Source: an uncultured Haliea sp. (lineage in GTDB: Bacteria > Pseudomonadota > Gammaproteobacteria > Pseudomonadales > Halieaceae). Taken from it: 58,016 nt of DNA. The stretch covers positions 1 to 58,016 of the forward strand of contig CAJXUQ010000024.1 in assembly GCA_913061145.1 (NCBI GenBank). Reading direction: 5' to 3'. A program made the position numbers and the translations under genes. The notes beneath the pieces are model-generated. The model did not search any database and was not told the DNA's origin. It was given only the letters and a program-made list of their open reading frames with translations. This document shows, one piece after another, positions 1-58,016 of this stretch (position 1 is the first letter of the stretch; each line of letters opens with the position of its first letter).

Positions 1-2
1 CG

Positions 3-98
3 GCGGCGGCCTACAGCGACCTGCTACAGCGGCTGAGCGACGAGATCGCCAGCGTCATCCGCAGGGACATGGAGGCCGGCGCGAGCGATCAGAACTGA
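3..98 (+). CDS. C-terminal fragment, possibly a PqiC-type transport auxiliary lipoprotein
   Basis: An open frame enters from the left edge and ends in TGA at 96-98, giving about 31 residues that contain SDLLQRLSDEIASVIRRDM. An amphipathic tail with a motif like LSDEIA followed by a short charged end resembles the C-terminus of PqiC/YmbA outer-membrane lipoproteins that accompany MCE transporters, but this is a weak resemblance from a short piece. The start lies outside the window. The gene converges on the SDR gene at 89-853 and overlaps its stop region by about 10 bases. Confidence 0.4.
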   Translation, partial: AAAYSDLLQRLSDEIASVIRRDMEAGASDQN

Positions 99-853
99 TC
101 GCTGCGCAGCATGGCGTCGGAACCGCCATCGACAAAGAACACCGAACCGCATACGAAGTCCGCTTCGTCGCTGAGCATAAAGCGCATCACATTGGCGATT
201 TGAGCCGGCTGCGCGGTCTGGCCCCAGGGCACCATGGCGCTGAAGTCGCGCATCACGCCGCCCAACTGCTCATCGGCAAACACCTGCTGAGTCAGCGGTG
301 TATCGGTGATACCAGGGGCAACCGCGTTCAGCCTTACCCCGGCTTTTGCCCAGGCCACCACATTGCGCCGCATCCACACGGTCAGCGCATGCTTTGAGGC
401 CGAGTACACCGTCTGCCCCATTTCACCCGCCGCCACGTCCAGCGCCGTCGGCTCATCGCCCGCGAGAAAGGCCTGGGCCAGCGGGTGCGAGGTTTGGGTC
501 ATGGGGGCAGAGTTCGAGCTCACCAGCAACACCGTACCACGCCGCTTGCCCACCAGATCCTGCAAGCCCGTGGCCATGACAACCGCTGCGAAATAGTTCA
601 CCGCAGCAATGATACGTGGCGGGGCGACGGGCGGCAGGCCGGCACAGGGGATAAACCCGTCGAGGCCATCGGCAGCGCGCTCCCGCACGGCGGCCAGGGC
701 GCGATCACGGCCTTCCTGGGTGGAGAGGTCGGCAATGATGTCACCCTCCTTGATATCGATCGAAATCACTTCGTGGCCCGCCGCACAGAGCTGCTCACGC
801 AGTGCGGCGCCGATACCCGTGGCTCCGCCGGTCATGGCATAGCGTTTCTTCAT
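89..853 (-). CDS. SDR oxidoreductase, 3alpha-hydroxysteroid dehydrogenase/carbonyl reductase-like
   Basis: A 254-residue short-chain dehydrogenase. The nucleotide-binding glycine motif TGGATGIG is at residues 8-15, the catalytic Ser near 113, and Tyr150/Lys154 sit in YSASK. Its N-terminal half (D-I-x-x-x-x-I-I-A-D-L-S-T-x-E-G-R, then D-G-F-I-P-C-A-G-L and V-N-Y-F) and its C-terminal D-G-G-x-D-A-M-L-R closely recall HsdA of Comamonas testosteroni, which reversibly oxidises the 3alpha-hydroxyl of steroids with NAD(H). I chose the ATG at 853 because an AGGAG lies 7 bases upstream; an upstream ATG would add 33 unrelated residues. Substrate is inferred only from similarity; another secondary alcohol is possible. 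Confidence 0.85.
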   Translation of the reverse strand: MKKRYAMTGGATGIGAALREQLCAAGHEVISIDIKEGDIIADLSTQEGRDRALAAVRERAADGLDGFIPCAGLPPVAPPRIIAAVNYFAAVVMATGLQDLVGKRRGTVLLVSSNSAPMTQTSHPLAQAFLAGDEPTALDVAAGEMGQTVYSASKHALTVWMRRNVVAWAKAGVRLNAVAPGITDTPLTQQVFADEQLGGVMRDFSAMVPWGQTAQPAQIANVMRFMLSDEADFVCGSVFFVDGGSDAMLRSDQF

Positions 854-974
854 GCTGGTACTCCTGATTCTGCTGGATTGAGACGGCGCATATTGTCGCG
901 CGTGCGGCGACGGCTGTGCGCGCCGGCCCGAAATGCGTGGCAGCAAGCACAACTTACTGAACCGGCGCTCCCGC

Positions 975-1439
975 TTAACGACAAGCCCGGCTAGTTTTCA
1001 ACTCGAACTGTCCGAGCGTTATACCGTATCCCAACTGCGCTCCCGTATTGAGAAAATATTCTTTGTAACGAGTGAAAAGCCCGTCGAGGTGTTGATCTAT
1101 TTCCTCCTGCGAATAATCAACGGCATTCACCGTCTGAATCTCCAGGCGTTTGGCGCGACGCAGACCCTCATCAGCATCATCAACGTTGAATACAACGTTG
1201 ATGATGCTCTCCCCTCGCTCTTCGAGCAGTGGTGTCAGGAAGCAGTCGCTCTCTTTGCCGGGTATTGGCGCGCACAGCTCAATGCCAGCGTTCCAACTGA
1301 TTGCGACTTGAATACCGAAGGGCTCACCCGTCCAGTTGGCTTCGTGAAAAATCGCTCCAAGAAGATCGGCATAGTAGCGCTTCGACTCCTCGATATTCCG
1401 TACTGCCACGATAATTCGGTTAACGCCTCTTACATTCAT
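975..1439 (-). CDS. VOC (glyoxalase/bleomycin-resistance fold) family protein
   Basis: A protein of about 154 residues with the start pattern of vicinal-oxygen-chelate proteins: V-N-R-I-I-V-A-V-R-N-I-E-E-S-K-R-Y-Y, i.e. a beta strand then the helix where SxxFY is usual. The second beta-alpha repeat begins near I-I-N-V-V-F-N-V-D-D-A. The family includes metal-dependent lyases, isomerases and dioxygenases; which one this is cannot be read here. GGAGAG precedes the ATG at 1439. Base composition is visibly poorer in G+C than most of the window, like the divergent LuxR gene beyond it. Confidence 0.75.
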   Translation of the reverse strand: MNVRGVNRIIVAVRNIEESKRYYADLLGAIFHEANWTGEPFGIQVAISWNAGIELCAPIPGKESDCFLTPLLEERGESIINVVFNVDDADEGLRRAKRLEIQTVNAVDYSQEEIDQHLDGLFTRYKEYFLNTGAQLGYGITLGQFELKTSRACR

Positions 1440-1551
1440 TCCATCTCTCCGATGCACCAAAAAACTTGTAGAACCTCCTGATGTACTTTAACAATCATGG
1501 CTCGATAACACGTGAGCCATTTGGCCCATTTGAAGTTAATATCGCCAGAGT

Positions 1552-2703
1552 GTGGACGAAGCGGCGTACTCTATGCCTGAACTCAGTGAAGACTTGCTGG
1601 CAGCCATTTACGGCGGACCACTGGAATCAGAACCATGGTCGAAATTTGCAGACATACTCAGGATGCTCCTCGATGCAACGGCAGTTGCCTTAGTGCTCGT
1701 ACCGAGCACCACCGATCGTATTGAAATCAGCGTCAGATCAGACGCGAAGGACTGCAAATTTGACTGGGCGGCACTCAATCTTGTTTATAACAAGTATTAC
1801 ATCAATATCGATCCAACCGCGACACAGGGAGGCAGATCAGGCGAGTATCGCGATATTTATGACTACCGAGATTCACGCTACTACAGTGAGTTCTTGCAAC
1901 CGCTGGGCATTCATCATGCCTTTCGCATGTGCTTTTCCGCGCCCGGAGGGATGCGCTGCTGGATATCGGCCGCTCGAATGGCAAAACAGAATCCTTTCGG
2001 ACGGAAAACACGTCAACTGATGCAGGAAATCCAGCCGCATCTAGAGCGGGCAATGACCATGTTCTCGCAACTAAAGCTGACCGAGAACAAGGCAATGCTG
2101 CACCACGATATGACATCGAATTTAAATATCGGTGTAGTTCTCATTAACGAAAGTGGAAGGTCAATTGAACTAAATGACGTCGCGAAGCAGCTGATCGATA
2201 CGGCAGGCGTTCTGACGATTCGGTGCAAACGGCTAACCGCGAAGACTGCAACCGATAATAACACCCTACAGGATTCAATCGAGCATGTTCTAGCCCAGCG
2301 CAGTACTGGCCATGAAGCCGTCAGGCTATGCCGTTTCGAAAGTGGAAAGGGGAAAATGATATCGGCATTACTCAGGACGATCCCAAGGCAGGCCTATTTT
2401 CAAGGCGAAATGGCACCAGCCGTCGTGGTCTACCTGACAAAGCTCGATATCAATGCGGGCAACAACTGTGGCCGCAAGACATCACTTCGACTAATTTCTG
2501 AGCTATTCGGTTTGACCCCCACCGAATCGCGCCTGGCATTATTAATGGCTGACGGCAAATCGCTGGTCGAAATTGCGGAAGAGCTCTCCATATCAGAGAA
2601 GACCGCGCGAAATCACTCAAAGAATATTTATGATAAAACCGGCATAAGGCGACAAGCTAACTTGGTGCGTCTGATTCACCAAAGTGTTGTATTGCTTGGC
2701 TAG
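1552..2703 (+). CDS. LuxR-family transcriptional regulator
   Basis: A 383-residue protein with a C-terminal LuxR/GerE helix-turn-helix at about 315-378: L-T-P-T-E-S-R-L-A-L-L-M, then I-A-E-E-L-S-I-S-E-K-T-A-R-N-H-S-K-N-I-Y-x-K-T-G. The N-terminal 180 residues match no domain I know, and the middle (N-I-G-V-V-L-I-N-E-S-G-R-S-I-E-L-N-D-V-A) looks PAS-like. The start is GTG at 1552 or ATG at 1573; neither has a strong ribosome-binding site. It is divergent from the VOC gene and shares its lower G+C (sampled 60-base lines hold 38-52%), so both may be recently acquired. The ligand and target genes are unknown. Confidence 0.82.
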   Translation: MDEAAYSMPELSEDLLAAIYGGPLESEPWSKFADILRMLLDATAVALVLVPSTTDRIEISVRSDAKDCKFDWAALNLVYNKYYINIDPTATQGGRSGEYRDIYDYRDSRYYSEFLQPLGIHHAFRMCFSAPGGMRCWISAARMAKQNPFGRKTRQLMQEIQPHLERAMTMFSQLKLTENKAMLHHDMTSNLNIGVVLINESGRSIELNDVAKQLIDTAGVLTIRCKRLTAKTATDNNTLQDSIEHVLAQRSTGHEAVRLCRFESGKGKMISALLRTIPRQAYFQGEMAPAVVVYLTKLDINAGNNCGRKTSLRLISELFGLTPTESRLALLMADGKSLVEIAEELSISEKTARNHSKNIYDKTGIRRQANLVRLIHQSVVLLG

Positions 2704-2857
2704 CGACGCTCGTATCGCAGGCAAGGCGTACGAGGCTCCAAACTGTCACCCAACCGAACAGATAGCGCACAGTTAATACTCGTATGAGTGACCCAATGCA
2801 TCGAGCACGCATGAACATTAAGGACGAAGCCTGTTGGCCGGACGACAGCACGAAATT

Positions 2858-3295
2858 CTACAGCAAATCCTGGCGATGCGGCCTGCCCAGCCACAGAGCA
2901 ACTGTTGCCAGCACCACCACAACCCCCGCCGCAAAAACGGCCACCGGCACGCCCAGCACCACGCTTTCCAGGTTACCCGAATGGATGGAGCCGCCGTAAC
3001 CATCTGCAAGGAGATACGCCATCAGCACGCCGCCCATCACACAGACATTCACCAGACTGGCAATAGCTACCTCGCCGCGCCACCAGGTCAGCCACAACAC
3101 CAGCAGGCCGAGCGTACAATGGGTTGTGAGCTGCCATACCTCATGCAGGCGTGCGTGGGGCGGCCATGCCTCATTGAACACATGCGACGGGTTGATCTCC
3201 AGATACGGAATCACCAGCGCATACACCAGCACCCCGAATGTGACACAGGCCCTGGCAAGCATTTTCTTTGTCATCATGGAGAATAACGCGCTCAT
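2858..3295 (-). CDS. Small integral membrane protein, unknown function
   Basis: A 145-residue hydrophobic protein with about four predicted membrane helices (near residues 15-32, 58-70, 76-95 and 110-132). The first helix is followed by Y-L-E-I-N-P-S-H-V-F-N-E-A-W-P-P-H-A-R-L-H-E-V-W-Q. I do not recognise a characterised family. Its ATG overlaps the stop of the NmrA-type oxidoreductase by four bases (ATGA), so the two are co-translated, and the pair is divergent from an AraC regulator. No enzymatic motif is visible. Confidence 0.75.
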   Translation of the reverse strand: MSALFSMMTKKMLARACVTFGVLVYALVIPYLEINPSHVFNEAWPPHARLHEVWQLTTHCTLGLLVLWLTWWRGEVAIASLVNVCVMGGVLMAYLLADGYGGSIHSGNLESVVLGVPVAVFAAGVVVVLATVALWLGRPHRQDLL

Positions 3296-4146
3296 GCCGC
3301 TTTCCCGTTGACGGATGCCCCGGGTACAGACCAGACACCGGAGGCCGCCATACGAGCCACAAACTCAGCAAGACTGCGCGCCGGGCGGCCCAGTACCTGC
3401 TGGACGGTATCGGTGGTACTTTCATTGCGGCCATCGAGCACATGCACGAACAGCTCGTTGATCAGCCAGGCAATGTCATCCGGCAGGCCCTCGGCCTTCG
3501 CAGCAGTGAGATAGGCATCCACCGGCACCGGGGTAAAGCCGATGTCGCGACCGCTGGCCTCGGCTATGGCCTGCACGCTCTCGGCAAAGGTCAGCAGCTC
3601 GGGGCCGGTGACTTCCAGCAGCTGGTGACGCAGCGCCGGCTCAGTCAGCGCCGCGACGGCCACATCGGCAATGTCGTCCACATCAATAAACGGCTCGCGG
3701 GCTCGCGGCTGCGGCAGCACCAGCTCTCCCGCTTGAAGACCCTCGAGCATGAAACTCTCGCTGAAGTTCTGCATGAACCAGCTGGCACGCACCACATTCC
3801 AGGCCAGACCGCTGTTGATCAGCACCCGCTCGGCGCGCTGGGCGCCCTCTTCACCACGGCCCGACAGCAGCACCATGTGCTCGACACCCTGCTGCCTGGC
3901 CAGCGCGACCAAAGCGCGGATGTCCTCTTCAGCCTGCGGCATGGCCAGATCCGGGTAATACGTCACATAGGCGGCGCTTACGCCGGCCAGTGCCGCCGGC
4001 CAGGTGGCCCGGTCTTGCCAGTCGAACGGGATCGATGCGTTACGCGAAAGTGCCCGCACTGCCCGCCCCCGCTCGCTCAACCGTGTTGCCACTCGCACAC
4101 CGGTTTTGCCGGTAGCCCCAATCACTGCAATCACGTCGTTGTTCAT
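3292..4146 (-). CDS. NmrA-like NAD(P)-binding oxidoreductase/sensor
   Basis: A 284-residue atypical short-chain reductase. The Rossmann motif G-A-T-G-K-T-G is at residues 10-16, followed by R-V-A-T-R-L-S-E-R-G. Instead of the SDR YxxxK pair it has V-V-R-A-S-W-F-M-Q-N-F and an E-P-F-I-D-V-D-D-I-A-D-V-A segment, typical of the NmrA/HSCARG/QorB-like branch that binds NAD(P) and may reduce quinones or act as a redox sensor. It leads a two-gene operon with the membrane protein (ATGA overlap) and is transcribed away from the AraC gene, which is its likely regulator. Confidence 0.85.
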   Translation of the reverse strand: MNNDVIAVIGATGKTGVRVATRLSERGRAVRALSRNASIPFDWQDRATWPAALAGVSAAYVTYYPDLAMPQAEEDIRALVALARQQGVEHMVLLSGRGEEGAQRAERVLINSGLAWNVVRASWFMQNFSESFMLEGLQAGELVLPQPRAREPFIDVDDIADVAVAALTEPALRHQLLEVTGPELLTFAESVQAIAEASGRDIGFTPVPVDAYLTAAKAEGLPDDIAWLINELFVHVLDGRNESTTDTVQQVLGRPARSLAEFVARMAASGVWSVPGASVNGKAA

Positions 4147-4286
4147 GCCTCATCATCTCCGATCGTCAAGGTCTGTTGGATGTGGGTGATCAGCCACCCG
4201 ATGAGGCCAGTCTAAAGGGCGAAAACTTGAATTTTAATGCCTGTATAGCCATATTTCTTTGCAGATTATCCAAAAAGGCAGCCCAT

Positions 4287-5273
4287 ATGGCCTCCGAACT
4301 GCCCAGAGACATCCCTGCCCGCGCCGATACCCTGGGCGAGACGCTCTACTCCCTGCGACTGAACGGGGCGGTGTATGCCAACTCGGCATTGACCGCCCCC
4401 TGGGGCATCGAGATGCCGCCCATGGCCGGCATGATGATGTTCCACATTCTCACCGAGGGCAGCTGCTGGCTGCGTTTCAACGACAACGAGAGCCTCCACC
4501 TGAAACCCGGCGAGCTGGCGCTGATCCCCAAAGGCGAAGGCCACTGCATTGCGCACCGGGCAGACCAGCCCTGTGAGCCGTTCTTTGATATTCCGGTGAC
4601 CAGACTCTCCGAGCGCCTTGAATACATGCGCTACGGCGGCGACGGAGAAAATGGCGCAGGTGAAAAAACGCGACTGATCTGCGGGGTGCTGAGCTTTGAT
4701 CATATCGCCGGGCAGAAGCTGGTCAGCCAGTTGCCGCAGATCATTCATATCCAGTGCGGCGGAGCCGACTTGCCCCGCCCGCTGCAGGCGATGATCGAGC
4801 TGATGGAACAGGAAGCCGCGTCCCTGGCGCCGGGCGGTGAAACGGTGATGGCGCACCTGGCAGATATCATCGTCATCCACGCCATCCGCCACTGGATTGA
4901 ACACGCGCCGGATGCCGGCAAGGGCTGGCTCGGCGCCCTGGAAGACCCAAAGCTGGGCAAGGCACTGGCCGCCATCCACGCCCATCCGGAAACTCACTGG
5001 ACTGTGGACCGTCTGGCCGAGCAGGCGGGCATGTCACGCTCGGGCTTCTCCGCTCGCTTCACTGAGGTGCTCGGCACTTCGGTAAAGCACTATTTGACGG
5101 ACTGGCGCATGAACCTCGCGCGTATGAAGATCCTGCAATCCCCGGTGACGCTTACCGAGCTGGCCGAAGATCTGGGCTATCAATCGGAAGCGGCGTTTTC
5201 GCGGGCCTACAAGCGGGTGTTCGGGGTGCCCCCGCTGCGGCAGGCAGCGCAGCAGAAGCACGACGCTACATAG
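4287..5273 (+). CDS. AraC-family regulator with N-terminal cupin domain
   Basis: A 328-residue regulator. An N-terminal cupin-like sensor spans about residues 25-170 (L-H-L-K-P-G-E-L-A-L-I-P-K-G-E-G-H). Two helix-turn-helix motifs follow at about 235-325 (T-V-D-R-L-A-E-Q-A-G-M-S-R-S-G-F-S-A-R-F and L-T-E-L-A-E-D-L-G-Y-Q-S-E-A-A-F-S-R-A-Y-K-R), ending in the usual F-G-x-x-P-x-x-x-R. I start it at the ATG at 4287, preceded by AAGG; an in-frame extension to 4176 looks non-domain. It is divergent from the NmrA/membrane operon, a layout that usually means it controls its neighbours. Confidence 0.9.
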   Translation: MASELPRDIPARADTLGETLYSLRLNGAVYANSALTAPWGIEMPPMAGMMMFHILTEGSCWLRFNDNESLHLKPGELALIPKGEGHCIAHRADQPCEPFFDIPVTRLSERLEYMRYGGDGENGAGEKTRLICGVLSFDHIAGQKLVSQLPQIIHIQCGGADLPRPLQAMIELMEQEAASLAPGGETVMAHLADIIVIHAIRHWIEHAPDAGKGWLGALEDPKLGKALAAIHAHPETHWTVDRLAEQAGMSRSGFSARFTEVLGTSVKHYLTDWRMNLARMKILQSPVTLTELAEDLGYQSEAAFSRAYKRVFGVPPLRQAAQQKHDAT

Positions 5274-5519
5274 CACCACACATTTAGACGGGGGAAAAAC
5301 ACCCCGACCCACTACGCCACTCATCACGGCGCAGGTTCCAATACAACCACAAAGATCCTGTCTGCAGTGACGCTTTCGCCAAAGCCGGGCCGTGGCGCCC
5401 GGACGGGAAGGTCTGCATTGATATACCCGCCACTGGAGAAGCGCCCCACCCTGGCCGCCCGGTTGCCTGCGCAGGTGCCGGGTAGTACCCTGCAGGCCGC
5501 GTTTCGGCGGAGAATCCCC

Positions 5520-5969
5520 ATGAATGAGAAACCCCAGGCACCGGCCATTGAAGGCTGGTTCACGATGGACGACAAGCCCCGGCTGATCGGCACCCAGTGC
5601 TGTGCCTGTGGCACGTATTTCTTTCCCAAACAGCAGCGCTACTGCAAAAACCCGGACTGCGACAGCACAGACTTCCGCGAGGTACAGCTGAGCCGGACCG
5701 GTCGGGTGTGGAGCTACACCAACGCCTGCTACAAGCCGCCAGCGCCTTTTGTGGCCGCTGAGCCCTTCGAGCCCTATACCATCGCCGCCGTGACGCTGGA
5801 GGAAGAGCAGATGACGGTGCTGGGGCAGGTTGTCACCGGCGTCAATGTCAGCGACCTCAAGGTAGGCATGGCAATGGAACTGGTGCTGGAGCCGCTGCAT
5901 GAAACCGATGACGACATCAAGATGACCTGGAAATGGCGGCCACTGGCAGAACAGGGGGAGCAGCACTGA
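5520..5969 (+). CDS. DUF35 zinc-ribbon/OB-fold protein, partner of thiolase-like enzyme
   Basis: A 149-residue acyl-CoA-associated OB-fold protein. The N-terminal zinc ribbon uses Cys27, Cys30, Cys42 and Cys47 (C-x-x-C ... C-x4-C). The OB domain follows from about residue 58 (G-R-V-W-S-Y-T-N, then V-L-G-Q-V-V-T-G-V, L-K-V-G-M-A-M-E-L-V). GGAGA lies 7 bases before the ATG. Its stop overlaps the thiolase ATG by one base (TGATG), so the two are made together. DUF35 proteins form stable complexes with thiolase-fold enzymes, including steroid side-chain aldolases (Ltp2-ChsH2), archaeal HMG-CoA synthase and acetone carboxylating systems. Confidence 0.9.
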   Translation: MNEKPQAPAIEGWFTMDDKPRLIGTQCCACGTYFFPKQQRYCKNPDCDSTDFREVQLSRTGRVWSYTNACYKPPAPFVAAEPFEPYTIAAVTLEEEQMTVLGQVVTGVNVSDLKVGMAMELVLEPLHETDDDIKMTWKWRPLAEQGEQH

Positions 5970-7156
5970 TGAGCAACGATATCGCCATAATTGGTGCGGG
6001 CATGCACCCCTGGGGCAAGTGGGGACACAATTTCGTTGAATACGGCGTCGCCGCAGCGCGCGAGGCGTTGGCGGATGCCGGCATCCCCTGGCGGGATGTC
6101 GGGTTCGTGTCCGGCGGCGCCACGGTGCGCTGCGGTTACCCGGGCTATGTCGCAGGTGCCACCTTTGCCCAGGCATTGGGCTGGCAGGGCTGTGAGGTGA
6201 ATACTTCCTATGCCGCCTGTGCCTCCGGCTCGCAGGCGCTGGCCGCTGCGCGCAACAAGATTCTCGCGGGAGCCTGTGATGTCGCTCTCGTCATCGGTGC
6301 CGACACCACCCCCAAGGGCTTCCTTGCCCCCGCGGGTGGCTATCGACCGGAAGACCCGGACTGGGTACGCTTTTACCTGGGCATTACCAACCCGACCTAT
6401 TTCGCCCTGTACGCGCGGCGCCGCATGGACCTCTACGGCGACACGCTGGAGGATTTCGCCGCCGTGAAGGTGAAGAACTCCCTGATCGGCAGCAAGAACC
6501 CGCGGGCGCGCTACCGCAAATGCTTCACCGCGGAAGACGTGGCGGCCTCCGCCATGGTCGCGGACCCGCTGCGGTTGATGGACATCTGCGCCACCAGCGA
6601 TGGCGGCGCTGCCCTGATCATTTGCAGCGCTGACTATGCGCGCCGCATTGGCAAGGCCGATGCGCCACGCATTGCGGCCATTTCCACCGTCACGCCGAGC
6701 TTTGCCAGCGCGGTGGTAGAGATGCCGGATATCGCGACCGACTCCGCAGCAGCCGCAGGCATTGAGGCGCACAGCTTCCGTGCGGCGCTGCCGGTCAAGG
6801 CCTACGAAGAGGCCGGTATCGGCCCCGAGGACGTCGATGTAGCAGAAGTCTACGACCTGTCGACCGCGCTGGAACTCGACTGGATTGAAGACCTGCAATT
6901 GGCGCCACGCGGTGAAGCCGCACAGCTGCTGCGTCGTGGCGACACCGCGGTGGGTGGCAGGATACCGGTGAACCCCTCAGGCGGCCTGGCCTGCTTCGGT
7001 GAAGCCGTGCCGGCACAGGCACTCGCCCAGGTCTGCGAACTCACCTGGCAGCTGCGCGGCGAATGTGGTGACCGGCAGGTGGCCGGTGCCAGGGTGGGCA
7101 TCACCGCCAACCAGGGCCTGTTTGGACACGGTAGCTCGGTCATTATCAAGCGCTGA
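5969..7156 (+). CDS. Thiolase-superfamily lipid-transfer-type protein (possible retro-aldolase)
   Basis: A 395-residue thiolase-fold protein of the SCP-x/lipid-transfer branch. The usual nucleophile region is Y-A-A-C-A-S-G-S-Q-A-L with Cys84. Two other thiolase landmarks are altered. The HxxF-type motif reads E-V-Y-D-L-S with Tyr295 instead of His, and the C-terminal Cys of the C-x-G loop is missing (A-N-Q-G-L-F-G-H-G, His387 kept). A Tyr-Asp motif and loss of the second Cys recall non-thiolytic Ltp2-type aldolases that work with a DUF35 partner, which is encoded directly upstream. It may cleave a beta-hydroxyacyl-CoA rather than a beta-ketoacyl-CoA. It converges on the CitE-like gene 19 bases away. 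Confidence 0.85.
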   Translation: MSNDIAIIGAGMHPWGKWGHNFVEYGVAAAREALADAGIPWRDVGFVSGGATVRCGYPGYVAGATFAQALGWQGCEVNTSYAACASGSQALAAARNKILAGACDVALVIGADTTPKGFLAPAGGYRPEDPDWVRFYLGITNPTYFALYARRRMDLYGDTLEDFAAVKVKNSLIGSKNPRARYRKCFTAEDVAASAMVADPLRLMDICATSDGGAALIICSADYARRIGKADAPRIAAISTVTPSFASAVVEMPDIATDSAAAAGIEAHSFRAALPVKAYEEAGIGPEDVDVAEVYDLSTALELDWIEDLQLAPRGEAAQLLRRGDTAVGGRIPVNPSGGLACFGEAVPAQALAQVCELTWQLRGECGDRQVAGARVGITANQGLFGHGSSVIIKR

Positions 7157-7175
7157 ACGGCCAGCGCCGCTGCGG

Positions 7176-8033
7176 TTACAGCCGAGCAATATGCTCGGCA
7201 GTTGCCAGTACGCGGCGCGCTTCATCCACGTGCATCGATTCAATCAGCTTGCCGTCGAGCACCGCGACGGCAGCGCCCGCGTCCGTGGTTTCCTGCCACA
7301 GTGCGAGCAGCTGACGGGCATGTTCCACCGCCGCCGCAGAGGGCCCGAACACGGCGTTGGCGATCACGATCTGCCCTGGATGTATCAGCGTCTTGCCGTC
7401 GAAGCCCAGCGCCCGCCCCTGCTCGCACACGGCCTGCAACCCGGCGCTGTTGCCGATATCGAGATAGACGCCGTCCAGCACCATGATGCCGGCCAGCCGT
7501 GCCGCCAGTACGCAGCGCTGCAGGGCATAGGACAGGCCCCGGCGCTGCTCGTCCGGTGGCAGGCGCAGCTCTGCACAGAGGTCCGTGGTGCCCATGAGCA
7601 GCGCATCCACGCGCTCGCAGTCCGCAATCTGCTCGACGCGCGCCACACCCGCTGGCGTTTCGATCATCGCCCAGATGACCATGTCGCTGCGGCCACAGGC
7701 ATCGAGCTCGCGGGTAACGGCGCGCACCTGCTGCACAGACTCCACCTTGGGCAGGCACACCGTCGCCAAACCCGGCGCCGCCGCAACTGCCTGCAGATCG
7801 TCCAGGCCCCAGGGCGTGGACAAGGCATTGCAGCGCACCACGAGCTGTCGCGCACCGTAGCCGCCAGCAGCGATCTGCGCAACGACCTGTGCGCGCGCCT
7901 GTGCCTTGGCCTCCGGCGCTACCGCGTCCTCCAGGTCGAAAACAATGGCGTCGGCGGGCAGGCCCCGCGCCTTCTCCATCGCCCGCTGGTTGGAGCCGGG
8001 CATATACAGCGCGGTACGCGGCGTCATCTTCAT
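7176..8033 (-). CDS. HpcH/HpaI aldolase / CitE-like lyase
   Basis: A 285-residue TIM-barrel protein of the citrate lyase beta-subunit family. It begins R-T-A-L-Y-M-P-G-S-N and has the metal/acid site F-D-L-E-D-A-V-A-P at 32-40, I-E-T-P-A-G-V in the middle, G-T-T-D-L-C-A-E, and the C-terminal G-x-D-G-K-T-L-I-H-P-G-Q-I. Single-gene CitE-like enzymes cleave or hydrolyse malyl-CoA, citramalyl-CoA and related 3-hydroxyacyl-CoA esters. No citrate lyase alpha or gamma gene is nearby, so a CoA-ester role fits best. It is last in the minus-strand operon and overlaps the cytochrome c stop by four bases. Confidence 0.88.
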   Translation of the reverse strand: MKMTPRTALYMPGSNQRAMEKARGLPADAIVFDLEDAVAPEAKAQARAQVVAQIAAGGYGARQLVVRCNALSTPWGLDDLQAVAAAPGLATVCLPKVESVQQVRAVTRELDACGRSDMVIWAMIETPAGVARVEQIADCERVDALLMGTTDLCAELRLPPDEQRRGLSYALQRCVLAARLAGIMVLDGVYLDIGNSAGLQAVCEQGRALGFDGKTLIHPGQIVIANAVFGPSAAAVEHARQLLALWQETTDAGAAVAVLDGKLIESMHVDEARRVLATAEHIARL

Positions 8034-8449
8034 TCCTGCAGTTGCTCTTCAATCGGTGGGCGCACGGAGGCGCGTTTCAGGTAGGCGACAAGATCCGCCC
8101 GCTGCTGCGGATCGGGAATCCCGCGCGCCATCATCGTGGTGCCCGGGAACATGGCCAGCGGGTCTGCCAGCCAGAGGTAGAGCAGCTGCGGCGTCCACAC
8201 GAACTGCGCATTGCGGAACGTCTCCGAGTAGTACGCAAAGCCCGGTTGCTTGCCCGCCACCTGACCGAAGATGCGGTACAGGCTGGGCCCGTTATTGTGG
8301 CCGACCTCGGGCTCCGGATAATGGCAGGTGCGGCACTGGCCAAACACCAGCCGGCCACGCTCGGGATCTCCTTCGGGCATCGTCGTGGTATCGGTCTGTG
8401 CGCCCGCGGGCGCCACGGCAAGCAACAACAGGAGCAGTAGTGGCTTCAT
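8030..8449 (-). CDS. Periplasmic c-type cytochrome
   Basis: A 139-residue protein with a signal peptide (residues 1-17, poly-Leu core, cut near A-G-A-Q) and one haem attachment motif, Cys39-R-T-C42-H43. The rest follows mitochondrial-like cytochrome c: G-P-S-L-Y-R-I-F-G, then a Trp-rich stretch and F-P-G-T-T-M-M, which supplies a probable axial Met, and D-L-V-A-Y-L-K near the end. It overlaps both the Tat flavoprotein (start at 8449 versus stop at 8446) and the CitE gene by four bases. The likely role is electron acceptor for the flavoprotein in the periplasm. Confidence 0.92.
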   Translation of the reverse strand: MKPLLLLLLLAVAPAGAQTDTTTMPEGDPERGRLVFGQCRTCHYPEPEVGHNNGPSLYRIFGQVAGKQPGFAYYSETFRNAQFVWTPQLLYLWLADPLAMFPGTTMMARGIPDPQQRADLVAYLKRASVRPPIEEQLQE

Positions 8450-9972
8450 GCGGAGACCTCATGGTTTGCCGCCGCCACACCGGCGCGGCGCCCAAAGAAC
8501 GTGCAGTCACCCACAGACAGGCCACTGGCGATATACGGTGCAACCGGCAGGCCCGCCGTGGTGCGGCCCGCCGCATAGAGGCCGGGAACAGGCTCGCCAA
8601 AACCGCTGATCACACGGCCGTCGATATCCGTGTGCAGGCCGCCGAAGGTGTGGGCGGTGAAGAAGGCGCGCTTCACCGAGAGGTCCCAGGCTTTGAACGG
8701 GGGCTTGTCGAGTGGGCGCAGGTACTGCGCCTGCTTGTGGAACAGGGGGTCGCGCCCCAGGTCCGCGAAGCGATTGTAATAGGCGACCGTGTGCTGCAGG
8801 GCGCCCTGGGGAAAATCCGTGCGCGCCGCCAGATCGCCGATGGTCGGTGCCTCGGCCACCAGCAGGAAATTGTCCTGCGGAAAATCGAAACTGCTGCTGG
8901 CATCGGTAATCAGCCACGCGCGCCCCTGTTGACGGTAGGCAATGGCATCCCCCAGCACACCGTAGTAGCTGTCCTCGGGCACGAAGCGTTGCGCACTGGC
9001 GTTCACCACGATACCTGCCAGGGTCGACTCCGGCGGGTAGATAGGGGTGATAGCAAAGCCCTCATGCATGTGCAGGGTCTCTCCGCCCACGCCGGCTCCC
9101 ATGAGGATGCCCTGCCCCAGATCGCCCGCGTTGCCCCAGGGCGCGGAGCAGTCGAACAGGGCCGGCGCATGGCGCTGCACCATCTCGCGATTGTGGATGA
9201 AGCCGCCACAGGCCAGCACGACCCCGCGCTGCGCGCGAATATTGCGTGTCTCACCGTCCGCCAGCACCTGCATGCCAGCCACGCGACCGTCCGACTCCAC
9301 GATCAGGCGCTGACCGGCAACACCCGCACGCATCGTGACACCCGCCGCGGCGGTCTGCGCCAGCAGCGCCTCCATCAGGGTGCGGCCGCCGGTCATGCCG
9401 GGCAGGCCCGGCACGTGACCGCGCGGCACCGGGCGCGCAATCTCCCGCGCCGGCCAGGCGAGTTCGTTGCCCGAGTAATACAACGACTCATCGCCCAGCG
9501 TCAGCTCCTTCACCGGCGTAAAACGATCGTTATAAGGCACACCCATGGCCACCAGCCAGTCGAAATGGGCGACACTTTCCTCGCAGTAGAGCTGGATCTT
9601 GGCCAACTGGGGATGGCCGCCGCTGTTACCGGCGATAAAGCGGTACATCTCCTCCACGCTGTCTTCAAAGCCCGCCGCCTTCTGCAGGGCGGTGCCACCG
9701 CCGGCATACACCACGCCGCCCGACATGGCCGACGAGCCGCCGAACTGCGGCAGAGCTTCGATGAGCAATACGCGGGCACCTGCGCGCTGCGCCTCGATCG
9801 CTGCACTGCAGGCCGCCGAACCGGAGCCTGCGACCAGTACATCCGTCGTCTCGTCCCAGCGACTCACCTCCCGACGGCTCAGTGCGGCAGCGGGCCCGGC
9901 GAGCCCGACACCTGCAGCCCCCGCACCGAGGCCGGCAAGCAGTTGTCGACGGCGCCAGCGTGTTGTGCTCAT
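8446..9972 (-). CDS. Tat-exported FAD-dependent dehydrogenase (fumarate reductase/ketosteroid dehydrogenase type)
   Basis: A 508-residue flavoprotein of the FAD-binding-2 family. An N-terminal twin-arginine signal (R7-R8-R9-Q-L-L then a Gly/Ala-rich core and A-A-A-L near residue 31) sends it folded to the periplasm. The FAD motif A-G-S-G-S-A-A is at 48-54, with E-A-L-P-Q-F-G-G-S-S-A-M-S-G-G downstream, as in 3-ketosteroid delta1-dehydrogenases and fumarate reductases. The C-terminus has the G-L-Y-A-A-G-R-T-T-A-G flavin motif. Co-translation with a periplasmic cytochrome c suggests it oxidises a substrate and passes electrons to that haem. The substrate is unknown; a steroid or enoate is plausible from the neighbourhood. 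Confidence 0.9.
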   Translation of the reverse strand: MSTTRWRRRQLLAGLGAGAAGVGLAGPAAALSRREVSRWDETTDVLVAGSGSAACSAAIEAQRAGARVLLIEALPQFGGSSAMSGGVVYAGGGTALQKAAGFEDSVEEMYRFIAGNSGGHPQLAKIQLYCEESVAHFDWLVAMGVPYNDRFTPVKELTLGDESLYYSGNELAWPAREIARPVPRGHVPGLPGMTGGRTLMEALLAQTAAAGVTMRAGVAGQRLIVESDGRVAGMQVLADGETRNIRAQRGVVLACGGFIHNREMVQRHAPALFDCSAPWGNAGDLGQGILMGAGVGGETLHMHEGFAITPIYPPESTLAGIVVNASAQRFVPEDSYYGVLGDAIAYRQQGRAWLITDASSSFDFPQDNFLLVAEAPTIGDLAARTDFPQGALQHTVAYYNRFADLGRDPLFHKQAQYLRPLDKPPFKAWDLSVKRAFFTAHTFGGLHTDIDGRVISGFGEPVPGLYAAGRTTAGLPVAPYIASGLSVGDCTFFGRRAGVAAANHEVSA

Positions 9973-10667
9973 TCCACCCCCTCGCGGATGTACTCCAGCT
10001 GATCATTGATCATATAGGTTCGATGCCGGGGACCACTGACCGCTTCCACCAGGTCAGCATAGCCCGCATCCTCTTCGTAGAGGAAACAGACACCACCCTC
10101 CTGCATGATCATGCGCGGCGCATACCGCCGCGGTGGACGCGCGCCCAGCGCCGCCCGGGCGGTGGCGCAGTCGCGGAAATCAGCGAGGTCGACGAGGCTG
10201 ACGTAGGTTGGCGGCATCAGGCGGAACGGACTTTGCGTATCGCGAATCTCTGCAAAGGCGTCCTGCGGGCGCACCCAGCGGTGCGCGGAGATCTCACCCC
10301 CGTCAACGCGTATCTCCGCATCGGCGTCGAGCACCGCCAGGAAAAACCAGGTGCTGTAGCGCCGTCGGGCACCCTCCGGAGTCGTCCAGTGGGACAGGAA
10401 ATGCAGCTGCTCCGGCGTAATCTGCACATCCGCTTCTTCGCGGGTCTCGCGAATCGCCGCCTGCAACGCGGCCTGATCGTGGTCATCTGCCACCGGGTAG
10501 TCGGACGGATCAATTCGTCCTCCCGGAAAAACCCACTCCCCGCCCATGTGTTTCAGCGCCCTGTTGCGTTGCAAGAGCAGCACTTCCAGCCCCTGCGGGC
10601 CATCGCGCACTGGCACGACGGTCGCCGAAGGCACGATCGGCACATCGCCTTCGCCCATGTCCAGCAT
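9969..10667 (-). CDS. Nudix hydrolase, NUDT7/NUDT19-like
   Basis: A 232-residue Nudix protein. The box is split in the style of coenzyme A diphosphatases: G-E-W-V-F-P-G-G-R-I-D at about 43-53, an insertion, then A-A-I-R-E-T-R-E-E-A-D with the catalytic Glu residues. The length and the E-W-V-F-P-G-G start resemble NUDT19/NUDT7-like enzymes that hydrolyse CoA and acyl-CoA. The position inside a CoA-thioester cluster supports such a role, but the exact substrate is inferred. Its stop overlaps the flavoprotein ATG by four bases. Confidence 0.85.
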   Translation of the reverse strand: MLDMGEGDVPIVPSATVVPVRDGPQGLEVLLLQRNRALKHMGGEWVFPGGRIDPSDYPVADDHDQAALQAAIRETREEADVQITPEQLHFLSHWTTPEGARRRYSTWFFLAVLDADAEIRVDGGEISAHRWVRPQDAFAEIRDTQSPFRLMPPTYVSLVDLADFRDCATARAALGARPPRRYAPRMIMQEGGVCFLYEEDAGYADLVEAVSGPRHRTYMINDQLEYIREGVE

Positions 10668-10675
10668 GGCGCTGC

Positions 10676-11131
10676 TCAGGGGAAGAAACGGCTGATGGTG
10701 TCGATGACGCAGGCGGGGCGATCACTGCCCTCCACCTCGATCGTCACCCTGACCACCACCTGCACGCCGCCCTTCACGTCTTCAGCAGAGAGGATCTCGC
10801 CGCAACCGCGCACGCGACTGCCCACCGGCACCGGCGCCGGGAAGCGCACCTTGTCACAGCCGTAATTCACGCCCATCGACACGTTGTTCACCTGCAACAG
10901 CTGCGGCAGGAACAGGTTCGCCAGCGACAGCGTGAGATAACCGTGCGCAATCGTCTTGCCGAAGGGGCCGCTCGAGGCACGTTCGGGATCGACGTGAATC
11001 CACTGGTGATCACCCGTCGCCTCGGCAAACAGGTTGATACGCTCCTGCTCGATCAGCAGCCAGTCGGTACAGCCCAGTGCCGTGCCCTCACTGCCGAGCA
11101 GTGCTGCGGGGTTTTCAAATACTGTGGTCAT
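10676..11131 (-). CDS. MaoC-like (R)-specific enoyl-CoA hydratase
   Basis: A 151-residue single hot-dog-fold hydratase. The hydratase-2 motif is clear: F-A-E-A-T-G-D-H-Q-W-I-H-V-D-P-E-R-A-x(5)-F-G-K-T-I-A-H-G-Y, with the Asp/His dyad in GDHQWIH. Such enzymes add water to trans-2-enoyl-CoA to give (R)-3-hydroxyacyl-CoA. It is first in the minus-strand catabolic operon, with 8 bases to the Nudix gene. The hydrated product would be a logical substrate for the aldolase-like pair (DUF35/thiolase) or the CitE lyase nearby; that link is inference. Confidence 0.92.
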   Translation of the reverse strand: MTTVFENPAALLGSEGTALGCTDWLLIEQERINLFAEATGDHQWIHVDPERASSGPFGKTIAHGYLTLSLANLFLPQLLQVNNVSMGVNYGCDKVRFPAPVPVGSRVRGCGEILSAEDVKGGVQVVVRVTIEVEGSDRPACVIDTISRFFP

Positions 11132-11309
11132 GCGGGATTTCCTGTCAGCAACCTGTGTGCCCGGACTATACCACCCGCGCGGCGGCTCGGCAGCGAGCCT
11201 GGTTTAACGTTTTCCACCACAGCGCCCGCCACGTCCATCCCGACCCGCCGCCTGCAGGCGCGCGGAGTTTCCGGTATATTCACTCACTTGATACACAGGA
11301 GACCCGATC

Positions 11310-12128
11310 ATGCTGGAAAACCTCGACTTTGCTGAACTGCTGCACACCTACGTCATCCCCTGGGGTACGCGCATCGTGCTGGCGCTCGCCATTTTCTATA
11401 TCGGGCGCATGGTGGTATCCGCCGTCGCCGGCTGGGTTGAGAAATTCATGCGCGCACGGCGCATGGACGAGGTGCTGGTCAAGTTCCTGACAGCCATCCT
11501 GCACTGGGTTCTGCTGCTGTTTGTCATCATTGCAGCGCTCAGCCAGCTCGGCATCGACACCACGTCCATGGTCGCTCTGCTCGGTGCTGCGGGCCTCGCC
11601 ATCGGCCTTTCGCTGCAGAGCTCTCTGTCCAACCTGGCGGCCGGCGTGTTGCTGATCATCTTCCGCCCCTTCACCAAAGGCAATTTCGTGGAGGCAGGCG
11701 GCGCCATGGGCGTCGTCGAGGCCATCAGCATTTTCACAACCACGCTGACCACACCGGACAACAAGGAAGTCATCGTGCCCAACAGTGCGGTGCTGGGAAA
11801 CAACATCGTCAACTATTCTGCACGGCCCACACGGCGCGTGGACCTGGTTTTCGGCGTGTCCTACGGGGACGATCTGCGCAAGGCAAAGCAACTGCTGGAA
11901 GAGATCATTGCTGCGGATACCCGCGTTCTCAGCGACCCGGCTCCGACCATCGTGGTCGGCGAACTCGCCGACTCCAGTGTCAACTTCCTTGTGCGCCCCT
12001 GGGTAAAATCGGAAGATTACTGGGCCGTCTACTGGGATACCACCGAATCAGTCAAGCTGAAGTTCGATGAAGCCGGCATCACCATTCCGTTTCCGCAGAT
12101 GGACGTGCACACGCCGGAGCGGGACTGA
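11310..12128 (+). CDS. mscS: MscS-family small-conductance mechanosensitive channel
   Basis: A 272-residue inner-membrane channel that opens under membrane tension to release solutes during hypo-osmotic shock. Three N-terminal helices are visible (about 15-38, 58-82, 85-118). The third has the Ala/Gly-rich pore helix G-A-A-G-L-A-I-G-L-S-L-Q, followed by the hallmark L-S-N-L-A-A-G-V-L-L-I-I-F-R-P-F. The cytoplasmic vestibule includes V-P-N-S-A-V-L-G-N-N-I-V-N-Y-S and ends I-P-F-P-Q. AGGAG is 8 bases before the ATG. The size is that of E. coli MscS, with no extra domains. Confidence 0.95.
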   Translation: MLENLDFAELLHTYVIPWGTRIVLALAIFYIGRMVVSAVAGWVEKFMRARRMDEVLVKFLTAILHWVLLLFVIIAALSQLGIDTTSMVALLGAAGLAIGLSLQSSLSNLAAGVLLIIFRPFTKGNFVEAGGAMGVVEAISIFTTTLTTPDNKEVIVPNSAVLGNNIVNYSARPTRRVDLVFGVSYGDDLRKAKQLLEEIIAADTRVLSDPAPTIVVGELADSSVNFLVRPWVKSEDYWAVYWDTTESVKLKFDEAGITIPFPQMDVHTPERD

Positions 12129-12254
12129 GCCAACCACTGTATTAACAGTATTTCACAGCCTGCGGGCCTGCTGATGTGATATAAAGCCTGTTTCGCATCT
12201 CCCCTGGTCCGCCCGTGTATCGCGGGCGACCGGGGCAGCAAAACGGTACTGCAT

Positions 12255-13532
12255 GTGGCCACTGTGAAACGCCAATTCGTTGTTGCCAGCGCACTGCTGC
12301 TGTCAGCAGCCCTCATCACCCTTCTCCTCTACGCGACACGGCCCGACACCGACATCAGCGAGCCCGTGTATGTGCCGATCACTGTCGATGTGGTCGTGGC
12401 GGAAAAGGAGACTATACGCATCCCCATGCAGGCGCAGGGCACCGTGTCGCCTCTGCAGCAGACCACACTGCTGGCCGAGGTTCAGGGCCGTATTGTGGAG
12501 GCCTCTGAAACCTTCAACGTCGGTGGCTTTGTCAACGCGGGGGATGTCTTGCTGCGTATTGACCCCCGCGACTACCAGGCGCGCCTCGCCCGGGCTGAGG
12601 CGGCACTGCGCTCGGCGGAGAGCGAGCTTTTGCAGGAGCGCGGCCGGGCCGATGTGGCGCGCCGGGAATGGGAAAAGCTGCCCGCAGGCAGTCAACGCTC
12701 GGACGAAGCGCGCGATCTGTACCTGCGCAAGCCGCAACTGGCGCAGGCTGAGGGGCAGCTGCTGGCAGCCCGCGCCGACCTGCAAACAGCGCAGGACGAC
12801 CTCGACAGAACCGTGGTGCGCGCACCCTATACCGCGCTGATTCGTGCCAAGCACGCTGAGCTGGGGCAATTCGTCACACCCGGCACGCAGCTCGCAGAGG
12901 TGTTCTCAGTGGATGTGGCCGAGGTGCGGCTGCCCATCCCGCAAACGCGGCTCGCCTATCTCGACCTGCCCGGTGTGCGCAGCACGGAGGCTGGAGCGCG
13001 CATCGACCTGTACACCGACGTCAACGGTGACGTCACCCACTGGCCCGCCAGGCTGCACCGCAGCGAGGGTGTGTTTGACGAGCGCTCGCGCGCGCTGTAC
13101 GCCGTGGCGCGCATCGACGACCCCTACGGACTGACGCATCCGGGGCAGCCGCCCCTGCGCATCGGCACCTTCGTCACCGCCAGCATCGAAGGGCGCCCGA
13201 TGTCCGGGCTCGTCGCCCTGCCCCGGTATGTGATGCGGGCAGGCGATAACGTCGCGGTCGTCGACGACAACAATCTGGTGCGTAACCGAACCGTCACCAC
13301 ACTGAACACCGGGGGCGACTTCGTCTATGTCGCTGCGGGGCTGGACGATGGCGACCAGGTCATACTCACCACACTGGACAGCGCGCTCACCGGTGCCGAG
13401 GTCAGCGTGGTGTCGCGCATCAGCAGCCGCGAACTGCGACTGCAGAGCACGGCCAAGGGCACCACGGCAACGGGCGCTGACGTCGCCGCCGACGCCGCCC
13501 CGGCGCAACCCGGCGGAGCCCCTTCCGCATGA
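12255..13532 (+). CDS. RND efflux periplasmic adaptor (membrane fusion protein)
   Basis: A 425-residue adaptor with one N-terminal anchor helix (about 7-27). A lipoyl/barrel-sandwich region follows (G-T-V-S-P-L-Q-Q-T-T-L-L-A-E-V-Q-G-R-I, then G-D-V-L-L-R-I-D-P-R-D-Y). The alpha-hairpin is at about 110-185, the second lipoyl half is T-V-V-R-A-P-Y, then come beta-barrel and membrane-proximal domains. It joins an inner-membrane RND pump to an outer-membrane channel. The start is GTG (12255 or 12264) with a weak ribosome site. The ATGA overlap with the pump gene shows co-translation. No outer-membrane factor gene is present here, so TolC from elsewhere is likely. Confidence 0.92.
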   Translation: MATVKRQFVVASALLLSAALITLLLYATRPDTDISEPVYVPITVDVVVAEKETIRIPMQAQGTVSPLQQTTLLAEVQGRIVEASETFNVGGFVNAGDVLLRIDPRDYQARLARAEAALRSAESELLQERGRADVARREWEKLPAGSQRSDEARDLYLRKPQLAQAEGQLLAARADLQTAQDDLDRTVVRAPYTALIRAKHAELGQFVTPGTQLAEVFSVDVAEVRLPIPQTRLAYLDLPGVRSTEAGARIDLYTDVNGDVTHWPARLHRSEGVFDERSRALYAVARIDDPYGLTHPGQPPLRIGTFVTASIEGRPMSGLVALPRYVMRAGDNVAVVDDNNLVRNRTVTTLNTGGDFVYVAAGLDDGDQVILTTLDSALTGAEVSVVSRISSRELRLQSTAKGTTATGADVAADAAPAQPGGAPSA

Positions 13533-16500
13533 GTCCTCACCGGCAGGGCGGGGTGATTGCCTGGTTCGCCCACAACCCCGTGGCCGCGAACCTGCTGATG
13601 GCCATCATCCTGGTGGTGGGGCTGGGCTCCGCGTTCAATATCCAGCGCTCGATGTTTCCCTCCTTCGACATCGAGCTGATTTTCATCAACATGTCCTACC
13701 CCGGTGCCTCCCCGGAGGAGGTCGAGCAGGGCATCGTGCTGAAAATCGAGGAGGCCATCAACGACCTCGATGGCATCAAACGGGTGGAGTCCGATGCCCT
13801 GGACTCCCACGCACGGGTCATGGTGGAGCCCCAGGAAGGGATCGACATGAACGCCCTGCTGGGGGATATCAAAAACCGTATCGACGCCATACAGCATTTT
13901 CCCGCCAATGCCGAAAAGGCCATCATCAGCCAGCCGGAGCTACAGTTTCCAGCGCTGCAGCTGCAACTCTCCGGCGAGCTCGATGAACGCAGCATGAAGA
14001 CACTGGCGGAGGATATTCGTCGGGACCTGCTGACCCTGCCCGAAGTCTCCGCGGCGGAGGTGGTGGGCGCGCGCGATTACGAGATTTCCATCGAGATCTC
14101 CGAATCGCTGCTGCGTGAGTACCACCTGACGCTGAGTGATGTCGCAGAGGTGATCGCCCGCTCTTCGCTGGACCTGCCGGCGGGCTCGCTGCGCACCCGC
14201 CAGGGAGACATCCTGCTGCGCACGCAGGGACAGGCCTACGTGCAGCAGGATTTTGAATCCATCGTGCTGCGCAGCTTTGCCGATGGTACCCGCCTGCTGC
14301 TCGGCGATATCGCCACCGTGCGCGACGGCTTTGTCGAGGATAGCGGTTTCGCGCGCTTCAATGGCCGCTATTCACTGGGGATACAGGTGTTCGCCATGGG
14401 GGAGCAGGACATCCTCGATACGGCGATCGCCACACGCACCTGGGTAGAGCAGAAACAAGGCGAGTTGCCCGCTGCCGTCAGGCTGGATATCTGGTCGGAT
14501 ATCACCTTCTATCTGCAAGGTCGCCTGGGCATGATGCTGAAGAACCTCGCGATGGGGGCTCTGCTGGTATTCATCGTGCTTGCCCTGTTCCTGGAGATCA
14601 AACTGGCGTTCTGGGTGATGCTCGGCATCCCCGTCTGCTTCCTCGGCGCCATGGCTCTGATCAACACACCCTATATCCACGCCAGTCTGAACATGATCAG
14701 CCTGTTCGGCTTTATCCTGGTGCTGGGCATCGTGGTGGATGACGCGATTATCATGGGCGAAAGCGCCTACACCGAGCAGGAGCGCCACGGCCACAGCATC
14801 CAGAGCGTGGTCGACGGCGTCAACAAAGTCGCCGTACCGGCCACCTTCGGCGTGCTGACCACGATTGTCGCGTTTGCGCCCACGCTGTTTATGGAAGGGG
14901 TGTTTGCCGCCTTCCCGGAAGCCTGCGGCTGGGTGGTGATCCTCTGCCTGCTGTTTTCCCTGGTGGAATCGAAATGGATTCTGCCCGCTCACTTGGCCCA
15001 CAGCAGCCCTACGCGCAACCGCGTGCTGCTGGCAGTGGACCGACGGCAGCAGCAGGTTAACCAGGGCCTGAAACGCTTCGTTGAACAGCACTACAGCCCG
15101 CTGATGCAGCGCTGCATACGCAACCGCTATGTCACGCTCGCCGCGTTCATCGCCCTGCTGGTGCTGTGCAGCGGGCTGGTCCTCGGCGGCGTAGTGCGCA
15201 CGGTCATCGCCCCCGATGTGCCCGGTGAATTCATTTCCGTACAGCTGGAAATGACCGAAGGTACGCCCGAGGAGCGCACGCTGGCGACCATCGAACACAT
15301 TGTCGCGGCACTCGACCGTGTCGAACAGGCACATAAACAGGCGACCGGCGGCGAAGAGCACCTGGTGAATCACGTCTTCGCCTACGGCAGCAGCCGCACC
15401 ACGGGCGGCGTGGATATCGAACTGACGAAGGAAAACGAGCGCAGCATTTCCACGCGCGAAGTGGAACGGCGCTGGCGCGAAGCCGTAGGCACACTGCACG
15501 GCACCAAAGTGTTGTCGATCAGCAGCGCCGACGGACCGGGCTTTGGACCGGCCATCGCCTTCGACCTCATGCACCGAGATTTCACCATGCTGCGTGCCGC
15601 GGCGGCGGAGCTGGAGACTGCGATTCACCGCTACGACGGCGTGTACGATATCCGCAACGGCGCCAGCGACACCGCCGATGAATTCCACATTGAGCTACTG
15701 CCCGAGGGCGAGGCGCTTGGCCTGAGCCGCTACGCGGTTGCCAACCAGGTGCGCAACGCGTTCTACGGTGCGGAGGCCCAACGCATGCAGCGCGGGCTGG
15801 ACGAGGTGAAGGTCATGGTGCGCTACCCTCGCGCTGACCGGGAGACCGTGGATACGCTGCAGGACATGTACATTCGCACACCGGACGGGCAGGAGCTGCC
15901 CTTCCAGACCGTGGCCACCGTGGCCGTCAAGCAGGGCCTGCGCAAGGTCACCCACATCAACTACCAGCGCGCCGCCGAGGTAACGGCCGAGGCCAACAAG
16001 GATCTGGTAGAGCCGTCGCGCATTGTCGCCGACCTCGAGAAATCCGTGCTGCCGGGGCTGCTGCAGAAGTATCCTGGGCTCAGCTATGCCGTGGCCGGCT
16101 TGGCCGATGAGGAAAGCAAGATGGTGACCAGCATGCTGATCGGCTTCGGCCTTGCGCTGTTCGGCATCTACGCGCTGCTGGCAATACCCACCCGCTCCTA
16201 CCTGCAGCCCCTGATCATCATGGGCGTCATTCCCTTTGGCGTGATTGGCGCCGTCGTCGGCCACTGGCTGACGGGCTACCCGCTGAGCATGATGTCGCTG
16301 ATGGGGGTGATCGCCTTAAGCGGTGTGGTGGTGAATGACAGCCTGATTCTCGTTGATCATATCAATAACGCGATCAAGAGCGGCGTTGAGCCACTGCGGG
16401 CTGTCGTAGAGTCCGGTACGCAGCGTTTCCGCGCTATTTTGCTCACCTCGCTGACCACGTTCTTCGGCCTCGCGCCGATGCTGCTGGAGCGGAGTGCGCA

Positions 16501-16660
16501 GGCCCAGGAAATCGTGCCGATGGCGGTCTCCCTCGCCTTCGGTATTGTATTTGCCACCGTTATCACCCTGCTGCTGGTCCCGGCGCTGTACATGATCCTG
16601 CTGGATCTGAAGCAGTGGCGCGAGCCGACTGCTCAGTCATCCGCCCTGCCCGCTCGCTGA
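13529..16660 (+). CDS. RND-family multidrug/solute efflux transporter
   Basis: A 1043-residue inner-membrane proton antiporter with the usual 12-helix, two-repeat plan. Helix 1 is near residues 15-35 and a large periplasmic loop carries Y-P-G-A-S-P-E-E-V-E. Helix 4 holds the proton-relay pair in G-I-V-V-D-D-A-I-I-M-G-E, and the second half shows V-V-V-N-D-S-L-I-L-V-D. It extrudes amphiphilic compounds; substrates cannot be read from sequence. Many relatives of this AcrB-like subgroup in marine gammaproteobacteria are called only 'efflux RND permease'. It ends 4 bases before the end of the convergent sppA gene. Confidence 0.95.
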   Translation: MSPHRQGGVIAWFAHNPVAANLLMAIILVVGLGSAFNIQRSMFPSFDIELIFINMSYPGASPEEVEQGIVLKIEEAINDLDGIKRVESDALDSHARVMVEPQEGIDMNALLGDIKNRIDAIQHFPANAEKAIISQPELQFPALQLQLSGELDERSMKTLAEDIRRDLLTLPEVSAAEVVGARDYEISIEISESLLREYHLTLSDVAEVIARSSLDLPAGSLRTRQGDILLRTQGQAYVQQDFESIVLRSFADGTRLLLGDIATVRDGFVEDSGFARFNGRYSLGIQVFAMGEQDILDTAIATRTWVEQKQGELPAAVRLDIWSDITFYLQGRLGMMLKNLAMGALLVFIVLALFLEIKLAFWVMLGIPVCFLGAMALINTPYIHASLNMISLFGFILVLGIVVDDAIIMGESAYTEQERHGHSIQSVVDGVNKVAVPATFGVLTTIVAFAPTLFMEGVFAAFPEACGWVVILCLLFSLVESKWILPAHLAHSSPTRNRVLLAVDRRQQQVNQGLKRFVEQHYSPLMQRCIRNRYVTLAAFIALLVLCSGLVLGGVVRTVIAPDVPGEFISVQLEMTEGTPEERTLATIEHIVAALDRVEQAHKQATGGEEHLVNHVFAYGSSRTTGGVDIELTKENERSISTREVERRWREAVGTLHGTKVLSISSADGPGFGPAIAFDLMHRDFTMLRAAAAELETAIHRYDGVYDIRNGASDTADEFHIELLPEGEALGLSRYAVANQVRNAFYGAEAQRMQRGLDEVKVMVRYPRADRETVDTLQDMYIRTPDGQELPFQTVATVAVKQGLRKVTHINYQRAAEVTAEANKDLVEPSRIVADLEKSVLPGLLQKYPGLSYAVAGLADEESKMVTSMLIGFGLALFGIYALLAIPTRSYLQPLIIMGVIPFGVIGAVVGHWLTGYPLSMMSLMGVIALSGVVVNDSLILVDHINNAIKSGVEPLRAVVESGTQRFRAILLTSLTTFFGLAPMLLERSAQAQEIVPMAVSLAFGIVFATVITLLLVPALYMILLDLKQWREPTAQSSALPAR

Positions 16661-16664
16661 ACGG

Positions 16665-18505
16665 TCAGGGCGCGGCACAGCCTACGCAGCGCATGTAGAG
16701 GTGCGCCGGGTCGTTCAGTTCGGTGAGCGTGCGAGCTGCGGTGGCCACAGGCTGCAGCAGCTGCTGCATGCCGGCATCCAGCCCGGGAAGCAAACCACTC
16801 AACCCCACCCGCGACGCCAGCTGCCGGAGCAGCATGTCACGCGGCGACAGGGGCTGCTGTACATATTCCACGGGGTGACGCTGCGGGTCCAGTCCACCCA
16901 GCTCGGCCGCCGCGGCAATCGCTTCCCGCAGTGAACCCAGCTCGTCGATCAGGCCCAGCACCTGGGCGTCGGCGGCACTCCACACCCGACCACCCGCAGC
17001 GGCCTGCACCGCTTCCTCGGACAGGCCACGGCCACTGGCCACCAGCTGCAGGAACTCGCGGTAGGTGAAGTCCACACCGCTGGCGAGGGTTTCCGCGACC
17101 TGCGGATTGAGCGGTCGATCAAGCCGCAGCGACCCCGCCAGCTCTGTGGTACCCACACCGTCCGTAGTGACCCCGATGCGCTCCAGCAGCCGCTCAAACG
17201 TGGGAAAGGCGGCGAACACACCGATACTGCCGGTAATCGTCGTTGGTGTGGCCCAGATTTCATCGGCCTCGGCGGCGATGTAATAACCGCCCGAGGCGGC
17301 GATGGCGCCCATGGAAATCACCACCGGCGTGCCGGCCTCACGAATGCGGGCAATGGTCTGCCGAATCCGCTCGGCGGCCAACACGCTGCCGCCGCCCGTA
17401 TTCACCCTGAGCACCAGCGCCTTGACCCCCGGCTGCTCGGCAGCCTGGCGCAACAGCCTGGACAGGGAGTCGCCCCCGATGGTGCCAGGCGGCTGCTCAC
17501 CGGACATCATGTTACCTTCGGCGGTGACCACTGCCACGCGGTCCTCCGTGCGCTGGGTGAATGCCACGGGACGCTTGCTGTTGATATAGGACTCGAAGAA
17601 AACCGCCTCGTAGAACCCCTCGTCGTCCTCCGCCCCGACCCGCTCAATCAGGTAGTCGTTGGCATCGGCGCGGGACAACAGCGTATCCACCAGCCCCTGC
17701 TCCTGGGCCACCCGGGCGGAATTGCCACCGGCGGCCGTCAGGTACTCGGCATAGCGGTTGATGTAACTGTCGAGGCTGCCAGGGGGCAGGTTGCGGCGGC
17801 TTTCAACCACGGTGACATATTCCCGCCAGAGGTCTTCAAGCCAGGCCAGGGTGATGGCTTTCTCTCCCTCGGACATGTCGTCACGCAGAAACGGCTCGGC
17901 CATCGACTTGTGCTCCCCGGCATAGAACACATGCATGGTGACCAGTGCCTTGTCCAGGGCCTGACGGAAATGGTTGCGGTAGCTCGCGAATCCCTCGAGG
18001 GGCACAGCGCCCATGGGGTGCAGGATCACCTCGTCCGCCTGGCTGGCAAGCAGATACTGGTCCTGCGTGAAGTAGTCGCCGACGGCAATGACCGGCTTGC
18101 CGGTCGCCTTGAAGTTATCGATAGCTGCGGCAATTTCCAGACTTTTGCTGATCCCGGCTGACACCAGGAAGTCGAGCTCCATGACCAGTGCGGTGATGGC
18201 CGGGTCCTGGGCGGCCTCCTGTATGGCGTCAAGCACATCGCGCAGGGCGATTTCGCGCTCCGCAGGGGAAGGCTCACCCGCCAGTGCCTGCAGCGGGCTG
18301 ACCTCGGACTTCTCGTCAACCAGTGTGCCCCCGAGGTTCAGCAACAATGCGGCCTTTTCCGGCTGCGGCGGTGGCCCACCGCTGAAATACAGCACGTAGA
18401 TAAAGACCAGAAAGGCGAGAAATAACAGGTTCGACAGCGCCAGGCGAAACCAGGTCAATCCGCGCCAGAATGCGGAAAAGAAACGGCGAATGGGCGATGG
18501 GCGAC

Positions 18506-18509
<4 letters not shown>
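16665..18509 (-). CDS. sppA: Signal peptide peptidase SppA (protease IV), double-domain type
   Basis: A 614-residue membrane-anchored serine protease, the long duplicated form found in E. coli (618 residues). An N-terminal helix at about 22-43 tethers it to the inner membrane. The catalytic Lys lies in the first half (A-G-E-H-K-S-M-A-E-P-F) and the catalytic Ser in the second (M-G-A-I-A-A-S-G-G-Y-Y). The R-V-N-T-G-G-G-S-V segment differs slightly from the more common R-V-D-S-P-G-G-S. It digests cleaved signal peptides. It is the last gene of an operon with arsC, wrbA and DUF2069, overlapping DUF2069 by four bases. Confidence 0.96.
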
Positions 18510-19844
<1,335 letters not shown>

Positions 19845-19981
19845 GGAAAACTCCCCGGGGACAAAAGGCGTACATTATAGCAAAAGGGCTGGGCGCCGCG
19901 CCGCCATGCAATCGTGGCATACTGCGCGCGCCAAGCCATTTTTTCCACTGATCCTGCCAATCAACAAGGAGCAACCCGGAC

Positions 19982-20428
19982 GTGAGAAGCGCCTGCCTGA
20001 CCCTGCTACTGTTAACCCTGACCGCGTGCCAGCCATCCGCACCGGAAAGCAACGCGGACCTGCTGCAAAGCCTGCGGGGCCAGTGGGTGGTCATCAATTA
20101 CTGGGCCGAATGGTGCAAGCCCTGCATCAAGGAAATACCGGAACTGAATGCACTGGACAGCGATTACGATAGCGTAACCGTGCTCGGCGTAAACTATGAC
20201 GGTGCCACTGGCGACGCCTTACAAGCTCAGCTCGACGCGCTGCAGGTTCAGTTCGCTACGCTGGGGGAAGACCCGGCCGGCCTCCTCGGACTGGACCGAC
20301 CCAACGTCCTCCCCACCACGCTGATCATCAACCCCGCGGGAGAATTGCTGGATATGCTGGTCGGGCCACAAACGCTGGAGTCGCTGCTGGCGGTGACGGT
20401 GCACCGCGCCAGCCAGGCCGAGAAGTAA
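19982..20428 (+). CDS. TlpA-like thioredoxin-fold lipoprotein
   Basis: A 148-residue exported protein. It has a lipoprotein signal (L-L-L-L-T-L-T-A-C, with Cys16 as the acylated residue) and a redox-active C-K-P-C motif in N-Y-W-A-E-W-C-K-P-C, followed by the cis-Pro region V-L-P-T-T. It should sit on the periplasmic face of a membrane and reduce disulfides, like TlpA/ResA. The start is GTG at 19982, with AAGGAG about 10 bases before it. Pseudomonads carry a similar thioredoxin gene close to arsC-wrbA. It is divergent from arsC and converges on sat. Confidence 0.9.
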   Translation: MRSACLTLLLLTLTACQPSAPESNADLLQSLRGQWVVINYWAEWCKPCIKEIPELNALDSDYDSVTVLGVNYDGATGDALQAQLDALQVQFATLGEDPAGLLGLDRPNVLPTTLIINPAGELLDMLVGPQTLESLLAVTVHRASQAEK

Positions 20429-20436
20429 ACGGTGGG

Positions 20437-20484
20437 GTAGCGGCAGGCGTGGGCCGGCGCAGAACGCGCCGACCCTGCCGCCAC
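20437..20484. terminator. Long GC-rich hairpin between convergent tlpA-like and sat genes
   Basis: GCGGCAGG at 20440-20447 pairs with CCTGCCGC at 20474-20481, and an inner stem CGGCGC (20455-20460) pairs with GCGCCG (20466-20471) around a 5-base loop. The symmetry would serve transcripts from both sides. There is no T-run, so it is at best a pause or RNA-end-protecting structure rather than a classical intrinsic terminator. Confidence 0.45.
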
Positions 20485-21665
20485 TACAGGCTCTGGTAGT
20501 AATCCATGAGTATCCTGGCCACTTCCGGCCGGGAGAACTCAGGCGGCGGGGCGATGCCGTTGCCCAGCATTTCGCGCACCCGCGTACCCGAAAGCAGCAC
20601 GAAGTCCTCCGGGCTGTGATCCGGCGCGTCGCGCATCATGACCACGCGGTCCAGCTTCTTGCTGTACGCCGTGTGGTCGGCGCGGTAGATTTCCAGCTCC
20701 AGGGCACCTGCCGGTACTTCCTCGTCAAAGATGGTCTGCGCGTCAAAGCCGCCATAGTAGTCGCCTACGCCGGCGTGGTCGCGCCCCACTATCAGGTGCG
20801 TGCAGCCGCAGTTCTGACGGAAAACTGCGTGCAGTACCGCCTCGCGCGGGCCGGCATACAGCATGTCGAAGCCGTAACCCGTGACCATCACGGTGTTCGG
20901 CGGGAAGTAGACATCCACCATTTTCCGGATCGCCGCATCGCGCACGTCTGCGGGAATATCACCCGGCTTGAGCTTGCCCAGCAGCATGTGGATGAGAATG
21001 CCATCCGCATGCAGGTCTTCCATCGCCATACGGCACAGTTCCTCATGCGCGCGGTGCATGGGGTTGCGGGTCTGGAAAGCGACGACCTTGTTCCAGCCGC
21101 GGGAGGCGATTTCGGCGCGAATCTCCACGGCGGTGCGGAAGGTGTCGGGGAACTCGCCGGGGAAGTAGGAGAAATTCAGCACCTCAATCGGGCCGGACAA
21201 CAAGGTGCGGCCCAGCGACTTGAAGGTCGCAACGCCGGGATGCGCAGGGTCCAGTGTGCGGAACACTTTCTCCGCGATAAAGTCGATCTGCGCGTCGGAC
21301 ACCGACTCCACCGCGTCCACCTCCATCACGGCAAGCACCGGGTTGCCCTCGGTATTCGGGTCGCGCAGCGCGATACGTGTGCCGGGCTGGATGTCCGTTG
21401 CCTCGGTCAGGTTGACAATGGGCACGGGCCAGAACAGGCCGTCGACGGTCTGCAGCTTCTCCGCCACGCTGAGGCTGTCAGCCAGGTTCATGTAGCCGTT
21501 CAGGGGGTTGAAGTAACCAGCGCCCAGCATGACCGCATTGGCTGCGGCCGCTGAGTTGAGCAGCAGTGAGGGCAACTGCTCCGCCTCCTTCAACAGCGCC
21601 TCGCGACGGGCATCGTCAGCGATGTAGAGAGGTTGCAGCTCGTCTGAGCCGTGTGGCTTGATCAT
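20484..21665 (-). CDS. sat: ATP sulfurylase, homo-oligomeric Sat type
   Basis: A 393-residue sulfate adenylyltransferase making adenosine 5'-phosphosulfate (APS) from ATP and sulfate. The PUA-like N-domain is about 1-165. The catalytic domain contains the nucleotide motif Q-T-R-N-P-M-H-R-A-H-E and G-R-D-H-A-G-V-G-D-Y-Y-G. This is the single-chain type, not the CysD/CysN heterodimer many gammaproteobacteria use for sulfate assimilation. It lies 26 bases downstream of cysC and in the same operon as a sulfotransferase, so it probably supplies PAPS for sulfonation rather than, or besides, cysteine synthesis. Confidence 0.96.
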   Translation of the reverse strand: MIKPHGSDELQPLYIADDARREALLKEAEQLPSLLLNSAAAANAVMLGAGYFNPLNGYMNLADSLSVAEKLQTVDGLFWPVPIVNLTEATDIQPGTRIALRDPNTEGNPVLAVMEVDAVESVSDAQIDFIAEKVFRTLDPAHPGVATFKSLGRTLLSGPIEVLNFSYFPGEFPDTFRTAVEIRAEIASRGWNKVVAFQTRNPMHRAHEELCRMAMEDLHADGILIHMLLGKLKPGDIPADVRDAAIRKMVDVYFPPNTVMVTGYGFDMLYAGPREAVLHAVFRQNCGCTHLIVGRDHAGVGDYYGGFDAQTIFDEEVPAGALELEIYRADHTAYSKKLDRVVMMRDAPDHSPEDFVLLSGTRVREMLGNGIAPPPEFSRPEVARILMDYYQSL

Positions 21666-21691
21666 GTTCGTCTCCGTTCGGGGTAAGGTAA

Positions 21692-22309
21692 TCAGGACGT
21701 GATGATGCCGCGCTCGCGCAGCAGGGCAATGATGGTATCCACCTCTTCGGCCAGCGTTTGCTGATCCGAGTGCAAATGCACCTCGGGCTTGAACGGCGCC
21801 TCGTAAGGGTCATCGATTCCCGTAAAGTTCTTGATTTCTCCCGCCCGCGCTTTCTTGTACAGGCCCTTGGGATCACGCGCTTCCGCGGCCTCCAGGGAAC
21901 AATCCACAAAGATCTCGATAAAGTCCATGCCCGCTGCTTCGTGCAACTCTCGCACCTGGTTCCGATCGCTGGCATAGGGGCTGATAAAGCTGCTCAGTGT
22001 AACGATGCCGCAGTCCACAAACAGCTTGGAGATTTCCCCGATGCGACGGATATTTTCGGTGCGGTCGTCCGCACTGAAACCCAGGTTGCGGTTAATGCCC
22101 AGGCGCACGTTGTCACCATCCAGCCGATAGGCAAGCACGCCCATTTCATTCAGACGCCCCTCCAGTTCTACCGCCACGGTGCTCTTGCCGCTGCCGGACA
22201 GGCCGGTGAACCACAGGGTGGCCCCTTTATGACCCAACAACTTCTCGCGGTGTTCGCGGGTGATGTCACCCTCGTGCCAATGGACATTCGTCGCTTTTTG
22301 CTCTGCCAT
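21692..22309 (-). CDS. cysC: Adenylylsulfate (APS) kinase
   Basis: A 205-residue kinase phosphorylating APS to PAPS. The P-loop G-L-S-G-S-G-K-S is at 36-43. It also has D-G-D-N-V-R, L-G-F-S-A-D-D-R-T-E-N-I-R-R, F-I-S-P-Y and the lid region K-G-L-Y-K-K-A-R-A-G-E-I-K-N-F-T-G-I-D-x-P-Y-E. It is full length with all expected motifs. It is 56 bases downstream of the sulfotransferase gene and 26 bases upstream of sat, so the operon encodes both steps from sulfate to PAPS. Confidence 0.97.
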   Translation of the reverse strand: MAEQKATNVHWHEGDITREHREKLLGHKGATLWFTGLSGSGKSTVAVELEGRLNEMGVLAYRLDGDNVRLGINRNLGFSADDRTENIRRIGEISKLFVDCGIVTLSSFISPYASDRNQVRELHEAAGMDFIEIFVDCSLEAAEARDPKGLYKKARAGEIKNFTGIDDPYEAPFKPEVHLHSDQQTLAEEVDTIIALLRERGIITS

Positions 22310-22365
22310 GTGTGCTCTCTCGTGCAGTGGTTCAGGTTAGCCGCCGGGCGCCCCGGCGACGATGT

Positions 22366-23544
22366 TCACTTATCCAGGATAAAGGCTTCCCGGTAGCCCT
22401 TGAATTGCGCCTTCAGGCCCTCTTCGGTCAGGCCGAACTGGTCCAATGTGTAGGCATGTGCAGGGCGCAGTTCACGCCGGTTGGAGTCTTGCCAGCGCGC
22501 CATTTCCACACTGGCTTCGGGGGTAAGGTCCATACCGAGGAAGTCGTAGACGCGGCCGATCTCCACCATTGGCTGGCTGACCGTATCCTTGAACCAGAGG
22601 TCCAGGAACCGCTCGGGGCCCATCTCGCGGCGCACATCTATGGTGTGCTGCATGCCCTTGGCGAACTTGCGGGCCCACTGTCGCCCTACTGCCACCGGGT
22701 CGGCGGAGTCGGAATACACCTGCCACACATTGGCGATCATGCTGGCCAGCGACGGAATGGTCTCAACCGGGTCACGGTGGGATTGTACCACGCGGGCATC
22801 CGGGAAGATGCGAAACACCAGGTCCATGTAGTGCAGGTGGTGCGGCGCCTTCAGTGCCCAGCGCTCACCGCGCTGCCCGCTACGTTTCTTTTGCCACTGC
22901 AGGAACTGCAGTAGCAGCTTCAGGTACTCATAGCCAATGGTGTGGTCCTGCGCCTCGATCCAGGCATCGAAACTGGGGACATTCGCCAGCGCCTGGATAT
23001 TGAAGCTGTAGAAGGACTGCTCCAACAGCATGATGTCCTCGTCCGGCTCCATGGCATCCAACGGGTGCACGGACAGCAGGTCGGGGTTGCTGTCGACCAT
23101 CATTTTCACTTCCGCCTTGGCGTCGCGAATACGACGGTCACCTGCCGCGGTGAAGTCCCAATCGAGATCCGGGCAGGGAAAACGTGTTTCATACCACAAC
23201 GGGGCATACATGCGATTGTCAGCGGCGATGGTCCGGTGCAACATCGTGGTCCCGGTGCGGGGCAGGCCGACAATCACCAGCGGCTCCACGATCTGCTCAT
23301 CCAGGATTTCCGGGTGGCGACGCAGCCACTCCTGCACGCGCAGCCTGGTCGACAGGATATCCAGCATGCGCTGGGCCATTGCCGGGCGGCCGATCGCGTT
23401 CAGGTCCGCCTCATGCACCAGCGACCACAGGAGCCTTTCCAATGGCTCGCGATAGCTGTCGTCACCAAAGTCTTCAAGCCCGTCTACAGCCCTGGCCGCA
23501 GCGACCAGTGCATCTGCATCCAGTGCCAGTTCCGTCATGCTCAT
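22366..23544 (-). CDS. PAPS-dependent sulfotransferase family protein
   Basis: A 392-residue sulfotransferase of the Sulfotransfer_3 type. The 5'-phosphosulfate-binding loop is G-L-P-R-T-G-T-T-M-L-H at 93-103 and the 3'-phosphate-binding strand is V-V-Q-S-H-R-D-P. A predicted helical N-terminal 90 residues precede them. The family moves sulfonate from PAPS to hydroxyls of lipids, steroids or sugars, or to amines; the acceptor is unknown. The ATG at 23544 has AGGAGAGG just upstream and overlaps the DUF1214 stop by four bases. It is followed by cysC and sat, which make the donor. Confidence 0.9.
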   Translation of the reverse strand: MSMTELALDADALVAAARAVDGLEDFGDDSYREPLERLLWSLVHEADLNAIGRPAMAQRMLDILSTRLRVQEWLRRHPEILDEQIVEPLVIVGLPRTGTTMLHRTIAADNRMYAPLWYETRFPCPDLDWDFTAAGDRRIRDAKAEVKMMVDSNPDLLSVHPLDAMEPDEDIMLLEQSFYSFNIQALANVPSFDAWIEAQDHTIGYEYLKLLLQFLQWQKKRSGQRGERWALKAPHHLHYMDLVFRIFPDARVVQSHRDPVETIPSLASMIANVWQVYSDSADPVAVGRQWARKFAKGMQHTIDVRREMGPERFLDLWFKDTVSQPMVEIGRVYDFLGMDLTPEASVEMARWQDSNRRELRPAHAYTLDQFGLTEEGLKAQFKGYREAFILDK

Positions 23545-24656
23545 TCCACCTCTCCTGCGATTAATGTCTCCAGCGCGACAACACGCGTGCGCACCGGAGG
23601 ATGATCCGATGCCTCGACATAGCGCAACAACATGGCGCCACACTCATGACCCGCGGTCGTCAGCCAGTTGGGGTATGCGCTACCCGGATTCCTGCCCGCC
23701 ACCACAATGCGCACACTGCCGTCCGCTTCATAGCGGGCACTGCTGCGATTGATATGGATACGATGGAAGCGGTAGTCCAGCGACTCCATCCAGAAATTTG
23801 AGAGCTGGAAGTTCCAGGTCCGACAGTCCCGGGGCGGCATAAATTCAATCAGCAGCGCCTCTTCCGGGGCCAACTGCCAGTAGCTGTTGTGGTAGTAGAT
23901 TGCAGGGTCGCCGCCCGCCCGCAGGCACATCTGCTGGTCATTGGGGGGCAGTGCGTTGATATGGCCGGCAAAGCCCAGCATCCAGTTGCGGAACAGGCCG
24001 GCGGTGCCGTTCACGAAAGGCACCACGCGCTGTAACTGGCTGGCAAACGCCGCAGGATCCAGCACGGGGGCTGCCTGCTGGTCCAGGCACTCGATGCGCA
24101 GTTCAAGCTTGGGCTCACGCGCGCGGTCCCGAAAGGTCTGGCGCACCAGAATATTGTCCGAGGCTTCGGTCATGGACAACCAGTTACCGGGCTGCGGGGT
24201 CGCGCTGACCAGCAGCTCAAATTCCCCATTGGGGCCCAGTTCCAGATCCTCCAGGGTGATGTGGCCGGTGGGGGCCATATCGCCCTGGCCGGCGAAGGAG
24301 CCCGCCTTGGTTTCAATGCTCAGGTATTCCACCTGTCCTGCATTACCGGTAATGCGGTAGCTGTGACGTCCGTCTACCGCACAGTTCTGGTAGAAATTGT
24401 CCGGGTTGTCATTGCCGATTTTGGCGGTTTCATGCGACAGGGAGTAGAACTGCGGACAGGCGGGGTCGCTGAACTCGAGGTGTTTTTCCAGGCTCAACCG
24501 CAACAGACGTGTGAGGTACCGATACCCTTCCGCGATGCTGAGATCGTCAGCAGGCACACCCTCTGCCAGGATCTCTGCACCGGCGCTTTTCAGGCTCTCA
24601 CAAAAATCTTCCCAAAGCTGGCCATTGCGTAACGCATCAAGCTCGGTCATCGACAT
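23541..24656 (-). CDS. DUF1214-domain protein co-translated with sulfotransferase
   Basis: A 371-residue protein without signal peptide or membrane helices. Its C-terminal third has the DUF1214 pattern (Y-W-Q-L-A-P-E-E-A-L-L-I-E-F, W-N-F-Q-L-S-N-F-W, and N-P-G-S-A-Y-P-N-W-L-T-T-A-G-H-x-x-G-x-M-L-L-R). DUF1214 proteins have no settled enzymatic role. Its first residues (M-S-M-T-E-L) coincide with those of the sulfotransferase that follows. The ATGA overlap between them implies a fixed ratio and perhaps a complex. The ATG at 24656 has only a weak purine-rich leader; 24650 is an alternative. Confidence 0.82.
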   Translation of the reverse strand: MSMTELDALRNGQLWEDFCESLKSAGAEILAEGVPADDLSIAEGYRYLTRLLRLSLEKHLEFSDPACPQFYSLSHETAKIGNDNPDNFYQNCAVDGRHSYRITGNAGQVEYLSIETKAGSFAGQGDMAPTGHITLEDLELGPNGEFELLVSATPQPGNWLSMTEASDNILVRQTFRDRAREPKLELRIECLDQQAAPVLDPAAFASQLQRVVPFVNGTAGLFRNWMLGFAGHINALPPNDQQMCLRAGGDPAIYYHNSYWQLAPEEALLIEFMPPRDCRTWNFQLSNFWMESLDYRFHRIHINRSSARYEADGSVRIVVAGRNPGSAYPNWLTTAGHECGAMLLRYVEASDHPPVRTRVVALETLIAGEVE

Positions 24657-24730
24657 GATCAGGGTCCCCGCGGTGAAGATATCAGTGTAATCAGCGACGC
24701 GCAGTGTGCAGTGTTTTCGATCCGCGCACA

Positions 24731-24746
24731 TCACCCTTAAGGGTGA
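24731..24746. promoter_or_regulatory. Perfect 16-bp palindrome, candidate operator
   Basis: TCACCCTTAAGGGTGA reads the same on both strands. It lies in the 95-base gap between the small membrane-protein gene and the DUF1214 gene, 75 bases upstream of the latter's ATG. Size and symmetry fit a dimeric repressor or activator site controlling the DUF1214-sulfotransferase-cysC-sat genes. The cognate regulator is not evident in the window. Confidence 0.45.
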
Positions 24747-24751
24747 CCTGC

Positions 24752-24928
24752 CTACCAATACTGGCTGGCCAGAGACAGCAGCAGCATCAAGCCGACCAGA
24801 GGCAACAGCCAGCGTTGCAGCTGACGCACCCGCTCCTGCGGCAGGGGGCGGGCAAAGCGCTCACCCAGCACCACCATCAGCGCCACGGCGCTGAACACCA
24901 ACACCAGCAGTAGCAGCAATTGCGTCAC
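24752..24928 (-). CDS. 58-residue two-helix membrane protein
   Basis: A short gene with GTG start at 24928, preceded by AGGGGAG about 8 bases upstream, and TAG stop at 24752. The product has a Leu/Val-rich helix at residues 3-21, a charged turn (G-E-R-F-A-R-P-L-P-Q-E-R-V-R-Q-L-Q-R), and a second helix at 40-54, ending A-S-Q-Y-W. This is a membrane hairpin with a basic cytoplasmic loop. It sits 28 bases after the epimerase and upstream of DUF1214, on the same strand, so it is probably part of the sulfonation operon. No known family is recognised. Confidence 0.65.
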   Translation of the reverse strand: MTQLLLLLVLVFSAVALMVVLGERFARPLPQERVRQLQRWLLPLVGLMLLLSLASQYW

Positions 24929-24956
24929 CTGCCAACTCCCCTTTCGTCCGCAACCC

Positions 24957-25889
24957 TCAGGCGCCGGGCTTCAGCAGCTGGGGTGACAGGGTGGCGACCA
25001 TGTTGCGCACCCCCTCGCGCCAGTCCACCCGGGTGGGGCCAATCAGTTCATGCATGCGCGTGGTGTCAATCGCCAGGCTGCCGAAGGCGGCGGGGTTGTC
25101 GCGAAACTCCGGCTGCAGGCCGGTAAGCTCCGCAAGCCAAGCGCACCAGTCCTCGATACTGACCGCCTGCGATCCGCCAAAGTTAACCGTGGTCACGTCG
25201 GTGCTCGCGGCGCCCAGCAGCAGGGGCAGTTTCTCGATGTAGTCGTCGGTGTGCAGCAGGTTGTAGAGATTCGGTCGTTCCGGGTGCACATCGATGGGCA
25301 TCCGCTGCTCCATCATCAACAGGTGATACCAGGGCCAGCCGCCGTTGTTGCCATAGGGCACGCTGAGACGCGCAATGGTGGCGGGAATGCCGAACTGGTG
25401 CGCAACAAAGCGACAGACGGTTTCTGCGGCAATCTTGCTGATGCTATAAGTGGGAAACATGGCGCGGTGGTTGTCGCCCAACGGCGCATCCTCGGCCCGC
25501 GGGGCGTGGCCGGCGTACTCGTAGACGGCCGTCGAGGACAGGTGCAGGAAAGCCCTGGCGGCACGGCAATGCAGCATGAGCCGCCCCAGCCCCTCCGCAT
25601 TCGCCGCGAGGTCGTAATCGAAACTGTCTGTTTTCACCACGGCAAAATTCAGCACGTAGTCGAAGTCATCCGGCAGGTCACGCAAACCGTTGCGGTCGGC
25701 AAGATCCGCCGCCACGCAGCGTACCCCTTTGTCCTCGAGCGCTGCGCGCTGCGCCGGATCGCTGAAACGTGCCAGGGCGGTCAACTCCGCCTGGCCGGCC
25801 CAGGCGTCGATCACCGGCGCCGCCACCTGCCCGGTCGGGCCTGTGATAAGGATTTTACTGCCTGCGATCTTTGCTGCCTCGACGGTCAT
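24957..25889 (-). CDS. NAD-dependent epimerase/dehydratase (extended SDR)
   Basis: A 310-residue extended short-chain dehydrogenase. The Rossmann motif is I-T-G-P-T-G-Q-V-A at about 15-23, Ser-Ser-Thr is in L-S-S-T-A-V-Y-E-Y, and the catalytic pair is Y-S-I-S-K. The P-T-x-x-x-x-x-A-E-T pattern follows, with R-L-S-V-P-Y-G-N-N-G-G as a substrate loop. Members modify nucleotide sugars or other polyols and ketones. AAGGAG precedes the ATG at 25889. It heads the minus-strand run leading to the DUF1214, sulfotransferase, CysC and Sat genes and may prepare the sulfotransferase acceptor; this is inference. Confidence 0.87.
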   Translation of the reverse strand: MTVEAAKIAGSKILITGPTGQVAAPVIDAWAGQAELTALARFSDPAQRAALEDKGVRCVAADLADRNGLRDLPDDFDYVLNFAVVKTDSFDYDLAANAEGLGRLMLHCRAARAFLHLSSTAVYEYAGHAPRAEDAPLGDNHRAMFPTYSISKIAAETVCRFVAHQFGIPATIARLSVPYGNNGGWPWYHLLMMEQRMPIDVHPERPNLYNLLHTDDYIEKLPLLLGAASTDVTTVNFGGSQAVSIEDWCAWLAELTGLQPEFRDNPAAFGSLAIDTTRMHELIGPTRVDWREGVRNMVATLSPQLLKPGA

Positions 25890-25964
25890 GGCTTCACTCC
25901 TTCAGGGATTGTCTGGCGTCAGTCTAGCCTGCTGCTGCCCGCCATGGCTCACCCGTTCGGGGGA

Positions 25965-26618
25965 TCAGAGCTCATCGCGATCGGGCAGTACGCGGTACAC
26001 TTCGGAGATCTGCTCCGGACCACTGACCGTGCACTGCAGATCCTGGATAAGGCCGTCCTTCAGGCTGTAAACCCAGCCGTGCACTGACAGCCCCTGACCG
26101 CGCGCCCAGGCGTTCTGCACGATGGTGGTGTGACACACGTTTGACACCTGGCTGACCACATTGAGTTCGCAGAGCAGATTGACCCGCTCCTCGTCGCTTT
26201 CCAGCGCCGCGATACGCCGGCGATGGCGCTGCTGGACATCCTTGATGTTGCGCAGCCAGTTGTCGATCAGGCCGTTGTCACGGTTTTCGTAGGCGGCGCG
26301 CACACCGCCGCAGTTGTAATGCCCGACCACCAGCACATGTTTGACCCGCAGCACATCCACCGCGTACTGCAGCACGGTCAGGCAGTTGAAATCCGTGTGT
26401 ACCACCATGTTGGCAACGTTACGGTGCACAAACACCTCGCCGGGCAGCAGGCCGACGATCTGATTGGCGGGGACGCGGCTGTCGGAACAGCCAATCCAGA
26501 GGTACTCCGGACTCTGCTGATTGGCCAGCTTCTCGAAAAAATCTGGATCAGTGGTTTTTACGGAGTGCGCCCAAGCACGGTTGTTTTCGAAAAGGTCGTC
26601 GATACTCCTCAAGGGCAC
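25965..26618 (-). CDS. can: Beta-class carbonic anhydrase
   Basis: A 217-residue zinc enzyme interconverting CO2 and bicarbonate. The zinc ligands are Cys44, Asp46 (C-S-D-S-R, with Arg48), His100 and Cys103 (H-Y-N-C-G-G). It tracks E. coli Can closely: G-E-V-F-V-H-R-N-V-A-N, the H-T-D-F-N-C-L strand, L-I-D-N-W-L, and H-G-W-V-Y in the C-terminal part. The start is GTG at 26618 with GGAG 6 bases before it. It begins 13 bases after the stop of the GGDEF-like gene, suggesting co-transcription. Confidence 0.96.
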   Translation of the reverse strand: MPLRSIDDLFENNRAWAHSVKTTDPDFFEKLANQQSPEYLWIGCSDSRVPANQIVGLLPGEVFVHRNVANMVVHTDFNCLTVLQYAVDVLRVKHVLVVGHYNCGGVRAAYENRDNGLIDNWLRNIKDVQQRHRRRIAALESDEERVNLLCELNVVSQVSNVCHTTIVQNAWARGQGLSVHGWVYSLKDGLIQDLQCTVSGPEQISEVYRVLPDRDEL

Positions 26619-26631
26619 ACTGTCTCCGGAA

Positions 26632-27774
26632 TCAGATCATCAGGGTAGAGAGGCGGCCGACCTTGAGTTGATTACCATTTCCCGCAACCGCGCTCTGCAC
26701 TGCTTTCGAACCGGCGCTCTGCATTTGCCGGGCCAGCTGCGCCATGTCAACGGCAGGGTATTGTTCAGGTTCCCAGGTGACAAGGCCGAGGCTAAGCGTA
26801 ACCTGAAGCACCGCACCACGGCCATCATCTATGAGGAAATTTTCTATGTCCCGGCGTATCCTTTCCGCCACATCAATGGCGGGAGACTCGCTGGTGCCGG
26901 AAAGCAGCACCGCCAGTCGAGAATCTGACAGGCGCGCGAGATAGTCGGTGGCGCGCAGCCCGGAGGAGACGCGCTCTGTCACCTTTTTCAGCACAAACCG
27001 GCCCGTGATCTCCCCGTAGTGACGATACAGCTCTTCAAACTCGTCCACCTCCAGCATCAGGACCGATAGCGCCTCATTGGCGCGCCGTGCCCGAGCGATT
27101 TCACGGGCGATATCCTTCTCGAAGCCGCGCAGGTTGCTGATCTGGGTCAGCGGGTCCAGCATGGTCAGGCGGGAAATCTGCTGTCGGCTGACCGCGTTCT
27201 TGAAGCTCTGGGATACCACCGATGCCAGGTGTGTGACGACCGCACCATCATCGGCTGTGGTCTTCATGGGCCGGTCGACAAACCCGCAGTGATAACTGCC
27301 CAATAGCCTGCCGGAGTCCAGCAGGGGAACCAGCAGGGCATGCTGTATTCCCTGGTCCGTTTTCAAGACCTCGAACATGCGCGAGTCGGTCGCATCCAGG
27401 AGGATGACGTCCGGCTCCATGTCGTAGAGCTCCTGCATTTCAAACACATCGTGATGCAGTTGCAGATACTGGCCGTAGCGGTGACCCGAGGTCATCAGGC
27501 TCGCCAGGACGTTTTCCGGGTCATAGAGCCAGAGCTCGGCGACCCGGAATCCGAAGTGCCGCGGCATGCTCACCAGCAAGACCTCAAGCAGCGCCTCAAG
27601 GTCGGGGGCATCAAGCATCATCCGCTGCATCTGCCGCGCCTGCTCAACAAGCCAGCGATTCAACTGGATGGTTTCGCTCAGGCGCTGCTCCTGCACCTCG
27701 GCGGGGCTGGCTGGTGCGGGCGCCGCTTCGATCTCTTCACCCGGGATCACATCGTACACAGACTCATCCGACAT
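26632..27774 (-). CDS. GAF/DUF484-like sensor with degenerate GGDEF domain
   Basis: A 380-residue cytoplasmic protein. A GAF-like (DUF484-like) domain spans about 40-195 (R-H-F-G-F-R-V-A-E-L-W-L-Y, then H-A-L-L-V-P-L-L-D-S-G-R-L-L-G-S-Y-H-C-G). A GGDEF-family domain spans 205-370, starting D-P-L-T-Q-I-S-N-L-R-G-F. At the active-site hairpin GGDEF is replaced by S-D-S-R-L (283-287, in A-R-L-S-D-S-R-L-A-V-L-L). Diguanylate cyclase activity is therefore not expected; it may bind nucleotide or another GGDEF protein. It precedes can by 13 bases. Confidence 0.85.
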   Translation of the reverse strand: MSDESVYDVIPGEEIEAAPAPASPAEVQEQRLSETIQLNRWLVEQARQMQRMMLDAPDLEALLEVLLVSMPRHFGFRVAELWLYDPENVLASLMTSGHRYGQYLQLHHDVFEMQELYDMEPDVILLDATDSRMFEVLKTDQGIQHALLVPLLDSGRLLGSYHCGFVDRPMKTTADDGAVVTHLASVVSQSFKNAVSRQQISRLTMLDPLTQISNLRGFEKDIAREIARARRANEALSVLMLEVDEFEELYRHYGEITGRFVLKKVTERVSSGLRATDYLARLSDSRLAVLLSGTSESPAIDVAERIRRDIENFLIDDGRGAVLQVTLSLGLVTWEPEQYPAVDMAQLARQMQSAGSKAVQSAVAGNGNQLKVGRLSTLMI

Positions 27775-27825
27775 TCAGTATCTCGCCGCTAGCAGGACGC
27801 AGGGCCCCGGTTATGGACAGAATTA

Positions 27826-27854
27826 TTGGCAACTCAGTTTAAGCGGCCTATACT
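27826..27854 (+). promoter_or_regulatory. Sigma-70 promoter of the thiamine salvage operon
   Basis: TTGGCA (27826-27831), 17 bases, then TATACT (27849-27854): a near-consensus housekeeping promoter. Transcription would begin near 27861, about 55 bases before the TPP aptamer and 205 before the TonB receptor ATG. Confidence 0.8.
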
Positions 27855-27883
27855 CGCGTTGCAAACACGCGCTGACTTGCTAT

Positions 27884-27898
27884 GTAACAAAGTGTTAC
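27884..27898 (+). promoter_or_regulatory. Inverted repeat in the riboswitch leader
   Basis: GTAACA-AAG-TGTTAC is a perfect 6-bp inverted repeat with a 3-base loop, about 25 bases after the inferred transcription start and upstream of the TPP aptamer. It could be an RNA hairpin protecting the 5' end or a DNA operator. Nothing in the sequence decides between these. Confidence 0.4.
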
Positions 27899-27914
27899 GT
27901 CCAGATTGGCGCTT

Positions 27915-28004
27915 GCAAACCTGGGGGTGGCTACGGCCTGAGATACCGTTCTGCGGTAAACCCTTCGAACCTGACCCGGTTAGGACCGGCGTAGGGATAG
28001 GTGC
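27915..28004 (+). promoter_or_regulatory. TPP (thiamine pyrophosphate) riboswitch aptamer
   Basis: The leader has the conserved THI-element blocks in order: GGGGGTGG, then GGCCTGAGATACC (pyrimidine-sensor core CTGAGA), ACCCTTCGAACCTGA, CCGGTTAGGACCGG (P4/P5) and CGTAGGGATAGG. ACCT near 27919-27922 and AGGT at 27999-28002 can close the P1 stem. TPP binding normally represses. It lies between the promoter and the TonB receptor, so it marks the four downstream genes as thiamine-related. Confidence 0.96.
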
Positions 28005-28034
28005 ACGTCTCCTGTTCATTCCGCATATCCAACC

Positions 28035-28063
28035 GGTTCTCTTGCAGTTATTCAAGGAGAACC
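28035..28063 (+). promoter_or_regulatory. RBS-sequestering hairpin, likely riboswitch expression platform
   Basis: GGTTCTC (28035-28041) pairs with GAGAACC (28057-28063), extended by TTG/CAA with one bulge. The second strand includes the AAGGAG ribosome-binding site of the receptor gene. The 5' part AACCGG (28031-28036) can instead pair with CCGGTT (27976-27981) in the aptamer. This suggests a switch: with TPP the aptamer keeps CCGGTT busy and the RBS is masked; without TPP the RBS is freed. The switch model is inferred from complementarity. Confidence 0.7.
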
Positions 28064-28065
28064 CG

Positions 28066-30165
28066 ATGAAAAGATCCTGTTATCTGTTGACCGCAAGCCT
28101 GCTTGCCGTGGCCCCGGCGTTGTCGCGTGAGCTGACGGAGGTGGTAGTCACTGCCGAGTGGCGCGATACACCGCTGCTGAACCAGTCGGCATCAACAACG
28201 GTACTCACCAGCGCAGCGCTGAGGGAACGCTCTGCGCAGCACCTTGAAGAGGTGCTGAACGTGATCCCGAACCTCAACTACGCCAGCGGTGCCTCCCGCG
28301 CGCGGTTCTTCCAGATCCGCGGCATCGGTGAACGCAGCCAGTTCCAGGAGCCGCTCAACGCGTCAGTGGGGCTGATGGTCGACGGCATCGATTTCAGCGG
28401 CCTGGGTGCCATTGGCACCCTGTTCGACGTAGCCCAGGTTGAGGTGCTGCGCGGCCCCCAGGGTACGCTGCACGGCGCCAACGCCCTCGCCGGGCTGGTG
28501 AACATCCGCAGCGCCGCTCCAGAGAGCAGCCCGGGACTGCGGCTGGAAGCCACCGTGGCGGACTACAACACCCAGGCACTGGGGGTTGTGGGCACCGGCC
28601 CGCTGGCCGGCGATGAGCTGTTGTACCGCGTGGCAGTACAGCAGTACCGCAGTGACGGTTACTACGACAACGACTTTCTGCGCCGGGACGACACCAATGA
28701 ACGCGATGAAACCACTGTACGCGCCCGCCTGCGCTGGCTTGCCTCGGCCACCGATACCGTCGACCTGAGCGTGACGCTGGCCGACATCGACAACGGCTAC
28801 GATGCCTTCTCGCTGGACAACACGCGCCGCACACTGTCCGACCAGCCGGGCCGTGATCGCCAGGAGACCAGCGCCGCCAGCCTCACCTGGGCCGCCTCAC
28901 GCGCGGCACTGGACATCGAGACCGTGATCACACTCGCAACCAGCGACACGGAGTACAGTTTCGACGAAGACTGGAGTTTTGTCGGCATCGCTCCGGAACT
29001 GGAATACAGTTCCTTCGACCGCTATCTGCGCGACCGCGACAGTTTCAGCGGCGAGCTGCGATTGCTCTCCAACGAACAGTCGCGACTGTTCGAGGGGCGC
29101 AGTGACTGGACGGCGGGCTTTTACTACCTGGGTGACCGCGAGGATCTGGACCGCGAATACACCTACCTCGACGGGCCCTTCAACAGCCGCTACGACACGG
29201 ACACAAGCGCCGTGTTCGGGCAGCTGGATACGCGGCTCACCGACCACCTGACGCTGTCCAGCGGCCTGCGCCTGGAGCGACGGCGCACCGACTATGCCGA
29301 CAATTACGGCGTGGCCGAGCGGGTTGCCAAAAACCTTTGGGGCGCGCGGCTGGTGCTCGAGTACCAGCCTGCGGACGGCGCGCTGTGGTACGGTGGCATT
29401 TCCCGCGGCTACCGCGGCAATGGCGTGAACGCAGGCATTCTGGCCAGCGCGGGCGCCACCGACGACCCCGGCCAGCAGACGCTGCTCGCGAGCCTGGGCC
29501 GCTTTGATGAGGAAACACTGCTCAACTATGAAGTCGGTTACAAGGCCGAAGCACTGCAGGGACGGCTGCAGGGACGCCTCGCCCTGTTCTATATGGACCG
29601 GGATGACCAGCAGGTAAAAGGCTCCCTGGTGCTGCCGCGTGATGACGGCAGCACCGCATTCCTCGACTACACCAACAACGCCGCCCGAGGGCACAATTAC
29701 GGGCTGGAGCTCGAAATCGACTGGCTGGCACACGAGGCACTGGAGCTGTACGTCAACCTGGGCCTGCTGGAAGCCAGTTTCGACCGCTATATCAATGCAG
29801 ATGGCAGCGACCTCGCCGGGCGTGACCAGGCTCACGCGCCGGGCTATCAGGCTGCGCTGGGCGGCCGCCTCGCGATCACCCGGCAGCTCTATGCGCGTGT
29901 GGATATCGAGGCCCGCGACAGCTTTTACTTTTCCGACCGCCACGATTTACGCTCGGAGGCCTATGAACTGGTACACCTGCGCCTTGGCTGGGCGGAAGCG
30001 GATTGGGACATCGCGCTCTGGGCACGGAACCTCGCTGACAGGGACTACGCGACGCGCGGCTTCGGCAGCTTCGGCAACGACCCACGCAAGGGCTATGCTC
30101 TTGAGCCCTATTACCAGTTCGGCGAACCACGCAGCGTGGGCCTGACGGCCAGCTATCAATTCTAG
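28066..30165 (+). CDS. TonB-dependent outer-membrane receptor, thiamine uptake
   Basis: A 699-residue receptor. A signal peptide (about 1-20), a TonB box (L-T-E-V-V-V-T-A), a plug domain (E-V-L-N-V-I-P-N-L-N-Y-A-S-G, R-I-R-G-I-G-E type motif, V-E-V-L-R-G-P-Q-G-T-L-H-G) and a beta-barrel ending in aromatic Phe (T-A-S-Y-Q-F) are all present. I start it at the ATG at 28066, where AAGGAG sits 8 bases upstream; the longer open frame runs back through the riboswitch and is not coding. Control by TPP and the downstream genes identify the cargo as thiamine or a precursor such as HMP. Confidence 0.93.
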   Translation: MKRSCYLLTASLLAVAPALSRELTEVVVTAEWRDTPLLNQSASTTVLTSAALRERSAQHLEEVLNVIPNLNYASGASRARFFQIRGIGERSQFQEPLNASVGLMVDGIDFSGLGAIGTLFDVAQVEVLRGPQGTLHGANALAGLVNIRSAAPESSPGLRLEATVADYNTQALGVVGTGPLAGDELLYRVAVQQYRSDGYYDNDFLRRDDTNERDETTVRARLRWLASATDTVDLSVTLADIDNGYDAFSLDNTRRTLSDQPGRDRQETSAASLTWAASRAALDIETVITLATSDTEYSFDEDWSFVGIAPELEYSSFDRYLRDRDSFSGELRLLSNEQSRLFEGRSDWTAGFYYLGDREDLDREYTYLDGPFNSRYDTDTSAVFGQLDTRLTDHLTLSSGLRLERRRTDYADNYGVAERVAKNLWGARLVLEYQPADGALWYGGISRGYRGNGVNAGILASAGATDDPGQQTLLASLGRFDEETLLNYEVGYKAEALQGRLQGRLALFYMDRDDQQVKGSLVLPRDDGSTAFLDYTNNAARGHNYGLELEIDWLAHEALELYVNLGLLEASFDRYINADGSDLAGRDQAHAPGYQAALGGRLAITRQLYARVDIEARDSFYFSDRHDLRSEAYELVHLRLGWAEADWDIALWARNLADRDYATRGFGSFGNDPRKGYALEPYYQFGEPRSVGLTASYQF

Positions 30166-30181
30166 AAACAGGATATCCCGT

Positions 30182-30439
30182 ATGGACATCACCGCAGAAC
30201 TCAGCCTGTATCCGCTACAGGAGGACTATATTCCGGTCATCAAGCGCTTCATTGAGCAATTGGCAGCAATTCAGGGTCTGACCGTTGTGACCAACGCCAT
30301 GAGCACGCAACTGAGCGGTGATGCGGGGGCTGTGTTCGCTGCCGTGCAAGCGACCCTGGAAACCAGTTATCACCACTTCGGCAAGCAGGTGCTGGTCTGC
30401 AAGTTCATTCCCGGGCTGCTGCCGATTCACCCGACATGA
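30182..30439 (+). CDS. YkoF/MTH1187-like thiamine-binding protein
   Basis: An 85-residue single-domain protein of the thiamine-binding (YkoF-like, ferredoxin-fold) superfamily. It starts I-T-A-E-L-S-L-Y-P-L-Q-E-D-Y and continues with V-T-N-A-M-S-T-Q-L-S-G and a final strand L-V-C-K-F-I-P-G. B. subtilis YkoF has two such domains and binds thiamine or HMP in the cytoplasm; this one would need to dimerise. It is 16 bases after the receptor gene, and its stop overlaps the ATG of the permease gene by four bases. There is no signal peptide. Confidence 0.85.
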   Translation: MDITAELSLYPLQEDYIPVIKRFIEQLAAIQGLTVVTNAMSTQLSGDAGAVFAAVQATLETSYHHFGKQVLVCKFIPGLLPIHPT

Positions 30440-31068
30440 GCGCTGACAGCTTTCTCACGCAGCTGGTGGCGGGAGCCGCCACCCTCTCCGGCTGGGAGTT
30501 GGCCGCCGTGTTGCTGGGGGTGGCGTACCTGCTGCTGGCAGTGCGGGAGAGCCTGTGGTGCTGGTATGCAGCCTTCGCCAGCACCGCCATTTTCCTCTGG
30601 CTGTTCTGGCAGGTGGGGCTGCTGATGGAGTCCGCGCTACAGGTGTATTACCTGGGCATGGCGCTCTATGGCTGGCAGCAGTGGCGCGGCGGCGGCAGCG
30701 GGAACGCGGCGGCGCAGCAGCGCCTGCCGATCAGCGTCTGGCCGCCGCAGCGACACATCCTGGCCATTGCCAGCGTGCTGCTGGCCAGCGTCGCCAGCGG
30801 TGCGCTGCTCGACAGGTACACGGGCGCGGTGCTGCCCTACATCGACTCCTTCACCACCTGGGGCAGCATTCTGACGACCTGGATGGTGGCAAGAAAGCTG
30901 CTGGAAAACTGGCTTTACTGGCTGGTCATCGACAGCGTGTCCATTTACCTGTACCTGGAGCGCGGCCTGTTTCTCACCGCCGCGCTGTTTGCCGTGTACC
31001 TGGTCATCGTCGTGTTCGGTTACCGTCGCTGGCACCGGCACTATCGGCTGCAATGCGCCAGCGCCTGA
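30436..31068 (+). CDS. pnuT: PnuC-family permease, probable thiamine transporter PnuT
   Basis: A 210-residue membrane protein with about seven helices and PnuC-family signatures: an N-terminal W-E-L-A-A-V-L-L-G-V-A-Y-L-L-L-A-V, the Y-Y-L-G-M-A-L-Y-G-W-Q-Q-W motif, and L-T-T-W-M-V-A-R-K-L-L-E-N-W-L-Y-W in the second half. PnuC members facilitate diffusion of vitamins that are then trapped by phosphorylation (NR for PnuC, thiamine for PnuT). Position behind a TPP riboswitch and before a kinase indicates thiamine. It overlaps both neighbours (4 bases upstream, 16 bases downstream). Confidence 0.88.
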   Translation: MSADSFLTQLVAGAATLSGWELAAVLLGVAYLLLAVRESLWCWYAAFASTAIFLWLFWQVGLLMESALQVYYLGMALYGWQQWRGGGSGNAAAQQRLPISVWPPQRHILAIASVLLASVASGALLDRYTGAVLPYIDSFTTWGSILTTWMVARKLLENWLYWLVIDSVSIYLYLERGLFLTAALFAVYLVIVVFGYRRWHRHYRLQCASA

Positions 31069-31913
31069 AGCGTGCGCTGGACACGTGGCGCAGCTGGCAG
31101 GTAAGTGAACTGCAACTCGCGCCTCGCGTTCTGCGTCGCCTCGGCGGTGGCCTGAGTAATCAGAGTTTTCTGGTGAGCAGCGGTGACCGACTGTTCGCAG
31201 TGCGGCTGACAGGCGACGACCCGGGCACGGACCTGCCGGGCCCGCACGTGGAATGGCAGGCGCTGCAGTTGGCACATGAGGCCGGCCTCGCACCGGCGCC
31301 ACGGTATCTCGACACACAGGCGGGCCTTCTGGTCTGTGACTACCTGCAACCCGACCCCGACGGCGCCGTCACGCCCGCCGCCCTGGGCACGCTGCTGCGG
31401 CGTATCCACCAGCTGCCGGACCTGCCTGCAAGCCTGGCCGTGGGGGAACGCTGCGAGCGGGCCGCGTGGGCCATCCGACAGGGGCGGGCCACAACCTGGC
31501 GCGCCCTGCAACCGCTGGCGGCGCGTGCGGCACCGTTCATTGCGCTACTGGAGACTGCCGGCCCGCACGCCACCTGCCACAATGACTTGTTGCGCGCCAA
31601 CTGCGTGGTGAGCGGGGGGCGGCTGTGGGCGATTGATTGGGAGTATGCCGCGACCGGCCCGGTGTGGTTTGACCTGGCGGCAGTCTGCGCCGGCGATGAA
31701 CTTGAGGCGTCCGCGCGCCGGGCGCTGCTGGAGAATTACCTGCAAGCGCCTGCCACCGCCCATGACTGGCAACACTTGACGCTGTTTGAGTGTGGCTACC
31801 GCTATCTGGAACTGCTCTGGCACCTTCGCACACACACCGCACCAGCCGCGGCCAGCCTGCCGCAGAAACGGGAGCGCCTGGAGCACTGCATCACCTTACT
31901 GGAAAACCGCTGA
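31053..31913 (+). CDS. Aminoglycoside-phosphotransferase-fold kinase, thiamine-kinase-like
   Basis: A 286-residue kinase of the APH/choline kinase family, near E. coli ThiK in layout. It has a Gly-rich loop G-G-G-L-S-N-Q-S-F-L-V, a catalytic H-N-D-L-L-R-A-N and metal-binding I-D-W-E-Y-A. ThiK phosphorylates thiamine to thiamine phosphate. As the last gene of this operon it would trap thiamine brought in by PnuT. The ATG at 31053 lies inside the pnuT 3' end (16-base overlap); a longer frame back to 30555 is only the shadow of pnuT. Choline or another alcohol as substrate is less likely here. Confidence 0.85.
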   Translation: MRQRLKRALDTWRSWQVSELQLAPRVLRRLGGGLSNQSFLVSSGDRLFAVRLTGDDPGTDLPGPHVEWQALQLAHEAGLAPAPRYLDTQAGLLVCDYLQPDPDGAVTPAALGTLLRRIHQLPDLPASLAVGERCERAAWAIRQGRATTWRALQPLAARAAPFIALLETAGPHATCHNDLLRANCVVSGGRLWAIDWEYAATGPVWFDLAAVCAGDELEASARRALLENYLQAPATAHDWQHLTLFECGYRYLELLWHLRTHTAPAAASLPQKRERLEHCITLLENR

Positions 31914-31961
31914 CACGGCGTCCCGGGAAGGCAAAGCCCTGTCAAGGAATAGCTGCCGGCG

Positions 31962-32447
31962 TCAGTCGCGGAAGTTGGTGAACTGGAGGGGCACATCGAC
32001 AACATCGCTCCCGCGCAGCAGGGCAATCGCCTGCTGCAGGTCATCGCGCTTCTTGCCTGTGACCCGCACCTGCTCACCCTGGATCTGTGCCTGCACCTTG
32101 AGCTTGGCCTCCTTGAGCTGCTTGACGATGGCCTTGCACTGCTGGCTGTCCAGACCATTGCGCAGCGTTACCGTCTGGCGCACCAGCTTGCCACTGGTAA
32201 TCGGATCCTCGACCTCCATGGCCTGTGGGTCGATATCGCACTTGATCAATGCGCTGCGCAGCATGTCCTCCATCTGCGCCAGCTGGAATTCCACCTCCGC
32301 ATGCATCGTCACGGTATGTCCGTCCCGCTCAAAGCCCGCATCAACCCCCTTGAAGTCGAAACGGTTGGTGACAATACGCGATGCCTGATCCACCGCGTTG
32401 GTCAGCTGGTGCAGGTCGACTTCCGATACAACGTCGAAAGATGGCAT
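31962..32447 (-). CDS. yajQ: YajQ-family nucleotide/c-di-GMP-binding protein
   Basis: A 161-residue cytoplasmic protein with the YajQ start [10 protein letters not shown], the N-R-F-D-F-K-G strand, the repeat [15 protein letters not shown], the [24 protein letters not shown] motif and the F-T-N-F-R-D end. Two ferredoxin-like domains bind nucleotides; Xanthomonas and Pseudomonas homologues bind cyclic di-GMP and affect gene expression. It is divergent from panE, the same relationship seen in pseudomonads. Confidence 0.97.
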
Positions 32448-32531
32448 AGTGCGGTTCCCCGGTTCAGGTAATCAGACAGGAGCACCATGTTAATCAGCCG
32501 GCACCGCATTGCAATCCCCGCAGTACGCTGA

Positions 32532-33443
32532 ATGCGCTCACGCCACTGGCATATTCTCGGTGCCGGTTCCATTGGCAGCCTGTTCGCCTGCCTCTTTGAC
32601 AAGGCGGGCATCAGCTGTTCACTGTTGCTGCGCGACGGCGATCCGGCACTGACGCAGACGACGCGGCGCATCCAGTTGCGGGCAGGTGGCCTGACCAGTG
32701 AACACAGCTTCCCGGTTACCAGCGGTGCACACGCCGCACCGATTCACTATCTGCTGGTCTGTACCAAGGCCTACGACCTGGTAGACGGCCTCGCCGGCTT
32801 GCAGCCCTGGCTCGCCCCTAACGCTGTGGTCGTGCTGCTCGCCAATGGCCTGGGCTATCAGCAGACAGTGGCGGCACGGTGGCCGCAGCTGGCCGTGTTC
32901 AGCGGCAGCACCACAGAGGGGGCGTTCCGCGAGGCGGGCCAACGTGTCCTGCGGGCCGGGCGCGGCACCACCTGGATAGGCGGCCGGGGAACACGGGATG
33001 CCCCGGACTGGTTCAGCGACTGGGAGGCCATTGATGCCCGCTGCGGCTGGACGGAAGACATCGATACGGTGCTGTGGCGCAAGTTCGCCATCAACTGCGC
33101 CATCAACCCGCTCACCGCGCTGCACCGGTGTCGCAATGGCGCACTGGCGGAGCCCGGACTCGCCGATGAGGTACGCGCACTGTGCCTGGAAATTGCAGCC
33201 ATCGGGCAGGCCGCAGGCCAGGGAGAGGCCGTTGCTGGACTCTACCGGTCCGTGATGGAGGTTGTGGCGGCCACCGCCGACAACCGCTCATCCATGTTGC
33301 AGGATGTGCTCGCGGGGCGCCCCACGGAGATCGGGTTTCTGACGTCCTTCCTCGTTGCCACGGCCGATGCACAGGGGATTGATGCCACACATAACAAGGC
33401 GCTGCTGGCCGCGTTGCAACCCGCAATCCACCCGGTCAGCTAG
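32532..33443 (+). CDS. panE: 2-Dehydropantoate 2-reductase (ketopantoate reductase)
   Basis: A 303-residue NADPH-dependent enzyme making pantoate for pantothenate and CoA. The N-terminal G-A-G-S-I-G-S-L-F nucleotide motif is at about 10-18. V-C-T-K-A-Y and L-A-N-G-L-G follow, then the catalytic Lys in L-W-R-K-F-A-I-N-C-A-I-N-P-L-T-A-L and the C-terminal S-S-M-L-Q-D-V-L-A-G-R-P-T-E-I-G-F, all family marks. Its stop overlaps the stop of the convergent kinase gene by four bases. Confidence 0.93.
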   Translation: MRSRHWHILGAGSIGSLFACLFDKAGISCSLLLRDGDPALTQTTRRIQLRAGGLTSEHSFPVTSGAHAAPIHYLLVCTKAYDLVDGLAGLQPWLAPNAVVVLLANGLGYQQTVAARWPQLAVFSGSTTEGAFREAGQRVLRAGRGTTWIGGRGTRDAPDWFSDWEAIDARCGWTEDIDTVLWRKFAINCAINPLTALHRCRNGALAEPGLADEVRALCLEIAAIGQAAGQGEAVAGLYRSVMEVVAATADNRSSMLQDVLAGRPTEIGFLTSFLVATADAQGIDATHNKALLAALQPAIHPVS

Positions 33444-34861
33444 GGATCAGCCGCAAACAGCTCTGCCGCTGCCCTGCCCGTCAAGGCGCGCCAGCGATGT
33501 TCGGGGGCACCCGTTGGCACCAGCACCTGCCGATAGCGATGCGCGCCCCCGCGCTCACGCTCAAGGCCAAGCACACACAGCGCGGGGCTGCACTGCAGGG
33601 CGATGTGCAGCGTTTCCGGCGGCGGTGGCAGATTGTGGTCCAGTACGGTGGGGTAGAAAGGCGACGATTCACCGTGAAACTGCAGCCCCGGACGCTCCGC
33701 AAGTATTTGCTCGCGCACGAGCGCCAACACCCCCTCCAACCCGCCAGCCTGCGAGAGCACCGCAGACCCCGGCTCCAGCACCACCAGCGGACGTGGCACC
33801 ATAACCCGTTGATCCCGTGGCCAGAGCGCAATCAGCGACCCTGTCAGCACGCATGCCAGCGTGGCGGCCGCCGCGAGCCAGTGCCGGCGGCGCCAGTGGC
33901 GCCCCACACCCAGCACCGACCACTGCCCCGAACGGCGCGGCATCCGGGAGCGCCCCTGACGGCTGAGACTGCGGGGGATCTGCAACGGCAGATCGTCGCT
34001 GTCCTCGGTCCGAAAAAAGCGCTCGGCCTCCTCCCGCAGTGGTGAACGCAGCTGTCGCGGCTGCGCTGTCGCCATCCTGTGCAGCTGCCGCCGCACCTCA
34101 TGGGTATTCGGTGGGCGCTGCGCGGGATCGGCGGCCAGCAGGCTGCCGATCAGGGCCTCCAGACCCTGCGGCGGCGCAGACCCGTCCACCAGCGTGGCAG
34201 GCAGTGCGTGCGCAGCGCCACGCAACAGGGCCTCGCTGTCCAGACCGTGGCGTCCCTGGAAGGGATGACGACCTGCCACCAGCCGGTACAACAGGCACCC
34301 CAGAGCGAAGAGATCCGAACGCACATCCTGCGGCTTGCCCAGCAGCTGCTCGGGCGAGACACAGCTGAGACTGCCACGGGCAGTGGCGACCGAGCCCTGC
34401 TGTGCAGCGAGTCCGAAATCGGTCAGCTTGACGCGCCCCTCCGGGGTGACCAGGACGTTTCCGGGTTTGATATCACCGTGCACGATACCCCGCGAGCGAC
34501 CGGCGGCAATTGCCGCCGCAACGTCACTGGCGACAACCAGACTGCTGGCCAGGGACAGCTCCCGCTCGGCGAGGAGCTCCTCAAGGTCACAACCGGGCAC
34601 GTATTCCATGATCATGGCAAGGTGCGTATCGCCGACGATCACATCATGAATCGTGACCACGCGCGTGCTGTCCAGCGAGGCCACCGCCTGCGCCTCGCGC
34701 AGCACGCGGCGACTCTGCGCAGGCTCTGCCGGCAGGGCATGGATTTTGGCCACGATGCGTCGCCCGAGGCGTTCATCAATACCGAGAAAGACCGACCCCT
34801 GCCCTCCGCGCCGTATGAGTCGCAGGATACGATAGGGGCCGATGCGATCGCCGCTACTCAA
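33440..34861 (-). CDS. Membrane-anchored Ser/Thr protein kinase
   Basis: A 473-residue Hanks-type kinase. The kinase domain covers about 10-265: G-Q-G-S-V-F-L-G glycine loop, ATP-binding Lys in I-V-A-K-I-H, catalytic loop I-V-H-G-D-I-K-P-G-N (HGD rather than HRD), D-F-G and a C-V-S-P-E-Q segment for APE. A basic linker follows, a single membrane helix near 320-340 (A-A-T-L-A-C-V-L-T-G-S-L-I-A-L-W) and about 130 periplasmic residues with no known fold. The ATGA overlap with the FHA/sigma-54 activator gene suggests the kinase controls that activator, whose FHA-like domain could bind phosphothreonine. Confidence 0.92.
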   Translation of the reverse strand: MSSGDRIGPYRILRLIRRGGQGSVFLGIDERLGRRIVAKIHALPAEPAQSRRVLREAQAVASLDSTRVVTIHDVIVGDTHLAMIMEYVPGCDLEELLAERELSLASSLVVASDVAAAIAAGRSRGIVHGDIKPGNVLVTPEGRVKLTDFGLAAQQGSVATARGSLSCVSPEQLLGKPQDVRSDLFALGCLLYRLVAGRHPFQGRHGLDSEALLRGAAHALPATLVDGSAPPQGLEALIGSLLAADPAQRPPNTHEVRRQLHRMATAQPRQLRSPLREEAERFFRTEDSDDLPLQIPRSLSRQGRSRMPRRSGQWSVLGVGRHWRRRHWLAAAATLACVLTGSLIALWPRDQRVMVPRPLVVLEPGSAVLSQAGGLEGVLALVREQILAERPGLQFHGESSPFYPTVLDHNLPPPPETLHIALQCSPALCVLGLERERGGAHRYRQVLVPTGAPEHRWRALTGRAAAELFAADP

Positions 34862-36435
34862 GCGTCGCCGCTTCCCGCCGGCGCAGCACGGTGATGTGCC
34901 AGACGGCTGCGCAGGGCGATCGCCGAGACACGCAAGGCCGTGGCGGTGGCTGCTACATCGTGGTCGGCACGCGCCAGTGCCTCTTGCAGTTCTGCCTCCG
35001 GTACCTGCGCGGCCAGGCGCAGACCCAGCGCCGGCAATCGCCGGTACAGTGCCTGGCGGCTCATGCCCGCGCGGCGGGCCGCAGCGCTGACTTCATACCG
35101 CTCCTGCTTCAACAGCGCTCGCAGAGCATCGTCACCCAGTTCCACCGCCGCCGAAGCGGGCGCCTTGGCGGGCGAATCGGCGACGTTCGCGGCAACGGGT
35201 TGCGACAGCATTGCCGGCAGCAGACCACACTCACCCTGCAGCACGATCTGCCGCGCACAGTTGCCCAGCTCACGCACATTGCCGGGCCAGTCGTAACGGT
35301 GGCAGAGAGTGAACAGATCCGCCCACTGCGCGACTTCCAGGGGGGCGCTCCCGGGTGTGGGTAACAGGGAGGGTGAGCCGGTTTCGGCACAGGCCTGTTG
35401 CAGAAAGTGACAGAGCAACTCGCCGATGTCCTCGGGGTGCTCGCGCAGCGGTGCGACGCAGATCTCGGCGCTGCCCAGACGGTGTCGCAGTGCGCTGCGA
35501 AACGTGCTGTCCGGGCCTTCCAACGGCGCATCGGTCGCCGAAATGACGCGCACATCCACCGTGCGAAGGGTCCCGCCCACCGGCTGTATCTCGCGTTCCT
35601 GCAGCGCGCGCAACAGCTGCGGCTGCACCTCGGCCGGGGTGTCGCCCACTTCGTCAAGAAACAGGCTGCCCTTTTCGGCCTGCTGAAAATAACCGACGCT
35701 GTTGCGCTCTGCGCCGGTAAAGGCGCCCCTCGCGCTGCCGAACAGCACTGCCGCCGCGACCCCCGGGGGAATCGCCGCCATATTGACAGGTACCAGCGGC
35801 CCCGCGGCACGCTCGCTGGCGCCATGTACCGCGCGTGCCACCAATTCCTTGCCGCTACCGGTCTCGCCTCGAATCAGTACATCCAGACCGCAGCGCGCAA
35901 TGCGTGCAATATCGCGGCGCAGAGCCTGCATGTAATCGCTGCTGCCGAGCAGGCCAGAAAACGCAGCCGTCGACGCTGCGGCCGCCTCCCCGACACCAGG
36001 CGGGAACGCCGGGACCTCACGAAGCAGCAGCACGACACTGTGGGCCAGTTGCAGCACAATGCCCCTGCGCAAATCCGCCGCGGTGAAATCCCGCGCCGCC
36101 TGCACCCATTCACCGTTCAGCCGGCAGCGGCAGGCATCGGCCACCGGTGCCAGGGTTACCCCGGCGTCACGAAATCGCATATGCAGCGCCTGGCGACTGA
36201 CATGCGGGTCGTCCAGAGGACGCCCCACGTCCCCGCCGGCGCGCACGAAAGCCGGCTGCTGTCTTCCGAGCACCAAAGGCTTGCGCCGCGAGCCTTTCAG
36301 CACCCAGCGTTCGCCAATGCGCTCCACATTGGGGTGAAAGACAATGGTGAGTACGCGTACCCGATGCGCAGGAGCGGAAGTCAGCTGCGCAAATACCGAG
36401 GGCAGCGTCGCATCCATGCGGTTGTGTTCCGGCAT
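34858..36435 (-). CDS. FHA-domain sigma-54-dependent activator with two Fis-type HTH motifs
   Basis: A 525-residue enhancer-binding protein. An N-terminal FHA-like domain lies at about 30-140 (V-L-G-R, D-D-P-H-V-S-R-Q-A-L-H). The AAA+ domain is about 160-390, with Walker A G-E-T-G-S-G-K-E at 190-197, the sigma-54-contacting G-A-F-T-G-A at 237-242, and Walker B L-F-L-D-E-V-G-D. The C-terminus has two tandem Fis-like helix-turn-helices (V-S-A-A-A-R-R-A-G-M-S-R-Q-A-L-Y and V-A-A-T-A-T-A-L-R-V-S-A-I-A-L-R) where one is usual. I prefer ATG at 36435 over TTG at 36441. No type VI secretion genes, a common home for such proteins, are nearby. Confidence 0.9.
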   Translation of the reverse strand: MPEHNRMDATLPSVFAQLTSAPAHRVRVLTIVFHPNVERIGERWVLKGSRRKPLVLGRQQPAFVRAGGDVGRPLDDPHVSRQALHMRFRDAGVTLAPVADACRCRLNGEWVQAARDFTAADLRRGIVLQLAHSVVLLLREVPAFPPGVGEAAAASTAAFSGLLGSSDYMQALRRDIARIARCGLDVLIRGETGSGKELVARAVHGASERAAGPLVPVNMAAIPPGVAAAVLFGSARGAFTGAERNSVGYFQQAEKGSLFLDEVGDTPAEVQPQLLRALQEREIQPVGGTLRTVDVRVISATDAPLEGPDSTFRSALRHRLGSAEICVAPLREHPEDIGELLCHFLQQACAETGSPSLLPTPGSAPLEVAQWADLFTLCHRYDWPGNVRELGNCARQIVLQGECGLLPAMLSQPVAANVADSPAKAPASAAVELGDDALRALLKQERYEVSAAARRAGMSRQALYRRLPALGLRLAAQVPEAELQEALARADHDVAATATALRVSAIALRSRLAHHRAAPAGSGDA

Positions 36436-36552
36436 AGGCAAACCCGAGCTTCAATGCGTTCCGCTGACTTTAAGCGAAAGCCTAGCAGATGAACGCCCGC
36501 TTTGCCCCTGCACGGTTGCATCTGACGAAATGCGCGCGCCGGGGGGCGGTAG

Positions 36553-37392
36553 TCAGCCGATGATGGCCACCAGGGCAATCACCACCACCCAGATGACGGC
36601 ACTTCGCGTCAGCAGGTCACCAAGCGCCTGCATGTCGTCCGCGGCAGTCTGCACATCGGCGTCCGCACCCGCACCGTGCACGGCCGCTGTGCCCACATCG
36701 CCGAGCAACTCAGCCGGGGCTCGAACAGTATTCAGCAGAGCGGCAAACAGCACATCGCGGCTGTGTATGAAGTCGCCAGCCAAGGCAAATGTCAGCGCTA
36801 ACAGCCGTGCCGGAACCCAGTCGACGACAAACAACAGCCTGGCGGCGGCACACTCCGGTGCCTGCTGCGCTTCCAGCTGCAGCAGGCGGTAGGCGAAGGC
36901 CCAGGCCGGCCCCAGCGTCACAAACACCAGCACGACCGCAAACCAGCGCTGATAACCGTCATAAAGCAGACGCGCCTGCAGCCTGTGCCAGGCATCATCC
37001 GCTTCACCCTCGCTGGCCGCACGTGCCAGATCGTCGGCACCCAGGGCACCGCAGAGGAACAGCCACGCGGTTTCGGGGTTACCACGTTCACAGTGCGCAC
37101 GATACTGCACCAGGCGCGCGTGGAAGTCGCCGCGACCAAAGCTGAACAACAGGACCAGCGCCGCAAGCAGTATCCAGGGCAACCCGAACAGCACAGGCGC
37201 CAACAGCATCAGCAGCGCGCCCAACAACAGTGTGGGCAGCAGCACCAGCAACAGCAGCTGCACCGCATCCAGCAGACCCAGTGCCGCGACGCGTTCGCGG
37301 TAGTCGTACCACCAGCGGTCGCGGTGCAGCCAGGGCTCGACACCCCAGAGTTGCCGCAATGCCAGTGCGAGAATCAGTGCGAGAAAGGTCAT
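36553..37392 (-). CDS. ampE: AmpE-like inner-membrane protein
   Basis: A 279-residue membrane protein similar in size and layout to E. coli AmpE (284). It begins with a hydrophobic stretch [17 protein letters not shown], has helices at about 45-90 and 140-165, and ends in one more helix. The W-V-P-A-R-L-L-A-L-T-F-A-L-A-G-D-F segment matches the CobD/CbiB-like core of the family. The role is unclear; it accompanies AmpD in beta-lactamase/peptidoglycan recycling control. The ATG overlaps the ampD stop by four bases, so a longer upstream frame is excluded. Confidence 0.87.
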   Translation of the reverse strand: MTFLALILALALRQLWGVEPWLHRDRWWYDYRERVAALGLLDAVQLLLLVLLPTLLLGALLMLLAPVLFGLPWILLAALVLLFSFGRGDFHARLVQYRAHCERGNPETAWLFLCGALGADDLARAASEGEADDAWHRLQARLLYDGYQRWFAVVLVFVTLGPAWAFAYRLLQLEAQQAPECAAARLLFVVDWVPARLLALTFALAGDFIHSRDVLFAALLNTVRAPAELLGDVGTAAVHGAGADADVQTAADDMQALGDLLTRSAVIWVVVIALVAIIG

Positions 37393-37955
37393 GCGGCGTC
37401 TCCTGCGGGTGCCAGGCTGGCACGGTAACGCGGCCAGTCGAACACCCTGCCCGGATCGGTCTTTCTTCCGGGGGCGATATCGGCGTGGCCCGCGATGTGA
37501 TCGTGACACAAGCCCGGGTAAGACGCGATCAGGGTATCGGTCAGGGCCGCGAGGGTTGTGTACTGCGCATCCGTATAGGGAAGCTCGTCAGTCCCTTCCA
37601 GCTCGACCCCGATGCTGAAATCGTTGCAGTTCTCCCGACCCCGCCAGCAGGACTGTCCGGCGTGCCAGGCGCGCAACCCGGTTGCGACAAACTGCACCAG
37701 TTCACCGCAGCGGCGAATCAGGAAATGCGCCGACACTTCCAGGCCGCGTATTTCCGCGTAGAACGGATGCGCTCTCCAGTCCAGGCAATTGGTAAACAGC
37801 TGCTCGATGGCGTCGCCACCGAAACATCCCGGCGGCAGCGAGATATTGTGGATCACCAGCAGTTCCACCGCCACACCCAGCGGCCGTGGGCCGCAGTTCG
37901 GCGAAGGCACTCTGCGCGCCTGATCAATCCAGCCCTGGTCGAGTGTATAGCGCAT
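37389..37955 (-). CDS. ampD: 1,6-Anhydro-N-acetylmuramyl-L-alanine amidase AmpD
   Basis: A 188-residue cytoplasmic zinc amidase that removes the peptide from anhydromuropeptides during wall recycling and so limits AmpC beta-lactamase induction. It has [10 protein letters not shown] (zinc His), [19 protein letters not shown] and [13 protein letters not shown] (zinc His and Asp, catalytic Lys). I start at ATG 37955, giving the usual AmpD length; an upstream in-frame ATG at 37994 would add 13 residues. It is co-translated with ampE and divergent from nadC, as in E. coli. Confidence 0.95.
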
Positions 37956-38062
37956 GCCAGCCCCACTGCGTGAAGCGACATCATAATCCAGCACCCGAGG
38001 GGGCTCAACGCATCGCCGGTGGGCTGCTACAATCGTCCTTTTTACCCACCCGGCCGATCGCC

Positions 38063-38914
38063 ATGGAAACCCGCTCTATGCCCGCCCTCACCGACACGGA
38101 TATTCAGGACAATGTGCGCGCCGCGCTGGCGGAAGACATCGGTAGCGGCGATATCACTGCGGCACTGATTCCAGCCTCGGCCACGGCCACCGCGCGCGTG
38201 ATCACCCGTGAAGATGGCATCCTCTGTGGCCGCGCCTGGGTAGACGCCGTGTTCGCGGCAGTAGACCCCTCGCTGCGGCCCGAATGGGCGGCGGCGGAGG
38301 GCGACCGTATCGCGGCCGACAGCACACTGTTCACCGTGCGCGGACCGGCGCGCGCACTGCTCACCGCCGAACGCAGCGCACTCAACTTCCTGCAGCTGCT
38401 CTCGGGTACCGCAACCCGCTGCCACCATTACGCCTCGCTGGTCGCTGGCACCGGCGTACGCCTGCTGGATACGCGCAAAACGATTCCGGGGCTGCGCAAT
38501 GCACAGAAGTATGCGGTGCGCTGCGGTGGCTGCCACAACCACCGCATGGGCCTGTACGACGCGTTTCTGATCAAGGAAAACCACATCAGCGCCTGCGGTG
38601 GGATCGCCGCTGCGGTGCGGGAAGCTCGATCGGTGGCTCCCGGCAAGCCGGTGGAGGTGGAGGTGGAAAGCCTCGACGAACTGCAGCAGGCCCTCACCGC
38701 CGGGGCGGACCGGGTCATGCTGGACAATTTCAGCCTGCAGGACATGCGCGATGCGGTCGCGGTCGTAGCCGGGCGGCTGGAGCTGGAGGCGTCCGGCAAT
38801 ATCACCGAAGCCAACCTGCGCAGCGTGGCGGAGACCGGCGTGGACTTTATCTCCATTGGCGCCCTGACCAAGGATACCCGGGCGCTGGATCTGTCCATGC
38901 GCCTGCTGGACTGA
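38063..38914 (+). CDS. nadC: Nicotinate-nucleotide pyrophosphorylase (quinolinate phosphoribosyltransferase)
   Basis: A 283-residue enzyme converting quinolinate and PRPP to nicotinate mononucleotide in NAD synthesis. It contains [28 protein letters not shown], the substrate-binding [10 protein letters not shown] and [18 protein letters not shown], and E-V-E-V-E-S-L-D-E. All key Arg, Lys and His residues are present. The start is ATG 38063 (38078 is possible); neither has a strong ribosome site. It converges on rraA. Confidence 0.97.
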
Positions 38915-38928
38915 GGGCTTCCCGCAGA

Positions 38929-39408
38929 CTAAACCAGAGGTTCGGCGCTGACCACCACACCGTTGTTGTCGGCATAGATGTAATTCCCGGGTGCGATACG
39001 TGCGCCGCCGAACTGCAGGCAAATGTCGCGCTGACCCTCTCCGCGCTTTTCCGTCTTCAACGGCGTTGCGCCCAGGGCCTTTACACCTAGCGCCGTGGTC
39101 GCGATTTCGTCCACGTCACGCACCGCGCCGTTGATCACCAGACCAGACCAGCCATTGCGCGCCGCTTCCTCCGCCAGCATGTCGCCTAGCAGGGCCCGGC
39201 GCAGCGATCCGCCACCGTCCACCACCAGCACCCGGCCCGCGCCCGCTTCACCGACCGCCTGCTTGACCAGCGAATTGTCTTCGTGGCATTTGATCGTGAC
39301 CGCCTGACCCGCAAAGCGCGGGTGTGCACCGAAATTGCGCCACTGCAGTTCTATGACCTGTGCATCGGGAGCGGCGTCGGTCAGGTCGGGCGTTGAAAAC
39401 GTCTGCAT
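38929..39408 (-). CDS. rraA: RraA-like protein (RNase E inhibitor / demethylmenaquinone methyltransferase-like)
   Basis: A 159-residue protein with the RraA pattern: [30 protein letters not shown][18 protein letters not shown], and a C-terminal G-x-x-I-Y-A-D-x-x-G-V-V-V. E. coli RraA binds RNase E and dampens RNA decay; relatives with the same fold are class II aldolases, and the G-x(n)-R-D residues used by those are present. AGGAGG precedes the ATG. It is transcribed just after the acyl-CoA dehydrogenase gene (9-base gap). Confidence 0.92.
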
Positions 39409-39417
39409 GGCGGCCTC

Positions 39418-41187
39418 CTACAGCCAGTCGACGGGGTAATCCGCAAGCGCCTCGGGGCCCGCCATGATGGCCCCCGCATGCGCGCGACAGCGCGGGAGCA
39501 CCTGCTCTGCGTAGAACCGGGTTGTGGCGATTTTGCGCTCATAGAAGGGATTTTCAGCGCCGCCATCCAGGCGCTCCTGTGCAATTAGGGCTGAGCGCGC
39601 CAGATGCCAACCACCGAACAGATAGCCGCACTGCATCATGTAATCGAAGGATGCACCCAGGGCCTGTTCCGGTGCCACCTGCAGCCCTTCCAGCAACCGG
39701 GCTGTCGTCTCCTCGACACCCGCCAGCGCCGCCGCCAGACGGTCCGCAATGACGGCCAGCGCCGGTTGCCCGGCGTCACGCAGCGCCGCCACCGTGGTCG
39801 CAATATCGGCCAGCGCATCGCGCATCGCCCCGCCCTGATCACGACCCAGTTTGCGGGATACCAGATCCGCCGCCTGAATGCCGTTGGTGCCCTCGTAGAT
39901 GGAGGTGATCCGCACATCGCGCAGATACTGTGCGGCGCCGGTCTCCTCGATGTAGCCCATGCCGCCATGCACCTGCACACCCAGGGACGTCAGCTCCTGG
40001 CCCACTTCTGTCATCCAGCCCTTGATCACCGGGATCATCAGGTCGATGCGGAACTGGTGCTGCGCGCGGTCAGCCTCCGGGCCCCGGTGTGCCAGATCGA
40101 GGGTGACCGCCTCCGCGTACACCAGCGCGCGCATCGCCTCAATCAGCGCACGCATGGTCAGCAGCATGCGCCGGACATCGGGGTGCTCAATAATGGCCAC
40201 GCCGCCCTGCACGCGCTCCCGCGCGTAGGCAACCGCCTTCTGGTAGGCACCCTCTGCAGCGCCCAGACCCTGTACACCCACTTTGAGACGGGCTTCGTTC
40301 ATCATCGTGAACATGCAGGCCAGGCCGCGGTTTTCCTCACCGACCAGGTAGCCCAGGGCGCCTTCGTTATCGCCAAAGGCCATCACGCAGGTCGGACTGC
40401 CATGAATGCCCAGCTTATGCTCGGTGGACACCGGGTAGACATCGTTGCGCGCCCCCAGGCTGCCGTCTTCGTTCACCAGGAACTTGGGCACCAGGAACAG
40501 GGAGATGCCGCGGCTGCCCTCGGGGGCATCGGGCAACTTGGCCAACACCAGGTGAATGATGTTGTCGGTGGCATCGTGATCGCCCCAGGTGATGTAGATC
40601 TTCTGCCCGTGAATGCGGTAGTGGTCACCCTCTGGCACCGCACGGGTTTTCATGACGCCAAGGTCGGATCCGGCGCCGGACTCGGTCAGGTTCATGGTGC
40701 CGGCCCACTCACCGGAATGCATCTTGGGCAGGTAGCGCTGTTTCAGTGCTTCGCTGGCATGGGCGTGAATCGCAAGCGCCGCGCCCGAACTGAGCATGGG
40801 CGCCAGGCCGAAAGCCAGGTTGGCGCTGTTCCACATCTCGCAAGCCGCTGTCGCATAGAGTTCCGGCAGGCCCTGACCGCCGTAGACCGGGTCCGAGGAG
40901 ATGCCCATCCAACCCCCGGCGCCCAGCTGTTGTAGGGCCTCGCCGTAACCCGGGCTCAGGGTGACGGCACCGTCGCTGCAGGTCGCAGGATGTTCGTCAC
41001 CCACGCGCCGCAACGGCGCCAGCACATCGGCGGCGAGCCGGGCACCCTCGTCGAGCAGTGCCGTGCTCAGGTCCGGACCCACGCCGAGTTCCTCGAAGGC
41101 CGGCAGTGAACCCAGGGCTTGCCCCACGTCCAACACCTCGTCAATCAGAAACGTCATGTCCTCAATCGGGGCGCGGTAGCTGCTCAT
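39418..41187 (-). CDS. Acyl-CoA dehydrogenase with C-terminal extension
   Basis: A 589-residue flavoenzyme of the long (about 590-600) acyl-CoA dehydrogenase group, which includes DmdC (methylthiopropionyl-CoA dehydrogenase). It contains M-N-L-T-E-S-G-A-G-S-D-L-G in the flavin-binding middle domain, Y-I-T-W-G-D-H-D, Q-V-H-G-G-M-G-Y-I-E-E-T-G-A-A-Q-Y-L-R-D-x-R-I, and the catalytic-Glu-containing S-I-Y-E-G-T-N-G-I-Q-A-A-D-L. The extra C-terminal helical domain covers about 450-589. I start it at ATG 41187 with GAGGA upstream. It is divergent from a LysR gene, which may control it. The acyl substrate is unknown. Confidence 0.92.
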   Translation of the reverse strand: MSSYRAPIEDMTFLIDEVLDVGQALGSLPAFEELGVGPDLSTALLDEGARLAADVLAPLRRVGDEHPATCSDGAVTLSPGYGEALQQLGAGGWMGISSDPVYGGQGLPELYATAACEMWNSANLAFGLAPMLSSGAALAIHAHASEALKQRYLPKMHSGEWAGTMNLTESGAGSDLGVMKTRAVPEGDHYRIHGQKIYITWGDHDATDNIIHLVLAKLPDAPEGSRGISLFLVPKFLVNEDGSLGARNDVYPVSTEHKLGIHGSPTCVMAFGDNEGALGYLVGEENRGLACMFTMMNEARLKVGVQGLGAAEGAYQKAVAYARERVQGGVAIIEHPDVRRMLLTMRALIEAMRALVYAEAVTLDLAHRGPEADRAQHQFRIDLMIPVIKGWMTEVGQELTSLGVQVHGGMGYIEETGAAQYLRDVRITSIYEGTNGIQAADLVSRKLGRDQGGAMRDALADIATTVAALRDAGQPALAVIADRLAAALAGVEETTARLLEGLQVAPEQALGASFDYMMQCGYLFGGWHLARSALIAQERLDGGAENPFYERKIATTRFYAEQVLPRCRAHAGAIMAGPEALADYPVDWL

Positions 41188-41258
41188 GATGATGGTGTCC
41201 TCGTCGGTCCGGGTGATGATCGGGGCCAAAACCGTCGCGCAGGGGCGCCCGGTGTGAC

Positions 41259-41294
41259 TTGGCAATTTTAGCGAAAGGACTATAATTTTCACAA
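41259..41294. promoter_or_regulatory. Overlapping divergent promoters between LysR and acyl-CoA dehydrogenase genes
   Basis: Plus strand, towards lysR: TTGGCA (41259-41264), 16 bases, TATAAT (41281-41286). Minus strand, towards the dehydrogenase: TTGTGA (complement of 41289-41294), 18 bases, TAAAAT (complement of 41265-41270). The two promoters occupy the same 36 bases, so polymerase binding for one would block the other. This is a usual design for a LysR regulator and its target. Confidence 0.65.
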
Positions 41295-41335
41295 TCTATC
41301 AATCGCATCCCCACCATTCCTTGGGTGAATATTGC

Positions 41336-42298
41336 ATGTCGACCAAACTGAACCGTATCGACCTCAATCTGCTGGTCTATCTGGACGCCCTGCTGCGCGA
41401 ACGCAACGTGACCCAGGCTGCTCACCAGTTAAACCTCTCGCAACCCGCCATGAGCAACGGCTTGCGCCGCCTGCGGGACCTGTTCGACGACCCCCTGCTG
41501 GTACGCACCTCCGATGGCATGACACCCACCGAACGCGCGCTGGAACTGGAGCCACAGGTGCGCGAAGTGCTGATGAATATTGAACAGGCGGTACAGCCAC
41601 GCTCCGCCTTTGCGCCCGAGCAGGCGCAGCGGGTGTTCCGCATCATGGCCAGTGACTACGCGGAATCCACCCTGCTGCCGGCGGTGCTGGGCAAATTGCG
41701 ACTGCAGGCACCGGGCCTGACCCTGGACATCATGACCCCCTCCGATGTCAGCTTCCTGGATGTGGAGCGCGGCAAGGTCGACATGGTGATCAACCGGTTC
41801 GATTCGATGCCGCAGTCCTTTCACCAGATCCACCTCTGGAATGACAGCTTTTCCTGCCTGCTGAGCCCGGAAAACCCGGTGCTTGACGACTTCACCCTGG
41901 AAAACTACCTGCAGGCCAAGCACATCTGGGTGAGCAAGACCGGCATGGGTGTCGGCGTCGGTGTCGACCCCGACGACGTGCAGCGGCTGGGCTGGGTAGA
42001 CAGCGCACTCGCGAGGCTCGGGAAGAAGCGCCAGATTCGCGTGTTTACCCGCCACTACCAGGCGGCCATGACGCTGGCGGAGCAGAACGACCTGATTGTC
42101 ACCCTGCCCACGCGGGCCGCCCTGCTCAAGCGCAACAATCCCCGGGTCCTGTTGCGGGAGCCGCCGCTGGATATCCCGCCGCTGGAGTTGAAAATGGCCT
42201 GGAGTCCGCTCCTGCAACACAATCCCGCCAACCGCTGGCTGCGCAAACTGATCGCCGATACAGCGCGGGAGATGGACAACCAGCCACCGTTACCCTGA
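41336..42298 (+). CDS. LysR-family transcriptional regulator (NodD/PnbR-like group)
   Basis: A 320-residue regulator. The winged helix-turn-helix is at about 7-65 (R-I-D-L-N-L-L-V-Y-L-D-A-L-L-R-E-R-N-V-T-Q-A-A-H-Q-L-N-L-S-Q-P-A-M-S, then R-L-R-x-L-F-D-D-P-L-L-V-R), followed by a periplasmic-binding-fold effector domain at 90-300. The R-I-D-L-N-L-L start and D-P-L-L-V-R put it in the NodD-like subgroup. I start at ATG 41336. The divergent acyl-CoA dehydrogenase is the likely target and an acyl derivative the likely co-inducer; both are inferred. Confidence 0.92.
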   Translation: MSTKLNRIDLNLLVYLDALLRERNVTQAAHQLNLSQPAMSNGLRRLRDLFDDPLLVRTSDGMTPTERALELEPQVREVLMNIEQAVQPRSAFAPEQAQRVFRIMASDYAESTLLPAVLGKLRLQAPGLTLDIMTPSDVSFLDVERGKVDMVINRFDSMPQSFHQIHLWNDSFSCLLSPENPVLDDFTLENYLQAKHIWVSKTGMGVGVGVDPDDVQRLGWVDSALARLGKKRQIRVFTRHYQAAMTLAEQNDLIVTLPTRAALLKRNNPRVLLREPPLDIPPLELKMAWSPLLQHNPANRWLRKLIADTAREMDNQPPLP

Positions 42299-42352
42299 GT
42301 GAGAAGGTCAGGCGTGCAGCCACACCAGATCATTCAGGAAGGGAATGACCGC

Positions 42353-42388
42353 GATAAAAACGATAAATTGGATAAATTGGATAAATTA
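42353..42388 (+). repeat. Four tandem 9-bp units upstream of glcB
   Basis: GATAAAAAC, GATAAATTG, GATAAATTG and GATAAATTA follow one another without gaps, ending 74 bases before the malate synthase ATG. The AT-rich run stands out in this GC-rich DNA. It could be an iterated regulator site or the UP-like part of the glcB promoter, and could change copy number by slippage. Confidence 0.7.
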
Positions 42389-42462
42389 AGCCTGCTCACC
42401 GTAGACTAGCACTTTTTCCGGTGGGCGCATGGCGCGCCCCGCAGTCAGAGGAATGAAGCCCC

Positions 42463-44640
42463 ATGAGCGAGCGCATCACTGAAGGTGGCCTGCACATCGA
42501 CGCAGGCCTGCACAGCCTTCTGGAGCAGGACATTGCCCCCGGCACCGGGGTCAGCCCGGAGCAGTTCTGGCAAGGCCTCGACGCCATCGTACGCGACCTT
42601 GCACCGCGCAATCGAGACCTGCTGGCGACCCGCGCCAGCCTGCAGGAACAGATTGACAGCTGGCACCGGGCCAACCCCGGGCCCGACTACGACCGTGCAG
42701 AGTACAAGGCCTTTCTGGAAGCCATTGGCTATCTGCTGCCGGAGCCCGCGAACTTCGCCATCAGCACCGAGAACGTCGACCCGGAGGTCGCCACCCTGGC
42801 GGGGCCCCAACTGGTCGTGCCGGTCATGAATGCGCGCTACGCGCTGAACGCGGCCAACGCCCGCTGGGGGAGCCTCTACGACGCCCTCTACGGCACGGAT
42901 GTGATTCCCGAAGAGGGCGGCGCTGAGCGCGCCGGTGGCTACAATCCTGTGCGCGGCGAACGCGTGATCGCGTGGGCCAAGCACTTCCTTAACACCCATT
43001 GTCCGCTGTCGACAGGCGATCACAGCCAGGCGACGGCGTACACCGTGGTGAACGGTGCACTGCAGGTGGTGCTGAGCGGCGGCCAGATCAGTTCGCTGGC
43101 GACGCCGGCACAGTTTCGCGGCTACCAGGGCGAAGGCAATGCGCCCACCAGCATCCTGCTGCGGCACAACGGCCTGCACATCGAAATTCTCATCGACCCA
43201 CTGAGCCCCATCGGTGCCAGCGACCCCGCTGGCGTCAAGGACGTGGTGCTGGAGGCGGCGCTGACCACCATCCAGGACTGCGAGGACTCCATCGCCGCGG
43301 TGGATGCGGCGGACAAGATCCTGGTCTATCGCAACTGGCTGGGCCTGATGCGCGGCGACCTCGAAGACGTGTTCCGCAAGGGCGAGCAGACTTTGACCCG
43401 CCGCCTCAACCCGGACCGCGTGTTCACCGCGCCGGATGGCAGTGAACGCGTGCTACCGGGCCGCAGCCTGATGTTTGTGCGCAATGTGGGGCACCTGATG
43501 ACCAGCGACGCCATTCTCGACGCCACGGGCAGGGAGATCCCGGAGGGCATCATGGACGGCATGTTCACCGCCATGATTGCCCTGCATGACCTGCGTGGCA
43601 CAGGCACCCTGCGCAACTCGCGCCAGGGCAGCATCTACATCGTCAAACCGAAAATGCACGGCCCGGACGAGGTCGACTTCACCTGCACCCTGTTTGATCG
43701 CATTGAAGACGCCCTGGGCCTCGCGCGCCACACCATCAAACTCGGCATCATGGACGAGGAGCGCCGCACCACCGTCAACCTGAAAGCCTGTATCGAACGG
43801 GCCCGCCAGCGCCTGGTCTTCATCAACACCGGCTTCCTTGACCGCACCGGCGACGAGATCCACACCAGCATGGAAGCCGGGGCCATGACGCCCAAGGGCG
43901 CCATGAAACAGGAGCCCTGGATCAACGCCTACGAAGACTGGAACGTGGACACAGGCCTCGCCTGCGGCTTGCAGGGCAAGGCGCAGATCGGCAAGGGCAT
44001 GTGGGCGATGCCCGACCTCATGGCGGACATGCTGCAGGCCAAGGTCGCGCACCCCAGTGCCGGTGCGAGCACCGCCTGGGTGCCCTCCCCTACAGCGGCG
44101 ACCCTGCATGCCACGCACTACCACAGCATTGACGTGGCACAGCGCCAGGAAGCGCTCAAATCACGCCCGCGGGCGTCGCTGGATGACATCCTGCGCATTC
44201 CCCTGAAGGGCGCCGCTGGCCTGAGCGCCGGGGACATCCAGCGGGAGCTGGACAACAATGCCCAGGGCATTCTCGGCTATGTCGTGCGCTGGATCGATCA
44301 GGGCGTGGGCTGCTCCAAGGTGCCCGACATCCACAACGTCGGGCTGATGGAAGATCGCGCGACCCTGCGTATTTCAAGCCAGCATATTGCCAACTGGCTG
44401 CGCCACGGCGTGTGCAGTGAAGCCCAGGTACGGGAGACCATGGAGCGTATGGCAGCGGTGGTCGACCAGCAGAATGCCGGCGACCCGGCCTATCGCAACA
44501 TGGCGCCAAACTTCGCTGACAGTGTTGCCTTCCAGGCGGCACTGGAACTGGTGCTGGAGGGCTGTGCACAGCCCAGCGGCTACACCGAGCCGGTACTGCA
44601 CGCGCGCCGCCGCGAGGCGAAGGCCAGGTACGGCGGCTGA
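42463..44640 (+). CDS. glcB: Malate synthase G
   Basis: A 725-residue monomeric enzyme condensing glyoxylate and acetyl-CoA to malate. The length is that of E. coli GlcB (723). It has the TIM-barrel with [46 protein letters not shown], the catalytic M-G-x-x-x-E style [13 protein letters not shown], and the C-terminal [11 protein letters not shown] plug with catalytic Asp nearby. It serves glyoxylate use or the glyoxylate shunt. No isocitrate lyase or glycolate oxidase gene is adjacent. Confidence 0.98.
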
Positions 44641-44683
44641 CGCGTTGCAGCGCCGGGCCGGTCGCTAGCCGACAGCCTGCGAC

Positions 44684-45802
44684 TCAGCCGCGCAACGCCG
44701 TCAGCGGGGGGATAAACTCGTAGCCCAGCGCTTCCGCGACCGCCGCGTGCGTCACCTGTCCGGCGTGCACATTCAGGCCGTTGCGCAGGTGCTCGTCCTT
44801 CTCCAGCGCGGCGCGCACGCCATGGCGCGCCAGTTGCACCGCGTAGGGCAATGTCGCATTGGTCAGCGCCATGGTGGAGGTCCTGGCCACACCGCCGGGC
44901 ATGTTCGCCACACAGTAGTGCACAACACCATCGATCACGTAGGTCGGCTCCTGATGTGTGGTGGGCCGGCTGGTCTCAAAACAGCCTCCCTGATCGATGG
45001 CCACATCGACCATGACCGCGCCCTTCTTCATTCTCGCCACCAGATCGCGGCTGATCAGCTTGGGCGCTGATGCGCCCGGAATCAGTACCGCACCCACCAC
45101 CAAATCGGCCTGCAGGGCATAGCGCTCAAGTGCTTCCTTGGTCGAGTACACCGTCTTCAGGCGCCCACCGAACAGCATATCCAGCTCCTTGAGGCGGTTC
45201 AGGTCACGATCCAGCAACGTGACATCCGCCCCCAGACCCATCGCCATCCTCGCTGCGTTGATGCCAACCACCCCGCCACCGATGATGAGCACCTGCGCAG
45301 GTTCAACGCCCGGCACACCACCCAGTAAAACGCCGTTACCGCCCTGGGCCTTTTCCAGGTTGTGCGCACCGGCCTGAATGGCCATGCGGCCCGCCACTTC
45401 GCTCATCGGCGCCAGCAGGGGCAGCCCGCGCCCCGCGGAGGTTACGGTTTCATAGGCAATACACGTCGCGCCGGAGGCCAACAAGGCCTTGGCCTGATCC
45501 GGGTCGGGGGCCAGATGCAGATAGGTGAACAACAGCTGGCCAGGGCGCAACATCCGGCACTCGACGGGCTGCGGCTCCTTGACCTTGATGATCATTTCCG
45601 CCTCGGCAAAGATCGCCTCCGCACTGGCGACGATCTCTGCCCCCGCATCGCGATACTGGGCATCGTCGAAGCCGATGGGCTCAGCGCCGTCCTGTTCCAC
45701 CAGAACACGGTGCCCATCGTGCACCAGTTCGCGCACTCCCGCCGGAGTGAGACCAATACGGTACTCGTGGTTCTTGATTTCCTTCGGTACGCCAATCAGC
45801 AT
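44684..45802 (-). CDS. ald: L-alanine dehydrogenase
   Basis: A 372-residue NAD-dependent enzyme interconverting alanine and pyruvate plus ammonia. It starts [20 protein letters not shown]. The substrate Lys is in M-I-I-K-V-K-E-P-Q, the catalytic His in F-T-Y-L-H-L-A, and the nucleotide loop is [30 protein letters not shown] is also typical. I chose ATG 45802 (GGAG 9 bases upstream) over an ATG 27 bases earlier because it gives the family length. It is divergent from an Lrp-type gene. Confidence 0.97.
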
Positions 45803-45985
45803 GTGTGCGCTCTCCAGCGACAGGTTCATGTGACCGGCATGCTAAGGTGGAAAAAAACACTTTTCTCATGTATTTTCGCCAAATCAGCAGTTATTTCCAC
45901 TGTATTTTTATATATCTTTAGGCGTATCGACCAATATAGAACCGCCGGTAGTCAGCCGATCAGCTGCATATAACCACAGTAGCGA

Positions 45986-46471
45986 GTGAGCACAATGAAA
46001 GCACGGCTTCAGAACCTCAACCGCACCGACCGGCGCCTGCTGCGGCTGCTGCAACAGGATGCACGCACCAGCTACGCAGAGCTCGCTCGCCAGGTTGGCC
46101 TGAGCACCACACCCTGCAAGGAGCGCATCAAACGGCTGGAGCGCGAGGGCATCATCCGTGGCTACCAGGCCATCCTGGACCCGGAACAGCTCGATGCAGG
46201 GCTGGTTGTGTTTGTGCAGATCCGCCTGAGCCGCAGCTCACAGGATATTTTCGAGGAATTCAAACGCAGCGCCTTCGAACTACCCGAAGTTCAGGAGTGC
46301 TACCTCGTCTCCGGCAATTTCGACTACCTGATCAAGGCGCGCGTTGCTGACATGAATGCGTATCGCGCGTTCCTGGGCGAAACACTGCTTACCCTGCCCG
46401 GGGTGCAGGAATCGACCAGCTACGTGGTGATGGAGCAGGTGAAAGAAACCCTGGCGCTGCACATCCCCTGA
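45986..46471 (+). CDS. lrp: Lrp/AsnC-family regulator, Lrp-like
   Basis: A 161-residue regulator very like E. coli Lrp. The N-terminal helix-turn-helix is S-Y-A-E-L-A-R-Q-V-G-L-S-T-T-P-C-K-E-R-I-K-R-L-E, followed by I-I-R-G-Y-Q-A-I-L-D-P. The RAM ligand domain contains V-Q-E-C-Y-L-V-S-G-N-F-D-Y-L-I-K-A-R-V-A-D-M and L-L-T-L-P-G-V-Q-E-S-T-S-Y-V-V-M-E. It senses leucine or alanine and acts as octamers. The GTG at 45986 or ATG at 45995 may start it. The AT-rich 183-base gap to the divergent ald gene is a natural Lrp target. Confidence 0.93.
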   Translation: MSTMKARLQNLNRTDRRLLRLLQQDARTSYAELARQVGLSTTPCKERIKRLEREGIIRGYQAILDPEQLDAGLVVFVQIRLSRSSQDIFEEFKRSAFELPEVQECYLVSGNFDYLIKARVADMNAYRAFLGETLLTLPGVQESTSYVVMEQVKETLALHIP

Positions 46472-46482
46472 CAGCGGCCCGC

Positions 46483-47355
46483 TCAGTCGAGGTCGTGATC
46501 GATATCCTTGTACTGCAGGTTGGTGAGCTGCTCGGACAGGAGGCCAATGAAAAACACCACCAGACCCGCCAACAGCAACAGCGAGCTCATATTGCTGAAG
46601 CGCAATAAACCGCTGCCAAACGCGCCCAGCAGATAATTGGCCATGCCCAGGCCGGCCAGCAGCACCGACAGCGGAAAGTAGACTTTCAGCGGGGAATAGA
46701 GCGTACCAATCTTGAAGATGATGAGGAAAAAACGCACCCCGTCGCGCAGCGGACTGATATGGCTTTTGCCGACGCGCTGCTCTACCGCAATAGGTACAAA
46801 GCCGACGGAGTAACCGGCCCGAAAGAAGGCCATGGTCGAGGTCGTGGGGTAGCTGAAGCCGTTGGGCAGCAGATACAGGAAGCTGAGAAACTTGCGCCGG
46901 TTTACCGCACGAAACCCCGAGGTGAGGTCATCAATGCGACGGTTTACCATCCAGCTTGCCAGGCGGTTGTACAGTGTGTTGGCACTCCAGCGCGCAATAC
47001 TGGCCTGGGATGACCGGCCCGAACGCGCACCCACCACCATGTCATAGCCCTCCGCCATGGTGGCGAGCAGGCTGGCGATGTCCGCCGGGTCGTGCTGGCC
47101 GTCGCCGTCCAGGAAGACCAGCACATCCCCCGTCGCCGCTCGCGCACCTGACTTCACCGCGGCGCCGTTGCCCTTGGGGTAGGGGTGGGATACGACCGTG
47201 GCGCCGGCACTGCGGGCGACCGCAGCCGTGTCATCCTCCGAGCCGTCGTTGACGACGATCAGTTCGGCATCGGGGTACAGGCTACGGAGGCGCGGTAGCA
47301 GCGGTGCCAGCCCCTGTTGCTCATTCCTGGCGGGTATCACAATGGAAATTCGCAA
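46483..47355 (-). CDS. GT2 glycosyltransferase, dolichyl/polyprenyl-phosphate sugar synthase-like
   Basis: A 290-residue glycosyltransferase. The family-2 catalytic domain at 1-220 has I-V-I-P-A-R-N-E, V-V-N-D-G-S-E-D-D-T, the metal site L-D-G-D-G-Q-H-D-P and K-S-H-I-S-P. Two C-terminal membrane helices are at about 226-250 and 256-280. This is the layout of enzymes that load a sugar from a nucleotide onto polyprenyl phosphate at the membrane. Its ATG abuts the stop of the upstream GT-C gene, so all three make one operon; it would supply the lipid-linked sugar those transferases need. Confidence 0.9.
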   Translation of the reverse strand: MRISIVIPARNEQQGLAPLLPRLRSLYPDAELIVVNDGSEDDTAAVARSAGATVVSHPYPKGNGAAVKSGARAATGDVLVFLDGDGQHDPADIASLLATMAEGYDMVVGARSGRSSQASIARWSANTLYNRLASWMVNRRIDDLTSGFRAVNRRKFLSFLYLLPNGFSYPTTSTMAFFRAGYSVGFVPIAVEQRVGKSHISPLRDGVRFFLIIFKIGTLYSPLKVYFPLSVLLAGLGMANYLLGAFGSGLLRFSNMSSLLLLAGLVVFFIGLLSEQLTNLQYKDIDHDLD

Positions 47356-49236
47356 CTAGTCTGCCTCCAGGTAGAGCGCGAGGGTTTCTTGATCTGAGAC
47401 GGTTAACGCCCCCGCCGCCTGCAGCGTCAACAGCTGTCGCTGCAACGCTTCAGCCTCACTCACTTTACCCAATGCCGTACTGAAATGCAGCTGCATTAAC
47501 AGGCCGCGTGGCGTACCCGGCGCCTGCGCAAGAAACTGCGCAGTGTATTCATAGGCATTGGCATAACGTCCGAGGGCATTTTCCAGCACTGCGAGCAGGG
47601 CGTAGATATTCGCCGACGCCGTGGCACCGGCCTCCGGGCGCAGATACACGCTCGCAAAGGCGTCCGCGATTGCAAGGCGGTCCAACTGCACACACTGCTC
47701 GTTCTGCAGCATCTGCACCAGCACATGCAGGGTGGCCACGGAACTCAGTGGGCGGGGCGCATCCAGAGCACTGGCGATGGTCCCCGCTGACGCCGGCAAC
47801 GGCCGACCGGCCATGCAGCTGAGCGCGAGATTGCGCAGGTAATGATCGCCGTCCCGCTCCGGGGAGTGTGCATGGGCCTGGGCGGAATACGCCAGCGCCC
47901 GCTCGAGGCTGCCCGCTTGCGCATACATCACCGCCATATCGGCATTGGCGCGAAAAGACGCCGGGTGGGCATTTATCTGGTTGAAGCGCAGCAGATAACT
48001 GTTTGCCCAGATTTCCACCTGGGAGCTGGTATTGAAAGTCAACGCCACCAGCGCGAGTCCAAAACAGGCCCCTACCGGCGCCGCCACTTTGGGCCAACGC
48101 TGCGACAGCTCCGCCAGCAGCAGGGCCAGCAGCAGGAACAGCGCAATACCCGGAAAGTAGTTCCGATGCTCGAAATACAGCTCCAGCGGCAGTACGGTGG
48201 ACTCGATACTGTGCCCGACGAGAAAAAGCAGCAGGCAGAACGCCACGCGCCGACCCAACGCGAAGCCAGAGACTGCCGCTGCGAGCAACAGCGCCGCACA
48301 CCAGGCCAGCAGTGCGTGGAGCGTTGCGATGGGGTGCATCAGTGAGCGCGACAGCTCGACATCGTCATGGTACAGCCCCATGCGGGCGGCTTCAGGCCAG
48401 ACCAGCTGGCCGAGATAATCCCAGAGAATCCGGCTCTGGGTCATCACCCTCTCCACCAGGGTAAATTCCCGCAGCGCGTAGTGCCCGAGAAAACGCCCGG
48501 GTGCCAGAGCAAACACGGCGAGAACGAACACGCCGCCCAACACCAGGGCACCCAGCACCAGGTACAGCATCCCCTTGTCGACACGACCAGCCCGACGACA
48601 GCCATACCAGAGCAACTCCAGCAGCAGCAGTACGGGCAGCACGACCACACCGTTTTCCTTGGCGAATACCGCAAGGGCGGCGCAGAGCAGCACCAGCGCT
48701 AAGCGCAGGCTTCCCCCCTCGCCTGCGCTGTAGCGCTCGCGCCAGTAGGTATAGGCAATGAGCGCGAGCAGCATAAAGGTGCAGGCCAGCATGGCCATAC
48801 GCTGCACCGCATACAGCACCGTGCTTACCCACAGCGGCGATACCAGCCACAGCCCGGCCGCCAGCAAGGCCACCGCCACGAGCTGCGAGTAACCGGCAGC
48901 GCGCAACAGGCGATGGATGAGCCAGGCCAGCAAGAGCCCATTGAGCAGATGCAGGGCAATATTGATGGCCTTGCTCCAGCGCAAATCATCGCCAACCAGT
49001 GCCCGTTCGGCGACGAAGGTCGCCATGGTAACCGGGCGCCCCAGCGGCCCGGAACCATCTCCGAATACCTGCTCCACACGTTGCCGCGAATCCACGTCGG
49101 TCTCCAGCAGAGTCACGCTGGTGCGGTCATCCAGCAAGGCCGGTCCGTGAACCCCCGGTGCATAGAGCCAGGCTGTTGCGGCAAGCAGCAGGCCAAAGGT
49201 CGCGAACAGGCAAAGCCTTGCCACGTATTCAGACAT
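47356..49236 (-). CDS. TMTC-like GT-C membrane glycosyltransferase with TPR-like C-terminus (copy 2)
   Basis: A 626-residue protein with about 10-11 helices (1-415) and a soluble, helical, probably periplasmic C-terminal 200 residues resembling degenerate TPRs. The first loop holds the acidic pair Asp36-Asp37 (A-L-L-D-D-R-T), as in GT-C enzymes. It continues with G-P-L-G-R-P-V-T-M-A-T-F, I-A-L-H-L-L-N-G, V-L-Y-A-V-Q-R-M-A and F-A-K-E-N-G-V-V-V-L-P. These match the TMTC O-mannosyltransferase-like family. It is a diverged duplicate of the next upstream gene, whose stop overlaps its ATG by one base (TGATG), and sits near pilA. Confidence 0.85.
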   Translation of the reverse strand: MSEYVARLCLFATFGLLLAATAWLYAPGVHGPALLDDRTSVTLLETDVDSRQRVEQVFGDGSGPLGRPVTMATFVAERALVGDDLRWSKAINIALHLLNGLLLAWLIHRLLRAAGYSQLVAVALLAAGLWLVSPLWVSTVLYAVQRMAMLACTFMLLALIAYTYWRERYSAGEGGSLRLALVLLCAALAVFAKENGVVVLPVLLLLELLWYGCRRAGRVDKGMLYLVLGALVLGGVFVLAVFALAPGRFLGHYALREFTLVERVMTQSRILWDYLGQLVWPEAARMGLYHDDVELSRSLMHPIATLHALLAWCAALLLAAAVSGFALGRRVAFCLLLFLVGHSIESTVLPLELYFEHRNYFPGIALFLLLALLLAELSQRWPKVAAPVGACFGLALVALTFNTSSQVEIWANSYLLRFNQINAHPASFRANADMAVMYAQAGSLERALAYSAQAHAHSPERDGDHYLRNLALSCMAGRPLPASAGTIASALDAPRPLSSVATLHVLVQMLQNEQCVQLDRLAIADAFASVYLRPEAGATASANIYALLAVLENALGRYANAYEYTAQFLAQAPGTPRGLLMQLHFSTALGKVSEAEALQRQLLTLQAAGALTVSDQETLALYLEAD

Positions 49237-51197
49237 CAGTGGTCTGCCCCGGTAACGACCTGGCGCTGCAACGGCAGCTGGCGGCGACGGCTGTCGTAGT
49301 GCATCCACTCGCCTATCGAGCGCAAAACACCTTCGGCATCGCCAACATCGCTATAGCGGGCGATCAGGTAGGGGTAGTAGGCAAGCTGACCGGGCGAGCG
49401 AGCCAGCGCCGCTTCCAGAGCAGCAAGCAGCTCCTGCGGGGGCGCACCACGCGCCTGCAGGTAGGTGTAACGCAGGCTGTCAATATCCGTCGGGGGAAGC
49501 GAGTAGCGCCCCAACGCGGCGAACAGCCGCTCCACCTCCTCGTCCTCCGTGGCACACTTGCCATCGCCCATACACTCCGCCAGCACCTGTAGCGCATTTC
49601 TGTCGGAGGCTTTCAGTACACGACCCGGGAGGGCGACGTGTATCGCTGACAGCCAGTCGGTTTGCGCGCGCAGCTCGGGAAAGAAGAGACTGTCCAGATA
49701 ATACAGCATCACCAGCGCACCAAGATCCGCAGGATCCCGCTGATGCATCAGTTCCATGTAGTGTCGGCCGACCGCCAGACTCGCCTTTGCATCCGCTTCG
49801 GAGAGCCCCAGCTCGTCCCGCAGGCGATACTGGCGCAGCAGCGCATTACCGTAGAAGTAATTGGAGCGCACAGATTCTGGATGACGGGCCAGGTTGGTAC
49901 GCGACAGTGTCAGATCATCGGACCAGGTATTGCCCCGTAAACCCAGCAGAAGGGCAAACACGACCAGCAGGGCCACCAGCGCCGGCACACGACGCGGCGA
50001 GGGCAGGCGACCGAGCAAATTGGCAAAGCCAGCGCCCAGCAACAGACAAACACCGATGCTGGGCAAATAATTGCGATGTTCGTAGACCATTTCCAGCGCG
50101 AGAAAGCTCGATTCCATGCTGTGGCCCACGAGGTACAGCAGAATCGCCAGCAGAAGCAGAGGCCAGCGCTCCCGCCGCCAGACAGCGACGCCAAGCGCCG
50201 ACACCCAGCCCACCACAGCAACCAGCGTGGACACAGGCTGCAGCCACCCGGTCGAAAGCGCTATGTCATCGTGCTGGAAGCCCATACTCAGGATATTGGG
50301 CCAGACAATCCAGCTGATGTACTGCCACAGCACCCGCCCCTGGGTCAGCAACCGTTCCTCGAGGGAGAAGTTGCGCTGCGCATAGCCCCCGAGGAACGTC
50401 TCGGGGGCCAGCCAGAAAATCAGCGCAATCAATACAAGCGGCGAGAGCAAGAGCACCCAGCCGGCGGCCGCCAGCAGCGACCGCTGCCGACCGGCCCAGC
50501 GACCGCGGTACACCGCCACTTCCACCGCGGGCAGCAACCACAGCAGCAGCGCGCCGTTTTCCTTGCTGAGCACGGCAAACACCGTGACCAGCAGCAGCCA
50601 CAGCGCCGCCGCAACCACCTCCTGCGGGCTCGCCCCGCACCAGGCCCAGCGGGAGCGCCAGCGCACAAACAGCAACAGCCCCAGCACCGTGAATAGCGTG
50701 GACAGCTGCGCCATGCGCTGCACTGCGTACAACACCGTGGACACATGCAGGGGGTGCAACAGCCAGAACCCCATGGCAAGCGCCGCCACCCACCCGGGAT
50801 GACAGTGCAGTTTGTCCTGGGCCACCAGCTCCGCAAGCAGCGCACGAAACAGTAAAAACAGCAGGCCACCGATGACGAGGTGAATCAGGATGTTGCCCAG
50901 TTTGAGCGAGCGGGCACTGAAGCCGCCTTCAAGGGCGTGCTGCAGGGCGAACGTGATCATGGACAGGGGGCGACTCAGCGGGCCGGCATTGGAACTGAGG
51001 GCGGCGGTACGCCACTCGTCGAAACGCTCCCCGGAAATCTGCACCAGCTCATTGCCGCTGAGGGCGGGGGTGTCGTCGAAGAGGAAGTCGTCGCCGGCGT
51101 TGTAGGCGTAAATGACTGCCACGACACTCAGTAGGATCACCACCAACCAGCGGGGTCGGGCATTTCTCACAATGACTGCCAAAGGGCTGGGTGGCAC
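49236..51197 (-). CDS. TMTC-like GT-C membrane glycosyltransferase with TPR-like C-terminus (copy 1)
   Basis: A 653-residue paralogue of the following gene with the same order of motifs: D-D pair at 41-42 in the first loop (F-L-F-D-D-T-P-A), G-P-L-S-R-P-L-S-M-I-T-F, N-I-L-I-H-L-V, H-P-L-H-V-S-T-V-L-Y-A-V-Q-R-M-A, L-S-K-E-N-G-A-L-L-L, and S-M-E-S-S-F-L-A-L-E-M-V-Y-E-H-R-N-Y-L. A C-terminal helical domain starts near 440. The start is GTG at 51197. It has its own promoter just after the pilA terminator. The family transfers sugar from a polyprenyl carrier to proteins; the target here may be pilin or other exported proteins. Confidence 0.85.
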   Translation of the reverse strand: MPPSPLAVIVRNARPRWLVVILLSVVAVIYAYNAGDDFLFDDTPALSGNELVQISGERFDEWRTAALSSNAGPLSRPLSMITFALQHALEGGFSARSLKLGNILIHLVIGGLLFLLFRALLAELVAQDKLHCHPGWVAALAMGFWLLHPLHVSTVLYAVQRMAQLSTLFTVLGLLLFVRWRSRWAWCGASPQEVVAAALWLLLVTVFAVLSKENGALLLWLLPAVEVAVYRGRWAGRQRSLLAAAGWVLLLSPLVLIALIFWLAPETFLGGYAQRNFSLEERLLTQGRVLWQYISWIVWPNILSMGFQHDDIALSTGWLQPVSTLVAVVGWVSALGVAVWRRERWPLLLLAILLYLVGHSMESSFLALEMVYEHRNYLPSIGVCLLLGAGFANLLGRLPSPRRVPALVALLVVFALLLGLRGNTWSDDLTLSRTNLARHPESVRSNYFYGNALLRQYRLRDELGLSEADAKASLAVGRHYMELMHQRDPADLGALVMLYYLDSLFFPELRAQTDWLSAIHVALPGRVLKASDRNALQVLAECMGDGKCATEDEEVERLFAALGRYSLPPTDIDSLRYTYLQARGAPPQELLAALEAALARSPGQLAYYPYLIARYSDVGDAEGVLRSIGEWMHYDSRRRQLPLQRQVVTGADH

Positions 51198-51226
51198 AGG
51201 GTACTCTCTAAATGCAGGGGATCCGC

Positions 51227-51254
51227 AGTGTACAATGCCTTACTGCACCGACAA
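51227..51254 (-). promoter_or_regulatory. Sigma-70-like promoter of the GT-C/GT-C/GT2 operon
   Basis: On the minus strand TTGTCG (complement of 51249-51254), 16 bases, TACACT (complement of 51227-51232). It lies between the pilA terminator and the GTG at 51197. The glycosyltransferase operon can therefore be transcribed independently of pilA. Confidence 0.55.
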
Positions 51255-51266
51255 AAACTGTGGGCG

Positions 51267-51294
51267 AAAAAAAGCCCGGCGATGCCGGGCTTTT
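51267..51294 (-). terminator. Rho-independent terminator of pilA
   Basis: AAAAGCCCGGC (51270-51280), GAT loop, GCCGGGCTTTT (51284-51294): an 11-bp perfect stem followed, on the minus strand, by a run of seven T. It begins 17 bases after the pilA stop. It is the strongest intrinsic terminator seen in the window. Confidence 0.93.
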
Positions 51295-51310
51295 GGTACT
51301 CAGCTAAACA

Positions 51311-51766
51311 CTAGCCGCGGCAGTTGGCCGGGAGGTACTTGGGCAGGATACCACCGGTTTGGGGCTTGCACTTCCAATCAATGCTACGGTCTGAACGCGT
51401 GGTGCCAGAGAGCAAAAACTCGAGAGCAGTACCACTGCCACCGCCAGGAATCGTTGCAGAGGTTACGCGCGCTGTCAGCAACGGGCCACTCGTTGAGTCG
51501 TACAAAATTGAGGCCACGATCTCTTTGTCAGGGTTGGAATTGATTCCTGCCACGCTGGCATTTAGCGGAAGATACCCATTAGCCGAATAATACTCAGCAA
51601 TCGTCGTCTTCGCCTCAGCCAGAGTCGCCAGCGGCTCGGACATCTTCGCCCGCACGGTGTAATCCTGATAAGCCGGCAGCGCGATGGCAGCCAGGATGCC
51701 CACGATCGCGATTACGATCATCAGTTCGATCAGGGTAAAACCCTTTTGTACGTTCTGCATTTTCAT
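51311..51766 (-). CDS. pilA: Type IVa major pilin
   Basis: A 151-residue prepilin. A short basic leader ends in Gly (K-M-Q-N-V-Q-K-G), followed by the mature N-terminus [27 protein letters not shown] with Glu5, needed for methylation and assembly. The C-terminal disulfide loop is W-K-C-x(14)-C-R-G. Ser/Thr/Gly-rich stretches ([11 protein letters not shown] and S-G-T-T-R-S-D-R-S) are possible O-glycosylation sites. The ATG at 51766 has GGAG 8 bases upstream; 51760 is an alternative with AAGGA. Processed by PilD and polymerised by PilB/PilC, all encoded across the intergenic gap. Confidence 0.96.
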
Positions 51767-52171
51767 GTTCCTTACTCCTGTCCCCTGCGGGGTGTTTGGT
51801 CCGCACGCTTGCTCGAAGAGCACGTTGCGCTGGAGAATAAGCATGAAGCGTGCCACCTTAATAGAAGCCACAAGAAAAATATATTTATCTTTTTAAAACA
51901 ACAGCTTAAGAGATATGATCGACAAACCGCAGCCACCTGCCCGCCACATCCCTGCCCAATTTGGGTCACAGAGCGACCCGATGTGACACTTTTTGTCAGC
52001 TCCGCGGTGACAGAGTTTGTCGCAACGCACGCCATTGCGCGGCAAATTTGGGCAAAAATCCATATAAAATCATGCTTTTACGACCGCTTCAGGGTATTAG
52101 CATGAACTTTCTCTGGGTATACTTGGGCTGAGTATTGACAAAATAATGCGACCCCCAGGGATGCAGGCAGG
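51767..52171. other. pilA-pilB intergenic control region
   Basis: A 405-base gap with no credible gene. It holds the pilA sigma-54 promoter, then an AT-rich tract (about 51856-51905, rich in AAAAATATATTTATC) that could bend or bind IHF. A cluster of TGTC/GACA half-sites at 51983-52022 resembles PilR sites (TGACA at 51984 and 52008, TGTCA at 51994). Nearer pilB there is an AT-rich stretch (CATATAAAATCATG near 52060-52073), but I cannot point to a convincing pilB promoter. A nine-codon frame at 52101 is probably fortuitous. Confidence 0.6.
51840..51855 (-). promoter_or_regulatory. Sigma-54 promoter of pilA
   Basis: On the minus strand TGGCACGCTTCATGCT matches the -24/-12 consensus TGGCACGNNNNTTGCW at all but one fixed base, with exact GG-to-GC spacing. 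The transcript would start near 51829, leaving a leader of about 63 bases before the pilA ATG. RpoN- and PilR-dependent pilA is established in Pseudomonas. Confidence 0.88.
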
Positions 52172-53890
52172 ATGAACGAAAGAGCAATCGGGCAGTTGAG
52201 TGGCCTCGCGGGGCGCCTTGTGGTGGAGGGCCTGCTGAGCGCCGAGGCTGCCAAGGAAGCGCAGCGCGAGGCGACCTACCAGCGGGTTCCCCTGGTCAAA
52301 TACCTCGTTGACAAGCTTAGCCTCGACAGCCACCGCATCGCGGAGATCGCCTCCAACGAATTTGGGGTGCCGCTGTTCGACATCAGCGCCTTCAACCTGG
52401 CCACCCTGCCCAGCGGCCTGGTGGATACCAACCTCGTTACCAAGCACCATGCCCTGCCCCTGTTCCGCCGCGGCAATCGCCTGTTCATCGCCGTCTCGGA
52501 CCCCACCAACCTGGCTGCATTGGACGAAATCAAGTTCCACACCGGTGTCAACACCGATGCCATCCTCGTCGAGGAGCGCAGCCTGAACGCGGTGATCACG
52601 GACTGGATGGAGTCCCAGGACAACCTCACTGAAGGGCTGGGTGACCTCGAATCCGAAGACTTTGATAATATCGACATCTCCACCGGTGATGACAACAGCA
52701 AAGAGGACGCGGGCTCGGACGGTGTCGACGAGACACCCATCGTACGTTTCATCAACAAGGTGCTGGTGGACGCCATCAAGCAGGGCGCATCGGACATTCA
52801 CTTCGAACCCTACGAGAAGAACTACCGGGTGCGTTTCCGCACCGACGGCATTCTGCGCGAGGTGGTCAAGCCGCCCAAGAACCTCTCGGCACGGATGGCC
52901 GCGCGTCTGAAAATCATGTCGCAGATGGATATCTCCGAGCGGCGGGTACCGCAGGACGGGCGCATCCAGATGAAGCTGTCCCGCAACCGGGCCATCGACT
53001 TCCGGGTCAACACCCTGCCCACCCTGTTCGGCGAGAAAGTGGTGCTGCGTATCCTGGATCCCAGCAGCGCGCAGATGGGTATCGATGCACTGGGCTACGA
53101 GGAAGACCAGAAGAAGATGTACCTGGATGCGCTGAGCAAACCCCAGGGCATGATTCTGGTCACCGGTCCCACCGGTTCGGGTAAAACGGTGTCGCTGTAT
53201 ACCGGTATCAACCTGCTGAACCAGCCGGAGCGGAATATTTCCACCGCGGAGGACCCGGTGGAAATCAATATGGAAGGTGTCAACCAGGTGCACGTGAACC
53301 CCAAGGTGGGGCTCAATTTCGCCGAGGCCCTGCGCTCCTTCCTGCGTCAGGACCCGGACGTGATCATGGTCGGTGAGATCCGCGACCTGGAAACCGCGGA
53401 AATCGCCATCAAGGCCGCCCAGACCGGTCACCTTGTACTATCCACCCTGCACACCAACAGCGCCGCGGAGACCGTCACGCGACTGCTGAACATGGGCGTA
53501 CCCTCGTTCAACCTCGCCACATCGGTCAACCTGATTATCGCCCAGCGACTGGCGCGGCGCCTCTGCAAGGAATGCAGCGAACCCGCCGAACTGCCCACCG
53601 AGGTGCTGCTGAAAGCAGGCTTCAGCGAGGAACAGCTGGCCAACGCCGATATCCGGCGCGCCGTGGGTTGCGACCTCTGCAAGGACGGCTACAAGGGCCG
53701 GGTCGGTATCTACGAGGTGGTGCGTATCACCCCGACCATCGCCCAGCTGATTCTGTCCCAGGGCAACGCCATGGAAATTCACAAGCAGGCGCGGGCGGAG
53801 GGCTTCCCGGATTTGCACCAGTCCGCGCTGCTGAAGGTACTCAAGGGTATGACCAGCCTGGAAGAAGTGAACCGGGTGACCACGGACTAG
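52172..53890 (+). CDS. pilB: Type IV pilus extension ATPase PilB
   Basis: A 572-residue secretion ATPase powering pilin polymerisation. The N-terminal T2SSE_N domain is about 1-150. The ATPase core has Walker A G-P-T-G-S-G-K-T near 330, the Asp box E-D-P-V-E, the Walker B-like M-V-G-E-I-R-D and His box T-L-H-T-N-S-A. The tetracysteine zinc motif is C-K-E-C-x(n)-C-D-L-C. The ATG at 52172 follows GGCAGG. It is the first gene of the plus-strand pilBCD-coaE run and is divergent from pilA. Confidence 0.98.
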   Translation: MNERAIGQLSGLAGRLVVEGLLSAEAAKEAQREATYQRVPLVKYLVDKLSLDSHRIAEIASNEFGVPLFDISAFNLATLPSGLVDTNLVTKHHALPLFRRGNRLFIAVSDPTNLAALDEIKFHTGVNTDAILVEERSLNAVITDWMESQDNLTEGLGDLESEDFDNIDISTGDDNSKEDAGSDGVDETPIVRFINKVLVDAIKQGASDIHFEPYEKNYRVRFRTDGILREVVKPPKNLSARMAARLKIMSQMDISERRVPQDGRIQMKLSRNRAIDFRVNTLPTLFGEKVVLRILDPSSAQMGIDALGYEEDQKKMYLDALSKPQGMILVTGPTGSGKTVSLYTGINLLNQPERNISTAEDPVEINMEGVNQVHVNPKVGLNFAEALRSFLRQDPDVIMVGEIRDLETAEIAIKAAQTGHLVLSTLHTNSAAETVTRLLNMGVPSFNLATSVNLIIAQRLARRLCKECSEPAELPTEVLLKAGFSEEQLANADIRRAVGCDLCKDGYKGRVGIYEVVRITPTIAQLILSQGNAMEIHKQARAEGFPDLHQSALLKVLKGMTSLEEVNRVTTD

Positions 53891-53924
53891 ACACTGCGTA
53901 ACCACGTGCTAAACGGACGAGACT

Positions 53925-55142
53925 ATGGCTACCAACGCGGCAAAAAACGTATTTGTGTGGAACGGCGTCGACCGCAATGGGCGCGCGACACAGGGTGAGA
54001 TCACCGCACAGAGTTCGGGCGTTGCCCGCGCGCAGCTGCGCACCCAGGGCATCAAGCCGAAAACGGTCAAGAAGAAGGCGAAGCCCCTGTTCGGTGGCGG
54101 CGGCAAGCCGATCAAGCCCGCGGATATCGCCATTTTCACACGCCAGCTGGCCACGATGATGAAAGCCGGGGTGCCGCTGGTACAGAGCTTCGACATCGTT
54201 GCAGAAGGTCTGGAAAAGCCGCGCATGCGCGAGCTGGTGGTCAGTATCAAGAACGACGTTGCCTCCGGTTCCGGCCTGGCGCCGTCGCTGGCAAAGTACC
54301 CGCGTCAGTTCGACGACCTGTTCTGCAGCCTGGTCGCCTCGGGCGAGGCCTCGGGTACGCTGGAGGTCATGCTGAGCCGGGTCGCCACCTACAAGGAAAA
54401 AACCGAGCAGCTGAAAGCCAAGATTAAAAAGGCCATGACCTACCCCACTGCGGTGGTGATTGTAGCCATCGTCGTGACCGCCATTCTGCTGATCAAGGTG
54501 GTGCCGCAGTTTGCCGATACCTTCCGCAGCTTCGGCTCCGACCTGCCGGCGTTCACCCTGATGGTGGTGGGGCTCTCGAATTTCATGCAGGAATGGTGGT
54601 TTATCATCCTCATTGGCATGATTGCCGTCGGCTACGGCATGAAGGAGGCCAAACACCGTTCGGTAGCGTTTGCCGAGGCACTGGATCGACTCGCCCTGCG
54701 CCTGCCGGTCGTGGGAGGCATTGTGCACGATGCGATTGTGGCCCGCTTCTCCCGCACCCTGGCGACGACCTTCGCTGCCGGTGTGCCACTGGTGGACGCC
54801 CTGAACTCCACCGCCGGCGCTGCGGGCAACTCGGTGTACAGCAAGGCAATCATGCAGATTCGCGACGACGTTACCACCGGCACCACGCTGTACCAGGCGA
54901 TTCGCGCCACCGGCCTGTTCCCGAACATGCTGCTGCAGATGGTCTCTATCGGTGAGGAATCCGGCGCGCTGGACGACATGCTGGACAAGGTCGCCCAGCA
55001 CTACGAGGAAGCCGTGGACAACGCGGTAGACAGCCTCAGCTCACTGATGGAGCCCATTATCATGTCTGTGCTCGGCGTGCTGGTCGGCGGCCTGATGATC
55101 GCCATGTACCTGCCGATCTTCATGCTGGGTTCGGTAATCTAG
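53925..55142 (+). CDS. pilC: Type IV pilus inner-membrane platform protein PilC
   Basis: A 405-residue GspF-family protein with two repeats of a cytoplasmic helical bundle and three membrane helices (about 170-195, 218-245, 375-400). Typical motifs are F-T-R-Q-L-A-T-M-M-K-A-G-V-P-L-V-Q-S, L-A-S-G-E-A-S-G-T-L-E, F-S-R-T-L-A-T-T-F-A-A-G-V-P-L-V-D-A and I-G-E-E-S-G-A-L-D-D-M-L. It couples PilB rotation to pilin insertion. It lies 34 bases after pilB and 10 before pilD. Confidence 0.98.
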   Translation: MATNAAKNVFVWNGVDRNGRATQGEITAQSSGVARAQLRTQGIKPKTVKKKAKPLFGGGGKPIKPADIAIFTRQLATMMKAGVPLVQSFDIVAEGLEKPRMRELVVSIKNDVASGSGLAPSLAKYPRQFDDLFCSLVASGEASGTLEVMLSRVATYKEKTEQLKAKIKKAMTYPTAVVIVAIVVTAILLIKVVPQFADTFRSFGSDLPAFTLMVVGLSNFMQEWWFIILIGMIAVGYGMKEAKHRSVAFAEALDRLALRLPVVGGIVHDAIVARFSRTLATTFAAGVPLVDALNSTAGAAGNSVYSKAIMQIRDDVTTGTTLYQAIRATGLFPNMLLQMVSIGEESGALDDMLDKVAQHYEEAVDNAVDSLSSLMEPIIMSVLGVLVGGLMIAMYLPIFMLGSVI

Positions 55143-55152
55143 GCCAGCGCGG

Positions 55153-56019
55153 GTGCTGGACGTATTCCTGGCGCAGCCCGGGTGGCTGGCAAGCTGCCTG
55201 TTGCTGCTGGGTCTGGTCGTCGGCAGTTTCCTCAATGTGGTGGTGTACCGGCTGCCGCTGATGATGCAGGCGCAGTGGCGCAGGGAGTGTTGCGAACTCC
55301 TGGCGCACCCCGTGGCGGAAGCAGCGCCGCTGAGCCTGGCCGCACCCAACTCCCACTGCCCCCACTGCAAGGCACCGGTGCGCCCCTGGCAGAACATCCC
55401 GGTGATCAGTTACCTGCTGCTCCGGGGCCGCTGTGCCGGATGCCGCGCGCGCATTTCCCCGCGCTACCCCGTGGTGGAAGCCGCCACCGGACTCGTCACA
55501 CTCTGGCTGGGAGTGCATTACGGCCCCGGCTGGCAGCTGGCCGGCGCCGTGCTGCTGACCTGGGCACTCATCACCCTCACTCTGATAGACTTTGATACCC
55601 AGCTGCTGCCCGACGACATTACCCTGCCCCTGCTGTGGCTGGGACTGGCGTTCAACCTGAGTGGCACGTTCGTGCCCATTACCGACGCCGTGCTCGGCGC
55701 CATCGCGGGCTATGGCATCCTGTGGAGCGTGTACTGGCTGTTCAAGCTGGCGACCGGCAAGGAGGGTATGGGCTACGGGGATTTCAAGCTGCTGGCAGCG
55801 CTGGGGGCCTGGCTGGGCTGGCAGGCACTGCCGCTGGTGGTCCTGCTTTCCTCGCTGGTGGGCGCCATGGTCGGTATTCTCCTGATCGTCATCGCGCGCC
55901 GTGGCCGTGATATTCCCATGCCCTTCGGACCCTACCTGGCGGCCGCCGGGTGGCTGGCCCTGATCTGGGGTGAGCCCATCCTCCAAGCCTGGCTGGGCGC
56001 GAACGGCTTGCCCGCCTGA
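55153..56019 (+). CDS. pilD: Prepilin peptidase / N-methyltransferase PilD
   Basis: A 288-residue polytopic aspartyl protease that cuts prepilins after Gly and methylates the new N-terminus. The methylase/zinc region has Cys69, Cys72, Cys94 and Cys97 (C-P-H-C ... C-A-G-C) and G-S-F-L-N-V-V-V-Y-R-L-P. The catalytic Asp residues are in L-T-L-I-D-F-D-T-Q-L-L-P-D-D and G-M-G-Y-G-D-F-K-L-L-A. It has about eight helices. The start is GTG at 55153. It also processes type II secretion pseudopilins where those exist. Confidence 0.97.
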   Translation: MLDVFLAQPGWLASCLLLLGLVVGSFLNVVVYRLPLMMQAQWRRECCELLAHPVAEAAPLSLAAPNSHCPHCKAPVRPWQNIPVISYLLLRGRCAGCRARISPRYPVVEAATGLVTLWLGVHYGPGWQLAGAVLLTWALITLTLIDFDTQLLPDDITLPLLWLGLAFNLSGTFVPITDAVLGAIAGYGILWSVYWLFKLATGKEGMGYGDFKLLAALGAWLGWQALPLVVLLSSLVGAMVGILLIVIARRGRDIPMPFGPYLAAAGWLALIWGEPILQAWLGANGLPA

Positions 56020-56047
56020 CAGGGCCAGTTAGACGATAGGGGAGAGA

Positions 56048-56662
56048 ATGAGCCTGATCATCGGCATTACCGGCGGCATCGGCAGCGGCAAGACCGCCGT
56101 CACGGACCGCTTCGTCCGTCACGGCATCACCGTGGTTGATGCGGATCTGGCGGCACGCATCGTCGTAGAGCCCGGCACACCGGCGCTGGCCGCGATTGCC
56201 CGGCGCTTCGGCCCCGAGGTGCTGCAGGGTGACGGCAGCCTGGACCGCGCTGCCCTGCGGCGTATCGTGTTTGCCGACCCGGCACAGCGCAAGTGGCTGG
56301 AGCAGCTGACCCACCCACTTATCGGTGAGGAGATCCAGCGCCAGTTGGCCGCCTCGCGCAGCCCTTACACCCTGCTCAGTTCCCCCCTGCTGCTGGAATC
56401 CGCTACCCAGCGCGAGCTCGCCGCGCTGGTGGTTGTTGTGGATGTCCCGGAGGAGATGCAACTGGCGCGCACGGTGCAGCGAGACAACAACGACGAGGAT
56501 CAGGTAAAGCGCATCATGGCCGCGCAGCTGCCGCGACAGCAGCGCCTGGCACGGGCAGACATTGTGATTGACAACAGCGGTTCACTGGAGGCGTTGGATG
56601 CGGTGGTCGCCGAGTTGCACAAAGAGTTTCTGCAGCGCGCGGAAGAGGCGCGCCGACACTGA
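56048..56662 (+). CDS. coaE: Dephospho-CoA kinase
   Basis: A 204-residue P-loop kinase for the last step of coenzyme A synthesis. It begins I-I-G-I-T-G-G-I-G-S-G-K-T (P-loop at about 8-16). It continues with V-V-D-A-D-L-A-A-R-I-V-V-E-P-G, L-T-H-P-L-I, S-S-P-L-L-L-E-S and R-x-x-x-Q-L-P-R-Q-Q-R-L-A-R-A-D-I-V-I-D-N-S-G-S. GGGGAGAG precedes the ATG. coaE directly after pilD is a conserved gammaproteobacterial order. Confidence 0.97.
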   Translation: MSLIIGITGGIGSGKTAVTDRFVRHGITVVDADLAARIVVEPGTPALAAIARRFGPEVLQGDGSLDRAALRRIVFADPAQRKWLEQLTHPLIGEEIQRQLAASRSPYTLLSSPLLLESATQRELAALVVVVDVPEEMQLARTVQRDNNDEDQVKRIMAAQLPRQQRLARADIVIDNSGSLEALDAVVAELHKEFLQRAEEARRH

Positions 56663-56677
56663 CCCGGTCACGTCACG

Positions 56678-57085
56678 CTAATCCGCCTGTTCCCCCAGCC
56701 GCCGGCGAACGGCGCTAACGATAGGCACATTGGCGGCTGGAAACTCGTAGCGGCCCAGCTCCTCCGCCGTCACCCAGCGCAACGGCTGTCCCTCCAGCCC
56801 ACGCGCATTGCCCTCCAGCTCCGTGACCAGGTGCACATCCAGCAGCACCGCCTTGTCGCCGTAGTTGAAGGGGACCAGCAGCAGCGGCTGTGAGGTCGCA
56901 AATCCGATGCCGAGTTCCTCGCGCAACTCCCGCGCCAGAGCCCGCTCCACAGACTCGCCGGGTTCAACCTTGCCACCGGGAAACTCCCACAGCCCACCCT
57001 GGTGCGCAGCACTGGCGCGGCGACTGATCAGTACCCTGCGCTGTTCATCCAGCACCACGCCAACCGCAACATGCACTGCGGCCAT
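56678..57085 (-). CDS. mutT: MutT-like Nudix 8-oxo-dGTP diphosphatase
   Basis: A 135-residue Nudix enzyme cleansing oxidised GTP/dGTP from the nucleotide pool. The Nudix box G-G-K-V-E-P-G-E-S-V-E-R-A-L-A-R-E-L is at 37-54, continuing R-E-E-L-G-I. The MutT-type start V-A-V-G-V-V-L-D-E-Q-R-R-V-L-I-S-R-R and W-E-F-P-G-G are present. It is the short stand-alone form, without the thiamine-phosphate-synthase fusion some pseudomonads have. It is convergent with coaE and lies directly (0 bases) downstream of argJ. Confidence 0.94.
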   Translation of the reverse strand: MAAVHVAVGVVLDEQRRVLISRRASAAHQGGLWEFPGGKVEPGESVERALARELREELGIGFATSQPLLLVPFNYGDKAVLLDVHLVTELEGNARGLEGQPLRWVTAEELGRYEFPAANVPIVSAVRRRLGEQAD

Positions 57086-57985
57086 TCAGGTACGGTACTC
57101 CGCATTGATGCGCACGTAGTCATAGGAAAAGTCCGTGGTCCACACGGTCACCGCGGCGGGCCCGCGCTGCAGCTCGATACGAATGGTGATGTCGTCCTGT
57201 GCCATCGCAGCGGCACCCTGCTGCTCGGTGTAACTGGACGCACGGCAACCCTGCTCGGCGATCAGCACATCGTTCAGGTACACGGCGATGCGCGTGACAT
57301 CGAGGTCCACCAGCCCCGCGCGGCCGATCGCCGCCAGCAGACGCCCCCAGTTCGGATCGGAGGCGAACAGCGCCGTCTTCACCAGCGGTGAATGGGCGAT
57401 GGTAAAGGCCACGTCGAGACACTCCTGCTCCTGCGCGCCACCATTGACCTGCACCGTGACAAACTTGCTGGCCCCCTCGCCGTCGCGCACCAGGCCTTGC
57501 GCGAGGTTAACGCAGGCTTCCTGCAGGGCGTTGCGCAACGCGTCGTAGAGAGGATCGTCCGCGGACTGCAACAGCGCATTGCCCGCTGCGCCGGTTGCCA
57601 CCAGCATGCAGGCGTCGTTGGTCGAGGTATCCCCGTCCACCGTAATGCGGTTGAACGAAAGCTCAACCGCCTCAGCGAGCAGGGCCTGCAGGACTGTGGG
57701 ACTGACCGCGACATCTGTCGCCAGATAGGCCAGCATCGTCGCCATGTTGGGCCGCAGCATGCCGGCGCCCTTGGCAATGCCGGTCAGCACATGGCTGTGC
57801 CCATTGCAGCTGAACTGCACAGAGCAGGCCTTGGGCCGGGTATCCGTCGTCATGATGCCGTGGGCGGCATCCAGCCAGCCGTCCACCTGTAACGCCGCCA
57901 GCGCCTGCGGCAGCACGTCGATAATTTTCTGCACCGGCAGCGGCTCCCCGATGACGCCGGTGGAGAACGGCAGCACGGTCTCGGG
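57086..57985 (-). CDS. argJ: Glutamate N-acetyltransferase / N-acetylglutamate synthase ArgJ, N-terminally truncated by contig end
   Basis: The C-terminal 299 residues of ArgJ, which recycles the acetyl group in arginine synthesis. It contains A-H-G-I-M-T-T-D-T-R-P-K and the self-cleavage region K-G-A-G-M-L-R-P-N-M-A-T-M-L, whose Thr becomes the catalytic nucleophile. It also has N-R-I-T-V-D-G-D-T-S-T-N-D and D-P-N-W-G-R. About 100 N-terminal residues are missing because the contig ends. An apparent ATG start at 58000 comes from adapter sequence, which reads M-Y-K-R-Q, and is not real. Confidence 0.95.
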   Translation of the reverse strand, partial: PETVLPFSTGVIGEPLPVQKIIDVLPQALAALQVDGWLDAAHGIMTTDTRPKACSVQFSCNGHSHVLTGIAKGAGMLRPNMATMLAYLATDVAVSPTVLQALLAEAVELSFNRITVDGDTSTNDACMLVATGAAGNALLQSADDPLYDALRNALQEACVNLAQGLVRDGEGASKFVTVQVNGGAQEQECLDVAFTIAHSPLVKTALFASDPNWGRLLAAIGRAGLVDLDVTRIAVYLNDVLIAEQGCRASSYTEQQGAAAMAQDDITIRIELQRGPAAVTVWTTDFSYDYVRINAEYRT

Positions 57986-58016
57986 CTGTCTCTTATACAC
58001 ATCTCCGAGCCCACGA
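57986..58016. other. Illumina Nextera transposase adapter remnant
   Basis: CTGTCTCTTATACACATCT at 57986-58004 is the Tn5 mosaic end used in Nextera libraries, and CCGAGCCCACGA at 58005-58016 is the read-2 adapter continuation. It interrupts argJ in frame. This is untrimmed library sequence, not a transposon in the organism. Confidence 0.98.

What the first reader, a model, noticed from the sequence alone, without database searches (positions are those of the whole stretch)
20484..25889. Self-contained sulfonation operon: sulfate to PAPS to sulfotransferase
Single-chain Sat and CysC, which together make PAPS, sit directly downstream of a PAPS-dependent sulfotransferase. That gene is co-translated with a DUF1214 protein and preceded by a small membrane protein and an epimerase-type SDR. 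Many Gammaproteobacteria use CysDN for assimilation, so a Sat-CysC pair here looks dedicated to making a sulfated metabolite. The acceptor (steroid, sulfolipid or sugar) and the job of DUF1214 appear undescribed.
Basis: partly seen in the sequence, partly recalled or inferred. Interest (0 to 1): 0.78.

Follow-up and report, generated by a model that had tools for sequence, protein, structure and literature searches.

The report
Sulfotransferase-DUF1214 pair beside PAPS genes
A bacterium carries a sulfotransferase gene that overlaps a gene of unknown function and lies next to the genes that make the sulfate donor; the same two-gene pair recurs in distant bacteria, in mycobacteria beside steroid-degradation genes, which points to an overlooked sulfation step.

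Summary
The claim that sat-cysC is dedicated to sulfonation fails in this genome. It is the only sulfate-activation system found (one Sat, one CysC, no CysD), CysH looks PAPS-type, and Sat replaces CysD throughout the family (59 of 61 genomes against 0 of 61). Relatives without the pair keep cysC-sat. The PAPS supply is therefore shared.

What holds up is the DUF1214-sulfotransferase pair. Four occur in this genome; 53 of 66 DUF1214 genes examined have a sulfotransferase within 1.5 kb. Pairs sit beside PAPS genes in several lineages: sat-cysC, cysD-cysNC, cysQ-cysD-cysN. In Mycobacteriales a DUF1214-SDR-sulfotransferase operon (the Rv3531c-Rv3529c arrangement) has a KshA gene nearby in 67 of 80 loci and a KstR-type palindrome in 49 of 80; three loci have cysD-cysNC on one side and KshA on the other. 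I infer a PAPS-dependent step on steroid-like acceptors, with DUF1214 as partner. Acceptor and DUF1214 activity are not shown.

The parts
20484..21665 (-). sat: single-chain ATP sulfurylase (sulfate to APS)
   Evidence: PF01747, PF14306, TIGR00339 over cut-off; only Sat found in the genome
21692..22309 (-). cysC: APS kinase (APS to PAPS)
   Evidence: PF01583, TIGR00455 over cut-off; only CysC found in the genome
22366..23544 (-). PAPS-dependent sulfotransferase, Sulfotransfer_3, Stf1/STF9-like (names of the PDB entries recalled)
   Evidence: PF13469 137 bits; PDB 2zq5 E 3e-107 and 2z6v E 2e-96 by profile; PAPS loops invariant in 49 of 49 rows
23541..24656 (-). DUF1214 partner protein, its stop overlaps the sulfotransferase start as ATGA
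24752..24928 (-). 58-residue membrane protein with two hydrophobic stretches
   Evidence: translation, GTG start
24957..25889 (-). epimerase-type SDR
   Evidence: PF01370 75 bits; found in 17 of 20 orthologous loci, in one of them (L073) about 5 kb away
25965..26618 (-). beta-carbonic anhydrase, conserved upstream neighbour, not part of the sulfonation step
   Evidence: PF00484 187 bits; found in 17 of 20 orthologous loci

Best explanation
Sat and CysC make PAPS from sulfate for the whole cell: CysH uses it for assimilation and sulfotransferases use it for sulfonation (inferred from gene content). The sulfotransferase of this operon transfers the sulfonate of PAPS to a hydroxyl group of a lipophilic small molecule, most likely a steroid or steroid-derived catabolite (inferred). 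DUF1214 is made in step with it and is its working partner; most likely it binds and presents the acceptor or takes over the sulfated product (inferred; the pairing is shown). PAP is probably removed by a DHH-type phosphoesterase (inferred). The pair is an accessory insertion next to the housekeeping cysC-sat genes, where it taps the PAPS supply.
For: PAPS loops intact in 49 of 49 sulfotransferases. Pair adjacent in 20 of 20 orthologous loci, cysC-sat next to it in 19; ST in 32 of 40 lower-identity DUF1214 loci; 53 of 66 DUF1214 genes with ST within 1.5 kb, 51 of 53 on one strand, distance matrices r 0.84 against at most 0.26 in 2000 shuffles, n 56. Four pairs in this genome. PAPS genes beside the pair elsewhere: Paraburkholderia cysQ-cysD-cysN, Tsukamurella and Mycobacteroides cysD-cysNC, G067 cysD-cysNC about 6 kb away. 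Steroid link: in Mycobacteriales DUF1214-SDR-ST in order in 78 of 80 loci, KshA-like gene in 67 of 80, AGAACNNGTTCT upstream in 49 of 80 against 29 of 15375 control windows; KstR binding listed for the Rv3531c/Rv3532 region (PMC1995591, passages); [quoted passage not shown] The own genome has KstD-like and KshA genes, with an alkyl sulfatase beside one set.
Against: No acceptor is shown. The window-type proteins are only 25% (DUF1214) and 31% (ST) identical to the Tsukamurella ones, and the KstR-type pattern is absent from the window. In the same table only Rv3531c is marked as required on cholesterol; Rv3530c and Rv3529c are marked as not confirmed or predicted essential, which speaks against strict joint action. 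Stf1 (Rv3529c) has been credited with an effect on host TLR2 signalling (cited in PMC8882603, passage). 8 of 40 sampled DUF1214 loci have no ST in the fetched stretch; one search counts 8 matches in the own genome, only four pairs were found, and a DUF1214 gene at C16 has no neighbouring ST. One relative has the ST beside cysC without DUF1214 (L220). The match of DUF1214 and ST trees is not strict: nearest neighbours agree in 28 of 56 pairs, nearest own-genome type in 44 of 56, and species relatedness was not removed. CysH scores lie below NCBIfam cut-offs. No clear CysQ in the own genome. The fold gives no function.
Confidence: 0.55

Rival explanations
1. Sat-CysC is purely assimilatory and the DUF1214-sulfotransferase pair merely sits beside it by common descent of one insertion; there is no functional coupling to PAPS supply.
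For: Sat-CysC is the only activation route found in the family and stays when the pair is absent, in G039 at plainly the same locus; 25 of the 28 genomes with the arrangement are one family (my reading).
Against: Pairs stand beside other PAPS gene sets in several lineages: cysQ-cysD-cysN, cysD-cysNC, and a duplicated sat-cysC set in G090.
Confidence: 0.2
2. One reading: a dedicated, self-contained sulfonation operon separate from assimilation.
For: Gene order and intact domains; relatives G090 and G067 carry a second activation set.
Against: No second activation system found in this genome, which is given as 97.8% complete.
Confidence: 0.06
3. Sulfonation is used to activate a hydroxyl as a leaving group, and DUF1214 catalyses the elimination, so that the pair works as a dehydratase in steroid or terpenoid breakdown.
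For: Catabolic gene contexts; CurM and retinol dehydratase, whose chemistry is recalled, appear among the weak profile matches of the sulfotransferase.
Against: Those precedents work without a DUF1214 partner (recalled); no lyase-like fold was among the matches shown.
Confidence: 0.15
4. The acceptor is a cell-surface glycolipid or polysaccharide; the epimerase-type SDR and membrane protein upstream make or export it.
For: Epimerase-type SDR and membrane protein precede the pair; mycobacterial sulfoglycolipids are known (recalled).
Against: SDR not found in 3 of 20 loci (one of them cut by a contig end) and 5 kb away in another; steroid context in Mycobacteriales.
Confidence: 0.12

Closest known systems
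Mycobacterium tuberculosis Rv3531c-Rv3530c-Rv3529c (Stf1), KstR regulon
   Same: DUF1214-like protein, SDR and Sulfotransfer_3 enzyme in one operon; the gene order of the C5 pair of this genome. A Mycobacterium ST of this set matches 2zq5 with E 1e-219.
   Different: The window pair has no SDR between its genes, lies beside sat-cysC rather than kshA, and belongs to another subfamily. That the order equals Rv3531c to Rv3529c rests on relatives, the table in PMC6429209 and recall; the M. tuberculosis genome itself was not fetched.
NodH with NodPQ of rhizobia (recalled)
   Same: Sulfotransferase encoded with sulfate-activation genes.
   Different: NodPQ duplicates the housekeeping set; here the only set found is used. 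No DUF1214 partner in NodH systems (recalled).
PDB 6ans (Burkholderia cenocepacia, uncharacterised), VPA0735 (2p3y, 3vb9) and VPA0106 (3u07)
   Different: The entry titles name no function and no sulfotransferase link; the last three are remote (8-12% identity).
Tyrosylprotein sulfotransferases and cytosolic SULTs
   Same: PAPS-binding region (weak profile matches).
   Different: Remote; 2zq5 and 2z6v are far closer.

Membership tests
PAPS-dependent sulfotransferase (Sulfotransfer_3) | Family profile over its cut-off | tested here: met
   PF13469 137 bits, cut-off 27
PAPS-dependent sulfotransferase (Sulfotransfer_3) | 5' loop PRxGT and 3' Arg...Ser of the PAPS site (motifs recalled) | tested here: met
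   G93, R96, G98, R257, S265 in 49 of 49 rows, T99 in 48
PAPS-dependent sulfotransferase (Sulfotransfer_3) | Sulfonate transfer in vitro | not testable with these tools
   needs protein
Single-chain ATP sulfurylase (Sat) | TIGR00339 over cut-off | tested here: met
   396 bits, cut-off 323; the subfamily model NF003166 is just under its own cut-off (375 against 387)
APS kinase (CysC) | TIGR00455 over cut-off | tested here: met
   261 bits, cut-off 139
DUF1214 | Pfam match over cut-off and the family's fold | tested here: met
   30.8 bits, cut-off 25; model matches 6ans and VPA0735
Dedicated sulfonation operon (NodPQ-NodH type) | A second, housekeeping sulfate-activation set elsewhere in the genome | tested here: not met
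   one Sat, one CysC, no CysD over cut-off
KstR-regulated sterol catabolic operon | KstR-type palindrome upstream | tested here: inconclusive
   AGAACNNGTTCT with up to 1 mismatch: 0 matches in the window; looser forms not tested
PAPS-type CysH in this genome | No CC...CxxC iron-sulfur motif (recalled), best score to PAPS models | tested here: inconclusive
   motif absent; best models are PAPS reductases but below cut-offs

The most novel reading that the evidence does not exclude
DUF1214 proteins and Stf1-like sulfotransferases together form a widespread two-gene system that puts a PAPS-dependent sulfonation step into bacterial steroid catabolism, including that of mycobacteria, where it would give Stf1 a metabolic role and explain why Rv3531c is listed as required for growth on cholesterol; alkyl sulfatases in related clusters later remove the sulfate. 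(Lowered from 0.33 to 0.30 on re-reading: Rv3529c itself is not marked as required.)
Probability: 0.3. Interest if true: 0.85.

Novelty: new variant of a known kind. Interest (0 to 1): 0.6.

Why it matters
The pathways of aerobic steroid breakdown that I know of (recalled) contain no sulfonation step. If the pair works as inferred, it adds one, gives a function to a domain of unknown function with a solved but unexplained structure, and offers a metabolic role for Stf1-type sulfotransferases in the sterol regulon of mycobacteria. It also shows that PAPS genes beside a sulfotransferase need not be dedicated: here the housekeeping set is shared.

Tried and rejected
Dedicated sat-cysC: rejected for this genome. 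A fused DUF1214-ST at C10 (ORF of 708 residues): rejected, the front part showed no similarity to the DUF1214 proteins and is most likely a too-early start. The genome-wide DUF1214 family search did not list the window's own gene, so profile counts of DUF1214 understate it; protein queries were used instead. My tblastn hits for the small membrane protein used a wrong reading frame and are not used; the right frame is. CysQ as the PAP-removing enzyme: only a weak match in the own genome (37% over part of the protein, E 1.4e-5); a DHH phosphoesterase is the better candidate. A Foldseek search of the DUF1214 model could not be run; the VIA-align second look was, and families not listed there are not excluded. 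Papers: DUF1214 with sulfotransferase gave 0 papers; DUF1214 alone 1, on genome quality by its title; sulfotransferase with steroid degradation and PAPS 0; a six-term search 0; DUF1254 5, none on its function by title; Rv3529c 10 and Rv3531c 5, of which I looked at passages of three in all. The library holds only open-licence papers, so absence in it is weak.
Full report
Observation. The window is contig C24 (58,016 bases) of a 3.52 Mb genome in 53 contigs given as 97.8% complete. On the - strand lie, in order of transcription, a beta-carbonic anhydrase (25965-26618), an epimerase-type SDR (24957-25889), a 58-residue membrane protein (24752-24928), DUF1214 (23541-24656), a Sulfotransfer_3 enzyme (22366-23544), cysC (21692-22309) and sat (20484-21665). 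DUF1214 and the sulfotransferase overlap as ATGA. In 20 loci with both genes called (the window and 19 of the 20 orthologous loci; L063 was not called), the nearest possible start of the sulfotransferase lies -14 to +47 bases from the DUF1214 stop in 19, and 88 in one.

Is sat-cysC dedicated? No, not in this genome. There is one Sat, one CysC and one PAPS_reduct-family gene. That gene ends in ECGLHTAA, has no CC pair, and scores best to PAPS reductase models, though below their cut-offs, so assimilation most likely needs CysC as well. Over 97 genomes (own and relatives) Sat is found in 79 and CysD over its cut-off in 13; no genome has both, and 5 have neither by these criteria, one of which (G082) has CysD pieces at contig ends. 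In the own family the figures are 59 of 61 for Sat and 0 of 61 for CysD. I took 20 sat loci from family genomes where no DUF1214 gene had been seen next to sat: 19 have cysC beside sat, the other is cut by a contig end. Of these 20 genomes 12 have no DUF1214 match at all. G039 has the same neighbourhood (receptor, GGDEF, carbonic anhydrase, cysC, sat, TlpA, arsC, wrbA) without SDR, DUF1214 and sulfotransferase. The sulfate-activation genes are thus the constant part and the pair the accessory part.

G090 has two sat-cysC sets, one with the pair (L084) and one without (L223); G067 has cysD-cysN elsewhere (L225) and a cysD-cysNC set about 6 kb from its DUF1214-ST pair (L222); G033 has an additional, longer Sat ORF of 569 residues (L224). 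So in some relatives the PAPS supply does look dedicated.

The pair. The own genome has 8 Sulfotransfer_3 matches. Four of them have a DUF1214-like neighbour: C24 (window), C4 (overlapping genes), C5 (DUF1214, SDR, sulfotransferase, luciferase-like monooxygenase) and C10 (sulfotransferase, DUF1214-like at 23.1 bits against a cut-off of 25, SDR). The DUF1214 proteins of these pairs are 26-47% identical. One search counts 8 matches to the window's DUF1214 protein in the own genome; those beyond these pairs were not all looked at, and a DUF1214 gene at C16 has no sulfotransferase nearby. The same query finds relatives in 58 of 97 genomes. In 20 orthologous loci the sulfotransferase is adjacent in 20 and cysC-sat in 19. 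I then fetched 40 stretches around matches of 50% identity or less, spread through the list but not randomly drawn: 32 hold a sulfotransferase (30, two more by six-frame search), 8 do not (L088, L090, L096, L099, L109-L112). Taking all 66 DUF1214 genes of the loci held at that point (the orthologous ones included), 53 have a sulfotransferase within 1.5 kb, 51 of them on the same strand; the two distance matrices correlate at 0.84 against a maximum of 0.26 in 2000 shuffles (56 pairs, three of them added from Mycobacterium, Tsukamurella and Paraburkholderia). This match is not strict: nearest neighbours agree in 28 of 56 pairs and the nearest of three own-genome types in 44 of 56, and species relatedness was not removed.

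PAPS genes beside other pairs. By my reading, a DUF1214 match and Sat lie within about 4 kb on one contig in at least 28 of 97 genomes (the list is cut), 25 of the own family and one each of three others (G068, G087, G090); G023 and G063 have the pair apart from sat. On plasmids I looked at 8 stretches out of 57 hit rows in two overlapping lists (46-53). Paraburkholderia sprentiae has alcohol dehydrogenase, DUF1214, sulfotransferase, VOC, CysQ, cysD, cysN and Tsukamurella tyrosinosolvens has cysD and a cysC-annotated gene (aligned as cysNC) divergent from a DUF1214-like gene (22.3 bits, below cut-off), SDR and sulfotransferase. Two Novosphingobium loci have DUF1214 with CysQ 4 to 7 kb away but no annotated sulfotransferase in the stretch; two other sphingomonad loci have a sulfotransferase about 4 to 6 kb away; Sphingobium herbicidovorans has none annotated in the stretch, and the Embleya stretch has no annotation.

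The steroid link. A scan of genome contigs with C5-type DUF1214 proteins headed by the Tsukamurella one kept the best 80 of 510 relatives; by their titles all are Mycobacteriales or unnamed actinobacteria, a result of that choice of query. In 78 of 80 the order DUF1214, SDR, sulfotransferase is intact; in the other two the contig ends. A KshA-like gene is within the stretch in 67 of 80, KstD or KshA in 70, cysD in 9 (six Tsukamurella, three Mycobacteroides or close kin), none of these in 4; in the last three of the nine, cysD-cysNC lies on one side and KshA on the other. The palindrome AGAACNNGTTCT occurs within 150 bases upstream of DUF1214 in 49 of 80 loci, against 29 of 15,375 random windows of the same loci. 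In Mycobacterium sp. 4858 (L196) the operon stands between kstD (NF005882, 970 bits), acetaldehyde dehydrogenase and hydroxyoxovalerate aldolase genes on one side and a KshA (PF19298, 295 bits) on the other. Its sulfotransferase matches 2zq5 with E 1e-219. A paper passage names Rv3529c as the sulfotransferase Stf1 and cites an effect of it on host TLR2 signalling (PMC8882603), a different role from the one proposed here. [quoted passage not shown] Rv3530c (possible oxidoreductase) and Rv3529c (conserved hypothetical) are listed as involved but not confirmed or predicted essential. A table in PMC1995591 (passages) lists KstR binding for the Rv3531c/Rv3532 region. That Rv3531c is the DUF1214-like protein rests on gene order and size in the relatives and on recall; the mycobacterial protein of L196 has no Pfam DUF1214 match but matches 6ans at E 6e-32.

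The own genome has steroid-type genes: a KstD-like protein (574 bits, below the cut-off of 788) beside a KshA at C18, with an alkyl sulfatase, an SDR and a SnoaL protein in the same run, and a second KshA at C11 beside an acyl-CoA-dehydrogenase-like gene. One sponge isolate of Halieaceae grew with cholesterol (PMC5790920, passages), and the OM60 clade is named among steroid degraders (PMC4810484, passage); I suspect, but have not shown, that the window's family is Halieaceae. G067 carries a sulfatase and an alkyl sulfatase between cysD-cysNC and the pair, and in L099 a DUF1214 gene is followed by a sulfatase.

Verdict. The DUF1214-sulfotransferase pair is a real and recurrent system, with repeated links to PAPS supply and, in Mycobacteriales, to steroid catabolism. 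The acceptor, the order of steps and the DUF1214 activity need the bench.

Noticed in passing
L248 6615-12081 (own genome, C18): KstD-like, KshA, alkyl sulfatase, SDR and SnoaL genes in one run: a sulfate-ester hydrolase inside a steroid-type cluster.
   Followed up: partly
L222 3728-14765: cysD-cysNC, DHH phosphoesterase, sulfatase, alkyl sulfatase, then SRPBCC-type, sulfotransferase and DUF1214 on the other strand: making and removing sulfate esters in one cluster.
   Followed up: partly
L205, L215, L217, L219, L222; own genome C37:18380-19333: A DHH-type phosphoesterase follows sat or cysNC in these relatives and has a 65% identical relative in the own genome: candidate PAP phosphatase. Pfam was run on two of them, both just below cut-off.
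   Followed up: partly
L099 4491-7277: DUF1214 gene directly followed by a sulfatase (PF00884) instead of a sulfotransferase.
   Followed up: no
L091 2344-6147: Two DUF1214 genes in tandem with one sulfotransferase.
   Followed up: no
L023 6519-7934 (own genome, C16): A better-scoring DUF1214 gene near a TonB-receptor-like, an SDR-like and an amidohydrolase-like ORF (by eye), without a sulfotransferase.
   Followed up: no
L220 5021-8108: Sulfotransferase 71% identical to the window's beside cysC-sat but without DUF1214.
   Followed up: no
window 26632-30165: The GGDEF protein and the TonB-receptor-like protein next to the carbonic anhydrase are each kept in 17 of 20 orthologous loci.
   Followed up: no
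window 5933-9972: Thiolase-like protein and an FAD protein with weak KstD-profile similarity.
   Followed up: no
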